From the NCBI GenBank assembly GCA_029007295.1, contig JAQXHN010000033.1:1-64000 (forward strand): DNA of 64,000 bases, read 5' to 3'. The notes below the pieces were generated by a model. It did no database searches. It was not told where the DNA came from and saw nothing but the letters and a program-made list of their open reading frames with translations. Within the stretch, counting starts at the first letter, position 1, and each line of letters opens with the position of its first letter. The translations under genes were made by a program, and so were the position numbers. This document shows, piece after piece, positions 1-64,000 of this stretch. This DNA is from Clostridia bacterium. Its GTDB lineage: Bacteria; Bacillota; Clostridia; Oscillospirales; CAG-272.

Positions 1-1970
1 GTATAATCATACTCGGCATATTTTCCGTCAAAATCAATTATTACCTTTTCATCGCCGTAATCAATTTCCCTGATAATTCCGATATCACCGTTAAAAACCC
101 CGACTCCCTCCGTGTCCCCTTTTTTCCAAAGCATATCGTAATTGTTGCGAACTTGCATTACCTTATCGTATTGACGGAAAACTATATTTCTGCTTTTACA
201 ATGCTTTTTTTCAAATGTTGCGGGATTTAAAGCGTCCTGTAATACTGAATTTAAAATATCCGTTCCGGCGCTTCCCTTATGAGAAGGGGTGATTACCTGA
301 ATTCCGTTGCCAATATTGTAACCGTATTTTTTCGGCAATCTGTTTTTGCATAAATCTGCAATAGTTGAAGGTATATCCTTCTCCTCACGACCGATAAAAA
401 AGAAATCGTTGTTTTTTATCTGTAAATCGGGATATTCGCCAGCATTTATCATATGCGCATTAGTTACAATCAGACTTTCTCTTGCCTGTCGGAAAATCTC
501 AGTTAATTTAACGGTAGGAAAAATATCGCAGGCAATTAAATCAGACAATACATTTCCGGCGCCTACCGAAGGCAGCTGGTCGGAATCTCCGATCAAAATC
601 AGTCTTGCTCCAGGTTTAATTGCCTTAAGCAGCGAATTTAACAATCGAATATCAATCATCGAGCTTTCGTCAATAATTATTACGTCCTCATCTAAATAAT
701 TTGTTTCGCATCTTCTGAAATACGGTTCTTTTTCGCCGGAAAAATCCATTTCAAGCATTCGGTGAATTGTTTTTGCCTCGTTTCCCGTTGCTTCCGACAT
801 TCTTTTTGCAGCCCTTCCCGTAGGCGCCGCTAAAGCGGATTTTAATCCCATGTCGTCAAATATTCTTAATATTGCGCAAATAACGGTTGTTTTTCCCGTA
901 CCGGGTCCTCCGGTTAATATCATAACTCCGTTATTCAGCGCCGATATAATTGCTTTCCTCTGCATAGAAGCATAAGAAATACCCTCTATCTGTTCTATTT
1001 GAAGAATAAACCTGTTTATATCGTCAAGAGAAACTTTAGGACAGCTCCTGTCAAGCAGAAGCATTTTCTTTGCGGTAAACGTTTCTGCATCATAATATTC
1101 AAAAAGATAAATTAAATTTGTCCCGTTTTTTCTGACCCTTACCGTTTTACCTATATTGCAAAGAATATCAAGAGCGCTTTGTGCGTCGGATTCTTCAATT
1201 TCAAGCAGCTTTTGGACGGCTTCTATAAGCTTATCCTCAGGAATATAGCAATGTCCGTTTTGAATAGCATTGAGCGACAGAATGTATCTTATTCCGCTTT
1301 TGATTCTTTCTGGATTGTTTTTTGTGAGTCCGAAGGACGAAGCAATTGAGTCGGCTTTTTCAAAGCTGACGCCGTATATTTCCTCACAAAGCTTAAACGG
1401 CTCGTTTTTTATAATGTCTACAGCTGCCATTCCCCATTTATTGTAAATACGAACGGATAAAGCAGGTCCGAAATAGTCTCTGCAAAACATCATTACGGTA
1501 CGAATTCCGAATTGCTCCTTGAAGCTTTCCCCTATTTCTTTTGCCTTTTTTTCCGATATTCCCGGAATATCGGACAGCCATTCGCTATGATTTTCAAGAA
1601 TGTCAAATGTTTCTTCGCCGAATCTCTCGACAATTCTTTTTGCGGTAATAGGACCTATTCCTTTGACGGAATTAGAAGACAGATATTTTAAAATTGACGT
1701 AACTGTGGTAGGAAGCATCTTTTCGTAGTAATATACCTTAAACTGTCTGCCGAAGTTCGGATGCACCTCCCATTTACCGAGAGCATTAATGGTTTCACCC
1801 TCGGAAGCATAAGGCATAGTTCCGACTATTGTAATATATTCACCCTCGGAAAATTCAAGCTCGCAAACGGCATAAGAGGTGTTTTCATTATAATAAACAA
1901 CCCTGTCAATCATTCCCTGAATTTCAATTAACTCTGGGTCTTTTCTGTCTGTTACGGAGTCCGATATCAT
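1..1970 (-). CDS. recD2: RecD2-like ATP-dependent DNA helicase (partial, runs off left edge)
   Basis: Reverse-strand reading frame starts [38 protein letters not shown] at 1970; the helicase P-loop and HhH-like regions can be read further in. Its ATGA start overlaps the metK stop. Not in the ORF track because it is truncated. Confidence 0.88.
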
Positions 1971-3148
1971 AAAACAGCCTTTAATTCTTCTGCAATATCA
2001 CATTTCTCAAACGAAACGTTAAGATCCTCTCTGCCCATGTGACCGTAAGCGGCAAGCGGTCTGTACATGGGGGTGCGGAAATTAAATTTACGGATTATTG
2101 CCTCGGGACGAAGATCAAACAAGGAAACTACCGCTTCGGATATTTTATTATCTTCAACCTTTCCGGTTCCGAATGTATCAATCATAAGGCTTACGGGTTT
2201 TGCAACGCCGATAGCATAGGCGATTTGAACCTCGCACTTATCGGCAAGACCTGCTTTCACAATATTTTTTGCAATATATCTTCCTGCATATGCGCCGGAA
2301 CGGTCCACCTTTGTAGGGTCCTTGCCGGAGAATGCTCCTCCGCCGTGACGGGAATATCCGCCATATGTGTCTACTATGATTTTTCTTCCCGTAAGTCCGC
2401 TGTCGCCCATAGGACCTCCGATTACAAATCTTCCCGTAGGATTTACAAATATTTTTGTCTGTTCGTCAAATAATTCGGAAGGTATTGTAGGCTTTATGAC
2501 AAATTCAATTACATCGCGGCGTATTTCCTCAAGCGAAATGTCCGGAGAATGCTGCGTTGAAATAACGACGGTATCGACTCTTATAGGGGTATTACCCGAA
2601 TATTCAACAGTAACCTGAGATTTTCCGTCAGGACGAAGGTAATCCAATATCCTTTCCTTTCTTACCTCTGTTAGCTTTTTTGTAAGTCTGTGAGCGAGCG
2701 AAATAGGCAGGGGCATTAGCTCCGGCGTTTCGTTACAAGCAAAACCGAACATCATGCCCTGATCGCCTGCTCCGGTATTCAATCCGTCTGTAAATTCGCC
2801 TTTTTTTGCCTCTAAACTTGAATTTACACCCATAGCAATATCCAAGCTCTGTTCATGCAGCATATTGACTATAGCGCATGTATTTCCGTTAAAGCCGATT
2901 TCTCCTTTATCGTAACCAATATCGCAGACAACCTTTCTTGCAAGAGTCTGCAAATCTACATATGCATTTGCGCTAACCTCTCCCATGATTGTAATAATAC
3001 CCGTGGTAGCTGTTGTCTCACATGCAACTCTTGCGTTCGGATCCTGACGAAGCATCTCGTCAAGTACTGCGTCCGATATACAGTCGCACATCTTATCGGG
3101 ATGTCCCTCCGTTACGGATTCCGATGTAAAAAATTTTTTATTATTCAT
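1967..3148 (-). CDS. metK: S-adenosylmethionine synthetase
   Basis: [67 protein letters not shown]. The real start is probably MNNKKFF at 3148; the ORF-track extension is a translated duplicated RBS. Confidence 0.98.
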
Positions 3149-3178
3149 ATATATTAACCTCCAATATATTAACCTCCA
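3149..3178 (-). repeat. Perfect 15-bp tandem duplication containing the metK Shine-Dalgarno sequence
   Basis: atatattaacctcca at 3149-3163 and again at 3164-3178; on the minus strand TGGAGGTTAATATAT x2 directly before ATG. Confidence 0.95.
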
Positions 3179-3188
3179 AAAACTCAAT

Positions 3189-3228
3189 CAAAAAAGCGTA
3201 CTCTGCATTCCCGATACAAAGTACGCTT
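3189..3228 (-). terminator. Riboswitch-controlled intrinsic terminator
   Basis: AAGCGTACTTTG...CAGAGTACGCTTTTTT stem-loop on the minus strand. Confidence 0.85.
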
Positions 3229-3313
3229 AAAACCTCATCTATCGGGAATTAGCACCTTGCAATTGCAGGTTGCCGGGCTTCACAGGGCCAGTCCCTCCGC
3301 CTCTCTTGATAAG
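3195..3313 (-). promoter_or_regulatory. SAM-I type (S-box) riboswitch plus expression platform upstream of metK
   Basis: Minus strand CTTATCAAGAGAGGCGGAGGGACTGGCCCTGTGAAGCCCGGCAACCTGCAATTGCAAGGTGCTAATTCC...GATGAG (3233-3313), followed by terminator AAGCGTACTTTG-N11-CAGAGTACGCTT with a T run. Confidence 0.95.
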
Positions 3314-3377
3314 TATTAGTTTATTTAAATTAAGGATATCACATTTTTCGTTAAAAATCAACAGAAAAATGAAAATT

Positions 3378-4541
3378 TCATTTAATTACTCTTATTCTCT
3401 TCACTCCGTCAACCGCTTTTACAGCGTTAACAAGCTTTTCGGGTATTTCAGTCACCTCGAGAATTGTATAAGCATAATCCTTCTTCGACTTATTAATCAT
3501 ATTTTCAATGTTTAATCCCGCCCATGATACCGCAGAAGAAATCTGTGCAAGAATATTAGGTATATTTTTATGGAGTACGCACATACGGTGATTGTCGCTG
3601 ACGGGAAGCTCAGCATTTGGAAAGTTGACGCTGTTGCGAATATTTCCATTTTCAATGTAGGAAATAAGCTCGTTAGCAGCCATTACGGCACAGTTGTCCT
3701 CGGATTCTTCCGTAGATGCTCCTAGATGAGGAATGGTAATAATTCCTTCAACGTTAATTGTATCCTCTGTCGGAAAATCAGTTATGTATCTTGCAATTTT
3801 TCCGGCGGCTAATGCTTCCTTAACGTCGTCGGCACAAACCAAATCAGCCCTTGAAAGATTGATAAGACGAACTCCGTCCTTCATTTTTTCGATAGATTCC
3901 TTACAAATCATATTCTTTGTTTCGGCAGTTGCCGGAACATGAAGAGTAATATAATCGCATTCGGCAAAAATTTCATCATAGGTATTTGCCTTCTTAATTG
4001 CAGTAGACAAATGCCATGCTCCGTCTACGGTAATATACGGGTCACAGCCTACTACGTTCATACCGAGAGAAACAGCGGAATTGGCAACCATAGCGCCGAT
4101 GGCGCCGAGTCCGATTACGCCGAGAGTTTTTCCCATAAGCTCACAGCCGGCAAATTTGGATTTTCCCTTTTCCACCGCTTTTGCAACACCAAGCTCATTG
4201 CCGTTTAGAGTATTTGACCATTCAACACCCTTGACAATATCGCGGGAAGCAAGTAGCAACGCACAAAGAGCAAGCTCCTTAACGCCGTTGGCGTTAGCAC
4301 CGGGCGTATTAAATACGACTATACCCTCTTCTGCGCATCTGTCAACGGGAATGTTGTTAACACCCGCGCCCGCTCTTGCAATGGCAAGTAAATTCTCGCC
4401 GAACTCCATATCGTGAAGCGACGCACTGCGAACCATAATTGCGTCGGGATCGGTTATTTCTTCTCCTACCTCATAAACCGACTTATCAAATACATCGGTT
4501 CCGACATTAGAAATCTTATTTAATAACTGTATTTTTTTCAT
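3378..4541 (-). CDS. serA: D-3-phosphoglycerate dehydrogenase with C-terminal ACT-like domain
   Basis: ARAGAGVNNIPVDRCAEEGIVVFNTPGANANGVKELAL, LGVIGLGAIGAMVAN. Start at MKKIQLLNK preferred over the longer ORF. Confidence 0.95.
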   Translation of the reverse strand: MKKIQLLNKISNVGTDVFDKSVYEVGEEITDPDAIMVRSASLHDMEFGENLLAIARAGAGVNNIPVDRCAEEGIVVFNTPGANANGVKELALCALLLASRDIVKGVEWSNTLNGNELGVAKAVEKGKSKFAGCELMGKTLGVIGLGAIGAMVANSAVSLGMNVVGCDPYITVDGAWHLSTAIKKANTYDEIFAECDYITLHVPATAETKNMICKESIEKMKDGVRLINLSRADLVCADDVKEALAAGKIARYITDFPTEDTINVEGIITIPHLGASTEESEDNCAVMAANELISYIENGNIRNSVNFPNAELPVSDNHRMCVLHKNIPNILAQISSAVSWAGLNIENMINKSKKDYAYTILEVTEIPEKLVNAVKAVDGVKRIRVIK

Positions 4542-4551
4542 TGTTATACCT

Positions 4552-5640
4552 TTAGCCCTTAGGATTATTCTTTGCAAATTCTTTCATAAACTCTACAAGA
4601 GCCAGGACGCCTTCCGTAGGCATAGCATTGTAGATTGAAGCTCTCATGCCGCCGACACTTCTGTGTCCTTTAACATTCTTAAAGCCCTTAGCGCCGGCTT
4701 CCTTTGCAAATTTTTTGTCAAGCTCTGCGTCTCCCGTAACAAATGTAACATTCATCATTGAACGGCATTCGGGTATGACGGGAGCGATATAATAATTCTG
4801 GTTATCAAGATAGTTGTAAAGAATGTCAGCCTTCTCAACATTCACCTTCTTCATACCTTCAAGACCGCCTATGGAAAGAAGCCACTCATAAACAAGCTTT
4901 GCTATATAAATACACCAGCAAGGAGGAGTATTATACATGGATTCTCCGTCAGCCATAAGCTTATAATCAAGCATTGCAGGCGTAATATCCTTAGCGTTGC
5001 CAATAAGGTCTTCACGAACAATTACAACGGTGAGTCCTGCTGGAGCCATATTCTTCTGAGCGCCTGCGTAAATAAGACCGAATTTTGTAACATCAACAGG
5101 CTCGGAAAGAATGCAGCTACTCATATCAGCTACAAGAGGAATATCTCCGGTATCGGGAATATAGTTCCACTTTGTGCCGTAAATAGTGTTGTTAAAGCAA
5201 ATATGAACATAGTCTGCATCAGGACGGAAATCGTCTTTTGTCAGCTTCGGAATATACGTATTATTTTTATCCTCAGATGACGCAACAAGCTTCACATCGC
5301 CGTATTTCTGAGCTTCCTTGTAAGCTTTTTTTGAAAACTGACCCGTAACTACATAATCGGCCTTTCCGTTTTTGTTCATTAAATTGAGAGGAACCGCCGC
5401 AAACTGAGTTGAAGCGCCTCCCTGCAAGAAAAGAACCTTGTAATTATCGGGAATGCTCATCACCTTGCGTAAAAGAGACTCTGCGTCTTTGATAATTACG
5501 TCGTATTCGGGTGAACGGTGGCTCATTTCCATAACGCTCATACCGCAACCCTGATAGTCAATTAAATCCTTTTGTGCGCTCTCGAGAACCTGCATGGGAA
5601 GCATGGAAGGTCCGGCAGAAAAATTGTAAACTCTGTTCAT
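4552..5640 (-). CDS. serC: Phosphoserine aminotransferase
   Basis: MNRVYNFSAGPSMLPMQVLE, FLQGGASTQFAAVPLNL, YAGAQKNMAPAGLTVVIVRED. Confidence 0.97.
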   Translation of the reverse strand: MNRVYNFSAGPSMLPMQVLESAQKDLIDYQGCGMSVMEMSHRSPEYDVIIKDAESLLRKVMSIPDNYKVLFLQGGASTQFAAVPLNLMNKNGKADYVVTGQFSKKAYKEAQKYGDVKLVASSEDKNNTYIPKLTKDDFRPDADYVHICFNNTIYGTKWNYIPDTGDIPLVADMSSCILSEPVDVTKFGLIYAGAQKNMAPAGLTVVIVREDLIGNAKDITPAMLDYKLMADGESMYNTPPCWCIYIAKLVYEWLLSIGGLEGMKKVNVEKADILYNYLDNQNYYIAPVIPECRSMMNVTFVTGDAELDKKFAKEAGAKGFKNVKGHRSVGGMRASIYNAMPTEGVLALVEFMKEFAKNNPKG

Positions 5641-5658
5641 TGTATATCTCCTAAAAAA

Positions 5659-6237
5659 TTATTTAACTATTATATCCTTTAGCTTACGCTTGGGAACATG
5701 ATGGGTTCCCTGCTTATCTCTGTAATACCTTACAGAATCGTTTGCATCTTCTATTACTGTATTTTGTAAAGGATAACCTACCGCTAAAATTAATTTCGGT
5801 ATTAAATTATCGCTTAATTTCAAACACAAATGAATATTTTCCTTATCAAATGAGCCTATCATACAGGAACCGATACCCTTTTCACACAAAGCAAGCGACA
5901 TTGTTTGTGCAACAATACCGACATCCTTATTAAAGACACTCTCGTTTGACGAAATATCCGAATCCAAGCATATTATAATATATGCAGGTGGCGATTCATC
6001 TTCACCGGGCCCTGTATAATCGGGTAAAAGCCCTGCCCACCTTGTATATTTTCGAACCGTATCAGCTTCATCCCCATTTACGACCAATCTGTATTTTAAG
6101 GGCTGAAGGTTCGAAGAAGAAGGAGTAAATCTTGTCGTTTCAACAATATTAAGAAGCTGTTCTTCTGATATTTTTCTTGAATTATCAAATATTCTGACGC
6201 TTCTCGATTTTTTTATAAGTGAAAGAAAATCCGTCAT
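5659..6237 (-). CDS. Nitroreductase family protein
   Basis: SRSVRIFDNSRKISEEQLLNIVETTRFTPSSSNLQPLKYRLVV; C-terminal VGYP motif. Confidence 0.9.
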   Translation of the reverse strand: MTDFLSLIKKSRSVRIFDNSRKISEEQLLNIVETTRFTPSSSNLQPLKYRLVVNGDEADTVRKYTRWAGLLPDYTGPGEDESPPAYIIICLDSDISSNESVFNKDVGIVAQTMSLALCEKGIGSCMIGSFDKENIHLCLKLSDNLIPKLILAVGYPLQNTVIEDANDSVRYYRDKQGTHHVPKRKLKDIIVK

Positions 6238-7460
6238 TACTTAATTACAAAATGCACAGGTAAACCGTCCATGTAAACAGGATCGGTTTCCCCCTTAATA
6301 AGCGGAAGAATGTATTCAAGACATTTATCGGTTACATTATTTCCCTCTTTGTTTATAAATTCACGGGGAACTTCTCTTACCATATTGGCAATTTTATCAA
6401 TATCCTCCGGCTTTGTAGTAACGGAGTATTCGCCCTCGGAACGAACAAACGTCATCATTTTTCCGGTTTCGCCGCCAACAGCCGCCTTAACCGCATCGGA
6501 GCCTACCAATAAAGATTCGTCAATATCTGTTTTTGACGCAATATGTGAGGCGCAGCGCTGAAGAATATTTAATTCTACACTTCTTACTTTACAGCCGAGT
6601 TTATTCTTTACAGCCATTTCAAGAGCTTTTCCCGTGCCGGAAAGATAAGCGTGCCCAAACACATCCTTAACTCCGCTTTGGGAGGATGCTCCGACATATT
6701 CGCCGTTTGCAAGTCTTGCTCCCTCGGAAACAGCAACCACAACATTAGGATGCTTTTCAAAAGCCTTTTCAATATCTGTATAGAAGGAATCAAAATCAAA
6801 GGGTACTTCCGGTAAATATACTAAATCCGGTGCTACGTCGCATGTAATGCGAGGAAGAGCGGCGGCACAGGTAAGCCAGCCTGCGTCTCTGCCCATTATT
6901 TCGACAATGGTTACAGCCTTAACCTTATAAACCGCAGTATCTCTTAATATTTCCTGCATAGAAGCGGCAATATATTTGGCGGCAGAACCGTAGCCCGGAG
7001 TATGATCGGTACCCATAACGTCATTATCGATGGTTTTCGGGACGCCCATTACACGGATTTCATAACCGGAAACCTTGGAATAAGCATTAAGCTTCGCTAC
7101 GGTATCCATAGAATCGTTGCCACCGATATAGAAGAAATATCTAATATTATTATTCTTAAAAAACTCGAAAATTTGCTCATAAGGAGCCGAATCATCCATA
7201 TAAACGGGTAATTTTTTTCTGCATGAACCAAGCGCAGCCGAGGGTGTATCGCAAAGTAAACGAAAATCGTCGTCGGATTTAACGATATCGTTTAAAATGC
7301 ATATTGTTCCCTTAAGTATTCCTTCGATGCCGTTTAATGCACCGAATAAAACATCAATAGCTTCACTTTCGTATGCGCCCTTAATAACACCGGCTAACGT
7401 AGCGTTTATTGCTGCTGTCGGCCCACCGGACTGACCGACTATGGCGTTGCCTTTTAACAT
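6237..7460 (-). CDS. pfp: 6-phosphofructokinase, PPi-dependent type
   Basis: IVGQSGGPTAAINATLAG, GGNDSMDT, PKTIDND (Lys in place of the Gly of ATP-type PGTIDND), TDHTPGYGSAAKY. Confidence 0.88.
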   Translation of the reverse strand: MLKGNAIVGQSGGPTAAINATLAGVIKGAYESEAIDVLFGALNGIEGILKGTICILNDIVKSDDDFRLLCDTPSAALGSCRKKLPVYMDDSAPYEQIFEFFKNNNIRYFFYIGGNDSMDTVAKLNAYSKVSGYEIRVMGVPKTIDNDVMGTDHTPGYGSAAKYIAASMQEILRDTAVYKVKAVTIVEIMGRDAGWLTCAAALPRITCDVAPDLVYLPEVPFDFDSFYTDIEKAFEKHPNVVVAVSEGARLANGEYVGASSQSGVKDVFGHAYLSGTGKALEMAVKNKLGCKVRSVELNILQRCASHIASKTDIDESLLVGSDAVKAAVGGETGKMMTFVRSEGEYSVTTKPEDIDKIANMVREVPREFINKEGNNVTDKCLEYILPLIKGETDPVYMDGLPVHFVIK

Positions 7461-7590
7461 AGCTGTACTCCAATAAAATAATTATGGTTATTGTATAATA
7501 ATATAACCGTTTTGTCAATAGCTTTTCATTATTTTACCAATGTAAATCAGCAAAGTTGGTTAAATTTTTGACATTCTTTTGATAAAATTA

Positions 7591-7640
7591 AAGCGTCCTT
7601 TGAAAATTAATCTCCTTTTTAACAATTTCAAAAGACGCTT
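7591..7640 (-). terminator. Terminator-like inverted repeat after recR
   Basis: AAGCGTCTTTTGAAATT...AATTTTCAAAGGACGCTT on the minus strand, followed by TAATTTT. Confidence 0.6.
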
Positions 7641-7656
7641 CAAAAACGATTTTAAA

Positions 7657-8259
7657 TTATTGTATTTCCGTTCTGCCGTCGATTGCGCGATATAAGGTTA
7701 CCTCATCAGCGTGATCAAGCTCTCCTCCGACGGGAATACCGTATGCAAGACGAGTGGTTTTAACTCCGAGAGGCTTTAAAAGCTTTGCTAAATACATAGC
7801 TGTTGTCTCTCCCTCAACAGTCGGATTGGTTGCTATGATAGCCTCCTTAACCCCTTCTGCTTCAATCCTGCAAAGAAGCTCTCTGATTCTCAGCTTCTCC
7901 GGTCCGACACCGTCCATCGGGGAAATGACGCCGCCCAATACATGGTACGTGCCTGTGTACTCTTTTACCCTTTCGAGAGAAATAACCGCTCTTGCGTCTT
8001 CAACAATGCACATTACGGTTTTATCTCTTTCCGGATTTGAACAGACATTACAAATATCACCCTCGCAAAAATTAAAACAATTCTTACAAAATCCGATTTT
8101 TTCTTTTGCATTTATTACAGCGGCGGCAAAGGCCTTTGCGTCATCGTCACTCATAGAAAGTATTGAAAACGCCATTCTCATGGCGGATTTTTTTCCTACG
8201 CCGCCGAGTCTGCGAAACGCCTCTATCAGCTCCTCAAGAGGTGGAATAAGCCCGTCCAT
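7657..8259 (-). CDS. recR: Recombination protein RecR
   Basis: LGGVGKKSAMRMAFSIL, CKNCFNFCEGDICNVCSNPERD zinc finger, Toprim YHVLGGVISPMDGVGPEKLRI. Confidence 0.97.
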   Translation of the reverse strand: MDGLIPPLEELIEAFRRLGGVGKKSAMRMAFSILSMSDDDAKAFAAAVINAKEKIGFCKNCFNFCEGDICNVCSNPERDKTVMCIVEDARAVISLERVKEYTGTYHVLGGVISPMDGVGPEKLRIRELLCRIEAEGVKEAIIATNPTVEGETTAMYLAKLLKPLGVKTTRLAYGIPVGGELDHADEVTLYRAIDGRTEIQ

Positions 8260-8260
8260 A

Positions 8261-8608
8261 TCAGAACAGCCCCGGAATATTCATTTGTCCGGTAATCCTT
8301 GACATAGTTTGCTCAACGTCATCTTCAACGGTTTTTATTGCCTCGTTTACGCCGGCAATAAGAATATCGGAGAGTGTTTCAATATCATCGGGATCAACGA
8401 TTTCAGGCTTTATGTCAATAGTCTTTATCTGTTTTTCCCCCGATATTACAATAGTTACGGCGCCGCCGCCTGCATTGACCGTATATTCCTTTTCAGCCAA
8501 AGCGGCTTTTGCGTTCTCCATATCCTCCTGCATTTTCTGAGCCTGTCTCATCAAGCCCTGCATATTTGTCGGACCGCCGCCCATACCCTGCGGAATTCTT
8601 GCTTTCAT
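8261..8608 (-). CDS. YbaB/EbfC family nucleoid-associated protein
   Basis: MQGLMRQAQKMQEDMENAKAALAEKEYTVNAGGGAVTIVISGEKQIKTIDI; position between dnaX and recR. Confidence 0.95.
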   Translation of the reverse strand: MKARIPQGMGGGPTNMQGLMRQAQKMQEDMENAKAALAEKEYTVNAGGGAVTIVISGEKQIKTIDIKPEIVDPDDIETLSDILIAGVNEAIKTVEDDVEQTMSRITGQMNIPGLF

Positions 8609-10233
8609 AATAAACCTCCCATAATATCATCTATTGTACTGTCGGATTTCTTATTCTCCGACTGTGATGAAATTTCAATATTGTAATTTGCCGTATCCGG
8701 AAAAACCACCTTTACGGTTCTTTCTATAAGCGATACGGTGTCGGAATCATTCTTTATCATAATAACCGTAAAAGGAGTGTCGACATAAATTATTATCTTC
8801 TTGTTTTTACAGTCTTTTTCGGCGTATGAGCCCGTTAAAAAAGCTCCTGTTGTAATATCAGATCTGCTTATCCTGTCAACAACCTCAATCCAGTTTTCTA
8901 TCGTTTCATTCTTTTCTGATTCGGAATTCTTCTCGTTAGCGTCATTATATATTTTATTGTCTTCCTGTTTTTCATGTTTTGCTTTTGAAGCCTTTGAAGC
9001 GTTTGGTTGTGAGGAATCGACAGCGTCGCAAATTGAAAGCGCTCCTGACTTTATCAAGGATAATTCCTCCTCAAGTCTTGCTATTCTTGAAGCCAAAGCG
9101 TCAACGTTGTCGGAATACCTTGCATCACTCATTTTAATTAACGTCATTTCCGCAATTAATCGCTTATCGGTATTGCCTCGCTGAATGGAATTATAAGCTT
9201 CATCGAGCAATCTTGATTGATATGTAATATCGTTAACAGTAAACAATTTTGAAATCTTTTTCAGATTTTCCTCTTCGTCATGAAGCAATTCGAGTGAATT
9301 TAACGAATTGGGGGACGTTAGACAAACGAGAATATCACGGTAAAATCTTATAAGCTCTAACCAAAACGGCGAAATGTCCATAGACGAGTCGTAGATACCT
9401 GCGATAATTTCAAAGATTTTTTGTTTATCGGACTTTGCTACGGCTACCGTAAGTCTTTCGAGCAGTTGTCTGGAGGAAGCGCCGGATACGCTTCTGACAC
9501 ATTCTGCGTCAATTATACCGTTTTTACTGGAGCATAAATCAAGCAAGCTGACGGCGTCTCTCATTCCGCCGAGAGCAAGCCTTGCAATCAAAGCAGCACC
9601 GTCCTCCTCGAGATGAAAGCCTTCTTTTTCGGCAATATAAAGAAGTCTTGACTTTATTTCGCCGACTGTCAATCTTTTAAAATCAAATTTTTGACAACGC
9701 GATATAACAGTGACCGGAATTTTAGAAACCTCGGTAGTAGCTAATATAAAAATAACATTTGACGGCGGTTCCTCTAAGGTTTTCAGCAGAGCGTTAAAAG
9801 CGCTCTGTGAAAGCATGTGAACCTCGTCAATTATATACACCCTGTACTTTAACATTGACGGGGCATAGACAACAGCGTCGCGAATATCTCGGATATAGTC
9901 GACTCCGGTATTGCTTGCAGCGTCCATTTCAACAATATCCGTTGTTGTTTCATTTAAAGCGGCAATACAATTTTCACATTTACCGCAGGGATTTCCGTTT
10001 ACGGGTGATAAGCAGTTTACAGCTCTTGAAAGAATCTTCGCACAGCTTGTTTTTCCGGTTCCTCTGGATCCGCAAAAAAGATATGCGTGGGAAATTCTGT
10101 TTTCCGCAACCTCGTTCTTCAGAACGGAGGTTATATGCTTTTGACCGCTGACATCATCAAAGTCATACGGACGCCATTTTCTGTACAGCGCCTGATGTAC
10201 TCCCGATTTATTGTTTTCGTTTTCGCCTGACAT
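8605..10233 (-). CDS. dnaX: DNA polymerase III subunit gamma/tau
   Basis: LYRKWRPYDFDDVSGQKHITSVLKNEV, AYLFCGSRGTGKTSCAKILSRAVNC, VYIIDEVHMLS. Start MSGENENN at 10233; the longer ORF start would overlap the SRP RNA. Confidence 0.97.
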   Translation of the reverse strand: MSGENENNKSGVHQALYRKWRPYDFDDVSGQKHITSVLKNEVAENRISHAYLFCGSRGTGKTSCAKILSRAVNCLSPVNGNPCGKCENCIAALNETTTDIVEMDAASNTGVDYIRDIRDAVVYAPSMLKYRVYIIDEVHMLSQSAFNALLKTLEEPPSNVIFILATTEVSKIPVTVISRCQKFDFKRLTVGEIKSRLLYIAEKEGFHLEEDGAALIARLALGGMRDAVSLLDLCSSKNGIIDAECVRSVSGASSRQLLERLTVAVAKSDKQKIFEIIAGIYDSSMDISPFWLELIRFYRDILVCLTSPNSLNSLELLHDEEENLKKISKLFTVNDITYQSRLLDEAYNSIQRGNTDKRLIAEMTLIKMSDARYSDNVDALASRIARLEEELSLIKSGALSICDAVDSSQPNASKASKAKHEKQEDNKIYNDANEKNSESEKNETIENWIEVVDRISRSDITTGAFLTGSYAEKDCKNKKIIIYVDTPFTVIMIKNDSDTVSLIERTVKVVFPDTANYNIEISSQSENKKSDSTIDDIMGGLL

Positions 10234-10269
10234 AATTTCACCAATAAAAATATTACAGCGAGATACCAA

Positions 10270-10551
10270 ATAAGGCCACACACCTTCAAATCGAACATAA
10301 AGCTACACGCGCTATCCGATATCCGTACTCAAGACAGGTTTTCTCGCGGCACATCGACAACACTGTTTAATGCTGCTCGGTTCCCCGCCTGACATGATTC
10401 GCAGGAGCCAATTGCACGAGGCCCATCCGTCAACATACAAAATATCGGGGCTTGACCATACATCTTCAGCCCTCAAAGAAGGAAACCACCCCTGCTGAGC
10501 GGATTGCAGGTACAGGGCACCGCTGGCTCCCCGGCCGGTATGACCTTATTT
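10270..10551 (-). ncRNA. ffs: Large-type bacterial SRP RNA
   Basis: Minus strand contains the domain IV signature TCAGGCGGGGAACCGAGCAGCA (CAGG-CGG-GGAA-CCG-AGCAG). Termini pair (AAATAAGGTCATACC...GGTGTGTGGCCTTATTT). About 280 nt, upstream of dnaX. Confidence 0.93.
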
Positions 10552-10617
10552 CGTATCTCGCTGTTACTGTATTATAACAGATTTATTTATTTTTTGCAAT
10601 AGAATTAAAAGATTTTT

Positions 10618-12690
10618 TTATTTAATCAAGTATTCTTCCAATTCTTTATCCATAACTTTTCGAGTCAAATCAATTTTCCAGAGTATGTGCGCTTCGTCAC
10701 ACATATATTCCATACTCGGCTCAAAGCCAAGCCTTGAGTCAAATTTTACAAGAGGAATTGTTTCTTCGGCATTTTCAATTTCTGATTCAGCAATGGCTCG
10801 CATTTTATATACAACTTCATTTCTTTCCTCTCCCTCTGAATCAAGAAGAACATCCTTTAGCTTTTTCCATTCCTTAACATTGACCGTTGTCTTCGCCGAA
10901 TGAGCGATAAACCTACACATACCGATAAGACGTTGTGCGTCCTCCCTTTTCCTTTCGGGAATCAACTCTAAACACTTTTCAAGAATATCGGAACCCTCGT
11001 TGTATAATTCAAATACCTTTGAATGACACTTTATTTCATAATTAATCTTTGCCAAAAGCTCAGGTGTGGAAATATCGTAAACATACATAGGGTTACAAAT
11101 ATCGTTTCCGCCGTTTTCGGCATACGGCACGGTCGGAAATTGTGCGTTATTATCCTTAAACAAAAGCAAAGGATACGAAGGACCTACCCGGAAAGGTCCG
11201 TACTGGTCTTCGTTTGTTGAAATAAGCATTCTGATGCCGTCGCTGAAAAGCCTGTACGCCTTTAAAACGTCGGTAGCACATACCTCACTGAAATCGCGGC
11301 AGGCAAGTCTGTATAAAACATTATCAAGGTCGCATTCTGGATCGTCAAACGCCCACTTGCACAAATCGGAAATAAACGAGGGATAAAAGCCGTAATGATG
11401 CGAATCCATCGTACCGCACAGTCCGTAATTATCGTGCATTTTTTTCATTTCACGGTATCTGTTCATCCACTGATACGGTGCAGGTTCAAAGGGTATTGTA
11501 CCGACATCCCACGTAAGACCGCCTGTATTGGACATGGTATACAGCTTGATTCCTCTTTCCTTTGCAAGCTTTGCTTCGCTTACAAAATACCGGCCGGGTC
11601 CTTCGAAAAATAAAGTATAATCTACGGTTCTGTTTGCTATACCTTCACGTATAACGTCCTCAAACATTTCAAACGTAACAAGCAGCGTAATATCGGTCGG
11701 AATGTTACGAAGAAGCTCAAGACGATATTTTTCTTCAACATAACCCCAGTTATATGTCCAGAATACAATTTCGGCATCCGGTTTTTTTGAACGGATGGTT
11801 TTCTTGATAAGATCAATCCAAAGAGGATAATCATAGCAAGGCCACCAACCCGGGCTGGGCTTATCTTTGATTATATATTCGCCGTTTTCATCCATATTAT
11901 CTAAACGGAGAATTCCCGTTGTATGTGGATCCTTACTTGGAAATTCGCAAGATTCCCCTACAAAAATTATACCCTTAAAGCCCGGACAGCGTTCAAAAAG
12001 CCTGCCATAGAGATTTTCGTAAAAGTCCGGCGCCGACGGGTCTTCGGGATGCACCTTGCTCAGCATATAGCTGTATGCATACACATCAACTCCGTAGCGT
12101 GACGCACGATATATCAAATCATTGAAATCATTATAGCCGTGAGGAGTAATGTCAATATCCTTAACGAAAATGAGAAGTGAATTTATACCCTCGTGAGCAA
12201 TTGCCCGGATATGTTCGTCCGGAAACATATCAAGTCCGAATCCGGAATGAACCATTCTCGGCGAGTACATAGGAGTACGGAAGCTTTCACCCTTTGAAAG
12301 AATAGGTGCTTCATTAAGATTCATTAAATCCTCAACATAGTATCCCGCCTGGGCACATGCTCTTGAATCGTATCCGATGAGCTGAATTTCATTATCATTT
12401 ACTCTTATTCCGTAGCTGTTTTCTTTTAAAGACGAATCTATAACATAACGAATGGATTTTTCTTTTCTGTCTCTTGAAAACGATATGCACTCGTTCATGG
12501 ACACGAGAAAGTATTCCTCTAAGTCTCTTGCCGCATAATAAAGTACGGTATCGTCAACCGAGGGTAATACAATACTCCATTCGGAATTTACTGTTATCTC
12601 GTTATTGTTTGCCGTTTTATCAGGGTTACGGCGATTTTTCTTATGAACGTCAAGCATTCTTTTACGAAATTCGTAATTAATTTCCGACAT
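10618..12690 (-). CDS. Large cytoplasmic glycoside-hydrolase-like protein (alpha-glucuronidase/GH20-type N-domain plus barrel-like region), family uncertain
   Basis: LPSVDDTVLYYAARDLEEYF, NEIQLIGYDSRACAQAGYYVEDLMN (N-domain-like), RTPMYSPRMVHSGFGLDMFPDEHIRAIAHEGINSL, EIVFWTYNWGYVEEKYRLELLRNIP. No signal peptide. Confidence 0.55.
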   Translation of the reverse strand: MSEINYEFRKRMLDVHKKNRRNPDKTANNNEITVNSEWSIVLPSVDDTVLYYAARDLEEYFLVSMNECISFSRDRKEKSIRYVIDSSLKENSYGIRVNDNEIQLIGYDSRACAQAGYYVEDLMNLNEAPILSKGESFRTPMYSPRMVHSGFGLDMFPDEHIRAIAHEGINSLLIFVKDIDITPHGYNDFNDLIYRASRYGVDVYAYSYMLSKVHPEDPSAPDFYENLYGRLFERCPGFKGIIFVGESCEFPSKDPHTTGILRLDNMDENGEYIIKDKPSPGWWPCYDYPLWIDLIKKTIRSKKPDAEIVFWTYNWGYVEEKYRLELLRNIPTDITLLVTFEMFEDVIREGIANRTVDYTLFFEGPGRYFVSEAKLAKERGIKLYTMSNTGGLTWDVGTIPFEPAPYQWMNRYREMKKMHDNYGLCGTMDSHHYGFYPSFISDLCKWAFDDPECDLDNVLYRLACRDFSEVCATDVLKAYRLFSDGIRMLISTNEDQYGPFRVGPSYPLLLFKDNNAQFPTVPYAENGGNDICNPMYVYDISTPELLAKINYEIKCHSKVFELYNEGSDILEKCLELIPERKREDAQRLIGMCRFIAHSAKTTVNVKEWKKLKDVLLDSEGEERNEVVYKMRAIAESEIENAEETIPLVKFDSRLGFEPSMEYMCDEAHILWKIDLTRKVMDKELEEYLIK

Positions 12691-12709
12691 ATCTTTTCTC
12701 CGATTATTA

Positions 12710-12738
12710 TTGAAATAAGATAAACAATGTGATATAAT
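12710..12738 (+). promoter_or_regulatory. Sigma-A promoter for DMT transporter
   Basis: TTGAAA (12710-12715) - N17 - TATAAT (12733-12738). Confidence 0.65.
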
Positions 12739-12744
12739 GTCACA
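12728..12744. promoter_or_regulatory. 17-bp palindromic operator candidate TGTGATATAATGTCACA between divergent promoters
   Basis: Arms TGTGA/TCACA with near-symmetric interior; overlaps the -10 of the rightward promoter and sits just downstream of the leftward -10. Confidence 0.6.
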
Positions 12745-12753
12745 TGTATTTTT

Positions 12754-12782
12754 ATTATATATATTTTAATCGTTATTGTCAA
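12754..12782 (-). promoter_or_regulatory. Sigma-A promoter for the 10618-12690 gene
   Basis: Minus strand TTGACA (12782-12777) - N17 - TATAAT (12759-12754). Confidence 0.75.
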
Positions 12783-12794
12783 GACGGAGTGATT

Positions 12795-13706
12795 ATGAAA
12801 AAACTTAAATTTTCCCCGATGATTGCAAATATTTTGTTAGTAGTGGCAGCCGTAATATGGGGATACTCCTTCATCTCTCAAGATGAAGCGGGTAGATATG
12901 TTGGTACATTTACCATAAACGCCGTAAGATTTTTAATAGGCTCAATTGTACTTATTCCGATTGTTCTTTTGAATTTCAGAACGCCGGAGAAATCAAAAGA
13001 ATTTAAGACTAAAATCAAGCCATCCCTGATAGGAGGAGGTATCGCAGGCTTTTTTCTGTTTGTGGCAGTGACAATTCAGCAGATAGGTATTAACGGATGC
13101 AACGACCCCGGTAAGGCGGGATTTATTACCGCTATGTATATAGTGCTGGTACCGGTTTTTGGGATATTTCTCAAGAAAAAATTAACCGCTTTCGCCGTTG
13201 TCGGAATTTGTATTGCTCCCGTAGGATTATATCTTTTGTGCGTTAAGGACGGATTTTCTTTAGCGACAAGCGATTTGCTTCTGCTCGGATGCGCCGTATT
13301 TTTCTCTTTGCAGATAATTTGTATTGATATTTTTTCTTCAAAAACAGACGGCGTTTTATTTTCAATAGTTGAGTTTCTCACAACATCGGTTTTGTCATTT
13401 CCCGTTGCGTTTATTACAGAGAAAATATCAGTTAAAATTATTTTGGATAATATCTCACCGATTCTGTTTCTTGGCGTATTTTCCTGCGGCATAGCTTACA
13501 CTTTACAGGTAATAGCTCAAAGCAAAACAAATCCAACCGTAGCCTCTCTCTTAATGAGCCTTGAATCTGTTTTTTCAGTAATATTTACTGCAATTTTTTA
13601 TGAAAAAACCATTGAAACGAGAGAATTACTCGGATGCATAGTTATTTTTTCAGCTGTAATTTTAGCTCAGATTCCCACCGTAAAAAAGGAGAAAGTAAAT
13701 GATTGA
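12795..13706 (+). CDS. DMT superfamily (EamA) transporter
   Basis: Ten hydrophobic segments; MKKLKFSPMIANILLVVAAVIWGYSFISQDEAGRYVGTFTINAVRFLIGSIVLIP. Confidence 0.93.
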   Translation: MKKLKFSPMIANILLVVAAVIWGYSFISQDEAGRYVGTFTINAVRFLIGSIVLIPIVLLNFRTPEKSKEFKTKIKPSLIGGGIAGFFLFVAVTIQQIGINGCNDPGKAGFITAMYIVLVPVFGIFLKKKLTAFAVVGICIAPVGLYLLCVKDGFSLATSDLLLLGCAVFFSLQIICIDIFSSKTDGVLFSIVEFLTTSVLSFPVAFITEKISVKIILDNISPILFLGVFSCGIAYTLQVIAQSKTNPTVASLLMSLESVFSVIFTAIFYEKTIETRELLGCIVIFSAVILAQIPTVKKEKVND

Positions 13707-14628
13707 AGCATTACAAATGCTTCCTTTTCTGCACGATTTAGAGCAAATTAGAAAACCTGTTTTTACTTTTATAGCCAAAACGGTTACGCTTTTAGGACAG
13801 GAAGTATTGCCGGTACTAATTATTTGCATAATATTCTGGTGTATTGACAAAAAAGCGGGGTATAAATTTATTTTTGTATTTTTTTCTTCGGGCGTTATAT
13901 GTCAAACCATGAAAATATCCTTCCGAATCGATAGACCCTGGATATTGGACCCTACCCTTTCGCCGGTTAAGGGTGCATTGAAGTCCGCAACCGGTTATTC
14001 TTTTCCGAGCGGTCATACTCAGGCGGCAACATCGCTTTTCGGCTCTCTTATTTTTTATCTCAGGAAGCCTGTTTATAAAATTGCCTCTGTAATTATCATT
14101 CTATCCGTTGCTTTTTCAAGACTGTATCTCGGGGTGCATACGCTTCTTGACGTTTCGGTTTCAATGCTGATTACATTCCTTTTGGTAGTATTATTCTTTA
14201 CCTTGCTTAAAAATATTTCAAATAATGCAGATTCTTATATACGCCTTTCATTGATAACGGCGACGGTATGTATTTTCATTTTATTTTATGCTTCTTATTT
14301 GTATTACAGCGGTTATATCGAATATGACCTGATTAAAGACGGCTTTAAAACGGCAGGCTCCGGTTTGGGCTTCTCGATAGGCTTTTTCATAGAAAATAAG
14401 TACGTCAATTTTAATGTAAAATGCAAAAATATCCGTCTCCAAATTATTAAATTAGTATTAGGCATTTCCTCGGCGCTGATATTTAAGAGCGTTTTAAAAT
14501 TGATTGTCAAAGAGAATATTTATTCCGATACGCTTCGCTATATGTTTTTAGTAATATATCTTGTTGCGCTGTATCCCTTTATATTTACAAAATTATTTAA
14601 TTACAGAGAGGCTGTTCATGAAAAGTAA
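13699..14628 (+). CDS. PAP2 family membrane phosphatase
   Basis: KISFRIDRPW, GYSFPSGHTQAATSLFGSL, SRLYLGVHTLLDV: the three PAP2 motifs. Confidence 0.92.
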   Translation: MIEALQMLPFLHDLEQIRKPVFTFIAKTVTLLGQEVLPVLIICIIFWCIDKKAGYKFIFVFFSSGVICQTMKISFRIDRPWILDPTLSPVKGALKSATGYSFPSGHTQAATSLFGSLIFYLRKPVYKIASVIIILSVAFSRLYLGVHTLLDVSVSMLITFLLVVLFFTLLKNISNNADSYIRLSLITATVCIFILFYASYLYYSGYIEYDLIKDGFKTAGSGLGFSIGFFIENKYVNFNVKCKNIRLQIIKLVLGISSALIFKSVLKLIVKENIYSDTLRYMFLVIYLVALYPFIFTKLFNYREAVHEK

Positions 14629-15247
14629 CATTGAAAGAATGAAGGCGGGTCTTCTCTACGATCCTACGGACCCGGAAATTATTAAAATTCAAGCTTCACA
14701 TCTTGATAATATTTATGAATATAACCGAATACGACCCTCTGATGTAAAAGCAAGAGAAGCTAAGCTGAAAGAAATGCTTTGCGAAATGGGACATGGCTGT
14801 TATATTGAAGCCCCTTTTTATGCCAATTTCGGCGGCAGTCATGTGCATCTCGGAAATAATGTATATGCTAACTATAATCTTACGTTAGTCGACGACGGTG
14901 AAATTTTTATCGGCGACAACACTATGATTGCGCCGAATGTTACAATTGATACTGCGTCGCATCCTATAGAGCCTTCCCTGCGCAAACGCTTTTATCAGTA
15001 TAATCTTCCCGTACATATAGGAAAAAATGTTTGGATCGGCGCAAATGTAACGATACTACCGGGGGTAACTATAGGAGATAACACGGTTATCGGCGCTTCA
15101 AGCACCGTAACAAACGATATGCCGGAAAATTCCGTATGCTACGGCACCCCCTGCAGTGTTATAAGAAAAATAAGCGAAAGAGACAGAAAATACTATTATC
15201 GAAATTTACAGATTGATATTCCGATTGAATGTGAAACGCAAAAATGA
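14618..15247 (+). CDS. Sugar O-acetyltransferase (maltose/galactoside acetyltransferase family)
   Basis: MKAGLLYDPTDPEI, ANFGGSHVHLGNNVYANYNLTLVDDGEIFIGDNTMIAPNVTIDTASHP, VWIGANVTILPGVTIGDNTVIGA. Confidence 0.94.
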   Translation: MKSNIERMKAGLLYDPTDPEIIKIQASHLDNIYEYNRIRPSDVKAREAKLKEMLCEMGHGCYIEAPFYANFGGSHVHLGNNVYANYNLTLVDDGEIFIGDNTMIAPNVTIDTASHPIEPSLRKRFYQYNLPVHIGKNVWIGANVTILPGVTIGDNTVIGASSTVTNDMPENSVCYGTPCSVIRKISERDRKYYYRNLQIDIPIECETQK

Positions 15248-15249
15248 TT

Positions 15250-15279
15250 AAAAGCCGATTCGTTACCGAATCGGCTTTT
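15250..15279. terminator. Bidirectional intrinsic terminator between convergent genes
   Basis: aaaagccgattcg-ttac-cgaatcggctttt. Confidence 0.9.
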
Positions 15280-15282
15280 AAA

Positions 15283-15711
15283 TTAAATTACACCTTTTTT
15301 GATAATTATGTTCGCATACAGAGCCTTTTCACCGCTCATAATAACAAATCTGCTTTTCTCCTTAACTCTGTCGTAAAAAGCAAATCTTTCTATATTCTCT
15401 ATTAAATCACTGCGAGCGTCATATTTAGAAATAATTTGTTTGTATTCGTTCCAAATAGGGGTTTCAACCGTATCTCCGGGAACTACACTCATCAGCGCTG
15501 CGGGTTTATTACTGTATTGGTCAAGCGGAATTAACTGCAAAACCGCCTCTAAAATATCGGTTGCGCCGTGACCGTCCATTCTTATAACCGTGTCACTGCA
15601 CGTATGTCCCGGAAAGTTAGCGTCTCCGATAGTAAATTCATCGCCGTGTCCCAATTCACACAGTAATTTTAAAAGCTCCGGCGGAATTATAGAAGGAACG
15701 CCCTTTAACAT
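15283..15711 (-). CDS. RbsD/FucU family sugar mutarotase
   Basis: MLKGVPSIIPPELLKLLCELGHGDEFTIGDANFPGH, LMSVVPGD. Confidence 0.92.
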   Translation of the reverse strand: MLKGVPSIIPPELLKLLCELGHGDEFTIGDANFPGHTCSDTVIRMDGHGATDILEAVLQLIPLDQYSNKPAALMSVVPGDTVETPIWNEYKQIISKYDARSDLIENIERFAFYDRVKEKSRFVIMSGEKALYANIIIKKGVI

Positions 15712-15712
15712 A

Positions 15713-16585
15713 TCAACTACCTACCTTTTTATTTTTAATTTCAAAAATCAAAGTCGAAAAAATCACAAGAACAGAGCCGATAATCTGAAATACGGACATT
15801 GCTTCGCCGAGCATTAATCCCGATAATATCACTGCAACCACCGGATCTATATAGCTGAATAATGAAACTGTTTGCGACGGTAAATTATTAAGTGCATAAA
15901 AATATAAAACATATGCAATACCGGTATGAACCAAACCGAGCACTACCAGTAAAATAATATTTGAAAAGGATAATGACTCTAAGTAAACCTTTTCAAAGGA
16001 AAAGGTGTAAAGAAATAGAATAACCACAGCTACGGCAAATTGAACAATTGTTCTGTCTAACGGTGAAATTTCAATCATAGATTTATTCACTATGACGCAT
16101 ACCGCATAACAAACCGCCGCCGCAATACCAAAAATCACACCTATGGGATTTATTATTGAAACAACATCAAATACTCCCGTTACAAATACTATACCTATAA
16201 CAGCAACTGTTATACACAGTATCATATTTACAGAAATTATTTCCTTGAAAACAAAAGGAGAAATAGCTATTACAATTATAGGTGCAAGATAATAGCACAC
16301 AGTCGCAACAGCAACACCTGTATGCTTTATCGCCTCAAAAAGCATTACCCAGTTAATACCGAGTGCCGCACCGGATATTAACAGCTTATATCGGTTAGCT
16401 TTAATTGAATTAACCGATAAGGAATGTTTGGAAACAAAGGTAATGATCATAAGAAAAACAAGCGCCGTAATACTCCTTGAAAAAGCAATAAAACCCGAGG
16501 GCAGTGATATCTGACTTGAAACAATACCTGTCGTTCCGAACACGGTCATCGCCGTTACAAGTGAAGCTAAGGGCTTGTTTTTCAT
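15713..16585 (-). CDS. EamA family transporter
   Basis: Ten TM-like segments; MTVFGTTGIVSSQISLPSGFIAFSRSITALVFLM, YVLYFYALNNLPSQTVSLFSYIDPVVAVILS. Confidence 0.92.
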   Translation of the reverse strand: MKNKPLASLVTAMTVFGTTGIVSSQISLPSGFIAFSRSITALVFLMIITFVSKHSLSVNSIKANRYKLLISGAALGINWVMLFEAIKHTGVAVATVCYYLAPIIVIAISPFVFKEIISVNMILCITVAVIGIVFVTGVFDVVSIINPIGVIFGIAAAVCYAVCVIVNKSMIEISPLDRTIVQFAVAVVILFLYTFSFEKVYLESLSFSNIILLVVLGLVHTGIAYVLYFYALNNLPSQTVSLFSYIDPVVAVILSGLMLGEAMSVFQIIGSVLVIFSTLIFEIKNKKVGS

Positions 16586-16595
16586 ATTTTAAGCT

Positions 16596-17399
16596 TTACT
16601 CTCCCGCAATAGAACCGAGATCAATAAGCGATTCGGAGGCTCCGCTTACAAGGGGAAGCTTTCCGTCCCACTTATCAATTTTCAAATATTCAATAATGAG
16701 CTCGGTAAGCGAAGCGTTAATTGTTTTATTGGATTCAGCCTCGGCGTCTGCTTTGATTTTGATTGCTTCAGCTTCAGCCTGCGCGTTGGTAATGGCAGTC
16801 TGCTTTTCCGTTTCAGCCTTTAATAGCTTCTGCTGAGCAACCTGTTTTTCCTCAATTGCAGTAATGAACGCTTCGGAGAAATCAAAGTTAATAATATTAA
16901 CATCCGTAATGTATAGTCCTTGGCCGTTAAGCTTTTCATTAAGTCCCGTAACAAGTCCCTCTGAGATCAAGGATCTGTTTGTAACGCTTTCCTCAGCTGT
17001 ATATTTTGCGGAAATAGCCTTTAATACTTCGTTTACGGCAGGAGCAACTAAAATTCCCTCAAAATCAGAACCGACATTTTTATAAAGGCTGTATGATTTT
17101 GAAGCGTCAACACGGTAATTTATCGCAATTGTGGTCGAAACAGTCTGCAAGTCCTTAGAAAACGCCTCTGTATTAACTTCAAGCTTTACGATTCGGTTAT
17201 CGATAGATACAACGCTCTGTATAAAGGGTATTTTTAGATGAACGCCCTCGGAAAGAACGGTCTCGTTAACCTTTCCCAACGTAAGAACAACGCCTGTATG
17301 ACCTGCGTTTATTATGGTGAAGGAATTTATTCCCAAAACAATAACAATAACCGCTATAACAACGGAAATAATTATTTTCACTTTACCTTTTGTGCTCAT
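16596..17399 (-). CDS. SPFH/prohibitin family membrane protein
   Basis: N-terminal TM, NAGHTGVVLTLGKVNETVLSEGVHLKIPFIQSVVSIDNRI, EAEAIKIKADAEAES. Confidence 0.93.
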   Translation of the reverse strand: MSTKGKVKIIISVVIAVIVIVLGINSFTIINAGHTGVVLTLGKVNETVLSEGVHLKIPFIQSVVSIDNRIVKLEVNTEAFSKDLQTVSTTIAINYRVDASKSYSLYKNVGSDFEGILVAPAVNEVLKAISAKYTAEESVTNRSLISEGLVTGLNEKLNGQGLYITDVNIINFDFSEAFITAIEEKQVAQQKLLKAETEKQTAITNAQAEAEAIKIKADAEAESNKTINASLTELIIEYLKIDKWDGKLPLVSGASESLIDLGSIAGE

Positions 17400-17446
17400 T
17401 TTTTCTCCTAATTAATATATACACATTTTAATATTGATAAAAATTT

Positions 17447-18580
17447 TTATTTTTTGAAATATTCACGTATTTTGTCCGTGATTTCATCTACCTGCTCAAT
17501 CGTAAGATACGGATGCATAGGGAGAGAAAGACAGGTTTTAACGACTTTTTCCGTATTAGGGAAATCGCCTTTATCGAAGCCGTATTTTTTAACCGCAGTC
17601 TGTTGATGCATTCCTCGAGGATAATAAATCATTGATGGAATTCCGTTCTGCTTTAAATAAGACTGCAGACCGTTTCTCTGCTCTTCGCTTTCAAGAAGAA
17701 CGGTATACTGAGCCCAGCTTGAAACAAAGCCTTCGGGAATATACGGCGTTACAACTAAATCCTTTAATCTTTCGTCATAAAGCTTTGCCGTATTATTTAC
17801 TGCGTCAAGCTCGTAATTTTCAAAAGCATGGAATTTAGGTAACAATATCGCCGCCTGTAACGTATCAAGTCGGGAATTAATACCGATATCCTGATTGTCA
17901 TACTTATCCTCAGGAGAGCGACCCTGAGCGCGAAGCGAGCGCAATTTTACGTCCAGCTCTCCGTCGTCGGTGAAAATTGCACCTCCGTCACCGTAACAGC
18001 CAAGAGGCTTAGCGGGGAAAAACGAGGTTGCGGCGGCATTGCCGAAAGAACAGTTGCGCTTTCCGTTAATACTTCCGCCGAAGCCCTGCGCACCGTCCTC
18101 CAAAATTCTTAAAGAATATTTATCGGCAATTTTGCATATAGCATTGTAATCCGCACTTTGACCGAATAAATCTACGGGAATTATTACCTTAGGAGTAAGT
18201 TTTCCTTCAGCTATTGTCTTTTCGATGGCAGCTTCCAAAGCTTTCGGCGACATATTAAAGGTTCTGTCGTCAATATCGACCAAAACAGGAGCAGCTCCTG
18301 CGCTCATTGCAACGTTCACCGTTGCAAAAAAAGTAAAGTCAGGAGCAAAAACTGCGTCTCCTTTACCTACTCCCCAAGCCGCTAATACAAGCGCAAGTGC
18401 ATCAGTACCGCTGGCACAGCTTACACAGTGCTTTGTGCCTACATAATTCGCAAGCTCTTTTTCAAGTATTTCAACCTCGGGACCGATAATGAATTTACTG
18501 CTTTCTATTACATTTTTTATTCCTTCGTCTATTTCATTTTTAAGAGCCTTATACTGTGCGCCGAGATCGCGAAACTGCAT
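17447..18580 (-). CDS. DegT/DnrJ/EryC1/StrS aminotransferase (WbpE-like)
   Basis: MQFRDLGAQYKALKNEIDEGI, YVGTKHCVSCASGTDALALVL, FFPAKPLGCYGDGGAIF. Confidence 0.93.
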   Translation of the reverse strand: MQFRDLGAQYKALKNEIDEGIKNVIESSKFIIGPEVEILEKELANYVGTKHCVSCASGTDALALVLAAWGVGKGDAVFAPDFTFFATVNVAMSAGAAPVLVDIDDRTFNMSPKALEAAIEKTIAEGKLTPKVIIPVDLFGQSADYNAICKIADKYSLRILEDGAQGFGGSINGKRNCSFGNAAATSFFPAKPLGCYGDGGAIFTDDGELDVKLRSLRAQGRSPEDKYDNQDIGINSRLDTLQAAILLPKFHAFENYELDAVNNTAKLYDERLKDLVVTPYIPEGFVSSWAQYTVLLESEEQRNGLQSYLKQNGIPSMIYYPRGMHQQTAVKKYGFDKGDFPNTEKVVKTCLSLPMHPYLTIEQVDEITDKIREYFKK

Positions 18581-18609
18581 ATTATCACACCTTCCGTAAA
18601 AATGTACAA

Positions 18610-19188
18610 TTAATTATCTTCAACTAAACCGTTTTCTGTTTCTATATATCTTCTGCCGCAGACAGGACATACAAGTGAAGAGTCGCGCAAAAGCTCTCCG
18701 CATTCGCACGCCCAGCCCTTTCTCTTTGCCGGAACTCCGAGCATCAGCGCATGCGCCGGTACGTTATCACAAACAACGGCGCCTGCTCCGATTAATGCCC
18801 ACTCACCGACCGTATGTCCGCAAACAATTGTTGCGTTAGCGCCTATGCTGGCGCCTTTTTTAATAACAGTAGGCTTATACGCCGCGCTTCCCTTGGGGTA
18901 TTTCGCTCTGGGAGTTAAGTCATTTGTAAACACGCATGAAGGACCGCAGAAAACATAATCCTCCAGCTCAACACCTTCATATACCGCAACGTTGTTTTGA
19001 ATTTTAACGCCGTCGCCGATTTTTACATTATTTGAAATATTTACATTCTGTCCGAGAGAGCATTTCTTACCGATCCTTGCTCCCTTTTGAATATGACAGA
19101 AGTACCAAATCTTTGTACCATCTCCGATTTCAACATCTTCATCTACATAGGAGCTTTCATGTACAAAATATTTTTTTTCTTCGCTCAT
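18610..19188 (-). CDS. Hexapeptide N-acetyltransferase (WbpD-like) with C-terminal zinc ribbon
   Basis: [44 protein letters not shown]-terminal [18 protein letters not shown]. Confidence 0.93.
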
Positions 19189-20261
19189 TTTCCGAACCTA
19201 CCTACAAAATCAAGCGTTGAGCATTCCTCAAGCGGAAATTTCACCGATTTGCCTTCTGCCGCCGACTTATATATTGCCAAAATCATCTCAAGAGCATTCA
19301 TTCCGTCCTCACCCGTAACATAGGGGTCGCGGTCGTTATTTATTGCGTCAATAACATCCGCATACAGAGGGGTATGACCAAATCCGTAAACGTTCGGGGG
19401 GTTTTCGTGAAATGTTTTCTTTACATATTCCGGGTCATCAATGGCATCGGAGAAGTTCCATTCTTCGATTATATTTACTGATTGACCGCCCGCCTTAACA
19501 GTTCCTTTTTCACCGAAAAGGTAAAGTGTTTCTTCAAGGTTTTTCGGATATATATCGGTTGTCCCTTCGATAATTCCGTAGCTGCCGTTTTCAAATTTTA
19601 CAAGAGCAATACCCATATCCTCCGCTTCGATGTAATCATGATTGAGATTATCCGTATACGCCATAACCTCGCTGACCTTGCCGCCCATCATCCAGCGAAG
19701 CAAATCGATATTGTGAATGCACTGGTTCATCAAAGCGCCGCCGTCCTGAGCCCAGGTTCCTCTCCACGGAGCTCTTGAATAATATTCCCAGCCCCTGTTC
19801 CAGCGTATATGGGCTGTTCCGTAAAACAATCTGCCGAAACGCTTTTTTAAATAGGCTTCGCGAATTTTTTGAACGGATTTATTAAATCTGTTCTGATGGT
19901 TTGCACAAACCTTAACGCCTTTTTTCTTTCCTGCTTCAATTATAGCTCTTGCGTCATGCATGGAAAGAGCAATCGGCTTTTCAATGATGATGTTACAACC
20001 GGCTTCTATGCAATCAAGTGCAATAGGCGCATGCTTTCCGCTTTCGGTTGCAATGGCTACAAGCTCGGGCTTTTCCTTCTCAAGCATTTCTTTGTAGTCT
20101 TCATACTTTTTTACCGAATCGGACAACTCGAATTTGAGTACGGTATCATCCATATGTTGAGGAACAATATCACAAATCGCGACAATCTCTAAATTATTAT
20201 TCTTTGCAGCCTGAATGTGATTCGGCGAAATTCTGCCGCATCCTATTAATGCATACCTCAT
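19185..20261 (-). CDS. Gfo/Idh/MocA oxidoreductase (WbpB-like)
   Basis: [66 protein letters not shown]. Confidence 0.94.
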
Positions 20262-20271
20262 TGTTAACTCC

Positions 20272-21351
20272 TTATTTTACCAGCTTTTCAATAATTTTAT
20301 CGGCGGCGTCCCCGTTACCGTACAGCGTTTTTACGGTCGGCGACACCGTAGTATTAAATGCCGCGTTTAATATGCTTTCCTTTGTAGGCTCAGATAAAAT
20401 ATTTCTGTTGCCTTCTAAGGTTTCAATCCATTCGGTTTGAGGCCTTACCGTAATACAAGGCGTTTTCAAAATATAAGCTTCTTTTTGAAGGCCTCCGGAA
20501 TCCGTTACGACTTTAACGGCGTTTTCGGTAAAATACAGCATATCAAGATATCCCATAGGCTCGCAAAAAATAATATTTTTATATCCATGCCTTTTGCGAA
20601 GAAGGGCTACAGTAGGTTTTGTTCTGGGATGCACGGGGAAAATAACGGGATAATCAAAGGACTCAAACGCAGATAAAATTTCCTCAACCTTCTCCGTTCC
20701 GTCCGTATTTTCCGCTCGGTGCACCGTCGCAAGATACCATTTGTCAACGGTATCGATTTTTTCAAATAAGGGAATCAATTTTGAAAAACGTTCCCTGTTG
20801 GAAGCGTTTATATTGTTTCTTGAATAGTAAAGCACGGCGTCACACATAACATCGCCTACGTTATATACGCCGTTTGTAATCCCCTCTTTCGCAAGGTTGT
20901 TTACAGCGGTATCCGTGGGACAGAACAAAAGCGACGAAATATGGTCGCACAAAACTCTGTTTTGCTCCTCCGGCATCAGCATGTTATAGGAACGAAGCCC
21001 CGCCTCAATGTGGACAACGGGAATATGAAGCTTAGACGCTGCGAGCGCCGCCGCCAAGGTGGAATTTGTATCGCCGTATGTCATGAGATAATCGGGCTTT
21101 TCCTTTATAAGCAACTTCTCTATACCGACAAGCATAGCGCCTGTCTGCTCTGCATGGGAACCGGAGCCGACGCCGAGATTATAATCCGGCTTCGGTATGG
21201 AAAGTTCGTCAAAAAACACATCGGACATGTTTTTGTCATAATGCTGACCGGTATGAACCAGTATCTCGGTATAAAACTCTCTTAATTTTCTCGATACAGC
21301 CGCTGCTTTAATAAACTGCGGTCTTGCACCGATTACTGTTAATATTTTCAT
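20272..21351 (-). CDS. wecB: UDP-N-acetylglucosamine 2-epimerase (non-hydrolysing; WecB/WbpI-like)
   Basis: MKILTVIGARPQFIKAAAVSR, HTGQHYDKNMSDVFF, VHIEAGLRSYNMLMPEEQNRVLCDHIS. Confidence 0.95.
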   Translation of the reverse strand: MKILTVIGARPQFIKAAAVSRKLREFYTEILVHTGQHYDKNMSDVFFDELSIPKPDYNLGVGSGSHAEQTGAMLVGIEKLLIKEKPDYLMTYGDTNSTLAAALAASKLHIPVVHIEAGLRSYNMLMPEEQNRVLCDHISSLLFCPTDTAVNNLAKEGITNGVYNVGDVMCDAVLYYSRNNINASNRERFSKLIPLFEKIDTVDKWYLATVHRAENTDGTEKVEEILSAFESFDYPVIFPVHPRTKPTVALLRKRHGYKNIIFCEPMGYLDMLYFTENAVKVVTDSGGLQKEAYILKTPCITVRPQTEWIETLEGNRNILSEPTKESILNAAFNTTVSPTVKTLYGNGDAADKIIEKLVK

Positions 21352-21466
21352 AAATTGTACTCGCTTGTTAATGTAGTTGCTTTTAAATACAATTGTTTAT
21401 ATTATATCATAATTGTTAACAAATGTCAATCATTTATAATAATAATACGTATATATTTAAAAAAAA

Positions 21467-21497
21467 ATCGGAGTTCCGTTATAGTCGGTACTCCGAT
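21467..21497 (-). terminator. Intrinsic terminator after the FAD-dependent protein gene
   Basis: Minus strand ATCGGAGT...ACTCCGAT followed by a T run. Confidence 0.85.
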
Positions 21498-21505
21498 TGC
21501 TGATA

Positions 21506-22912
21506 CTATTTGTCATTTTCTTCGTCAATAAGCGTTCTACCCATCAAAACGCCCATAACGGACGCCATCATCAAACCTCTGGTCCAACCGCTGGAATCAC
21601 CGAGACAGTGAAGCCCCTTGACGTTAGTATTAAATTTATTGTCCATTTTTACTCTGTTGCTGTAGAATTTAAGCTCCGGAGAATAAAGCAGCGTTTCATT
21701 GGAAGCAAAACCCGGAACAACCTCGTCAACAGCTTGAATGAAATTAATTATATTTACCATAGAACGGTAAGGTAATGCAGCCGTTATATCGCCCGCAACT
21801 GCGTCAGGCAAGGTAGGTCTGACATTTGACTGGGCCAGCTCTTTCGGCCATGTGCGTTTACCGTCAAGTATGTCGCCGAATCTTTGAACGAGAATGTGTC
21901 CCGCACCGAGCATATTCGTAAGCTCGCCGACCTTTTGAGCGTAAGCAATCGGCTGATTGAACGGAGACGAAAAGTTATGAGAGCACAAAATTGCAACATT
22001 AGTATTGTCGGACTTAAAATCCTTAAAGGAGTGGCCGTTAACCACCGCCAAGTCGTTATCGTAGTTTTCCTGACTTACAAAGCCGCCCGGATTTTGACAG
22101 AAGGTTCTGACCTTGTTTTTAAACGGTCTCGGATAACCTATCAGCTTTGACTCATACAAAACCTCGTTAACCTTTTCCATAACTTCATTTCTGACCTCAA
22201 CGCGAACGCCAATATCAACGGTTCCCGGCTGATGTGCAATGCTGTGCTCGCCACATATTTTTTCAAGCCAGTCTGCGCCTCGTCTGCCTGTTGCAATTAT
22301 AGTATGCTTTGCTTCTATGGTAATATCGCCGTGCTTATCATTTGCTATAATACCCTTGCATACGTCTGCTTCAAGCAATAAATCAGAGCATTCATACCCA
22401 AACATAAGCTCAACGCCGTTGTCCAGCAGATAATGCTCTATTGCAAGATATAAATCCTGTGCTTTTTCAGTACCCAAATGCCTAATGGGACAGTCAACAA
22501 GCTTTAATCCCGCCTTGATTGCGCGTTTCCTTATCTGCTTTACCTCTTCGTTGCAATTAATGCCCTCGACTTTGTCATCTGCTCCGAATTCAAGGTAAAT
22601 TTTATCGGTATAATCAATTGTATCCTGAACAATATCGTCACCTATAAGCAAAGGCAAATCTCCGCCGACCTCGCTTGAAAGCGAAAGCTTACCGTCTGAA
22701 AAAGCGCCCGCTCCCGAAAAACCGGTAGTAATATGACAATAAGGCTTGCAATTTTCACATTTATGCGTGATATTTTTAGGGCATCTTCTTTTTTCGATGC
22801 TCATACCCTTTTCTATTATGGTAATTTTTTGCCCTGTTCCCTTGCGGAGCATCTCGAGCGCGGTAAATATACCGGCAGGACCTGCCCCTACAATTACAAC
22901 GTCCCTTTTCAT
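21506..22912 (-). CDS. FAD-dependent dehydrogenase-like protein (COG2509 type)
   Basis: MKRDVVIVGAGPAGIFTALEMLRKG, TGFSGAGAFSDGKLSLSSEVGG, GLHCLGDSSGWTRGLMMASVMGVLMGR. Confidence 0.88.
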   Translation of the reverse strand: MKRDVVIVGAGPAGIFTALEMLRKGTGQKITIIEKGMSIEKRRCPKNITHKCENCKPYCHITTGFSGAGAFSDGKLSLSSEVGGDLPLLIGDDIVQDTIDYTDKIYLEFGADDKVEGINCNEEVKQIRKRAIKAGLKLVDCPIRHLGTEKAQDLYLAIEHYLLDNGVELMFGYECSDLLLEADVCKGIIANDKHGDITIEAKHTIIATGRRGADWLEKICGEHSIAHQPGTVDIGVRVEVRNEVMEKVNEVLYESKLIGYPRPFKNKVRTFCQNPGGFVSQENYDNDLAVVNGHSFKDFKSDNTNVAILCSHNFSSPFNQPIAYAQKVGELTNMLGAGHILVQRFGDILDGKRTWPKELAQSNVRPTLPDAVAGDITAALPYRSMVNIINFIQAVDEVVPGFASNETLLYSPELKFYSNRVKMDNKFNTNVKGLHCLGDSSGWTRGLMMASVMGVLMGRTLIDEENDK

Positions 22913-22984
22913 TGATATGTACCTCAATCAGTTTTTTACTTTGACATTATACCACATAAATAATAAATATTCAAGGAAATTATT

Positions 22985-24523
22985 CTAAAAATTTGAAGGA
23001 ATTATTATAACGTTTCTCTCGATTAGTGTTTTTTCGTCACAATCATTTGCAATAAGTATCTTTTCGGAGGCTACTCCGTTTGCTTTTGCGATGTCCCATA
23101 AGGATTCGCCGTCCGGATAATATAAGGTCAAATAATCGTTATTACGAGTTTTTTCTTCGTTAAAATTAACTGTCGTTACTATTTCATGATTTTCCGTTTC
23201 GGTAAAATAACCGTTTATTGAAATTTCAGCCTCGTAACTGATTTTATCGTTATCAAATCTCACATTTTCGGATATTACACCTACGCTGACAAATGGCTCA
23301 AGCTCTTTGTCAGATTCAATATTTGTTTCATATTTAAACGGAAACTCCTCACGCTGAGCTTCAATACGCCCGTTTGATTTAAGTAATACGTTAAATATAG
23401 CGAGTCCTTCGATAATTACTTTTTTATTATCGTTTTGGCCAAATGATGTTATTTTTGCCTTGCTGTCATAATAAACCGCTTCACACTCTGCGTTTTCCCC
23501 TCCGTAGGGCTTTGACTGTGAGAATGTGAAATTTCCAAAAAGCATATCCGAATATACGCTTGAATTTATATTAGCCTTTTCAATAGAAATATCGTACTTT
23601 GGCGAAAACGCGTCGCTGCAAGCATTGGCATAAATATTTTCAGCTGCAACGGCACTTATTTGTGATTTATACACTAATTCTATATTTTTTTCCTCACCGA
23701 AAGAGTTTGTTTGGCTTATTGCATCTATCTCTTTAACATGAACATTGCATCTGCATCCCATGTCCGAAGCGCAGCCTATACAGTTTACCGTTTCGTTTAG
23801 CTCATCCTTTTTCCTGTAGGAATATATTTCACCGTTTACATCGCTGAACAAAACAGTTATATTGTTAACACCCCTTATATTAACGCTGTCAACTCCTGCC
23901 CTTATATCCGTAACGCAAGGCTTTACGTCGCAAAAAATTATCCTGCCGATTTCAGGGTAATTAGAATCAAGCTCAATATTGTATCTGCATTCGATTTCGT
24001 CTTCAACGCCGAAATGCTCCTTAAGAGTTTTGATATCGCCGCTTAAAACCTGTAAGGAGGCGTCTTCCGAATTATTCTTTACATCTATTTCGGAATTAAC
24101 GATATTATTCAAGGCGGAATGTACGGCAACAGTACATTTACAGCTTAGCTTACGCTTATTTACCGCTTTTACCGAATCGTTTTCGATAACATAATCCAAT
24201 TTTACATCTGCCGAACTCTCGAAGCCGATTTCACCGGAAAAGCCGTTAACAATATTGACACAATTAATACTCTCATCCTCGGACTGAAGCATTACGGAAA
24301 AAACAACATCTCCTTCAAATTTGCATAAACCGTCATTTTTGTATTCGTTCGTTATATTCAGGCTTGAATTATAAAACAGAACCTTGCTTATATCGCCTAT
24401 GTAATCAGGAACGTCATACTCTGTGCCTTTGTCGATTCGTTCGGTTTCACCGTTTTTAATTTGAGTAATTAATGTATTCCTTTTGCTAATACTCATATCT
24501 TCCATATCTATTCCCCTTTTCAT
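22985..24523 (-). CDS. DUF3794 (SPOCS) repeat protein with C-terminal LysM, SipL-like
   Basis: Repeated EGDVVFSVMLQSED / IEGLAIFNVLLKSN segments; C-terminal YYPDGESLWDIAKANGVASEKILIAND (LysM). ATGA overlap with sigK. Confidence 0.82.
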   Translation of the reverse strand: MKRGIDMEDMSISKRNTLITQIKNGETERIDKGTEYDVPDYIGDISKVLFYNSSLNITNEYKNDGLCKFEGDVVFSVMLQSEDESINCVNIVNGFSGEIGFESSADVKLDYVIENDSVKAVNKRKLSCKCTVAVHSALNNIVNSEIDVKNNSEDASLQVLSGDIKTLKEHFGVEDEIECRYNIELDSNYPEIGRIIFCDVKPCVTDIRAGVDSVNIRGVNNITVLFSDVNGEIYSYRKKDELNETVNCIGCASDMGCRCNVHVKEIDAISQTNSFGEEKNIELVYKSQISAVAAENIYANACSDAFSPKYDISIEKANINSSVYSDMLFGNFTFSQSKPYGGENAECEAVYYDSKAKITSFGQNDNKKVIIEGLAIFNVLLKSNGRIEAQREEFPFKYETNIESDKELEPFVSVGVISENVRFDNDKISYEAEISINGYFTETENHEIVTTVNFNEEKTRNNDYLTLYYPDGESLWDIAKANGVASEKILIANDCDEKTLIERNVIIIPSNF

Positions 24524-25218
24524 TTAAAAAATATACTGTTTTCGGAAAGCTTTTCTTTAATTTTCAATAAAGCCGCTTTCTCAATTCGCGAAACATAAGA
24601 CCTTGAAATATTCAGCTCCATGGCTATTTCTCTTTGCGTCTTCTCTTTTCTTCCTCCTAATCCGTACCTCATTACAACTATTTCCCTTTCTCTTGCGGTT
24701 AAGTCTTCGGAAAGAGCCTTGAGCGCCTTCATGCATTCTATTTTTTCCCCGATATCATCGGCAATGGTATCCTCTACGGCAATGATATCCATATATGTAA
24801 GTGGATTTCCTTCTCCGTCGATATCGACGGATTCGTTTATGGAAACCTCGTTATTGAGCTTCTTTTGCGAACGGAAATACATCAGTATTTCGTTTTGAAG
24901 ACATTTTCCCGCATAGGTAGCAAAGCGAGTCCCTTTTTCAATATTGTAGCTATCAATTGCCTTAATCAATCCGATAGTTCCGATAGAAACAAGGTCATCC
25001 TGCTCCTTTGCGTCGGAATAATACCTTTTTATTATATGAGAAACAAGCCTTAAATTATGCTCGATCAATTTATTTCTTGCGGATAAATCACCGTCTTTTT
25101 TATATTTTCTAAAAAGCTCCTGCTCCTCTTCCCTCTTCAGAGGAGGAGGAAATTGCCTGTTGTCGCTTACCCTTAGAAACATAAAGAACAGATTTATAAG
25201 TGAATAGAATATAGACAA
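24520..25218 (-). CDS. sigK: Sporulation sigma factor sigma-K (uninterrupted)
   Basis: FPPPLKREEEQELFRKYKKDGDLSARNKLIEHNLRLVSHIIKRYY, DDLVSIGTIGLIKAIDSYN, TAREREIVVMRYGLGGRKEKTQREIAMELNISRSYVSRIEK. Confidence 0.93.
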   Translation of the reverse strand: MSIFYSLINLFFMFLRVSDNRQFPPPLKREEEQELFRKYKKDGDLSARNKLIEHNLRLVSHIIKRYYSDAKEQDDLVSIGTIGLIKAIDSYNIEKGTRFATYAGKCLQNEILMYFRSQKKLNNEVSINESVDIDGEGNPLTYMDIIAVEDTIADDIGEKIECMKALKALSEDLTAREREIVVMRYGLGGRKEKTQREIAMELNISRSYVSRIEKAALLKIKEKLSENSIFFK

Positions 25219-25242
25219 AGCATCAAATCCTTTCGATTAAAG

Positions 25243-25271
25243 TTGCATTGTGGCAAAAAATGTAGTATAAT
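25243..25271 (+). promoter_or_regulatory. Sigma-A promoter for Ppx/GppA-like gene
   Basis: TTGCAT - N17 - TATAAT. Confidence 0.65.
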
Positions 25272-25299
25272 ATATGCAGTACCTTAAAGGAGATATGCC

Positions 25300-26175
25300 A
25301 TGCTTCGTGCTGTTTGTGATATCGGCTCAAATACGGTTAAATACGGAATCTACGACTGCAAAGAGAAAAATAAATTGCCCTCCGGAATTTATTTTGAATC
25401 AAAAACCGTGAAGCTTATTTCCCATATTGAAAACGGAGTCCTTGAAGAATGTACCGTAAATGCTCTTGCCGAGCTATGCTCGTCATATAAAGCCTCGGCG
25501 CAAAAGCATTCCGCCGTTTCATTTGATATTTTTGCAACTCAGTGTATTCGTCTTGCTGAAAATCGAGAATATATATGTAATAAAATTAAAGAAGCAACCG
25601 GCGTCTGTACAGATATTTTGTCCGGAGCTGATGAAGCCCGTTTTTCCCGTCTTGCCATGCAATACGAATCCCCTGAAATTAAAAAAGGTATCTGTGTAGA
25701 CATGGGCGGCGGAAGCAGTGAAATAGTTTTGTTTGACGAAAACAAAATCTGCGCTTGCAAAAGCTTGCCCTTCGGATGTTTAGTTCTTAAAAACATGTTT
25801 GTTAAAGCCGCTTTCCCGAACGATTTCGAAGTAAATAAAATAAAGGAGTATGTCGGCTCGTTTATTAAGGATATGGATTTTTCAAATTTTTCCGATTCGT
25901 TCTGTTTAATCGGAGGTACGGCGAAGGCGATTGAAGCTCTTTATATTACAAAATTTCATGAGCCTTTATCATACAGTAATCTTAATAGTCTGTTTAACTT
26001 CTTAAGATCCGATGAAGCCGTAAAAATAATAAAGGATAAAATTCCCGAAAGAATTGAAACCGTACTTCCCGGACTTTGCGCTTTTATTGCCGTTTGCGAT
26101 AAAATAAAACCTAAAAAAGTAACTGTGATTAAATCCGGTACAAGAGAAGGATATTTAATGAATAAATATCTGTAA
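25300..26175 (+). CDS. Ppx/GppA phosphatase family protein
   Basis: CDIGSNTVKYGIYD, VDMGGGSSEIVLFDENKI, CLIGGTAKAIEAL. Confidence 0.93.
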   Translation: MLRAVCDIGSNTVKYGIYDCKEKNKLPSGIYFESKTVKLISHIENGVLEECTVNALAELCSSYKASAQKHSAVSFDIFATQCIRLAENREYICNKIKEATGVCTDILSGADEARFSRLAMQYESPEIKKGICVDMGGGSSEIVLFDENKICACKSLPFGCLVLKNMFVKAAFPNDFEVNKIKEYVGSFIKDMDFSNFSDSFCLIGGTAKAIEALYITKFHEPLSYSNLNSLFNFLRSDEAVKIIKDKIPERIETVLPGLCAFIAVCDKIKPKKVTVIKSGTREGYLMNKYL

Positions 26176-26184
26176 GGAGATATT

Positions 26185-26937
26185 ATGGAAAACACCGAAT
26201 TGCTCTTTGAAGGAATTACATCTATCCGCGCCGTTATCGAGACGGGAAAACGCCGTATAAAAAGATTATTCTACTCTTCCGAACGAAAAGAGAAAAACCG
26301 GAAAGAATATCTATGGCTTTGTCATAGGGCTGAAGATTTTTCATTCGATATCGAAATATGCCCGAGAGAAGTCATTGATTACATGTGTAACGGAACAACT
26401 CACGGCGGCATTTGCGCTGTTTGCGATTATCTTGAATACAGTGCTGTAAAAGAAAGCGATATCGACGCCAACGGATTTTATATTATGCTGTCCGGTGTAG
26501 AGGATCCGTTCAACTTCGGATATGCTGTCCGTTCCTGCTACGCCGCAGGCGTAAACGGTATCATTATTCCGAAACGAAACCTTATGAGCGTTGCGGGCAC
26601 TGTTGCGAAATCGTCGGCGGGGGCGTCTGAAAGAATTTCAATTTTTACTCTTGAAAATGAAACGGATATTACGTTGTTTAAAGATAAAGGCTATACGTTA
26701 GCCGCCGCAGATTTAAGGGACAGCGTTGATATTTTCAACGCCTCCCTAAAGAAACCCGTCCTGTGTATTATAGGAGGCGAAAAACGAGGAATTTCACGGA
26801 CCTTGCTTGATTTGTCCGATATTCATATTGCAATTCCCTACGGCAGGACTTTCCCGGAATCGCTGTCGGCGGCAAGCGCCTGCGCAATTACAGCGTTTGA
26901 GGTTTTAAGGCAGAACAGGCTATGTTCAAAGTGCTGA
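26185..26937 (+). CDS. TrmH/SpoU family RNA 2'-O-methyltransferase
   Basis: LLFEGITSIRAVIETGKRRIKRLFY, MLSGVEDPFNFGYAVRSCYAAGVNGIIIPKRN, IPYGRTFPESLSAASACAIT. Confidence 0.92.
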   Translation: MENTELLFEGITSIRAVIETGKRRIKRLFYSSERKEKNRKEYLWLCHRAEDFSFDIEICPREVIDYMCNGTTHGGICAVCDYLEYSAVKESDIDANGFYIMLSGVEDPFNFGYAVRSCYAAGVNGIIIPKRNLMSVAGTVAKSSAGASERISIFTLENETDITLFKDKGYTLAAADLRDSVDIFNASLKKPVLCIIGGEKRGISRTLLDLSDIHIAIPYGRTFPESLSAASACAITAFEVLRQNRLCSKC

Positions 26938-26955
26938 TACGGGTTTATTCAACAA

Positions 26956-26994
26956 AAAAGATTACATTTGGCAGATGCTGAATGTAATCTTTTT
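26956..26994 (+). terminator. Intrinsic terminator
   Basis: aaaagattacatt...aatgtaatctttttctgttt. Confidence 0.85.
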
Positions 26995-27006
26995 CTGTTT
27001 TCCCTA

Positions 27007-27035
27007 TTGATTTTTTTGAAAATATGGTATATAAT
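27007..27035 (+). promoter_or_regulatory. lexA promoter
   Basis: TTGATT (27007-27012) - N17 - TATAAT (27030-27035). Confidence 0.7.
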
Positions 27036-27042
27036 ATAATCG

Positions 27043-27057
27043 TGAACGAACCGTTCA
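27043..27057. promoter_or_regulatory. Predicted LexA (SOS) operator, TGAACGaacCGTTCA
   Basis: Perfect 6-bp inverted repeat with 3-nt spacer at the expected transcription start of lexA. Confidence 0.65.
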
Positions 27058-27080
27058 TGATTATAACTCGGAGCAGAAAT

Positions 27081-27719
27081 ATGAAAACAAGAATAAAAAA
27101 TCCGGAATTAATGAACAGGATAATCGACTATGTAGGCGAATATTACAGAAACAACCGTACTTCACCGTCATCCGGCAATATTGCCAAAGCTCTCGGAATT
27201 GCAAAGACAACGGCATATAATTACCTTTGCGCAATGAATGAGAACGGTATGATTTCATATAACGGCAGTGAAATCGGTAAATTAAGCAAAATAGAGCTTA
27301 GCAAAACGGAATATTTTTCCTGCCCGTTAGTCGGCAGTGTAAAATGCGGCGATCCCGAGGTTGAGGAGGAAAATGTAGAAATGTATATCAGCCTTCCGAG
27401 AGTTATATTCGGAAACGGAGATTTTTATATACTCCGCGCTTCCGGAGATTCTATGGTTGATGTGGGAATTGACGACGGTGATTTGGTTCTTATAAAAAAG
27501 CAACATCACTGTGAAGTAGGCGATATTGTTGTGGCGCTGGACGAGAATAACGAAAACACGCTGAAAACATATATCGGCATAGACAAAAAAAGCGGTATGG
27601 CGCTGTTAAAATACGAAAATAAGTCCGTATACGGTGATAAAACCATTCCGGTGAAGCAATTAACAATACAGGGAGTCGCGGTAAATGTAATAAGCGAGCT
27701 TCCCTGTAAATCAAAATGA
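27081..27719 (+). CDS. lexA: LexA-type S24 repressor
   Basis: HTH TSPSSGNIAKALGIAKTTAYNYLCAMNENGMI; cleavage region LVGSVKCGDP; catalytic RASGDSMVDVGIDDGDLVLIKK and ENTLKTYI. Confidence 0.9.
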   Translation: MKTRIKNPELMNRIIDYVGEYYRNNRTSPSSGNIAKALGIAKTTAYNYLCAMNENGMISYNGSEIGKLSKIELSKTEYFSCPLVGSVKCGDPEVEEENVEMYISLPRVIFGNGDFYILRASGDSMVDVGIDDGDLVLIKKQHHCEVGDIVVALDENNENTLKTYIGIDKKSGMALLKYENKSVYGDKTIPVKQLTIQGVAVNVISELPCKSK

Positions 27720-27736
27720 GAAACGAAGTGAGGCTA

Positions 27737-29239
27737 ATGGAGAAAACATACATTGCCATAGATTTAAAATCCTTCTATGCCTCCTGCGAATGCGTATATA
27801 GAAATCTCGACCCGTTAAATGTTAATTTAGTGGTTGCCGACGAATCAAGGACAAATAAAACAATTTGCCTTGCGGTATCCCCTCCGTTAAAATCATACGG
27901 CATACCGGGAAGACCCCGGCTTTTTGAAGTTATAAAAAAGGTTAAGGAAATTAACCGAATAAGGATAAAAAATTGCGAAAACGGCCGTTTTTCGGGAAAA
28001 TCTTTTTTTAAATCGGAACTGATTGCCAATCCCTGTTATGAGCTGGATTATATTATAGCCCCTCCTCAGATGGCGCTTTATATTGATACAAGCACTAAAA
28101 TTTATGATATTTACTTAAAATATGTTTCAAAGGACGACATTCATATTTATTCCGTGGACGAAGTATTTATGGATGTAACATCCTATCTCAGCGCATACAG
28201 GCTGAGTCCGAGAGATTTGGCGATGATGATAATAGAAGATGTTCTATCCGAAACGGGAATTACGGCAACTGTAGGTATAGGTACAAATCTTTTTCTATGC
28301 AAGGTTGCGATGGATATAGTCGCAAAGCATATAGAGCCGGACGAACACGGTGTAAGAATCGCATATCTTGATGAGAAAAGCTACCGCGAGCTTTTGTGGG
28401 AGCATATGCCTTTGACGGATTTTTGGATGCTCGGACGAGGATATCAGACAAAGCTCGAGGCAAACGGTATGTTTACAATGGGCGATATTGCGCTTTGCTC
28501 TGAAAAAAACGAAGAGCTTTTATTCAAGCTTTTCGGGGTAAATGCGGGACTGTTAATCGATCACGCCTGGGGGGTGGAGTCCTGTACTATAAAAGATATA
28601 AAAAATTATGTTCCCGCCGAAAACAGCTCAAGCATAAGCCAGGTCTTACAAAGGCCGTATTCCTTCGATGAGGCGACTGTTATCGTTCGTGAAATGGCCG
28701 CCTCCCTTGCTCTTGATTTAACCAAGAAAAAGCTGGTTACAAATCAGATAACCCTGACAATAGGCTACGATACCGTAAATTCGGAAAATTACGGGACTGT
28801 GCAAAATTATATAGGTGAAACAAAAAAAGATTTTTACTCTCGTGCGACGCCTAAGCATTCTCACGGAAGCGAAAATATTAATATCCATTCTTCCTCGGTA
28901 TCGCTTATTTCATCATCTGCGCTTAAGCTGTTTTCGAGAATAGTTAACCGAAATCTTACCGTAAGGAGAATAAATATCACCGCCTGTAAAATAATACCCG
29001 TAAATATGATTCCTTGCGAAAAATCGGAAGAACAGCTCGATTTTTTTACCGATTACGATAAAATAAACGATGAAAAAATACGGCGGGAGCGGTTTATGAC
29101 AAGAGAAGCCGATATGCAGATGTCAATTATTAAAATTAAAGAAAAATACGGAAAAAACTCGCTTTTGTACGGTTCAAGCTATCTTGAATGCGCCACCGCA
29201 AGAGAACGAAATATTCAAATAGGAGGTCACAGGGCGTGA
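27737..29239 (+). CDS. Y-family DNA polymerase (UmuC/UvrX-like)
   Basis: MEKTYIAIDLKSFYASCECVYRNLDPLNVNLVVAD, HIYSVDEVFMDVT, TATVGIGTNLFLCKVAMDI. Confidence 0.95.
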   Translation: MEKTYIAIDLKSFYASCECVYRNLDPLNVNLVVADESRTNKTICLAVSPPLKSYGIPGRPRLFEVIKKVKEINRIRIKNCENGRFSGKSFFKSELIANPCYELDYIIAPPQMALYIDTSTKIYDIYLKYVSKDDIHIYSVDEVFMDVTSYLSAYRLSPRDLAMMIIEDVLSETGITATVGIGTNLFLCKVAMDIVAKHIEPDEHGVRIAYLDEKSYRELLWEHMPLTDFWMLGRGYQTKLEANGMFTMGDIALCSEKNEELLFKLFGVNAGLLIDHAWGVESCTIKDIKNYVPAENSSSISQVLQRPYSFDEATVIVREMAASLALDLTKKKLVTNQITLTIGYDTVNSENYGTVQNYIGETKKDFYSRATPKHSHGSENINIHSSSVSLISSSALKLFSRIVNRNLTVRRINITACKIIPVNMIPCEKSEEQLDFFTDYDKINDEKIRRERFMTREADMQMSIIKIKEKYGKNSLLYGSSYLECATARERNIQIGGHRA

Positions 29240-29670
29240 ATAAAAAATATGAAAATATTTTAAATCACAAACGGCATTATTCTCTGTCGCATCCCAAAAT
29301 GTCAAACGAAAAAAGAGCCGCACAGTTTGCGCCGTTTGCGGCTCTGACCGGATTTGAAGACAAGGCAAACGAGACGGCAAGACAAACCCAACAAAGAATC
29401 ATAATAGACGAAAACGAAATTGACCTGATAAATAACAAGCTGAAGCTTATTGAGTTTAAGCTGAACGAACAACCTACTGTCAAGATTACATACTTTGAAA
29501 AAGACGCTTTCAAAGAAGGGGGTAAATATATTACGGCCGCAGGGTGCATTCAAAGCATTGATTTACTGAATTCAAATATTTTAATGAGCGACGGTACAAA
29601 GGTGCCTGTGAATGACATAATAGATATTGACGGCGATATTTTCACTGTGGAAGATAACAGTATTATATAA
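29236..29670 (+). CDS. YolD-like protein (GTG start overlapping the polymerase stop)
   Basis: HPKMSNEKRAAQFAPFAALTGFEDKANETARQT; position directly after the Y-family polymerase. Confidence 0.85.
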   Translation: MNKKYENILNHKRHYSLSHPKMSNEKRAAQFAPFAALTGFEDKANETARQTQQRIIIDENEIDLINNKLKLIEFKLNEQPTVKITYFEKDAFKEGGKYITAAGCIQSIDLLNSNILMSDGTKVPVNDIIDIDGDIFTVEDNSII

Positions 29671-29721
29671 ATACAAGCAATTGTTTTTTAAAGCAGTATT
29701 AATTTAAAAACCGAAGAGATA

Positions 29722-29760
29722 AAGCAACGGCCAACGCCGAAAAAGCGTTTGCCGTTGCTT
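29722..29760 (+). terminator. Intrinsic terminator
   Basis: aagcaacggcc-aacgc...gcgtt-tgccgttgctttta. Confidence 0.85.
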
Positions 29761-29816
29761 TTATAATTTTTACATCACAGCAATAAAAATTACAAACAAT
29801 CAGATTATCGGATTTA

Positions 29817-31364
29817 TCATTTAATGTTAGATAATTTTTTTATAACAACGGCCGCCTGAGCCCTTGTGGTTGCGGCAGTCGGTGAAATAAAGTGCTCGGA
29901 CGTGCCCGATATCAGTCCTATCGACAACGCCCAGCTCATTGCGTCTCGCGCCCATGTATGGGTCGTCCAATAGTCCCAATAATAGCTTACATCTGCTCTT
30001 TGCAAGGTTGAAATTTTCTTATATTGGCAGTATTTGTATGCAAACAGCACAAATTGCTCTCTTGTTAAATACTTATTCGGCGCAAAACCGTTTTCCGTAC
30101 CGGAGGTTATTCCGTTTTTGTATGCCCATTCAACGCTTTTTGCATAATAGCTTCCGATGTTTACATCCCAAAAATGCGATTTGTTTCCAAAGGAGGATAG
30201 ATCATCTCCGGATAATTTCGAAAGGACAGTCACAGCCATAGCTCTTGTAAGCTTTGCATCCGGCGAAAAAGTAACCGTGCTTGTGCCTGTCATTAAATTA
30301 TTATTGAAACAGAAATATATCGGCTCGTAGTACCATTTTCCGTACATAACATCTCCGAACCTGTCGCCCGTAAACAAAGCCTCAATATAAGTGTCCCCGT
30401 AAACAGTATACGAAAAAGTTTGCTGTGTGGAAACAAGCTTATTATTGATGTACCAACCTATAAACGAATTACCGGAATCGGGATATGCGGTTACGGATAC
30501 GATAGAACCTATTCTGCATACCGCCGAATCATTAAGCCAGCCTGCAAATTTATAGCCGTAATTATTCTTGTTAAAATGCTCTATTCTTGCACTCATCTGC
30601 ACACTTTTTGCACTTACGGCGCTTGTTTTTACGGTACCGTTGTAATTTTGTCTTACTCCGACATAAGCAAAAGCATTTTTTGTTTGCGAAACAGGAACAG
30701 TAGCTGCGTCATATGCAGCGCAACGGGACTCGTTTTTAACATAGGTTGAAGCAAAGGCCTCCCTTGGAACACAGTAATAACTGTGCTTGTTGACGCCTCT
30801 TTTTTGAGTTACGTTATGCTCAACCTGAGGATCGAAAATATAATATTTTCCGTTTATAAGTATTTCTACCCACACATGGTCATAAACGGTTGACGAGGTA
30901 TACATTTTTCCCGTTCTGATATAAGCGTCAAGTCCTATTGCGCGCATAGCAATCATAAACGCGCTCGAAAAATTGTCGCAAACCCCTGTTTTTTCAACAA
31001 AAGGACAGTATCCGAAATATAATACATAAAACGGAATGGGAATTTCATTTCTTGAATTATAATCATATGTAGGATAATACGAACCGAGCTTATAGGACAT
31101 ATTATTTACAAACCAATCATATATGCTTTGAACCAAATCCGAGGTGGTAGCGCATTTGCCCTTAAATGATGACAAGAAATTTTCAACGGTTTTGTCCATC
31201 AGCATGAATCCGGTTTTCTGCGGATATAATTTAACGTTATTGAGTATATCGGCTGACTGTGCGAAATAATCGGTTTTTGCACTAACCGTAAACGAAGGTA
31301 TACAACCGAGCGATGTAAAAACAATCAGTATAATACTAATTATCCTGATGATATTTTTTTTCAT
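29817..31364 (-). CDS. Secreted transglutaminase-like protein with bacterial repeat and C-terminal SLH domains
   Basis: Signal peptide; GVCDNFSSAFMIAMRAIGLDAYIRTG, YDHVWVEILINGKYYIFDP (Cys/His/Asp triad order); three SLH-like units such as LTRAMAVTVLSKLSG. Confidence 0.88.
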   Translation of the reverse strand: MKKNIIRIISIILIVFTSLGCIPSFTVSAKTDYFAQSADILNNVKLYPQKTGFMLMDKTVENFLSSFKGKCATTSDLVQSIYDWFVNNMSYKLGSYYPTYDYNSRNEIPIPFYVLYFGYCPFVEKTGVCDNFSSAFMIAMRAIGLDAYIRTGKMYTSSTVYDHVWVEILINGKYYIFDPQVEHNVTQKRGVNKHSYYCVPREAFASTYVKNESRCAAYDAATVPVSQTKNAFAYVGVRQNYNGTVKTSAVSAKSVQMSARIEHFNKNNYGYKFAGWLNDSAVCRIGSIVSVTAYPDSGNSFIGWYINNKLVSTQQTFSYTVYGDTYIEALFTGDRFGDVMYGKWYYEPIYFCFNNNLMTGTSTVTFSPDAKLTRAMAVTVLSKLSGDDLSSFGNKSHFWDVNIGSYYAKSVEWAYKNGITSGTENGFAPNKYLTREQFVLFAYKYCQYKKISTLQRADVSYYWDYWTTHTWARDAMSWALSIGLISGTSEHFISPTAATTRAQAAVVIKKLSNIK

Positions 31365-31393
31365 TATTATTCCCGTCCTTTTGTATTTATCTA

Positions 31394-31423
31394 ATTATAA
31401 CTTATTTTGACCTTTTTTGTCAA
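31394..31423 (-). promoter_or_regulatory. Promoter for transglutaminase/SLH gene
   Basis: Minus strand TTGACA - N18 - TATAAT. Confidence 0.65.
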
Positions 31424-31429
31424 GTAAAC

Positions 31430-31450
31430 AAAAAACCGCCTCTCGGCGGT
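31430..31450 (-). terminator. Terminator at the end of the accessory operon
   Basis: Minus strand ACCGCC-gaga-GGCGGTTTTTTG. Confidence 0.85.
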
Positions 31451-31476
31451 GCTTTGTATTATCAATATAAGTACAA

Positions 31477-32061
31477 TTATGAAGTCGGGTCATACCCGAA
31501 AAATTCAGTTGCTCTGTCATATTGGACGGTTTCTGCCTGGGCAACAACAGACAGTTTTACAGAGTCATCTATGCTGTTATCAACGGAAATTGAACCGATA
31601 AAGCTGAGCTGTTTATTTTGATTTAATGCGCTTGTATAATAATAGTATCCGTCTTCATGCTCTACCCAGCCGTCGGAAAGCGTAAAATTAATGTCAGGAG
31701 CTTCGATAACCGTTCCTTCCGAATCGGTTGCGGATATAAACATTTTGACTCTCAGGCATGCTTTTGAGGTTTCCTTGTTCTCTAATGTAGAAAACTGAAC
31801 GTACAAAGGCGCAAGTGAGACTAATTGATTTTTAGAATACGTATTCGCAGAATCGAACGAAGTATTATCTCTTGTTTTTACTTCAGCCTTAAAATCCGAA
31901 ACCATCACATTGGTTTTTACATAATTAGAAGACTTAAACCATGACAGCACTCCTACCGTGCCGACCAAAACCGTTGCAAGTATTGCAACGCATAATAAGC
32001 AAATAAGAATAATATAATTTTTTCTTTTTTTATTCCACAAAGTTGTTTTTTTCTTGCTCAT
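31477..32061 (-). CDS. Small membrane/secreted protein with TM-'SWF' leader motif
   Basis: NYIILICLLCVAILATVLVGTVGVLSWFKSSNYVKTNVMVSDFKAEV; beta-rich remainder. Confidence 0.75.
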   Translation of the reverse strand: MSKKKTTLWNKKRKNYIILICLLCVAILATVLVGTVGVLSWFKSSNYVKTNVMVSDFKAEVKTRDNTSFDSANTYSKNQLVSLAPLYVQFSTLENKETSKACLRVKMFISATDSEGTVIEAPDINFTLSDGWVEHEDGYYYYTSALNQNKQLSFIGSISVDNSIDDSVKLSVVAQAETVQYDRATEFFGYDPTS

Positions 32062-32101
32062 AAAAAATATATATACCTTTCGGCTTGAAAAATATCAAAG
32101 C

Positions 32102-32746
32102 TTAACTTATATCTTCGGAGAAGGAAAAGCTTGCTTCAATACTTCCGTAGTCTAAGCTTCTTGTTCCCTGGCTTCCCGTTTCACCGAAAAAATAATAACC
32201 GTCTGTATCCTCCGAAGCTGCGTCAATGTATTCTCCAAAGTAAATAATATAAAATTCGGCTTTATAATTATTGTTCTGTTCTGATTCGGAATTAGGCTTC
32301 AACGGGATGTAATATATGCTCCTATCCCTTTTGCTGTCCGTAGCTTTATTTAATTCCGATATCCATTCGCTCTGTTCTATGCTGTCCGTAACCAAATAGT
32401 GCAACAAGCTGTTGTTTGCAGAAATTTCCACTTTAATATAACCGTTTGCAGGGTAATTTACCGTGAATTTGTCAGAACATATATTTTTACTGTCGACAGA
32501 GCCTATTTTTGCCGCTGAAGGAAGAAAAATTTCTTTTTCACTCTCTCCCTCATATTCAACGTCAATATCCTTATACTCTAATGAAACTCTTATACCGTTA
32601 GCTGTAGCCTTGTTTTCTGTTTTAAACCACGCCAAAACCGAAATAACAAGTATAATAAGCGAAGCAAGAAGCAAACACAATGACTTTATAAAACCTAAAA
32701 AAGTTTTCTTTTCCGACATTTGCCGATAAATACTTTTGTTTTTCAT
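32102..32746 (-). CDS. Small membrane/secreted protein with TM-'AWF' leader motif
   Basis: SLCLLLASLIILVISVLAWFKTENKATANGIRVSLEYKDIDVEY. Confidence 0.75.
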   Translation of the reverse strand: MKNKSIYRQMSEKKTFLGFIKSLCLLLASLIILVISVLAWFKTENKATANGIRVSLEYKDIDVEYEGESEKEIFLPSAAKIGSVDSKNICSDKFTVNYPANGYIKVEISANNSLLHYLVTDSIEQSEWISELNKATDSKRDRSIYYIPLKPNSESEQNNNYKAEFYIIYFGEYIDAASEDTDGYYFFGETGSQGTRSLDYGSIEASFSFSEDIS

Positions 32747-32780
32747 TGTGTCTCCCCCTTTTTTCGTTTATTCTGTTTTA

Positions 32781-35726
32781 TCAGTTATTTGTGTTACTGT
32801 AATATATACCCCAAGGTCTTGCATTTTCCGAAACGGAAATCTTAACATATATCTCGTCTGCGTCGTTAAAGGTAAATTTATTATTATAATCTACGACAGA
32901 TACGGGAGCTCTGCCGACGGCATAATTTTCGGCGGTCACAACGAACGGAGCGTATAATATATCGTTATATATCATATCTGAAAACGTTATTTCACCGTTA
33001 TTACCGTTAATCAAAAACGAACCGAAGGATTCGCCCTTTTTACTCAGAGATAAAATAGCGTTACATGCGTCATTTACCAAAACCAATGCGTTACCGGACA
33101 TATCCGTGTCAAGCTGCTTCGGGGTATCGAAAATATAATTTACCCTGACGTTTTTGCTGTTAAACAGCAGAATGCGTTCATTGTCGGAAGAATCAGACAA
33201 TTTACACAAGCATACGCCGTTTGAATTACGTATAAATGCTCCGTCATAATAGGAATACATATCATTTACAGCCTCACCTGCAAAATTATATGCGCCAATA
33301 TATGTTAACCCGGAAAAGGTCGCATTTATAAATGTTCTCGACGTCGAATCCTGTGCATATATAACGGGTTTTATAAATACGGAGTAAGCCGTAGGATAAA
33401 TGCTGTAAAGGGACGAAATACACGGATAATTATCCGGAACGGCACTCCAGCCTGAACCGAGTAAATTGTTTGAAATCAGCTCAGAGGTTTTCTTGGAAAC
33501 GGTCGAAACAGGCAATTTTCCTACGCTTTGACCGTCATAATAAGACAATGAAATCAATCCCGAGCCGCATGTTATACCGTTTTTCAATCCGTTAATTGAT
33601 TGATTATAGAGCATACCGCAGAAAAGCGAGCTTGAAACCGCTCCGTTTCCGGTTCCGATTATTCCCGCCATATCAACCTTAAGTGATTCTTCTTCAATAC
33701 TTTTATACGTATCGTTGGCTATAACGGCGCTTGAATAACAGTCGGTAAAATCACAATTTGAATAACCGGCAATACCGCCCATTGCGCCCGAACAATTCGA
33801 AGAATAACAAAGTCCGTTCGAAACAAGCTTATTAATCGAAAACCCTTGTTTTTCAATCTTACCGAAAATCATACCTGCATATTCTTCGCCGTTAAGCACT
33901 GTTCCGGATACCATAATATTATTGATCTCAGCAGTGACTACAGATGACGAAATAAAACCTATAAGAGCTCCGCTGTTCCTTGCGTTGCCGGTAAGGCTTA
34001 TATTCTTTAAATATATATTTTTTACTTCGGCATTAGCATTGTCTGCTATATTCGAAATAAAGCCTGCGCTTTCGGTAAGCGGAGCGTTTGTAATAATTTT
34101 CATACCCGAAACAGTCTTATTGTTTCCGTCAAATATTCCAGAAAACTCAGACATAGGAATAAACGCTTCGTCTTCATTTGTATATGAGATATCGCTGTTT
34201 AATGTAAAAATGCAATCGGCTGCCTGACAGTACACCCTTAATGCCTCAAGCTCTTGCTTTGTAGATATTACCGCATCATAGAAATTATTCGAAGAATCGT
34301 AAGATACGGTTGAAATATAAGGATTATTATCCCCGATATGAACGAAAATTTCTCTAGTTAGTGAGCCGTATTGACAGACAAATACTATATCGCCTGATGT
34401 AGAAAAAACATACTCGCCTGTTACGGCATCATAGTACGAGCCGGTTAGCTTTACATCATCAGAGTAAATTAAATCAGAATAGCTTTGGTCCGGATCGAAA
34501 TAATATTCATCCGTACCTCCCGTAATTCTCCATGTCACCAAGCTTTTTGATAAATACGCTACGCTGTACTCCGTTTCGCTTGAAACCGGATAAAATTCTC
34601 TGCCTGTTGCTACGGATAACGACAGGTCATTGACCTGACCTAGGTTAACCTGTGCACAGGATAATATCGACAATTCATCCATCGAAGAGGTTTTCATTCG
34701 TCTGATAGCTGAAATTTGCGGATAAAATCCGTTGCCGCAGTCAGAAAAATTCCATAAAGCCCTGTCGGAATTTGATTCGGGAATATCAATGTCGGTATTG
34801 TCGAACATTGCCGTATAATCGGCAGACTTCGGGTCAAATCCGTGAGTATCGTTAAGATAGCTTTCCTGTCTTTGAAGAGAGACGGTTTTGTCATAATATA
34901 CATTATCACCGAGATTTGAAGGCTCAAGGAAGGCACCTATGGATTTCACAGAGCCGGTAAAAGCGTTTGTAATACAAAGAGATGTATATCCGTTTGTATA
35001 CGACGCATTTTTGCTGAAGCCTACAAGTCCGCCTATATAGTGATATCTATGTGTATTTTTAATATAACCTGAGGAATAAGAGCCTGTTACTGAGCCGTTA
35101 CCATGATATCCTACAAGCCCGCCTATATATGAGACCGTAGTATTATTTATATTATATTTTACGTCGGATTCCGTAATATTTTCATAAATATCGCATAAAG
35201 ACGCCGATTTTTTGATATTCAGAACGGCGTCATCGTTGCATTTACCTACTAAGCCTCCGACATAACATTTTTTATTTCCGTCAACCGAGATAACCGAATC
35301 TGCTATGGAGGATACAATGGTTACGTTTGCTCCCGGCTTAACCTCTCCGATATACGCACCGAATGCTTCCCCGTTTTCAACATCAGGATCTATTACCGTC
35401 ATATTGTAAAGAGCAAGAGAGGTTACCGTACACGTACCGCTGCAGCTCTTTAATAATCCGTTTGTAGTCTTCATGTTTTTGATTGCATAGCCGTTTCCGA
35501 TAATGCTGATGTCAGTTACGTCCTTTGAGCTTATAACTCCCATATCCGACATATCTATATCGGAAGTTAATTCAAAATTCTGACAGTTTTCTATTGCGGT
35601 TTTTAATTCGGTGGCATTGCTAACCTGAACCTCTCCCAAAGCATAAGATTGAGGAAGTAAAGCGGCAAAAGAAGACATGATAATAATTAACGACAAAATA
35701 ATACTGTTCAGCTTCCGTAATTTCAT
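32781..35726 (-). CDS. 981-aa secreted protein with GLUG-like beta-helix repeats
   Basis: Signal peptide MKLRKLNSIILSLIIIMSSFAALLPQSYA; repeats YVGGLVGKCND, YIGGLVGYHGNGSVTGSYSSGYI, YIGGLVGFSKNASYTNGYTS, GGIAGYSNCDFTDCYSSAVI. Confidence 0.8.
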   Translation of the reverse strand: MKLRKLNSIILSLIIIMSSFAALLPQSYALGEVQVSNATELKTAIENCQNFELTSDIDMSDMGVISSKDVTDISIIGNGYAIKNMKTTNGLLKSCSGTCTVTSLALYNMTVIDPDVENGEAFGAYIGEVKPGANVTIVSSIADSVISVDGNKKCYVGGLVGKCNDDAVLNIKKSASLCDIYENITESDVKYNINNTTVSYIGGLVGYHGNGSVTGSYSSGYIKNTHRYHYIGGLVGFSKNASYTNGYTSLCITNAFTGSVKSIGAFLEPSNLGDNVYYDKTVSLQRQESYLNDTHGFDPKSADYTAMFDNTDIDIPESNSDRALWNFSDCGNGFYPQISAIRRMKTSSMDELSILSCAQVNLGQVNDLSLSVATGREFYPVSSETEYSVAYLSKSLVTWRITGGTDEYYFDPDQSYSDLIYSDDVKLTGSYYDAVTGEYVFSTSGDIVFVCQYGSLTREIFVHIGDNNPYISTVSYDSSNNFYDAVISTKQELEALRVYCQAADCIFTLNSDISYTNEDEAFIPMSEFSGIFDGNNKTVSGMKIITNAPLTESAGFISNIADNANAEVKNIYLKNISLTGNARNSGALIGFISSSVVTAEINNIMVSGTVLNGEEYAGMIFGKIEKQGFSINKLVSNGLCYSSNCSGAMGGIAGYSNCDFTDCYSSAVIANDTYKSIEEESLKVDMAGIIGTGNGAVSSSLFCGMLYNQSINGLKNGITCGSGLISLSYYDGQSVGKLPVSTVSKKTSELISNNLLGSGWSAVPDNYPCISSLYSIYPTAYSVFIKPVIYAQDSTSRTFINATFSGLTYIGAYNFAGEAVNDMYSYYDGAFIRNSNGVCLCKLSDSSDNERILLFNSKNVRVNYIFDTPKQLDTDMSGNALVLVNDACNAILSLSKKGESFGSFLINGNNGEITFSDMIYNDILYAPFVVTAENYAVGRAPVSVVDYNNKFTFNDADEIYVKISVSENARPWGIYYSNTNN

Positions 35727-35747
35727 ATCAATGCCTCCTTTAATTTT

Positions 35748-36317
35748 TTATTTGTCGCCACCGTCAGCTTTATCCTTGCGGTAGGGACGATAAATTGATA
35801 TCACAAATTCAATAAAATATATAATTACAATTATAAAAAGCGGAAAAACGGTAAGGAAAAAGGAAACTTTTTTATCAGACAAAAAGCCTAAAATTTTTCC
35901 CATTTTTACCGATGAAAAAACAACCTTGCCTATTACATTCTTTTCATCGACTTTATATTTATCAACACTGACATGTGCGTCGCCGATTGTTGTAAATATT
36001 TTTCTCTTTCCGTCGTTTTCGATTGCATAAATTCGGTGAGTATTAACTTTACCGTATATATCGGGATCGGATGATCTAAATGATATTATATCACCTACTT
36101 TTAATTCATCCGCCTCGGTAGTATGTATTATAATTACAGTACCCGCTTTCAGCGTCGGCTCCATACTTCCCGTTGTAATTCTGTAAAGCCTGTAGCCGAA
36201 AAGCGAGACGCCGTCGTCCGATCTTATAATAAGAGTAAATAACAGAAACGAAAGCGATAAAATAACAAGTATTACCGAGATTACGGTAAAAAACTTTGAT
36301 TTCTTGTTTTTTTTCAT
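35748..36317 (-). CDS. Signal peptidase I, SipW/ER type (Ser-His)
   Basis: YRITTGSMEPTLKAGTVIII, VNTHRIYAI (His rather than Lys), C-terminal TM. Confidence 0.88.
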   Translation of the reverse strand: MKKNKKSKFFTVISVILVILSLSFLLFTLIIRSDDGVSLFGYRLYRITTGSMEPTLKAGTVIIIHTTEADELKVGDIISFRSSDPDIYGKVNTHRIYAIENDGKRKIFTTIGDAHVSVDKYKVDEKNVIGKVVFSSVKMGKILGFLSDKKVSFFLTVFPLFIIVIIYFIEFVISIYRPYRKDKADGGDK

Positions 36318-36322
36318 TGATG

Positions 36323-38125
36323 TTATTTATTATCGTCCGCTTTCAATATACTTTCCGGAATCATCTGAATAAAATCCGTTTTTAAATCGTCCGATTGACC
36401 ACCGATTACCGGAGCACCGGATTCGGAAATATCAGCATTTTCCCTTGTGTTATTTTGCTTTGACTTTGCACTGTCCTTCTTTAGAGCAATTTTATTCTTC
36501 TCTTTTTCTTTTTGAGCTTTTGCTTTAGCCTTTTCTTTTTCCTTAAGGGCCAGCGCCTTAGCCTTCTCTTTTTCCTTTAATGCCAAAGCCTTTGCTTTTT
36601 CTTTTTCCCTTAACGCCTTTTCTTTCGCTTTAGCTTTTTCTCTTTCCTTTTGAGCTCTTTCCTTTGCCTTAGCTTTTTCTTTCTCTTTAATGGCTAATTC
36701 TCTGAGCTTTGCCTTTTCCTTTTCCTTTTTCGCTTTTTCTTTTGCTTTCTCAAGCTCCTTTGCTTTCCTTGCGGCTGCTTTTTCTTTCTCCCTTTGAGCC
36801 AGAAGCTTTTGTCTTTCCTTCTCCTTCTCGATTGCTCTTTGTTTCTGAAGCTTTTCTCTTTCTTCCTTACGCTTCCTTGCCGCTTCTTCCCTTTCAATTC
36901 TCAAGCGTTCTTTTTGCTTTTCCTTCTCTATGCGTTTCTTTTCAATCTCAGCAAGGCGCGCTTCTTCTTCCCGACGGGCCTTTTCAATCGCAAGACGTTC
37001 CGCTTTATCCGCTTCAAGAGCATTTTTAATAGCTTCTTCAACGACAGAATCGTCTTTTTCACGTTTTTTCGCAGCTCTCGTAATTTCGTCGAGAAATACC
37101 TTTCTAACCTCCGTTTCGGTTACGTTATAATCTTCAACGATTTCTTCAATAATATTCTTAATAAACTTGGGTTTAATCTGTCTTTGCTTTCTATGAGTAT
37201 CGTATTCTTCATCGGAATCTGCATTTTTCTTTAAACACATATAATTTAAAGCTAACGTATTATAAAGTGCAAATACACTCTGTTCGTCAAGCTGCTTATA
37301 TTCATTAATCGAATCAATAGAATAGCCGATTTCATTGTATGTTTCAATGAACTGCCAAAGCATAAGACACTTTTTGAAATTCGGATCCTTTAGAATTACG
37401 TTGGTTCTCATAATCGGAGGACGAACCGGAACGCTTCCTTTCATACTCTTTGCAAAAGGCGAAAGCATAAATCCCTTTAAAATTCTGTCAAGACGGTCAA
37501 TACGGGCAAAAGCATTCATATGCTTAGTATCCGTTTCAAGCATGGATTGCGTTTGGTGAGCGCTTATCTCTACCTTATACGAAACGTTTTCATCTGTATT
37601 AACAAAATTGCCCTCCATACCGAGCTCTGCAATTTCCTCATCCTCGGTAACGGCAAAAAGAACGTTTCTCCTCGTCTCGACAAACTCTAAAACCCTTTTA
37701 AGCAATGTATATATAAAGCGGTTCTCATAAATATCAAAGCTCTCTTCACGGTATACGTTTAAAATCTCATTCGGAGTAACATTTCCTTTAGGGTCAACCT
37801 TGGCGATGAGATTGGTATGCTGTGCAAGATGACGTACAGATTCGTTTGTTATGCGACGCGCTTTCTCGATCGGTACAATCTCATCCTCCTGAACTATAAA
37901 TCTTCGGGGGTTTCGTATTATCGAGTCAAGCTCAACTATACAGTCTTCGATTTGAGTTATCCATCTGTCATCAATTTTTTTATCCCTTTTCTTATGATAA
38001 AAGGATATTTTCTTTCTGCCGGCGCCGATATTTGCAATAACAAAATTATAGAAATCGTCGCTCTCAACCAAGTCAACAAATTTATTATAATATTCCCGAT
38101 AGACTTTTTCAACTTGCTGTGACAC
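36323..38125 (-). CDS. 600-aa protein: 'ENRF' (DUF2357/McrC-like) N-terminal region plus long charged coiled coil
   Basis: VYREESFDIYENRFIYTLLKRVLEFVETR, then about 220 aa rich in K/E/A/R (KEKEKAKALALKEKEKAKA). Confidence 0.65.
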   Translation of the reverse strand: MSQQVEKVYREYYNKFVDLVESDDFYNFVIANIGAGRKKISFYHKKRDKKIDDRWITQIEDCIVELDSIIRNPRRFIVQEDEIVPIEKARRITNESVRHLAQHTNLIAKVDPKGNVTPNEILNVYREESFDIYENRFIYTLLKRVLEFVETRRNVLFAVTEDEEIAELGMEGNFVNTDENVSYKVEISAHQTQSMLETDTKHMNAFARIDRLDRILKGFMLSPFAKSMKGSVPVRPPIMRTNVILKDPNFKKCLMLWQFIETYNEIGYSIDSINEYKQLDEQSVFALYNTLALNYMCLKKNADSDEEYDTHRKQRQIKPKFIKNIIEEIVEDYNVTETEVRKVFLDEITRAAKKREKDDSVVEEAIKNALEADKAERLAIEKARREEEARLAEIEKKRIEKEKQKERLRIEREEAARKRKEEREKLQKQRAIEKEKERQKLLAQREKEKAAARKAKELEKAKEKAKKEKEKAKLRELAIKEKEKAKAKERAQKEREKAKAKEKALREKEKAKALALKEKEKAKALALKEKEKAKAKAQKEKEKNKIALKKDSAKSKQNNTRENADISESGAPVIGGQSDDLKTDFIQMIPESILKADDNK

Positions 38126-38162
38126 GATACTTTACTCCATACATAATTTTGAATTTAATTTA

Positions 38163-39746
38163 TCAGAAAAGCTTCTTTAATCTAAGCAGATATTCCTTGG
38201 AGGTCTGCATATTTTGCTTGCCGAACATCTTATCCATATATGTAATAAGACCGTCGATTTCATCGCGAATAAATGAAAGATTTAGGCTCTCGAATTTGCG
38301 GAATACCTTTTGTGCAAGCACGTAATCAAGACCGTCTATTTCGGTTCCGCCGCAACCAACATAAGCCGGAACAAAATCCTTTAGCTGTTTAACAATACGG
38401 TTGCCGAAAGCGAGACGGAAATGTTCAATAACATAATCGTCCAGCTCTGAAATTTTATCAAGGTTCTCTTTTGAAACTTTATATTTTTGTTTAGCGTCGT
38501 CAAACATAGCTTCCAAATGTTTGTACGACAATGCAAGATGTCCGGTATACGGAGCGTCAAAATATTTACCCTTAGTATTTATGTCTATAGGCATTGCACG
38601 GTCATAAACCTTATCCGTAATGGCAAATGTAGAGTCGTCGTTGTTTGCCGTTCCGATATACCACATATTTTCAGGCAATTTCATTCTTCCTTCTACTACC
38701 ATTCTGGGGTCTGACGGCCATGCGGACGGAACGAGGTCTACAACCCACTCGTCTCTCGTCGGCATTTCAAGAATAGACAGCAACTCGGCAAAATAGTATT
38801 CTACTCGAGCTATATTCATCTCGTCAAGTATAGTAACGTATATGTTGTCGGTATACTTTGCTTCGTACATTTTCTTTAATACTTCGGTTTCGTTAAATCT
38901 CTTGGTAAATTCATTAAAATAACCGAAAAGCTCGGTGCGGTCTCTCCACGAAGGCTGAACCGACGCTATTGTTGCGTCATTCTGCAAAAATTTACCGAAT
39001 GCATATGGCAACGATGTTTTACCTGTACCTGATATACCCTGTAATATAAGGAGTCTTGTAGATGCAAACGACGCAATAAAAAGTCTAATAATTTTTTCGT
39101 CGTAGAAAAGCCCCATTCTTGAACATGCAAAATTGCGGAACATGTCGCATATTTCGGGAAGTGTAATATCGTTATTGTACACGGGAGCTACATAGTCGGC
39201 ATAGGATATGTCAACCATTTTCAGCTTATAAAATCTTCCTATCTCGTCATCAGTCAAAGGCTTGGGAGTATCAACCGAATCAGCTTCTTCCGTTTGATTT
39301 TCATCGGTAGAAGCATTCTCGGCAGCGTCTCCTACAGTTAAGTTTTCGTCATAACTGTCAGGGGCAAGACCCAGCTGAGAAACCTTCATTGCAAGTATTT
39401 TATCTTTTTCTTTTGTAATCTTTATTATCTCTCTGTTGAGACGTCCGACCTCTTCAAGCACTTCTTCCTTTGAAACAAGGGACTCGCGGAATCTTATATA
39501 CTTTCTGATCAAAAGATAGATAAGGAAAAGAATAGACGCAATAAGGGCGAGCATTACAAGAGCGATAAAAACGGAAAGCACCCATTCCAGCACGCCGAAA
39601 TCCTTGCTGTATTCACCGAATACCTTTATATATTTCGGAAAATTAAATATTTGGACTATACCGTTAAAAATTCCGGTAATAATTTTCCATAGTCCTCCTA
39701 AGAATACAAGAATAAAATCTTTAGAAAATTTTGCGAGGTTCTCCAT
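38163..39746 (-). CDS. Membrane-anchored McrB-like AAA+ ATPase
   Basis: N-terminal TM VLSVFIALVMLALIASILFLIYLLI; Walker A GISGTGKTSL; Walker B VTILDEMN followed by IARVEYYFAELLSILE; IGTANNDDSTFAITDKVYDRA. Confidence 0.88.
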   Translation of the reverse strand: MENLAKFSKDFILVFLGGLWKIITGIFNGIVQIFNFPKYIKVFGEYSKDFGVLEWVLSVFIALVMLALIASILFLIYLLIRKYIRFRESLVSKEEVLEEVGRLNREIIKITKEKDKILAMKVSQLGLAPDSYDENLTVGDAAENASTDENQTEEADSVDTPKPLTDDEIGRFYKLKMVDISYADYVAPVYNNDITLPEICDMFRNFACSRMGLFYDEKIIRLFIASFASTRLLILQGISGTGKTSLPYAFGKFLQNDATIASVQPSWRDRTELFGYFNEFTKRFNETEVLKKMYEAKYTDNIYVTILDEMNIARVEYYFAELLSILEMPTRDEWVVDLVPSAWPSDPRMVVEGRMKLPENMWYIGTANNDDSTFAITDKVYDRAMPIDINTKGKYFDAPYTGHLALSYKHLEAMFDDAKQKYKVSKENLDKISELDDYVIEHFRLAFGNRIVKQLKDFVPAYVGCGGTEIDGLDYVLAQKVFRKFESLNLSFIRDEIDGLITYMDKMFGKQNMQTSKEYLLRLKKLF

Positions 39747-39797
39747 AAATTCCTACCTACCTTTGTAGTTATTTTAATAGTGCATAAAGAAAATTAT

Positions 39798-40553
39798 TTA
39801 TTCTTTCCCGTCGTTTATTTCTTGTGAAGCCGCATTATTTTCAGTCTCGGATTTCTGCTTTAAAAGATACTCTTCAATAGCCTTTTGCTTTTGGGCTTCC
39901 GTTAAATTATCTCCGTTTGTAATATTTTTGGAATATTTATATTCAACCAAAGCTTTAACAAACTTAAATAATGCGTAAAAGAAGAACAGAGCAAGCGGTA
40001 TTACAAGTAAAAACAGAATTCCGTTGGAAGAAATTATAAAATCAATTACCTTTCCGCCGCCTTTAATCAGTATACCGTCGTCTTTGCCCTCGCGTGAATA
40101 ACGAGCAATAATTTTATCATAAGCTAACGTCTGCTCGTCCGGACCCGGATTGTCATCGCCTTTTGTAGTTATAATCATTGAAGAACCCTTGCCTTCAATG
40201 TCTGTAATACGGTGAACGATTATATCCGGACTTCCGTCCTTATTAACATCTTCTCCCCAAAAAGCTATAATATCGCCCTTTGAAAGGTTATCTTCTTTAA
40301 CATCGGTTTTACAAAGGATTAAATCGCCTCGGTAAAATAACGGCTCCATAGAAGGTGACTTAATGGAATTTACAGTATAACCGAATACCGTAGGAACTCC
40401 GTTTTTTGAAGTTGACAATGACATCAGAACGACGCAAACGGAAAACAGCAGATATACAACTAAAATTATATCTATGACAATTGATATTACCCGTTTCCAA
40501 ACAGGCTTTTTTACTGCGTTTGATTTTTCATTATCTTTCATTGTTAACCTCAA
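39798..40553 (-). CDS. Second signal peptidase I, SipW/ER type (Ser-His)
   Basis: VNSIKSPSMEPLFYRGDLILCK, DIIVHRITDIEG, two TM segments. Confidence 0.88.
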   Translation of the reverse strand: MRLTMKDNEKSNAVKKPVWKRVISIVIDIILVVYLLFSVCVVLMSLSTSKNGVPTVFGYTVNSIKSPSMEPLFYRGDLILCKTDVKEDNLSKGDIIAFWGEDVNKDGSPDIIVHRITDIEGKGSSMIITTKGDDNPGPDEQTLAYDKIIARYSREGKDDGILIKGGGKVIDFIISSNGILFLLVIPLALFFFYALFKFVKALVEYKYSKNITNGDNLTEAQKQKAIEEYLLKQKSETENNAASQEINDGKE

Positions 40554-40603
40554 AAAACAAAATTCATAAATTAAATTAGCGGGTTGTAAAAATGCGGGTA
40601 TTC

Positions 40604-40627
40604 CGTCAGGGGTTTTACCCCCCGACG
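40604..40627 (-). other. GC-rich stem-loop without a T run, between subunit gene and signal peptidase gene
   Basis: Minus strand CGTC-g-GGGGG-taaaa-CCCC-t-GACG. Confidence 0.6.
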
Positions 40628-40644
40628 AAATATGTACTGTATTA

Positions 40645-41331
40645 TTATTCAGCTACAAAATTTACGGAAATCGAACCGGATTTAATAGCTGCCGCACCCT
40701 TTGTAAAGATGTTGTCGGCGTTGCCGTCGTAGTAAACATAGATAGTTGCCTTAATAGCTTCAGTAGAAGTTACGGTAGAAGCAAGGGTCTTTGTACCGTT
40801 TCCGGAAGCAGAAAATTCTTCATAATCGTTTGCTGTAGCAATAATTACTCTGACAGCGGTATCGGTGTCTGCGCCGAATGTTACATTAGCCTTAAGGTTA
40901 GAGAGATCGGCAGTATCTTCGGTATTAGTGATATATACATCGCCGACTGCAACATAATTTGCAAAACCGGAAAGTGGGGCCTTTGTTCCGGAGTCCATTG
41001 CGGAAGCAGAAGCGTCTGAAGCCTTGGCCGTATACCAATTTGTTGCGAGAGCAACAGCGGAAGAATTTGCAAAGGTCTCATGAGCGGCAGGAGACAAAGC
41101 GCTTTCATTAATTGCCATATCTACTGTAGTTAAGCCCTGAGCCTGAATTTCCGATGCTGTTGTTTTATCTTTAGAGATAAGCAAATAACCGTCGCCGGCA
41201 TTGATATCAACTGAAATTCCGGTAGCCGTAACGGTATTATTGGTTGTAAACCATGCGTAAGAAGCTGTAGCAAGACAAATAATAGCTACAAGAAGAAGAA
41301 TGGTGGATGTGAATAATGCCTTTCTTTTCAT
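40645..41331 (-). CDS. Candidate major secreted subunit with TM-'SYAWF' leader
   Basis: MKRKALFTSTILLLVAIICLATASYAWFTTNNTVTATGISVDINAGDG; mature part rich in Ala/Thr/Ser with few Arg/Lys. Confidence 0.78.
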   Translation of the reverse strand: MKRKALFTSTILLLVAIICLATASYAWFTTNNTVTATGISVDINAGDGYLLISKDKTTASEIQAQGLTTVDMAINESALSPAAHETFANSSAVALATNWYTAKASDASASAMDSGTKAPLSGFANYVAVGDVYITNTEDTADLSNLKANVTFGADTDTAVRVIIATANDYEEFSASGNGTKTLASTVTSTEAIKATIYVYYDGNADNIFTKGAAAIKSGSISVNFVAE

Positions 41332-41499
41332 TTTTTGATTCCTCCTAAATGAAATTATTTAAAAATTTATATACTATCTTAAATTGAGCTTGCTAAATAT
41401 TAATAAATACATGGCTATCGAACCCCGCTAGTATCCGATAAATATTTAAATTACTTTTTGTCAATTAAGATAATAATATACTATGTCGGAGATAGCTTA

Positions 41500-42294
41500 T
41501 CAGCTATCCTGTATTGCGGTCATATCGACCGACAACGTCATTTTACCGCTGAGAATATCGTTTACACACTGAGGGTCGTTTCCTTCAACCCAGATTACAA
41601 AGGTAAATTTATCAACACCGTTTTTCTTTATCGGAACGGTTTCCTCTGTATATACGTCATCGGACAGAAATTCTATCATATTTTCTTCTCCCGGCGTATC
41701 GTTTACAGGAGCTTTTTTAAAAATTTTCTTTTCACCGTTTCTGATTAACATTATGCGGATTGCTTCATCAATATCCAGCTCCTTTGAAATTAAGCAAACC
41801 TTGTAATTGTATTCTATATCTTTTTCGGATTCATTGATTAAGTAATAGCTGTAAGCAAGATAGCTGGGATTGTCTTTGTCGCCCAAACCCACCGAAGAAT
41901 TATCCCCACCGACGGAAATCTCGTCAATGTTTTCCGGAATCCAACTATACGTACAGTGCCATAAGTCTTTAACGCTGGTGCCGTCAAGCTTTATCGTTCG
42001 GTTTGATAAATCACTGTTTTCGGATAAGGACAATAAATTTCTGGAACCTTTATCTACTATAACGGTAAATGACCCGTTTTCTTCACCGGTCCCGCCTATA
42101 ATGACTATGAAAACGCAGTAAAGCAAAAGAGTAAATACAAGCAGACTCAGCGCAACGGTTGATGTCAATTTAATTAAGCTCTGCATTCGCGCAACCTGCC
42201 GTCCGGTACGTTTCACTGCAAATTTTCTTTCTTGCTTAAAAAAGTCACTGCGTGAATTATCCGTCGGATTTGGCTCATTCATAATGCATTTCAC
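41500..42294 (-). CDS. Membrane-anchored TasA/CalY-like protein
   Basis: Single TM, then ELDIDEAIRIMLIRNGEKKIFKKAP ... FTFVIWVEGNDPQCVNDILSGKMTLSVDM, resembling the C-terminus of SipW-dependent proteins. Confidence 0.7.
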   Translation of the reverse strand: MKCIMNEPNPTDNSRSDFFKQERKFAVKRTGRQVARMQSLIKLTSTVALSLLVFTLLLYCVFIVIIGGTGEENGSFTVIVDKGSRNLLSLSENSDLSNRTIKLDGTSVKDLWHCTYSWIPENIDEISVGGDNSSVGLGDKDNPSYLAYSYYLINESEKDIEYNYKVCLISKELDIDEAIRIMLIRNGEKKIFKKAPVNDTPGEENMIEFLSDDVYTEETVPIKKNGVDKFTFVIWVEGNDPQCVNDILSGKMTLSVDMTAIQDS

Positions 42295-42333
42295 CGCCTT
42301 TCAATGAAAATTCCGTAATAAAAACGAATAGTA

Positions 42334-43143
42334 TCAAATTGCTATATCTTCTCTTTCATTTTTCGAAAAGTATTCACCCTCAATTAAAAAGCATCTCATT
42401 CGCTTCATAATCTCAAGCTGCTCCTTTGTATCTATGCCGTCTGCGATAATAAGAATATCAAGCTTATCGCACAGCTCGATAATACTTTCCGTAATACCTA
42501 CAATCTTGCTGTCGTGTGAAATTCCTTCGGCGAAGGAAGCGTCAAGCTTAAGATAATCAACATCAATTACCGATAAGCTCAGCAGTGACGATGATTCTGC
42601 TCCAAAGTTTATTACGGCGATTTTAACTCCGTTTTCACGAAGCAATCTAAGATTTTCTTTTACGCCTGCATTCGCGGCCTGAAGCTCTGCTTCACTGATT
42701 TGAATGCAAAATACATTCGGAGAAATCCCGTTTTTTTCAACGATTTTACTAAATTCTTCGAAAAATTTCGATTTTCCCAAAAATTTAGGAGAAAGAGTAA
42801 CAAAAATACGGTTAACCGTCTTTCCCTGCAATTTCTTACGATTAATCATTTCGCATGCTTCGAGTATTTGCCATTTGCCGAGCTTTACCGCTAACTCGGA
42901 TTTGGACACGACTTTGGATATCCTGTTATAGGGGAGCGTCCCGAGCTTTGGATCGTTTATTTGCAGCGACGCCTCGTATCCGAGTACAACGTTTTCGCTC
43001 GTATCGTAGATTTGTCTGTACAAAAACTCAATAGGGCGAAGCGTTTCCCTTTTGTTTTTGCGGGGTCTGCCTCTTTTTTTCGGTATCTGAACTACAGTAT
43101 CAGCCATTTTATTTCTCTTTTCATCAAATAAGTTTTCAGTCAA
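42334..43143 (-). CDS. Degenerate EAL-domain protein with N-terminal AT-hook
   Basis: PKKRGRPRKNKR (AT-hook); VLGYEASLQI, VAVINFGAESSSLLSLSVIDVDYLKLD, LIIADGIDTKEQLE align with EAL, DDFGTG, K and AEGVE motifs but with substitutions. Confidence 0.8.
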   Translation of the reverse strand: MTENLFDEKRNKMADTVVQIPKKRGRPRKNKRETLRPIEFLYRQIYDTSENVVLGYEASLQINDPKLGTLPYNRISKVVSKSELAVKLGKWQILEACEMINRKKLQGKTVNRIFVTLSPKFLGKSKFFEEFSKIVEKNGISPNVFCIQISEAELQAANAGVKENLRLLRENGVKIAVINFGAESSSLLSLSVIDVDYLKLDASFAEGISHDSKIVGITESIIELCDKLDILIIADGIDTKEQLEIMKRMRCFLIEGEYFSKNEREDIAI

Positions 43144-46100
43144 TATCCACTCTTGAACCGTATAACATATAGCTCCGGTTATCTTTTACGTAATATATAT
43201 ACGGAATAACGGAGTAGGAATAATCCGACTTAAGAATAACCCTAAAATTAGAAGTTAAATTTGTTTCCGAAGAGACTATTTTATAATACTTGTAAACCGA
43301 ATTTCCGTCTGTATTCAAATAATCATTAACGGTATTAGCGCTTAAATCCGTATCAATTCCCTTGGAAACAATTACTCCGGTCTCAATAACAATTGAATTA
43401 TCGGGAACAAACCACGAAGATGTCGCATACTTTCGTCCGTTAACAGAACCAAAATCGGAAATTGAAATTCTTGCATCTTGAGATCCTGTTCTCTCGGCGC
43501 GAATTTCGGCATTTCCAAGAACTCTGTAATTGAATATCGGGCTCGTGCTTACGGTTTCCCCGTTAACTACCCAGCGTTTAAAAGTCGCAGGATCTGCTTT
43601 AAGCGTCAAAACGGAATCATATTTACAATTATAAGTTCCGCTGTTGATCGCACCCGTAACAGATACTGTGTAATTTTCCGTTCCGAAGCCGTAAATTTGC
43701 AGCTTTGTATCGGATATTCCGTTATATGCGTAGAGCAAGCTCCTGTTTAAAGCGCCTTTGTCATACAAGGTGTGCCCGTTTACGGGGGTGGGTAAAATTT
43801 TGTTATTTCTGTCTGTCAATATTTCTCCGGACTGATCCGAAATATTGTAAACAGCGCTCATAGCCTTATTGTCAACAAAGAATACCGACGCAGTCATTTT
43901 CCTGTCGGAGGAATTCAAATTCGGATTCTTGTAAACAATTCTGTCGGGACAGGCGATATCTGTTTCACCGAAGACGCACTTATACTGAGAATAGTACGGA
44001 ATATCGTTGGTTAAATATACGGGATTATAATTGTCCTTTGAATAAAGCTCCAAAGAAACAACGGTATTATCCTTTACATACAGCCAGTTATCCTTTGAGG
44101 TTATGTCGTATTTTACACTTTTACCCGAAACATCGGTATAAACAATTTTACCTAAATTACTACCGGACGCGGACGCAAACAAGCTGTTGTTCTTTGATTT
44201 AAGTCCGAGATAAAAATTACAGTCCTCCCAATATGCCGTAAGCGTAATCGGTCTGTAGTTAAATTCCTCAAGTGCGTCGGACATTTTTATTACTTCGTCT
44301 TTCAATCCCTGATTTATACCGTCCGTGCGGAATTTGTATCCGTGTACAAGAGAGCTTTTACCGTTTAAGGTATAATCTGCCATCATATAAATCTTTTCCT
44401 GCACACCGTTATCAAGCTTTCCGTTATTGTTAACATCGTAAGCTTCATTTACGGAATAATACACAGGATTGCCCGAATCGTCAAAGTGACCGTCCCATTC
44501 TCCGTCGCAGTCATAATCAATAAACCAACCTGTGAGAGCCTGGTTCTTATAAGACCATCCGAGATCGCGAACATTGCCGGTATTCAAAAGAGAAAATGCA
44601 TAATTGCTTACAATGCCGTCATTGATATATTCGAACGCATAATTATTCTTGTCGCCGTTTACAGCGGCTTTTCCCGCATAATATCTTACGCCTACGTCCC
44701 AGGATTGATAAATATCGAAGGGGCTCTGACCGTTAGAGGTTGCAGCTGCTGCGTCTACAAATATTTCACTTGCACCCATTTCATATATCGGATTATAATT
44801 CAAGCCACCCTGACTGCTGTTATAAATAATATTATAACAGCCTCTGCACCATGAGTAAGTGCCGAGCTTATATTCGTATAACGGATTAACCCTTGATATA
44901 GGATGCCATACATAAGAAAGTCTGTATTTCCACGAATTACTTGTTTCAAAAGTGTTGGAATTTAACTCGCTTTGATTATACTGAGTATATGAATCTCCTT
45001 TTATGTAGAAAGATCTATCCGCTGTATCACTTCTCGCAGTTACTTTTGGATGCGTATCAATATCTACGGGAACAGAAACATCATACATATTATATTTGTA
45101 CATCATGTTTCTGACAACACTCTCGCTGTACTTTAATTTAAGCTCCTCTTCAATGGCATTTAATGTATCGTTGTATTCATCCGAATAAACAGAATCCTTG
45201 AACACCAACGCCCCCGAATCGTCCCAAATACCGTCAAGACCGTGGCCAAAGCTTTCAACATAGGAGCCGATACTTCTTTCTTTAACCGTATATTCAGAGC
45301 TGCTCAAGCTTATATATTTGTAATTATTTGTCTTGTCAAAATATCCGATTTTTTGCACGGAAGAAGTGTCAAAAGCATTATCAATGTATGCATTGCCCAT
45401 AGGGTCTGTCGCTATTTCGGGAAAAACATAATAGTCATGATAGTACATTTGCATACAGTTTCCCAAGCTGTATTCATCCGAAGCAACTGCATATGAATAA
45501 ACGGTAGATGTATATGTTTCTCCTTCGTTTGAAACTATTCCCCTTCCGTCGCTGAAGCCGTTTGAAGAAAATGTAGCGTTATTACCTATCTTACCGTTAT
45601 GATTGTTTGCATGATACCTGATTTGCGCCGTTTTCAGCGTCTTTCCCGTCTCCGAAGCCCAATAATTAGCAGTTAAGACAACATCACAGCTGTAATTAAA
45701 CGTATACCCGCAGGTAGAAGCATTTAACGGGTTGATAGATGTTGAATAAGGATGAATAAATAAATCATAGAATACCTTATCCAATTCTTTATATTTTGCA
45801 GGACCGTTTATTATTTCCTCATTTGTGCTGGTATATACTTCAGCATATGTTGTGGCGAAACTCTCATTTGAAATAACCTTAACCAGAGGATTCTGCCAGC
45901 ATCTCAAATAAGTTAACCCGTTAACTGCAGACGGAAATTTATTAAAAGCGCTCTTATATGTCTCCCCGGTTTTTATAACCAAAACCTGATATCCTGAATA
46001 TGCGGTATCAGACGTCCATTCTTCCGATAAGGTTTGGCCGTATTCGGTTACAACTCCTTCTCCGTCACCTTTTCGTCCCTCGGTAACCGAATCGTAAGTA

Positions 46101-48841
46101 TAATATCCAAGACCCTTTTCTGCGTTCCACGAGCCGATATCTGAACCGGAAGAATATCCGCTGTTTATTCCGTAAATCGGGTAATTTGAATAAACGGAAA
46201 GGCAAAAATTATTTACGTCTGCATTCAAAAGGACCTCATAGCAGCCGTTAACGGTATAGTCGCCGTAATTTGCAACGAATACAGTGTTATCCTCAAATAT
46301 TTTTACTGCACTGTATTTGGAATCTCCGTACTTAAATGCAAAACTCCAGTCATCAGGAGCGTCAGACGGATGCTCTCGATACCCCCAACCGACAAAGCGC
46401 GATTCGCTTACCGAACCCTTTTCACAGGGATTAAAATCAGGATGCACTACCGCATAATCGTAGGTCGGCTTAAAAAATACAGAGCACTGAAGTAGCGTAT
46501 ATTGCTGAGATCTGTTGGTGTATTTGTAGTTAAGCTTACGCATTATTTCTTTGTGACAGCCAATGCAGTAGCTTGAATCATATTGGGTGGTTCCGTTGTT
46601 TTTTGAAGTACCGCCATCATAAAACTGCTCTGAAAAGACAGCGTTATGCTGAGTCTTGGTATCACCGTAATTTGAATACCAGTCATCGTGAGCGCAGTAT
46701 CTTGCTTCAAGCGTAACATCTGAGTTCAGCAGGAACGAGTCGCATTTCGACCATGTTTTTGTATGATTGTTGTATAAGAAAACACAAGTATCGCTTCCCT
46801 GTGCAAACCAACCTATAAATCCGCAATCTATACCGTTTTCCGTAACATATGACGGGACTTGAGCCATACCGTACGGCGAAGACGACGGCAAAGGAATTTC
46901 CGTCAGCTGACCGGGAACAGTAACGCTTATGGTTTTATCGCCGTTGTCAAAAACACCTTCCTTAGCATTATAGGTAACTGTATAATCGGAGTTAGACCAA
47001 TGAGCATACAGTGTAGCGCTATCAACATCTTTATCCCAAGAACGCATACTGTTCAAGCTTGAATCGTAGTACATGGTGCCGCCGTCGATCGAGTCAAAAT
47101 ATCCTACAAATATATAATTATCATCTCTTGTAGGCTTTGTATAATCCGATAATGACGGCATACTCGAATCAAAAACTGCAATTTTTGTTCCCGTTACACC
47201 GCCGTTTCCGCCGTTCTGATTAAAGCTGAGTGTCGTTTTATTTGCGGCCCATTCAGCGGTAATTGTTAAATCATTGGCCGGCATGGTGCTTGGCACGCTC
47301 GGAGTCCACGATGAAAAAGAATAACCTAATCTTGTGGGGCTCGGTATTACGATTACGGTACCGAAGGGCACTAATCCGTCAGTATATGAGCCTTCAGCGA
47401 TACCGCCGTTAAAATTCCATGTTAAAGTATACTCGTGCGGTTTCCAAATCGCATATAACGTCACGGTTGCATTATCAACGGCAGACAGATTACTAACGCT
47501 TTCGCCGTCCCGGTACTTTACTGTTTGTCCGTCGGTTGACCATCCCAAAAAATCATAACCTGTTTTTAAAAAAGCATTTGCCGTCAGCTGTGTGCTTTTT
47601 CCGTAAGTAAAGGACTGATCGGCCATAGTTCCGCTGTCCGCACCGTTTCCGTCAAAATGAACATTATAAGTATTTCCCTTCCATTCAGCCGTAATTTCGG
47701 AATTTCCGATTATTTGATACGGCAACGAAGATATATTCTTTCCGAGATTGGTTTCTCCCAAGAGCCAACCGTTAAAAGAATAACCCGTTCTTGAAACGAT
47801 AGGCGGATTTAAAAAATCTCCGTAATTTAAAAGCTGTACATTACTTCCGGAATCTATAGTACCGCCGTTAACATTATAAGTCACCGTAAAAGGATTATTG
47901 AAGAAATTTATCGCATTATATTCGGTACCGCCATAGTTAATAGTTTTTAAAGTAAACGAACCTCTGCAGTCGTTTCCGGGCTGTGTCATTCCTATCGCAG
48001 GATACAGCGAAGCAGAGGACATTCCGACATCCGAAGATGTAAACCATGTGCTGTATGGCTTGTTAAAGTCGCCAAACTGAGTATATTCCAAATGGGGATA
48101 ATCGGTATAGGTTATTGTCCATGAAGTAGCTGAAATTACTGTATCACCGATAACGGCTCGGCAATTTGAGTCGAATCCCAATTTACAAACCGACTCTCCT
48201 TGAGGAATCATTGAAACGGGATTAGATGAAAAATCACAACTGTAAACAAAAATTCTGTACTCGCCGCCGACAATCAATTTCATTTGCAAAGAAGCAAAGA
48301 TTACCTTTTTTGAAGAATTTAAAATACAGCACAACGAAAAACCGGTGGTGCTTCCGAAGGTATCCCACCCACCGAAAAGTGAATAATATCCTTCTCCGCC
48401 GTTCCAATATGCCGCCCCGTTGTTTCCAACGCTGTAGTGAGGCTGATACTCCATCGGAGTACTCTTAAAAGCTATATTTACAGTATCGTATTCAGAAATA
48501 TTATTTATGTCATAACGGAAAAATGTATTTTTAAAATTTACGGCGCTTTGCAAGGAAAGACCGGCGTTTGAATAAATATTATTTCCCGTTACTTCAGCTT
48601 GGTCAGCAACATAAATCGAACCCGGTGTTTTATTTACATCAACACCTGTAAGTCCGTGGTTACCGTAAATCTTCCAGTTTGAATTCCAATTGTTGGAGGT
48701 AATTACACTACCGCTGGTATATCCGTTAATTACAGCATTAATTTTAATTGATGAATCGAAAATAAGCATATAAAAAACCAGCATTACTGACAACATTAAT
48801 GCTGTTATTCTTCTTATTTTATTTCCGATTAATTTTTTCAT
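43136..48841 (-). CDS. 1901-aa secreted surface protein with Flg_new/InlB-B-type repeats
   Basis: Signal peptide; about five repeats: TVTYNVNGGTIDSG...GYSFNGW, YNVHFDGNGADSGTM...GYDFLGW, YTLTWNFNGGIAEGSY...GYSFSSW, etc. Confidence 0.85.
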   Translation of the reverse strand: MKKLIGNKIRRITALMLSVMLVFYMLIFDSSIKINAVINGYTSGSVITSNNWNSNWKIYGNHGLTGVDVNKTPGSIYVADQAEVTGNNIYSNAGLSLQSAVNFKNTFFRYDINNISEYDTVNIAFKSTPMEYQPHYSVGNNGAAYWNGGEGYYSLFGGWDTFGSTTGFSLCCILNSSKKVIFASLQMKLIVGGEYRIFVYSCDFSSNPVSMIPQGESVCKLGFDSNCRAVIGDTVISATSWTITYTDYPHLEYTQFGDFNKPYSTWFTSSDVGMSSASLYPAIGMTQPGNDCRGSFTLKTINYGGTEYNAINFFNNPFTVTYNVNGGTIDSGSNVQLLNYGDFLNPPIVSRTGYSFNGWLLGETNLGKNISSLPYQIIGNSEITAEWKGNTYNVHFDGNGADSGTMADQSFTYGKSTQLTANAFLKTGYDFLGWSTDGQTVKYRDGESVSNLSAVDNATVTLYAIWKPHEYTLTWNFNGGIAEGSYTDGLVPFGTVIVIPSPTRLGYSFSSWTPSVPSTMPANDLTITAEWAANKTTLSFNQNGGNGGVTGTKIAVFDSSMPSLSDYTKPTRDDNYIFVGYFDSIDGGTMYYDSSLNSMRSWDKDVDSATLYAHWSNSDYTVTYNAKEGVFDNGDKTISVTVPGQLTEIPLPSSSPYGMAQVPSYVTENGIDCGFIGWFAQGSDTCVFLYNNHTKTWSKCDSFLLNSDVTLEARYCAHDDWYSNYGDTKTQHNAVFSEQFYDGGTSKNNGTTQYDSSYCIGCHKEIMRKLNYKYTNRSQQYTLLQCSVFFKPTYDYAVVHPDFNPCEKGSVSESRFVGWGYREHPSDAPDDWSFAFKYGDSKYSAVKIFEDNTVFVANYGDYTVNGCYEVLLNADVNNFCLSVYSNYPIYGINSGYSSGSDIGSWNAEKGLGYYTYDSVTEGRKGDGEGVVTEYGQTLSEEWTSDTAYSGYQVLVIKTGETYKSAFNKFPSAVNGLTYLRCWQNPLVKVISNESFATTYAEVYTSTNEEIINGPAKYKELDKVFYDLFIHPYSTSINPLNASTCGYTFNYSCDVVLTANYWASETGKTLKTAQIRYHANNHNGKIGNNATFSSNGFSDGRGIVSNEGETYTSTVYSYAVASDEYSLGNCMQMYYHDYYVFPEIATDPMGNAYIDNAFDTSSVQKIGYFDKTNNYKYISLSSSEYTVKERSIGSYVESFGHGLDGIWDDSGALVFKDSVYSDEYNDTLNAIEEELKLKYSESVVRNMMYKYNMYDVSVPVDIDTHPKVTARSDTADRSFYIKGDSYTQYNQSELNSNTFETSNSWKYRLSYVWHPISRVNPLYEYKLGTYSWCRGCYNIIYNSSQGGLNYNPIYEMGASEIFVDAAAATSNGQSPFDIYQSWDVGVRYYAGKAAVNGDKNNYAFEYINDGIVSNYAFSLLNTGNVRDLGWSYKNQALTGWFIDYDCDGEWDGHFDDSGNPVYYSVNEAYDVNNNGKLDNGVQEKIYMMADYTLNGKSSLVHGYKFRTDGINQGLKDEVIKMSDALEEFNYRPITLTAYWEDCNFYLGLKSKNNSLFASASGSNLGKIVYTDVSGKSVKYDITSKDNWLYVKDNTVVSLELYSKDNYNPVYLTNDIPYYSQYKCVFGETDIACPDRIVYKNPNLNSSDRKMTASVFFVDNKAMSAVYNISDQSGEILTDRNNKILPTPVNGHTLYDKGALNRSLLYAYNGISDTKLQIYGFGTENYTVSVTGAINSGTYNCKYDSVLTLKADPATFKRWVVNGETVSTSPIFNYRVLGNAEIRAERTGSQDARISISDFGSVNGRKYATSSWFVPDNSIVIETGVIVSKGIDTDLSANTVNDYLNTDGNSVYKYYKIVSSETNLTSNFRVILKSDYSYSVIPYIYYVKDNRSYMLYGSRVDID

Positions 48842-48932
48842 TATGATAATATCCTCAATTAAAAGATTAAATAAATATGAAATACAAAATTTATTAACAT
48901 AAATATAATATCATAACTATAATATTTTCGAG

Positions 48933-48961
48933 ATTATAGCATATTTTTAACAATTTGTCAA
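48933..48961 (-). promoter_or_regulatory. Consensus promoter of the accessory operon
   Basis: Minus strand TTGACA (48961-48956) - 17 nt - TATAAT (48938-48933); about 85-nt leader to the ATG at 48841. Confidence 0.8.
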
Positions 48962-49035
48962 CGGTTTGTCATATATTTGATTAAGATAGTGCTTTCAAAT
49001 ATATTAAAATCAGCTATCATTAAATATTATTCAAA

Positions 49036-49078
49036 ATAAAAAAAATAATTCCCGTATTTTTGTCGAAATACGGGAATT
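49036..49078 (-). terminator. Strong intrinsic terminator after the P-loop gene
   Basis: 13-bp perfect stem aattcccgtattt...aaatacgggaatt; T run on the minus strand. Confidence 0.9.
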
Positions 49079-49090
49079 AAAATAATAATT

Positions 49091-49501
49091 TCAGTCTATA
49101 TACTTCTTAAGCTCGGGATCAATATTTTCAACGGGTATAGAAGAAGTAATTACAAATTCAAGATTGTTTTTCTCGGAAAAAGCATCAATCAAAGAAAGCA
49201 GCTGCTTAAATTTATCCATATCATTTAAACAAATCTTAAGCGCAGAATCTATAAAGAAGTGCGTAATATCATGATTACTTGCATACATTCCGCAAATCAG
49301 ACCGTAAAGAGCGTCCGCATTTGTAATGTCATATATATCTGTATCGACTAAACGCGTCTTGTACGTAATTTCGTGAATAAGCTTGTTACCTTTTTCAAGA
49401 CATACCACACAGCCGTTCGTTTCCTCGGTAGCTTTGTTGCACATTGTGATGAGTTCTTTGGTTTTACCTGTTCCTTTTACGCCTACAATAAGTTTAAGCA
49501 T
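49091..49501 (-). CDS. Small P-loop protein of unknown function
   Basis: MLKLIVGVKGTGKTKELITMCNKA (Walker A), ITHFFIDSALKI (Walker B-like). Confidence 0.75.
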   Translation of the reverse strand: MLKLIVGVKGTGKTKELITMCNKATEETNGCVVCLEKGNKLIHEITYKTRLVDTDIYDITNADALYGLICGMYASNHDITHFFIDSALKICLNDMDKFKQLLSLIDAFSEKNNLEFVITSSIPVENIDPELKKYID

Positions 49502-49519
49502 TTTCTTTTCCTCCGTTTA

Positions 49520-50857
49520 TTAAAGGTTAATATTAAGTTCCTTGCGGATATTATCGTATTTTTCCCCTTCCTTGCCAAGAAGCGCAAGCATATTTGCTTT
49601 ATACGCTTCAACACCGGGCTGATCGAAGGGATTTACACCGAGAGTATAACCCGAAACAGCACATGCAAGCTCAAAGAAATATACCATATAACCGAAGTTT
49701 TCTTCGTCTGCTTTATCAAGCTCCAAAATAATGTTAGGTACTCCGCCCTCCGTGTGCGCTATCGCAGTTGCCTTAGTGGCAATCCTATTGATATCGTGCA
49801 TTTGGCGTCCGGAAATGTAATTCAGTTCGTCAAAATCCTCAACGTCAAAGGGAACGGCCGTTTTTGAATCCGAATTTACAATATCAACAACCGTTTCAAA
49901 AAGATTCCTTTCTCCCTGCTGAACAATCTGACCGAGTGAATGTAAATCGGTCGAATAGATTACGGAATCCGGAAGAATTCCCTTTCCGTCCTTTCCCTCG
50001 CTCTCGCCGAAAAGCTGCTTTAGCCACTCGTTCATAAGAGCAAAACAAGGATTATACGACGCATAAAGCTCGATCTTCTTGCCGTTTCTGTATAAAATAT
50101 TTCTGTATGCTGCGTACTTTAAACAATCATTCTCTTCAAAAGGCAATGAAGTAAAAGCGTCCTTTGCGGCTTTTGCGCCGAGAAGCATTGCGTCAATATC
50201 GCATCCGGCAACGGCAATTGGAAGGAGTCCTACGGGTGTAAGCACAGAGTATCTTCCTCCGATATCATCGGGAACAACAAACGTTTTATAGCCGTTCTTA
50301 TCGGCAATCGTCTTTAACGCACCCCTTGCCTTATCTGTTGTTACAAAGATACGCTTTTTAGCTTCTTCCTTTCCGTATTTACTTTCGAGAAATTCTCTGA
50401 ATATTCTGAAAGAAATCGCGGGCTCAACGGTTTTTCCGGACTTTGATATAACATTAACGCAAACATCCTTGCCCTCGCAAACCTTCAAAATATCGTTAAT
50501 TGACGCCGACGAAATATTATTGCCGGAAAAATAAATTTCGGGTGCGTCCCCTCTAAAGCTGTTAAACATCTGTCCCTTCAGAAATTCTATCGCCGCTCTT
50601 GCGCCGAGGTAGGAACCGCCTATACCGATAACGACAAATACGTCGCACATTGAGCGGATTTCCTTTGCCGATTCTTTAATTTCTTTAAATTCCTGCGTTT
50701 GGTAACGGTCGGGTAAATCGTACCAACCGAGAAAATCATTACCTTTACCTTCTTTATTTGCGGTAATTTTAAAAGCGTTTTCAATTTCGGTTTTAATTTC
50801 CTGTTTTTTTGCCTTTATATCCTCGCTGAGATATTTTTCACTTAATTTAATTGCCAC
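49520..50857 (-). CDS. pgi: Glucose-6-phosphate isomerase
   Basis: VVIGIGGSYLGARAAIEFL, VNVISKSGKTVEPAISFR, NPFDQPGVEAYKANMLALLGK. Confidence 0.97.
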   Translation of the reverse strand: MAIKLSEKYLSEDIKAKKQEIKTEIENAFKITANKEGKGNDFLGWYDLPDRYQTQEFKEIKESAKEIRSMCDVFVVIGIGGSYLGARAAIEFLKGQMFNSFRGDAPEIYFSGNNISSASINDILKVCEGKDVCVNVISKSGKTVEPAISFRIFREFLESKYGKEEAKKRIFVTTDKARGALKTIADKNGYKTFVVPDDIGGRYSVLTPVGLLPIAVAGCDIDAMLLGAKAAKDAFTSLPFEENDCLKYAAYRNILYRNGKKIELYASYNPCFALMNEWLKQLFGESEGKDGKGILPDSVIYSTDLHSLGQIVQQGERNLFETVVDIVNSDSKTAVPFDVEDFDELNYISGRQMHDINRIATKATAIAHTEGGVPNIILELDKADEENFGYMVYFFELACAVSGYTLGVNPFDQPGVEAYKANMLALLGKEGEKYDNIRKELNINL

Positions 50858-50895
50858 TTTTTTTGATTCCTTTCGGTTTTTCCTATTTAACCTGC

Positions 50896-52035
50896 CTAAA
50901 CGGCAAGAAATTTGCTAACGAATTTTTTTAAGAGCTTTGAATAGGTTATTATCGGAACGTCCTCCGTCAATGTAATATTGCTTTGACCTATTTCTTCATT
51001 ATCAATGTAATAAGTAATTTTTCCGACTGTGCTTCCCTTTTTCATCGGAGCCGTTATAAAATCGGGCAGCTCAATTTCCGATCTGATTTTTTCTCTTTGT
51101 CCTTTTGAACACAAATAATTAAATGACGGATATTCAAGTGTGCAAAACTCACAACTGCCCTTAATTACCGGAAATTCTTCGAGTGTGTCGCCGGAAAAAC
51201 GGGCGGTTTCATAATTTGCGAATCCGTAATCAAGCATTCGCTTGGCCGCGGCGTTTCTTATATCGCTCGTCGGCGCCCCCATTATTACCGAAATCAATTG
51301 AGTCCCGTCGCGCATCGCCGTTGCACTGATACAGTACATAGCTTTTGAAGTCGAGCCGGTTTTAAGACCGTTTGCGCCTTTATAAAATCTAATTAACTTA
51401 TTTGTGTTTGTCAGTCCGAATGTTCCGTCGCGAAAAGTATCTGTCCAAATTGTCGTATATTCAAATATTTGCGGGTGCTTCATAAGCTCTCTTGACATTT
51501 TTGCGATATCTCTTGCACTGGAATAATGCTCTGTTGCAGTATCGTCAAGTCCGTTGGTATTCTCGAAATGTGTGTTTTCCATACCGAGCTCCGAAGCTCT
51601 TTCGTTCATCCTCTGAACAAATGCTTCTTCGCTTCCGCAAACATATTCCGCCAAAGCCACACAAGCGTCATTTGCCGAAACAACGGCAACACATTTAAGC
51701 AATTCTCCGACGGAGAAGCACTCGCCCTCCTTAAGGTAAACTTGAGAGCCACCCATCCCCGACGAATATGCACTGACGCTTACAGAATCATCAAGCGATA
51801 TCTCTGCTCTGTCAACGCTTTCCAAAACCAAAAGCATTGTCATAATCTTAGTAACGGAAGCAAGAGGTCTGCGTTCGTCGGCATTCTTCTCGTAAATTAC
51901 GGTTCCTGTCGCAAAGTCGCAGAGGAATTCACTCGGTATGTTTTCATCACCCTGATATTCTGCAAACGCACAGGTAACGGAATACTGTAAAAATAATACG
52001 GTTAAAAGTACAAATACAATATATTTTATGTTCAA
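50896..52035 (-). CDS. D-alanyl-D-alanine carboxypeptidase (DacF-like)
   Basis: RRPLASVTKIMTMLLVLE (SxxK), VSANDACVALAEYVCG (SxN), GLKTGSTSKAMYC (KTG). Confidence 0.95.
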   Translation of the reverse strand: MNIKYIVFVLLTVLFLQYSVTCAFAEYQGDENIPSEFLCDFATGTVIYEKNADERRPLASVTKIMTMLLVLESVDRAEISLDDSVSVSAYSSGMGGSQVYLKEGECFSVGELLKCVAVVSANDACVALAEYVCGSEEAFVQRMNERASELGMENTHFENTNGLDDTATEHYSSARDIAKMSRELMKHPQIFEYTTIWTDTFRDGTFGLTNTNKLIRFYKGANGLKTGSTSKAMYCISATAMRDGTQLISVIMGAPTSDIRNAAAKRMLDYGFANYETARFSGDTLEEFPVIKGSCEFCTLEYPSFNYLCSKGQREKIRSEIELPDFITAPMKKGSTVGKITYYIDNEEIGQSNITLTEDVPIITYSKLLKKFVSKFLAV

Positions 52036-52165
52036 TTTTGCTCTTTCCTTTCGATTTTTTATTATAATATTCGAAAGGAAATGCTATTATGTTATGTACA
52101 GAAATATTTTACTATGGTTTTAATAATTTGTCAATAACTCCGACTAAATAAATTAAAGCCTTAAA

Positions 52166-53656
52166 TCAATTAATGTAACCGAGAGAAGCGAATTTATTCT
52201 TTATCTGGACTGCAAGCAGGCTATAGTATTTTTCATTGCCGTGTACATTGTCCGTTCTTAAGGAGGACGGTATCTCTCCCTCGGCAATATCCTTTAAATC
52301 CTGTTCCGTTGGTACTATATTAGCATCTTTCAGTCCGTTTTCTATTAAGTATGTGCGAATATCAAGAAAATTTTTACCGAAATGTTTGTGAAGTTCCTCA
52401 TTAATAAGGTAAGCGTCCTTGGAATAGGTTCTTGTCGTAAGACCGATAACAATATACCTTTCACTGCCCGAATATTCTATCATTTTGTCAAGTAAAGATA
52501 TAAAATATTCAGAACTTTCTATTGAAAATCCGTTATTTGTGCCGACAAAAAATACGCTTATATCCCCTGTATTTCTGTCGCGCATTCCTTTTGTTACAAC
52601 TCTTGTCATTTTATTGAGCACCTTATCGGTGCCGGCGCGGCTTCTTTTAAAAACAACGCTTTTCTTCTGTTTCGAATAGTATACATTTCCTTCAACACCC
52701 GAAATTATTATAGAGTTCAAGCCGTTTGTTCCAAAATATGCAAGATCAACCTTATCACCCTTTTCATTCAGAAAAGTAATTTCAGTTTCGCTCATATCTC
52801 CGGAAATGACGCAAGGCGCAACATACGCCGGCAATGTTCCCTGTCTCATGGCAATCAGCTCGGCAGTTTCGCCGCCGACGCCGTAATTTGCAACTCCGAT
52901 ACCGAGTAATTCTCTCAAAATTTTAGGATAAGAGGTTTCGCCTCCGAAGGTAAGACTGTCGCCCCAGCATACCACCCTGGTCCTGTCGTTTTGCTTAACG
53001 GTATAATCGTTCACACCATTGTTATCCGGCTTTAAAACACCGTTGTTTTTAACATATATCAAATTTGAAAGAATAACTGCAAATTCCGCTCTCGTAACAT
53101 TTTTTCTCGGAGAGAAAGTCGATTTTGAGGTTCCAGTCATATATCCTTCGGTAATACACCATTTAACGGCGTCTCTTGCATATAACGAGGTTAATTCAAA
53201 ATCATCGTAATCGTCGGTGCCAAGATTTGTTATATATTTATTTGTGATACTGTATTTTTCGCAAACAGCCTTTAAGATTACGGCAAGCTGTTCTCTTGTC
53301 AAAGCATTGTCGGGATAAAATTTTCCCGCATATCCGGCGCAAAAGCCGTTTTCATATCCCCATACAATATAAGGCAGAAAAACACTGTTCTCACAGTCCG
53401 AAAAGGCGCAATGCAATTTGCTTTCCGCCGAAACATTTAACGCCTTACCTACAGACGCGATACAGCCACCCCTGGAAATTCCTGACTTGGGCATAAATGA
53501 GCCGTCCTCGCTGCCGGACATAATTCCCTTTTCAAACAGATCGTTTGCGCTTTCCTCGTACCACGCTCCGCTTTCAATATCGTTATATGCGAACGATGTA
53601 AACGCCAAGCAGGCAGTCAACAAGGCAATAAAAAGTGCTAAAATACTTTTCTTCAT
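52166..53656 (-). CDS. Secreted SLH-domain protein with SGNH/GDSL-like hydrolase domain
   Basis: Three N-terminal SLH-like units; VVCWGDSLTFGGETSYPKILRELLG, GVANYGVGGETAELI, FVGTNNGF, DNVHGNEKYY. Confidence 0.85.
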   Translation of the reverse strand: MKKSILALFIALLTACLAFTSFAYNDIESGAWYEESANDLFEKGIMSGSEDGSFMPKSGISRGGCIASVGKALNVSAESKLHCAFSDCENSVFLPYIVWGYENGFCAGYAGKFYPDNALTREQLAVILKAVCEKYSITNKYITNLGTDDYDDFELTSLYARDAVKWCITEGYMTGTSKSTFSPRKNVTRAEFAVILSNLIYVKNNGVLKPDNNGVNDYTVKQNDRTRVVCWGDSLTFGGETSYPKILRELLGIGVANYGVGGETAELIAMRQGTLPAYVAPCVISGDMSETEITFLNEKGDKVDLAYFGTNGLNSIIISGVEGNVYYSKQKKSVVFKRSRAGTDKVLNKMTRVVTKGMRDRNTGDISVFFVGTNNGFSIESSEYFISLLDKMIEYSGSERYIVIGLTTRTYSKDAYLINEELHKHFGKNFLDIRTYLIENGLKDANIVPTEQDLKDIAEGEIPSSLRTDNVHGNEKYYSLLAVQIKNKFASLGYIN

Positions 53657-53659
53657 AGA

Positions 53660-55234
53660 TTAATAGTTTCCTATCGTAACATTACTTAAATAAGCGGTTA
53701 TTATTTCCGAATATGAAGCGCCGAGATTGGCAAGGTCGTACATTCCCCACTGGGAAAAGCCTACGCCATGTCCCCAGCCTCTTCCGTCAAAGACAAAGCT
53801 TCCGTTTGAACCCTGAAGCTTAACCAAAGTTTTTACGGAAGAATAGCTTCCGTTAAAATAGTCCTTAAGGGTAGGATTTGCAGGAACGTCGTTCTTGCTT
53901 ACCGACTCATAATCAAACTCTCCGTAAGCAGTCAATACTCTAACGCTACCTCCCTTTTCACAGCTTTTTACCCCCGAAGACGTAATTGCGGTGACGGCCT
54001 TTTCAAGATTAGAAAACTTTCCGTTCTTTGTCAGAATATATAACGGCTTAGATACATCGCTTCCGTTAAGCTTAAATTCAGTGCGGTAAACGGTTTCGCC
54101 GCCTTTTCCGCAAACAAAATTAGCGCTGTAAAGCCCGAATGCACTCCTTACCTTATCAGCCCTGGATATAGTGACGCTTTCACCTGCTTCACTCTTTACA
54201 AGAACACTGTATACATAGGAGGAGTTTTCGCAAAATTCAGTTATTTCAACCGACGCAACCTTTCCCGTCGCCGCCGAGAAATAGCCTTTATTATGCAGCT
54301 GGGTATATAATTCTGACGGTGAATATACCGTCACCCACGAGCCTCTTGAACGTTCGGAATAGCGTTCCCACGGAGTAGGAATTGCTTTAAGATAATTGTA
54401 TGCCGACGAGCTTCCCCATGTATTATTTGCGCTGACCGTACAGCCGCCCGTCGAATCGGAATAATATGCGGCAACGGTCTTTCCGTTATATTTGATTACT
54501 TTTCCCGCAGTTTCGTTTACGGCGTTCTCTACTGCGTTATTTACAAGATTTCTTCCTTTATAGACCTGACAGTGAGTTGTAGAACATAAGTCAAAATCAT
54601 AGCTTGAATGTCTGTTTACGGAACACACCGTATAAGATCTTACTACAACCGAAAAAGCCTTCAGCGTTTCTTTCGGCCAGGACGTATAAACCTCATAAGG
54701 CAAAACGCCCTTTACATATTCCTCAATAGGAAGAACATTTACCACACATAAAGAAGAGCCGTTTCTTGAAATTCTGAAAATACCCGTATATTTGTTTGAA
54801 TTATACTGGATACAATTAGTGTTAGACGGATTTTTAGCCCTAATGTAAAGATAGCCGCTAGGGTTTCCGTAGATAAGAGTTTTGTCTGTCTTTTGAACCG
54901 CAATAGACGACGGCATAGAAACATCTCCGCTTTGACATGACAGACGGATAGAGGTTTCGGGTATAGACAAAAAAGCAGAGAAATTATACCCGTCATCGAC
55001 GGTACCGAGTTCAAACCCGGTACCTGACGAAAGGGTAAACGCACTCTGCGCAGAGCTACCGTATGAGAGTCCGCAACGTACATAATCTGTGCCTGTCTGC
55101 GCTTCGCAATTCATGGACAGCGATGCAATAATAGAATATGCGACACCGCCGACCATAAGTATAGCGAGAAAAAGGCAAACAATCCGTACAACGAGCTTCT
55201 TTTTATCGGTTTTAGCTTTTTTCTTATCCGACAA
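53660..55234 (-). CDS. SpoIID/LytB domain protein
   Basis: VLPIEEYVKGVLPYEVYTSWPKETLKAFSVVVRSYTV, STTHCQVYKG, AAYYSDSTGGCT, GRGWGHGVGFSQWGMYDLA. Confidence 0.93.
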   Translation of the reverse strand: MSDKKKAKTDKKKLVVRIVCLFLAILMVGGVAYSIIASLSMNCEAQTGTDYVRCGLSYGSSAQSAFTLSSGTGFELGTVDDGYNFSAFLSIPETSIRLSCQSGDVSMPSSIAVQKTDKTLIYGNPSGYLYIRAKNPSNTNCIQYNSNKYTGIFRISRNGSSLCVVNVLPIEEYVKGVLPYEVYTSWPKETLKAFSVVVRSYTVCSVNRHSSYDFDLCSTTHCQVYKGRNLVNNAVENAVNETAGKVIKYNGKTVAAYYSDSTGGCTVSANNTWGSSSAYNYLKAIPTPWERYSERSRGSWVTVYSPSELYTQLHNKGYFSAATGKVASVEITEFCENSSYVYSVLVKSEAGESVTISRADKVRSAFGLYSANFVCGKGGETVYRTEFKLNGSDVSKPLYILTKNGKFSNLEKAVTAITSSGVKSCEKGGSVRVLTAYGEFDYESVSKNDVPANPTLKDYFNGSYSSVKTLVKLQGSNGSFVFDGRGWGHGVGFSQWGMYDLANLGASYSEIITAYLSNVTIGNY

Positions 55235-55718
55235 CTGTATAATCTCCTCTTACCATAAAATATGCCGTATTACTTGTGGCCTCTATAATTCTGCCGTCGC
55301 CGGCAGAAGCGAGCAATAAATGATTTCTGGGGGCTGCGCCTCCGTTTGCGATTTCAGCGGCTCCCGTTAAATCGGAAAAGCCGATGCCGTATTTAAGATT
55401 ATCCGGCGAAGTAATAATTATCTTTGCACTGCCGGAGCGAAGTACTATCTCACACGAGCCGGTTGCAACAATTTTCTGTCCTAACTTAAGCGTTACTACA
55501 TTGAATGCAGACGTTTGTATGTAATCGTAAAGACAATCCTGATCTATGCTTTTAGCAAGCTCGGTAACGATTTCCTTTTTTAAATTATCAACATAGCTCT
55601 TTGATACCAAAGGGTCGTCATTCATGGAATATGTTGAATCGGAGGTTGCCGAAACACATATTGTTAGAATTATTACCGCTGATAAGAGCAGTGTGAGAAG
55701 TCTTGTTATTTTTTCCAT
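55224..55718 (-). CDS. Secreted hypothetical protein
   Basis: Signal peptide MEKITRLLTLLLSAVIILTICVSA; overlaps the following SpoIID gene by 11 bp. Confidence 0.7.
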   Translation of the reverse strand: MEKITRLLTLLLSAVIILTICVSATSDSTYSMNDDPLVSKSYVDNLKKEIVTELAKSIDQDCLYDYIQTSAFNVVTLKLGQKIVATGSCEIVLRSGSAKIIITSPDNLKYGIGFSDLTGAAEIANGGAAPRNHLLLASAGDGRIIEATSNTAYFMVRGDYTVVG

Positions 55719-55731
55719 TTTTGCCTCCTTA

Positions 55732-57966
55732 TTAAAGCATTGTCATCTGAGACGCTTCAACATCCAGCTCCTCTAAAACAACGCCGGTTGCAGGGATTTT
55801 TGATTTTCTGTATTTTTTTGTATTCGCATACTTTCCGTCGAAATCCGTAACAGCGGCTGTTAATTCCTGTTTCTTTTTAAGACTGTAAAGTACAACTCCC
55901 TGAGCGTTTCTTGTTGTTTTTATCGGAATAAGAGAGGAGTTTATAATAATTGCCTTTCCCACATTTGAAATAAGCATTAAATCAAACGGTTCGCTCTCAT
56001 AGAAGATTGCCGCAACGGGGGAAACGTCGGAGTATGCGGATACAAGCTTTCTTCTGTTGTTTTTAGTTTGATAGGACTCTATCGGAACACGCACGCCTTT
56101 TCCGTTTTTGAAAATGAAGATAATATTATGTCCCTTTGTATATTCGGTTATCTTCTTCATAAAAATAACCTTCTCTCCCTCGTCAAAACCGAGCTTTGCG
56201 GGAATATAATCACCAAGCTCCGAAGCTTTACATGTGTCGAAATCGGAAACATGCGCCTTATATGCATTGGCTTTATCCGAGAAAAATATTATCTCGTCAC
56301 GGTTTGTTGCGTCCTCATTTGAAACAATATAGTCGCCTTCCTTATGCTTATGCTCGTCATTGCCTCTTAAAGACACAAGAGTAATTTTCTTAAAATACCC
56401 GTCCTTTGTGATTACAATACGGACATTATAATTTTCAACATCGTCCTCGGGCTGATAATCGGGAACGGTGTTTTCATATAAGATTTCGCTTCTTCTGTCG
56501 ACGCCGTATTTACGTATTATCTGTTCAAGCTGTTTTACAATGCAATTCTTTAACAGTCTTTCGCTTGAGATAATCTTTTTTAACTCATCAATTTCATTTT
56601 GAAGGCTTTCTATTTCGTTTATTCTGTTAAGAATATACTCTCTGTTTAAATTGCGAAGCTTTATCTCGGCAATATACTCGGCCTGAATTTCGTCAATATT
56701 AAATCCAGACATCAAATTCGGCACAACATCCTTTTCAAGCGACGTTTCACGAACAATTCTTATCGCTTTATCGATATCGAGTAAAATTTTACCGAGTCCG
56801 AGAAGTAAATGAAGCTTGTCCTCCTTCTTTTTAAGATTAAAAGAATACTCTCGGCGAACGCACTCCACACGGAATTTTATCCACTCCCGTATAATTTCAA
56901 AAACGCCCATTTGTCTGGGTGATGAATCGATAAGAACATTAAAGTTGCAATTAAAATTATCTTCAAGAGGGGTCAGCTTAAATAGCTTAGCCATTAGCTT
57001 TTCGGGGTCGGTACCGCGCTTTAAGTCGAAGGTAAGTTTAAAACCGCTTAAATCAATTTCGTCTCGCAGGTCGCTGATTTCCTTTAGCTTGTTTTCCTTT
57101 ACAAGGTCGGTTACCCTCTTCATTATCGCCTCAATTGTCGTCGAATAGGGTATTTCGAGAATTTCTATGCAGTTATTTTCCTTGCTGTAACGGTATTTGG
57201 CTCGAAGACGAATATTTCCCCTGCCCGTTGTATAAACCTCCTTCAACGCTTCTCTGTCGTAGAGAATATAAGCACCGCCTGAAAAATCGGGAGCTTTAAC
57301 AATATCAATCAGCTGGTCAACCGTCGTGTCGGGATTTTTTAAAAGCGCAATTGTTCCTTCGCATATCTCCCTTAAATTGAAAGAACATATATTACTTGCC
57401 ATACCGACCGCTATTCCCATATTGGGAGTAACCAAGACATTGGGAAAGGTTGTCGGCAAAAGAGTCGGTTCCTTTGTTGTGCTGTCATAATTATCGATCA
57501 AGTCAACTGCGTCTTTATCTATTCCTTCAAACAATTCGGTAGCGAAGGCGTCGAGCTTTACCTCGGTATATCTCGATGCCGCAAACGCCATTTCAGAGCT
57601 GTATTGCTTACCGAACGAGCCTTTAGAATCAATAAACGGATGTAAAAGCGCCCCATTACCTCTTGTAAGCCTTACAAGGGTTTCGTATATTGCGGCGTCA
57701 CCGTGAGGATTAAGCTTCATAGTTTGTCCGACTACGTTTGCGCTTTTGGTTCGGTTGCCCGTGAGTAAGCCCATTTTGTACATTGTGTAAAGCAATTTTC
57801 TGTGAGAGGGCTTAAAGCCGTCTATTTCGGGAATAGCTCTCGAAATAATGACGCTCATAACATAAGGCATGTAATTTGATTCTATTGTTTCTGTAATGGG
57901 CTGATATGTTACCTCTGCCTCCGGTAAATTTTCTTCAATAGGCAATTCTCTCTTTTTTCTCGCCAT
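55732..57966 (-). CDS. Type II topoisomerase subunit A (GyrA/ParC family)
   Basis: YMPYVMSVIISRAIPEIDGFKPSHRKLLYTMYKMGL, YTEVKLDAFATELF (AxRYTE active-site Tyr). Confidence 0.95.
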   Translation of the reverse strand: MARKKRELPIEENLPEAEVTYQPITETIESNYMPYVMSVIISRAIPEIDGFKPSHRKLLYTMYKMGLLTGNRTKSANVVGQTMKLNPHGDAAIYETLVRLTRGNGALLHPFIDSKGSFGKQYSSEMAFAASRYTEVKLDAFATELFEGIDKDAVDLIDNYDSTTKEPTLLPTTFPNVLVTPNMGIAVGMASNICSFNLREICEGTIALLKNPDTTVDQLIDIVKAPDFSGGAYILYDREALKEVYTTGRGNIRLRAKYRYSKENNCIEILEIPYSTTIEAIMKRVTDLVKENKLKEISDLRDEIDLSGFKLTFDLKRGTDPEKLMAKLFKLTPLEDNFNCNFNVLIDSSPRQMGVFEIIREWIKFRVECVRREYSFNLKKKEDKLHLLLGLGKILLDIDKAIRIVRETSLEKDVVPNLMSGFNIDEIQAEYIAEIKLRNLNREYILNRINEIESLQNEIDELKKIISSERLLKNCIVKQLEQIIRKYGVDRRSEILYENTVPDYQPEDDVENYNVRIVITKDGYFKKITLVSLRGNDEHKHKEGDYIVSNEDATNRDEIIFFSDKANAYKAHVSDFDTCKASELGDYIPAKLGFDEGEKVIFMKKITEYTKGHNIIFIFKNGKGVRVPIESYQTKNNRRKLVSAYSDVSPVAAIFYESEPFDLMLISNVGKAIIINSSLIPIKTTRNAQGVVLYSLKKKQELTAAVTDFDGKYANTKKYRKSKIPATGVVLEELDVEASQMTML

Positions 57967-57968
57967 CG

Positions 57969-58979
57969 TTAAACCTTTCTTACATTAAAGCCTGCTGCCC
58001 GAATGAGTCTGTTTAATACTGCAAGACCTACTCCCTCGTCAGACGGCATTCTTGCATAAATACGCTTTATTGTATCATCCTTATCAAATGATCTCAGACA
58101 CTCAAAAAGCATTTTTGCCTGCATATTACTGTCTTTTGCCGCGCCGTACGTTTTTGCGTTGCGAAGGGTTTTTAGTTTTTCATCAGTATCAAAGCACAGA
58201 ATACCGACATCCCCGCTTTTTGGAACGGCATTGTAAAACGCCTCCTGCGTTCCGTCCAGAATTATTACCTTTGCCTTTGGCGCATAGTGCTTGTATCTCA
58301 TTCCGGGCGAAAGTGCCTGTCCCTCGTATTTGCCTAGCACGGCCTCAGATACAACGGTATCGGGACAAACTGTTTTCAGCTGTCCGAGAGTGATATAACC
58401 CGGACGCAAAACAGTGGGTCGCTGTGCGCAAAGCGTTATTATTGTCGACTCTACGCCTACCTCGCAGTTTTCTCCGCCGAGAATTATATCAGCTCTTCCG
58501 TTCATATCTTCAATGACATGCTCAACTCTGGTCGGACTCGGTCTACCCGAAATATTAGCACTGGGCGCGGCAATCGGCAAACCGGCTTTTCTAATCAGCT
58601 CATGCGCTACGGAGTATGACGGCACTCTGACGGCTACGGTATCAAGACCTCCGGTCACCGTTTTCGGAATAACGTCCCTCGCCTTCATAATGACGGTTAA
58701 GGGACCCGGCATAAACGCCTTCGCCAAGCGGTAATAATCATCCGTTGTATATGCATAAAGCTCCGCTTCAACCGGCTCCGACAAATGAACAATCAAAGGA
58801 TTGTCGCTCGGTCTTCCCTTTGCTTCATATATTTTTTTTGCGGCGTTTTCGTCGAGTGCATTTGCGCCGAGACCGAATACGGTTTCCGTCGGGAAAACAC
58901 ACAGCCCTCCCGCCCGTACACACTCCGCCGCCTTTTCTATTTCATTTTCTTTGGGATTAAGATATATTCGGGTTTCCAT
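57969..58979 (-). CDS. L-threonylcarbamoyladenylate synthase (Sua5 family)
   Basis: GGLCVFPTETVFGLGANALDENAAKKIYEAKGRPSDNPLIVHL, PGPLTVIMK, APSANISGRPSPT; C-terminal Sua5 domain. Confidence 0.95.
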   Translation of the reverse strand: METRIYLNPKENEIEKAAECVRAGGLCVFPTETVFGLGANALDENAAKKIYEAKGRPSDNPLIVHLSEPVEAELYAYTTDDYYRLAKAFMPGPLTVIMKARDVIPKTVTGGLDTVAVRVPSYSVAHELIRKAGLPIAAPSANISGRPSPTRVEHVIEDMNGRADIILGGENCEVGVESTIITLCAQRPTVLRPGYITLGQLKTVCPDTVVSEAVLGKYEGQALSPGMRYKHYAPKAKVIILDGTQEAFYNAVPKSGDVGILCFDTDEKLKTLRNAKTYGAAKDSNMQAKMLFECLRSFDKDDTIKRIYARMPSDEGVGLAVLNRLIRAAGFNVRKV

Positions 58980-58982
58980 TGT

Positions 58983-60059
58983 TTATTCACGCTCTGACTG
59001 CTCCTGCAATTTTGTCGCTGCGTCCGCTTCTGCCAGCGCAGTAATAATAGGCTCAATTTCTCCGTTTAAAACGGCATCAAACGAGTGAAGAGTCAATCCT
59101 ATTCTGTGATCGGTTACTCTGCTTTGAGGATAATTATAGGTGCGAATTCTCTCACATCTTTCTCCGGTACCGACCTGACTCTTTCTCCGGGTCGCTATTT
59201 CTTCGTGCTGTTTTGAGATCTGTATTTCATAAAGCTTGGCTCGAAGCATCTTCATTGCCTTATCCCGGTTTTTAAACTGTGAACGCTCCTCCTGACATTC
59301 AACAACAATACCGGAGGGTACGTGCGTTATTCGGATAGCGCTTTCGGTTTTATTTATGTGCTGACCTCCTGCGCCGCTTGATTTACAGGTATCAATTTTC
59401 AAATCGGCGGGATTTATAACCACATCTACATCGTCCGGCTCGGGTAAAACGGCAACCGTTACTGTTGATGTGTGAATTCTGCCCTGAGATTCCGTTTCGG
59501 GCACCCTTTGGACACGGTGAACTCCGCTTTCGTATTTGAGCTTGGAATAAGCGCCGTCACCGACCACCCTAAAGCTGATTTCCCTGTATCCGCCGAGTCC
59601 CGTTTCATTTTCGTACATTTGCTCTATTTTATATTTCATTGCGGCGGCATACATTGAATACATTCTGTACAAGACGCCGGCAAAAAGCGCAGCCTCTTCT
59701 CCGCCGGCTCCCGCTCTTATTTCAACGATTACGTTTTTATCGTCCATGGGGTCCCGGGGAATTAAAATAATCCGTATTTCATTCTCGCAAACGGAAATTT
59801 TGGATTTTATAAGCTCGATTTCTTCTTTCATCATTGAGAGCATTTCGGAATCCTTTTCGACTTTCAGCATTTGGCTCAAGTCCGATAATTCCCCTTCAAG
59901 GCGCTTATATTCACGGTATTTGAGAACCGCAGGCTCTATTTTCTTTTGCTCCTTCAGCGTCTCAAGGTATTTATTCATATCCTTCGACGCCTCGGGTGAT
60001 TCAAGAAATAACGAAATCTCATCATATCTTGCGCAGGTGCCGTCGAGCTTCTCAAACAT
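58983..60059 (-). CDS. prfA: Peptide chain release factor 1
   Basis: VEIRAGAGGEEAALFAGVLYRMY, GVHRVQRVPETESQGRIHTSTVTVAVLPE, SSGAGGQHINKTESAIR. Confidence 0.97.
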   Translation of the reverse strand: MFEKLDGTCARYDEISLFLESPEASKDMNKYLETLKEQKKIEPAVLKYREYKRLEGELSDLSQMLKVEKDSEMLSMMKEEIELIKSKISVCENEIRIILIPRDPMDDKNVIVEIRAGAGGEEAALFAGVLYRMYSMYAAAMKYKIEQMYENETGLGGYREISFRVVGDGAYSKLKYESGVHRVQRVPETESQGRIHTSTVTVAVLPEPDDVDVVINPADLKIDTCKSSGAGGQHINKTESAIRITHVPSGIVVECQEERSQFKNRDKAMKMLRAKLYEIQISKQHEEIATRRKSQVGTGERCERIRTYNYPQSRVTDHRIGLTLHSFDAVLNGEIEPIITALAEADAATKLQEQSERE

Positions 60060-60155
60060 CGGTTAACTCCTTTATAAATATAAATGTACAATCAAATTAT
60101 ACCACAATAACTCGTTTATGTAAAGTGTTATCTGTGAAATTGTTTAATACCGTCA

Positions 60156-60184
60156 TTGACATTGAGACAAAAATATGCTATATT
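60156..60184 (+). promoter_or_regulatory. Promoter for GH3 gene
   Basis: TTGACA - N17 - TATATT. Confidence 0.7.
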
Positions 60185-60225
60185 TTAGTCTGAAAAATAT
60201 GATTTAAGAAAAGGAATCATTTACA

Positions 60226-62355
60226 ATGACTGAACAGGAAATTAATAAAAAGGTTGATGAGTTAATTGAAGATATGTCGCTCGCCGAAAAGATAGGTCAG
60301 TTGCTCTATATCAACGGAGAGCGTCCTCACGAATTGCCTTTTATTGAAAAATATTATGCCGGAACGGTTGCAAATCTGTCCGGTGCACAGCTGTCTCAAT
60401 CGATTCAGGAAAGAGTAAAAACCGCTTCTCCGCATAATATACCCGCCCTTTTGATGTCGGATGTTATCTCCGGCTACCGCACGATTTTCCCCCTGCCCTT
60501 AGCGGAGGCCTGCAGCTTCGATACCGAAATGATTGAAGAGGACAGCAGGATGATAGGTATAGAGGCAAGAACCTCCGGCGTTTCATGGACTTGCGCTCCG
60601 ATGGTTGATATTGCAAGAGATCCGAGGTGGGGCAGAATCTCCGAGGGGGCGGGCGAAGATCCGTATCTCGGCGAGGCGGTTGCCGCGGCCAGAGTCAGAG
60701 GCCTACGCCGTTCGGGAGGTATTGCCAGCTGCGCAAAGCATTACGTAGCTTACGGAAATGCGCAGGGCGGACGGGATTACGACAGTGCCTTGGTGAATGA
60801 AAATGAGCTTCGTAACGTTTATCTGCGTCCGTTCAGAGCTGCAGTTAAAGCCGGAGTCGATTCCGTCATGGCGTCCTTCAACGATACCCTCGGTATACCA
60901 ATGCATTGTAACAAGTATCTCATAGAAGACGTTTTGAGGGGCGAATTCGAGTTTGACGGAGTCATGGTTTCTGACTACAATGCTATAGCCGAGCTTGTAA
61001 ATCACGGCGTTGCAGCCGACGAGGACGAAGCAACATACCGTGCATTCAAGGCAGGTCTCGATATTGATACCGGTTCACTTGTATATCAAGAATATCTTGC
61101 TAAGATGGTCGAAGACGGCAGAATTTCCGAAAATGAAATAAATAAATACGCAAAGAGAGTTTTAAGACTGAAATTCCGTTTGGGATTATTTGAAAACAGC
61201 ACCTATACAAAGGAAGAAGAGGAAAGGGTTACCTTAAATCCCGAATTCAAAGCACAGGCAAGAAAAGCCGCTGCAAAATCAACGGTTATACTGAAAAACG
61301 AAAATTCGTTCCTGCCACTTTCAAAGAAGGAAAGACTCCTTGTTGTCGGAGAGCTTGCCGACGATACCGATGCTCCGCTCGGTTGGTGGAGATGTAAAGG
61401 AAGATGCGAGGACGTAACTTCTCTTCTCTCGGCAATGAAAGAAAAGAGCGGAAATATTACCTATGTCAAGGGAGGAAATACTCTTGACGGCGGAAAAATT
61501 CAAAGAAAAGCAATTGCCGACAAAGCAAAAGATTGCGACAAAATAATCTGCGTTGTAGGCGAACCTTCATATATTAGCGGAGAAGCGCACACAAGAGCGT
61601 CCATTTCTCTGCCGGGAAAGCAGACGGAGCTTATAAGATATGCGGCTTCTCTCGGAAAGCCCGTATGTATAATTCTTATTACGGGCAGAACCTTAGCCGT
61701 AGCGGAAGAGGCCGAGCTTTGCGACGCATTGGTATGTCCTTGGCAATTCGGTATTGCGGGAGAGGGTGTTGCGGACGTTCTCTTCGGCGATGTAATGCCC
61801 GAGGGAAAGCTCTGCGCTTCCTTCCCGTACAACGTCGGTCAGCTGCCGATATACTACGGACATGTAACTACAGGAAGACCGTATAAGGGAGAGGTAGTTG
61901 AAATGTCCAAAAAGGTAAGCTCTTATGCTACAGATTTTACATGTCACTATATAGACATGCCCAATGACCCGCTATATCCTTTCGGTCACGGGCTTACCTA
62001 CACAGAATTTAATATCGCTTCCCCGAAGCCCGTAAAAGAGCAGATTAAGCTCGGCGAAATCGCTTCGTTTGATGTAGAAGTCGCTAATGTAGGCTCCCGC
62101 GACGGCACGCTTACACTGCAAATGTATATCCACGATGTAGCAGCCGAAACTTCAAGACCGGTCAAGGAATTAAAGCATTTTGAAAAGGTTTTCTTAAAAG
62201 CAGGTGAACGGAAAACCGTAAGGGTTACTCTGCCTGCCGAAGCGTTTGAATATTATCACTTTGACAATAAGCTTTATGCCGATAAGGGTGAGTTTCTGAT
62301 ATGGGCGGCAGAAGACAGCGCCCACGGTACGCCCTGTAAAATCACTCTTATTTGA
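60226..62355 (+). CDS. Glycoside hydrolase family 3 (beta-glucosidase-type)
   Basis: LAEKIGQLLYI, APMVDIARDPRWGRISEGAGEDPYLG, GVMVSDYNAIAELVNHG, LYPFGHGLTYTEF; C-terminal FnIII-like domain. Confidence 0.96.
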   Translation: MTEQEINKKVDELIEDMSLAEKIGQLLYINGERPHELPFIEKYYAGTVANLSGAQLSQSIQERVKTASPHNIPALLMSDVISGYRTIFPLPLAEACSFDTEMIEEDSRMIGIEARTSGVSWTCAPMVDIARDPRWGRISEGAGEDPYLGEAVAAARVRGLRRSGGIASCAKHYVAYGNAQGGRDYDSALVNENELRNVYLRPFRAAVKAGVDSVMASFNDTLGIPMHCNKYLIEDVLRGEFEFDGVMVSDYNAIAELVNHGVAADEDEATYRAFKAGLDIDTGSLVYQEYLAKMVEDGRISENEINKYAKRVLRLKFRLGLFENSTYTKEEEERVTLNPEFKAQARKAAAKSTVILKNENSFLPLSKKERLLVVGELADDTDAPLGWWRCKGRCEDVTSLLSAMKEKSGNITYVKGGNTLDGGKIQRKAIADKAKDCDKIICVVGEPSYISGEAHTRASISLPGKQTELIRYAASLGKPVCIILITGRTLAVAEEAELCDALVCPWQFGIAGEGVADVLFGDVMPEGKLCASFPYNVGQLPIYYGHVTTGRPYKGEVVEMSKKVSSYATDFTCHYIDMPNDPLYPFGHGLTYTEFNIASPKPVKEQIKLGEIASFDVEVANVGSRDGTLTLQMYIHDVAAETSRPVKELKHFEKVFLKAGERKTVRVTLPAEAFEYYHFDNKLYADKGEFLIWAAEDSAHGTPCKITLI

Positions 62356-62548
62356 TTTGAAATTGCCCCCGACCGCAATTTAATTTACAGCCGCAAGCCT
62401 TTTTTAGGTTTACGGTTGTAATTTTGCGGATTAATATTGAAAAAAAAAACATTTTGTGTTATAATACGTTACGATCTGATAAAAACGGTAATATCGTGCA
62501 TTTTTGGCGAATTTCTTGCTTAACAGTAATTTATTTATAAGGTGATTC

Positions 62549-63232
62549 ATGAAAGTAATTAAGAAATTGCTGTCATATATTCCGAAAAAAATGGGATTGC
62601 CCTTAATTATTTCCTTTGCAGTTAATATAGTTGCGTTCTATATTCCCAGACTTTTACCAATATATGAGCGATATCATTATTTGAACACGGAGATAGACAA
62701 TTATGTCTCTCTTGTTCCGTGGACGGTTATTATTTATTTCGGATGCTACATTTTCTGGGGCGTCTCTTACATTATGGCATGTTATCAGCCGGAGGATGAA
62801 GCATACAGATTTCTTTCCGCTCATTTCTTGGCGGAAATGATAAGTCTTATTATATTTATTGCGTTTCCGACTGCAATTAATCGTCCGGTGCTGGCGGATA
62901 AGAACTTTTTCGATAAGATTATGGCGCTGCTTTATGCGGCAGACAGACCCGATAATCTGTTCCCCTCCCTTCACTGCCTTGTTAGCTGGTTTTGTTGCAT
63001 AGGAGTGCGTAAAAACAAAAAGGCTCCCCTTTGGTACAAGATTTTTGCGCATGTTTTCACATTAGCTATATGTGTTTCGACTTTAACTACAAAACAACAT
63101 GTTTTTGTTGATACCGTTTCCGGCATTGCATTGGCTGAGCTTTGCTATTGGTTAACAAATATTATCGGATTTAAAAAGCTTTATAAGCGTGGTATTTCTT
63201 TAATTCAGTCTATGAATCCATTCAAACGATAA
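62549..63232 (+). CDS. PAP2-family membrane protein
   Basis: Six TM-like segments; RPDNLFPSLHCLVSWF, STLTTKQHVFVDTVSGIAL. Confidence 0.85.
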   Translation: MKVIKKLLSYIPKKMGLPLIISFAVNIVAFYIPRLLPIYERYHYLNTEIDNYVSLVPWTVIIYFGCYIFWGVSYIMACYQPEDEAYRFLSAHFLAEMISLIIFIAFPTAINRPVLADKNFFDKIMALLYAADRPDNLFPSLHCLVSWFCCIGVRKNKKAPLWYKIFAHVFTLAICVSTLTTKQHVFVDTVSGIALAELCYWLTNIIGFKKLYKRGISLIQSMNPFKR

Positions 63233-63250
63233 TCAAGGAGCTTTCTCTAA

Positions 63251-63898
63251 ATGAAAAGAAGACTTATCGGATATTATGATTATACCGTAATTTTAACTTA
63301 CTGCGGAATGTTGTCGGCGTTAATCGGTATTATGATGGTTCTCAACGGAAGAGGACATTTCATTACGGCAACCATATTGCTGCTCGTTGCGGGACTTTGC
63401 GACATGTTCGACGGGGCGGTTGCTTCAACTAAAGACAGAGACCAAATGCAGAAAAACTTCGGTGTTCAGATCGACTCGCTCGGAGATCTTGTAAGCTTCG
63501 GCGTATTCCCTGCCGTTTTTGAATATTGCCTTTGCGGAAAAACCATATCCGCCGGTATTATTGCTTGCTTTTATACGTTGTGCGGACTTATACGGTTGGC
63601 TTATTTTAATGTCCTTGAGGCTGAAAGACAGGCTGAAGACCCGACAAAAAAGAAAACGTTTATGGGAATGCCGATTACTACCATTGCGCTTTTACTCCCT
63701 GCGGCTTATTTTGTTTTCAGAAGCGGTATTATAAGGAATCCTGAAATTATTTCAGTTGTTTTGGCTATTTCCGCTGTCGGATTTGTCACGCCGATTGAGA
63801 TTAAAAAGCCCGGTAAAAGAGGTAAGCTGATAATTATTGCAATAGGCGCCGTTATTTTAGCAGGCGTAATTTGGTTGCTTGTAAGGAAATACAGATGA
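63251..63898 (+). CDS. pssA: CDP-diacylglycerol-serine O-phosphatidyltransferase
   Basis: LCDMFDGAVASTKDRDQMQKNFGVQIDSLGDLVSFGVFP (CDP-alcohol phosphotransferase motif). Confidence 0.93.
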   Translation: MKRRLIGYYDYTVILTYCGMLSALIGIMMVLNGRGHFITATILLLVAGLCDMFDGAVASTKDRDQMQKNFGVQIDSLGDLVSFGVFPAVFEYCLCGKTISAGIIACFYTLCGLIRLAYFNVLEAERQAEDPTKKKTFMGMPITTIALLLPAAYFVFRSGIIRNPEIISVVLAISAVGFVTPIEIKKPGKRGKLIIIAIGAVILAGVIWLLVRKYR

Positions 63899-64000
63899 AA
63901 GATACTAAATCGTTAAATTTACTGTACAATACTCCGGCCGGACGTTCAGTTCTGAAATTGCTTGTTAATCCGGCCGTTTCAAAAACCGCCGGAGCATTTC
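63895..64000 (+). CDS. psd: Phosphatidylserine decarboxylase (partial, runs off right edge)
   Basis: MKDTKSLNLLYNTPAGRSVLKLLVNPAVSKTAGAF; ATGA overlap with pssA. Confidence 0.8.
   Translation, partial: MKDTKSLNLLYNTPAGRSVLKLLVNPAVSKTAGAF

Follow-up and report, generated by a model that had tools for sequence, protein, structure and literature searches.

An McrB-type AAA+ protein and its DUF2357 neighbour, encoded together in a Clostridia genome, probably constitute a CoCoPALM-type GTPase machine that derives from McrBC, lacks a nuclease, is tethered to the membrane and, in place of restricting DNA, works for a surface-protein pathway of the SipW/TasA type. The genomic association of the pair with SipW secretion is strong, although such a link does not establish a mechanism, and the evidence that the pair has given up DNA restriction is good but short of proof. 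An initial annotation had proposed that the pair is repurposed and is not a plain type IV restriction system, and this proposal is supported by the missing nuclease, the missing recognition domain and the secretion setting, which together speak against plain restriction.

Architecture of the locus

The locus lies in a window of 64,000 nt, the whole stretch of DNA that was analysed, as a single-direction run of genes with short gaps from position 48841 down to 31477. The run starts with an InlB-repeat adhesin and continues with an EAL-fold protein, an anchored beta-sandwich protein, a TasA-like protein, a SipW-type peptidase and the AAA protein, followed by the DUF2357 partner, a second SipW-type peptidase, a GLUG protein and two further exported proteins (Table 1). 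The AAA/DUF2357 pair sits between the two SipW/archaeal-type signal peptidases, and both of its reading frames occupy the positions given in the initial annotation. No nuclease was found among the scanned genes of this locus, and the scanned genes farther out in the window are housekeeping or surface genes.

Table 1. Features of the locus; coordinates are positions in the 64,000-nt window, with the strand given as (-).
Feature	Position	Strand	Basis or remark
McrB-type AAA+ protein, 527 aa, membrane-anchored, predicted NxD GTPase	38163..39746	(-)	best informative match McrB
TM helix of AAA protein, aa 58-76	39519..39575	(-)	basic stretch IRKYIRFR follows
Walker A of AAA protein, GISGTGKTS, aa 237-245, invariant	39012..39038	(-)	alignment of relatives
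NxD(D) signature of AAA protein, NNDDST, aa 368-373	38628..38645	(-)	aligns with NMDETT of non-membrane McrB relatives
DUF2357 (McrC scaffold/finger-type) partner, 600 aa, GTG start, without nuclease	36323..38125	(-)	PF09823
Conserved DUF2357 part of partner, aa 1-345	37091..38125	(-)	AlphaFold2 model, best PDB match McrC of McrBC
YENRF motif of DUF2357 partner, aa 133-137	37715..37729	(-)	alignments
Variable K/E/A-rich charged helical tail of partner, aa 346-600	36326..37090	(-)	composition, periodicity, alignment
SipW-type signal peptidase, S26B, Ser68/His114 kept	39798..40553	(-)	just upstream of AAA gene
Second SipW/archaeal-type signal peptidase, Ser51/His94 kept	35748..36317	(-)	5 bp downstream of DUF2357 gene
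TasA-like exported protein, signal ...SYAWFTTNN...	40645..41331	(-)	signal sequence; TIGR04088 no match
Membrane-anchored beta-sandwich protein, WxEGxDxxC, possible fibre base	41500..42294	(-)	conserved beside SipW
EAL-fold protein with catalytic residues lost	42334..43143	(-)	DDFG to INFG, catalytic N to T, EGVE to DGID
1901-aa exported adhesin-like protein, InlB B-repeats	43136..48841	(-)	domain matches
981-aa exported protein, GLUG motif and weak pectate-lyase-like adhesive match	32781..35726	(-)	domain matches
Exported protein, SipW-substrate-like signal SVLAWFKTEN	32102..32746	(-)	signal sequence
Exported protein, SipW-substrate-like signal GVLSWFKSSN	31477..32061	(-)	signal sequence

An McrB-type ATPase with an N-terminal membrane anchor

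McrB is the best informative match of the AAA protein (NCBIfam E 1e-7; PDB McrB chains E 1e-6), and all of the McrB-type motifs that the initial annotation had quoted are present. Its N-terminus, which yielded no Pfam domain above cut-off and no DNA-recognition domain, consists of a hydrophobic segment followed by the TM helix that had been proposed (residues 58-76, mean hydropathy 2.98); the basic stretch after this helix predicts a cytoplasmic location for the AAA domain. Heptads resembling a coiled coil, judged by eye only, follow at residues 95-120. We compared the protein with named relatives, the best 80 of at least 562 from a scan of named genomes, a sample that leans to close relatives; all 78 that are full-length carry an N-terminal TM segment and Walker A, 77 of 78 carry NNDDST and 76 of 78 the Walker B pattern. 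Across 21 aligned AAA proteins there is little or no variation in Walker A, Walker B and TANNDDST, and none in NNDD. Distant McrB relatives in the phylum that are not membrane proteins lack the TM helix, and most show GTVNMDETT at the position of NNDDST, an alignment from which the signature here reads as NxD followed by D. NxD followed by D or E is the variant of the CoCoNuT/CoCoPALM branch (PMC11090510).

The partner is a DUF2357 protein without a nuclease

The neighbouring protein had been linked to DUF2357/McrC through its YENRF signature, an assignment borne out by a match to DUF2357 (PF09823, E 4e-11, above the curated cut-off); YEN is invariant in alignments of 20 and of 35 relatives. 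We modelled residues 1-345 with AlphaFold2 (pLDDT 79.8) and obtained scaffold-like strands and finger-like helices, for which the best matches by probability among 350,542 PDB chains were the McrC chains 6hz4_M (probability 0.82, E 0.025) and 6ut6_G (probability 0.85, E 0.24), both with weak E-values. A PDB sequence search with the DUF2357 profile gave no real match. The conserved part also aligned by hhalign (probability 96.6, E 7e-10) with the DUF2357 partner of another locus, L077, in which a PDDEXK_7 match remains, narrowly short of the cut-off of that model.

A PD-(D/E)xK nuclease, reported missing by the initial annotation, which had named the detection of an intact one as evidence against its proposal, was not found when searched for. 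Pfam detected DUF2357 in 11 of 20 partners and a PDDEXK nuclease domain in none of the 20, and for the partner in the window neither PDDEXK_7 nor an McrC nuclease model gave a match, even with the limit relaxed to E<=1. Residue 298 is the last of the scaffold in Thermococcus McrC and residue 299 the first of its nuclease (Niu et al. 2020, PMC7680126). In the partner, a PD-(D/E)xK domain would need to start after residue 277, and the AlphaFold2 model (residues 1-345) shows no beta-strand there. A nuclease inside the first 345 residues is thereby rejected, the model holding scaffold and finger only, and so is one hidden in the tail, which is low-complexity K/E/A sequence and nearly missing in Bacilli. 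The Bacilli-type partners (9 of 76 named relatives) measure 362-381 aa, extend about 17-36 aa past the conserved domain and are thus DUF2357 and little else. McrC stimulates hydrolysis through an Arg or Lys (PMC7680126), and the invariant basic residues of the partner alignment, R208 and K246, are candidates for such a role.

The C-terminal ~220 aa of the partner had been described as a coiled coil. The long helical tail stands, as a K/E/A-rich charged helix with 12.6% strong hydrophobics, but the coiled coil is doubtful: there is no peak at the heptad period of 3.5 residues, and the tail is not conserved, varying freely among relatives, being long in most members and nearly absent in the Bacilli homologues. 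From its composition and periodicity, a charged single helix is at least as likely as a coiled coil.

The membrane-anchored pair is associated with SipW

An S26 signal peptidase lies within 6 kb in 78 of the 80 named loci (again the best 80 of at least 562), and the two without one, L105 and L122, are truncated by the ends of their contigs. The arrangement spans Oscillospiraceae, Ruminococcus, Christensenellaceae and Bacilli, and occurs in named isolates including Ruminococcus albus KH2T6 and Ruminococcus sp. FC2018. By the rule of the scan, DUF2357 is downstream of the AAA gene in 74 of 76 loci with room for it; in the two that the rule missed, it is present after an intervening SipW gene. 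In Bacilli loci a 344-351-aa protein is encoded directly before the AAA gene (L155:8967-10001, L144:8943-9998), in the place that SipW has elsewhere.

Strong AAA and strong SipW matches coincide in the same 11 of 59 related genomes (Fisher p 4e-12). The limit for a strong SipW match (E<1e-20) was chosen after the values were known, and falls in a wide gap between the weakest best match among the 11 genomes (2.6e-21) and the strongest elsewhere (4.2e-15). Non-membrane McrB relatives, found in 43 of 399 phylum genomes, show no co-occurrence link with SipW in that sample (2/43 vs 50/355, p 0.1); the SipW link is specific to the membrane clade. SipW-like enzymes also occur without the AAA/DUF2357 pair, in 52 phylum-sample genomes besides this one, and because SipW so often lacks the pair, we regard the pair as an addition to a subset of SipW pathways that meets no general need of SipW.

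This distribution bears on the idea that the pair is a chaperone-type AAA+ unit, with MoxR/NorQ-like action, that would take care of the folding, insertion or loading of a membrane partner, for example SipW or the anchored beta-sandwich protein, and would not drive export or assembly. We consider this unlikely: related AAA+ proteins with partners do insert cofactors or remodel targets (NorQD), and the operon with two membrane peptidases is tight, but SipW enzymes exist elsewhere without the pair, the partner is of McrC type and not VWA type, and no metalloenzyme was recognised in the locus.

Among 119 neighbour proteins scanned, the commonest families were EAL (8) and S26 (6), and no nuclease, HEPN, methyltransferase or defence family recurred. 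Homologues sitting mainly in defence islands had been named as evidence that would speak against repurposing; secretion genes surround them instead, and on the neighbour scans together with the scanned window flanks a defence island is rejected as the setting. A membrane-located defence system, in which the pair would detect infection at the envelope and work by way of some unrecognised effector, the surface genes being passengers, would accord with the type IV restriction ancestry, with the prediction that the CoCoNuT relatives are defence systems (PMC11090510) and with a match of the AAA protein to the PADLOC candidate-defence model PDC-M26A (E 4e-35, best over the AAA region). The likeness to PDC-M26 is confined to this A component, whereas the partner matches no PADLOC model and the setting is one of secretion. 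Given also the absence of recurrent nuclease, HEPN or methyltransferase families, a partner that can be scarcely more than DUF2357, a SipW gene order conserved over many families and PADLOC matches among the 119 neighbours that are isolated single cross-matches, we give such a defence role a low probability.

We also observed a second membrane variant, in which one DUF2357 gene lies between two TM-anchored McrB-type AAA paralogues (L059:8179-12679; L074:1-3754; L075:2533-6666; L076:7218-11351). No SipW was seen in the stretches examined; large exported transglutaminase-core proteins lie close by in L059 and L075/L076. They have an echo in the window, where a transglutaminase-core protein that also contains SLH and InlB-repeat domains is encoded a short way downstream of the block (29817-31364). 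In L059 a 1121-aa protein (4791-8156) combines glycosyl hydrolase family 3 C-terminal and Fn3-like domains, a TM segment and a degenerate AAA-like domain without Walker A.

Signal peptidases and exported neighbours

The Ser and His residues are conserved in 98-100% and 97-100%, respectively, of the members of the two signal-peptidase groups. The SigPepSipWBacil model matched at E 3e-31, below the model's cut-off, and the SipW-cognate signal model TIGR04088 had no match in this genome. Three exported neighbours have an A/S-W-F signal junction. SipW cleaves a TasA signal that has Phe at P2', a signal on which ordinary signal peptidase I acts poorly (PMC10269814), so these junctions fit SipW processing. 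The anchored beta-sandwich protein weakly matches archaeal bundling pili (E 3e-3, TM 0.43), and a PDB sequence search with its profile returned no real match.

In many loci the anchored beta-sandwich protein is accompanied by a conserved, degenerate EAL-fold protein, whose loss of DDFG, the catalytic Asn and the EGVE glutamates makes phosphodiesterase activity improbable. Several related loci also encode a separate GGDEF-EAL protein that looks intact. The retention of the degenerate protein, and the length of the charged tail in most members, would suit a regulator or sensor of envelope state, in which GTP turnover would be relayed by the tail and the EAL-fold protein so as to control the surface operon. 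The Bacilli nearly lack the tail, and their loci that we inspected have no EAL gene, yet AAA and DUF2357 remain there, and we therefore judge this reading improbable, more so than the chaperone and defence readings.

Discussion

CoCoPALM is a clade named in one paragraph and linked to pilus assembly by Bell et al. (2024, eLife 13:RP94800, PMC11090510), who promised a separate paper on it; our literature search found no functional study beyond the naming. As described, its GTPase carries an FtsB-like combination of N-terminal TM segment and coiled coil, and its McrC homologue usually a coiled coil. The AAA/DUF2357 pair, with an NxD McrB-type GTPase that has an N-terminal TM segment, a DUF2357 partner in the operon and signal-peptidase genes, matches this description in the NxD motif, the membrane tether and the signal-peptidase link, and on these sequence features we assign it to CoCoPALM. 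To the description of the clade we add the SipW/S26B type of the enzymes, of which two often flank the pair, the TasA-like and adhesin cargo, the absence of a nuclease, the dispensable tail, the conserved degenerate EAL protein and the co-occurrence numbers.

The pair shares the McrB-type AAA+ protein and the DUF2357 scaffold/finger fold with the McrBC of E. coli and Thermococcus, but differs in having a membrane anchor and NxD in place of NxxD and in lacking both a PD-(D/E)xK nuclease and an N-terminal DNA-binding domain. It resembles CoCoNuTs in the NxD branch and in charged or coiled additions. CoCoNuTs without the McrC nuclease always encode another nuclease nearby (PMC11090510), whereas no HEPN or other nuclease was found in the neighbourhood here, and the AAA protein has no long coiled coil. 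Like tapA-sipW-tasA of Bacillus subtilis, the locus places a SipW-type peptidase beside TasA-like exported proteins; the B. subtilis operon has no McrB/DUF2357 pair, and the cargo at this locus is larger and includes adhesins.

Our best reading is that the pair is a GTP-driven membrane machine that assists or gates the export and assembly of SipW-processed surface proteins, a mechanism of which we infer every step beyond the anatomy. The AAA ring, a hexamer, would assemble at the cytoplasmic face of the membrane, and the DUF2357 finger would enter it and, in the manner of McrC in McrBC, stimulate the hydrolysis of GTP at one site after another. Ring movements, relayed by the membrane anchor, may then control the SipW-dependent processing or the assembly of TasA-like subunits and adhesins outside; with the ring held in the membrane next to SipW, they could act as a gate for cleavage or pass subunits on to assembly. 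Counting against this reading are the PDC-M26A match, the occurrence of SipW without the pair, the null result with TIGR04088, the weakness of the bundling-pili match and the related membrane variant (L059, L074-L076) without SipW nearby.

TasA-type fibres are thought to form extracellularly by donor-strand exchange, and the pathway is not known to have an energy-using cytoplasmic component. We tentatively suggest, as a possibility that we hold with less confidence than the service to the surface pathway as such, that a restriction McrBC has become a membrane motor, driven by GTP, which powers or gates the assembly of extracellular TasA-like fibres. The named isolates R. albus KH2T6 and Ruminococcus sp. 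FC2018 carry the locus, making direct testing possible. If the suggestion is true, many gut and rumen bacteria would have, in a cytoplasmic GTPase ring, a further source of energy or a gate for fibre assembly, and the ring would show how a defence machine can acquire a surface function.
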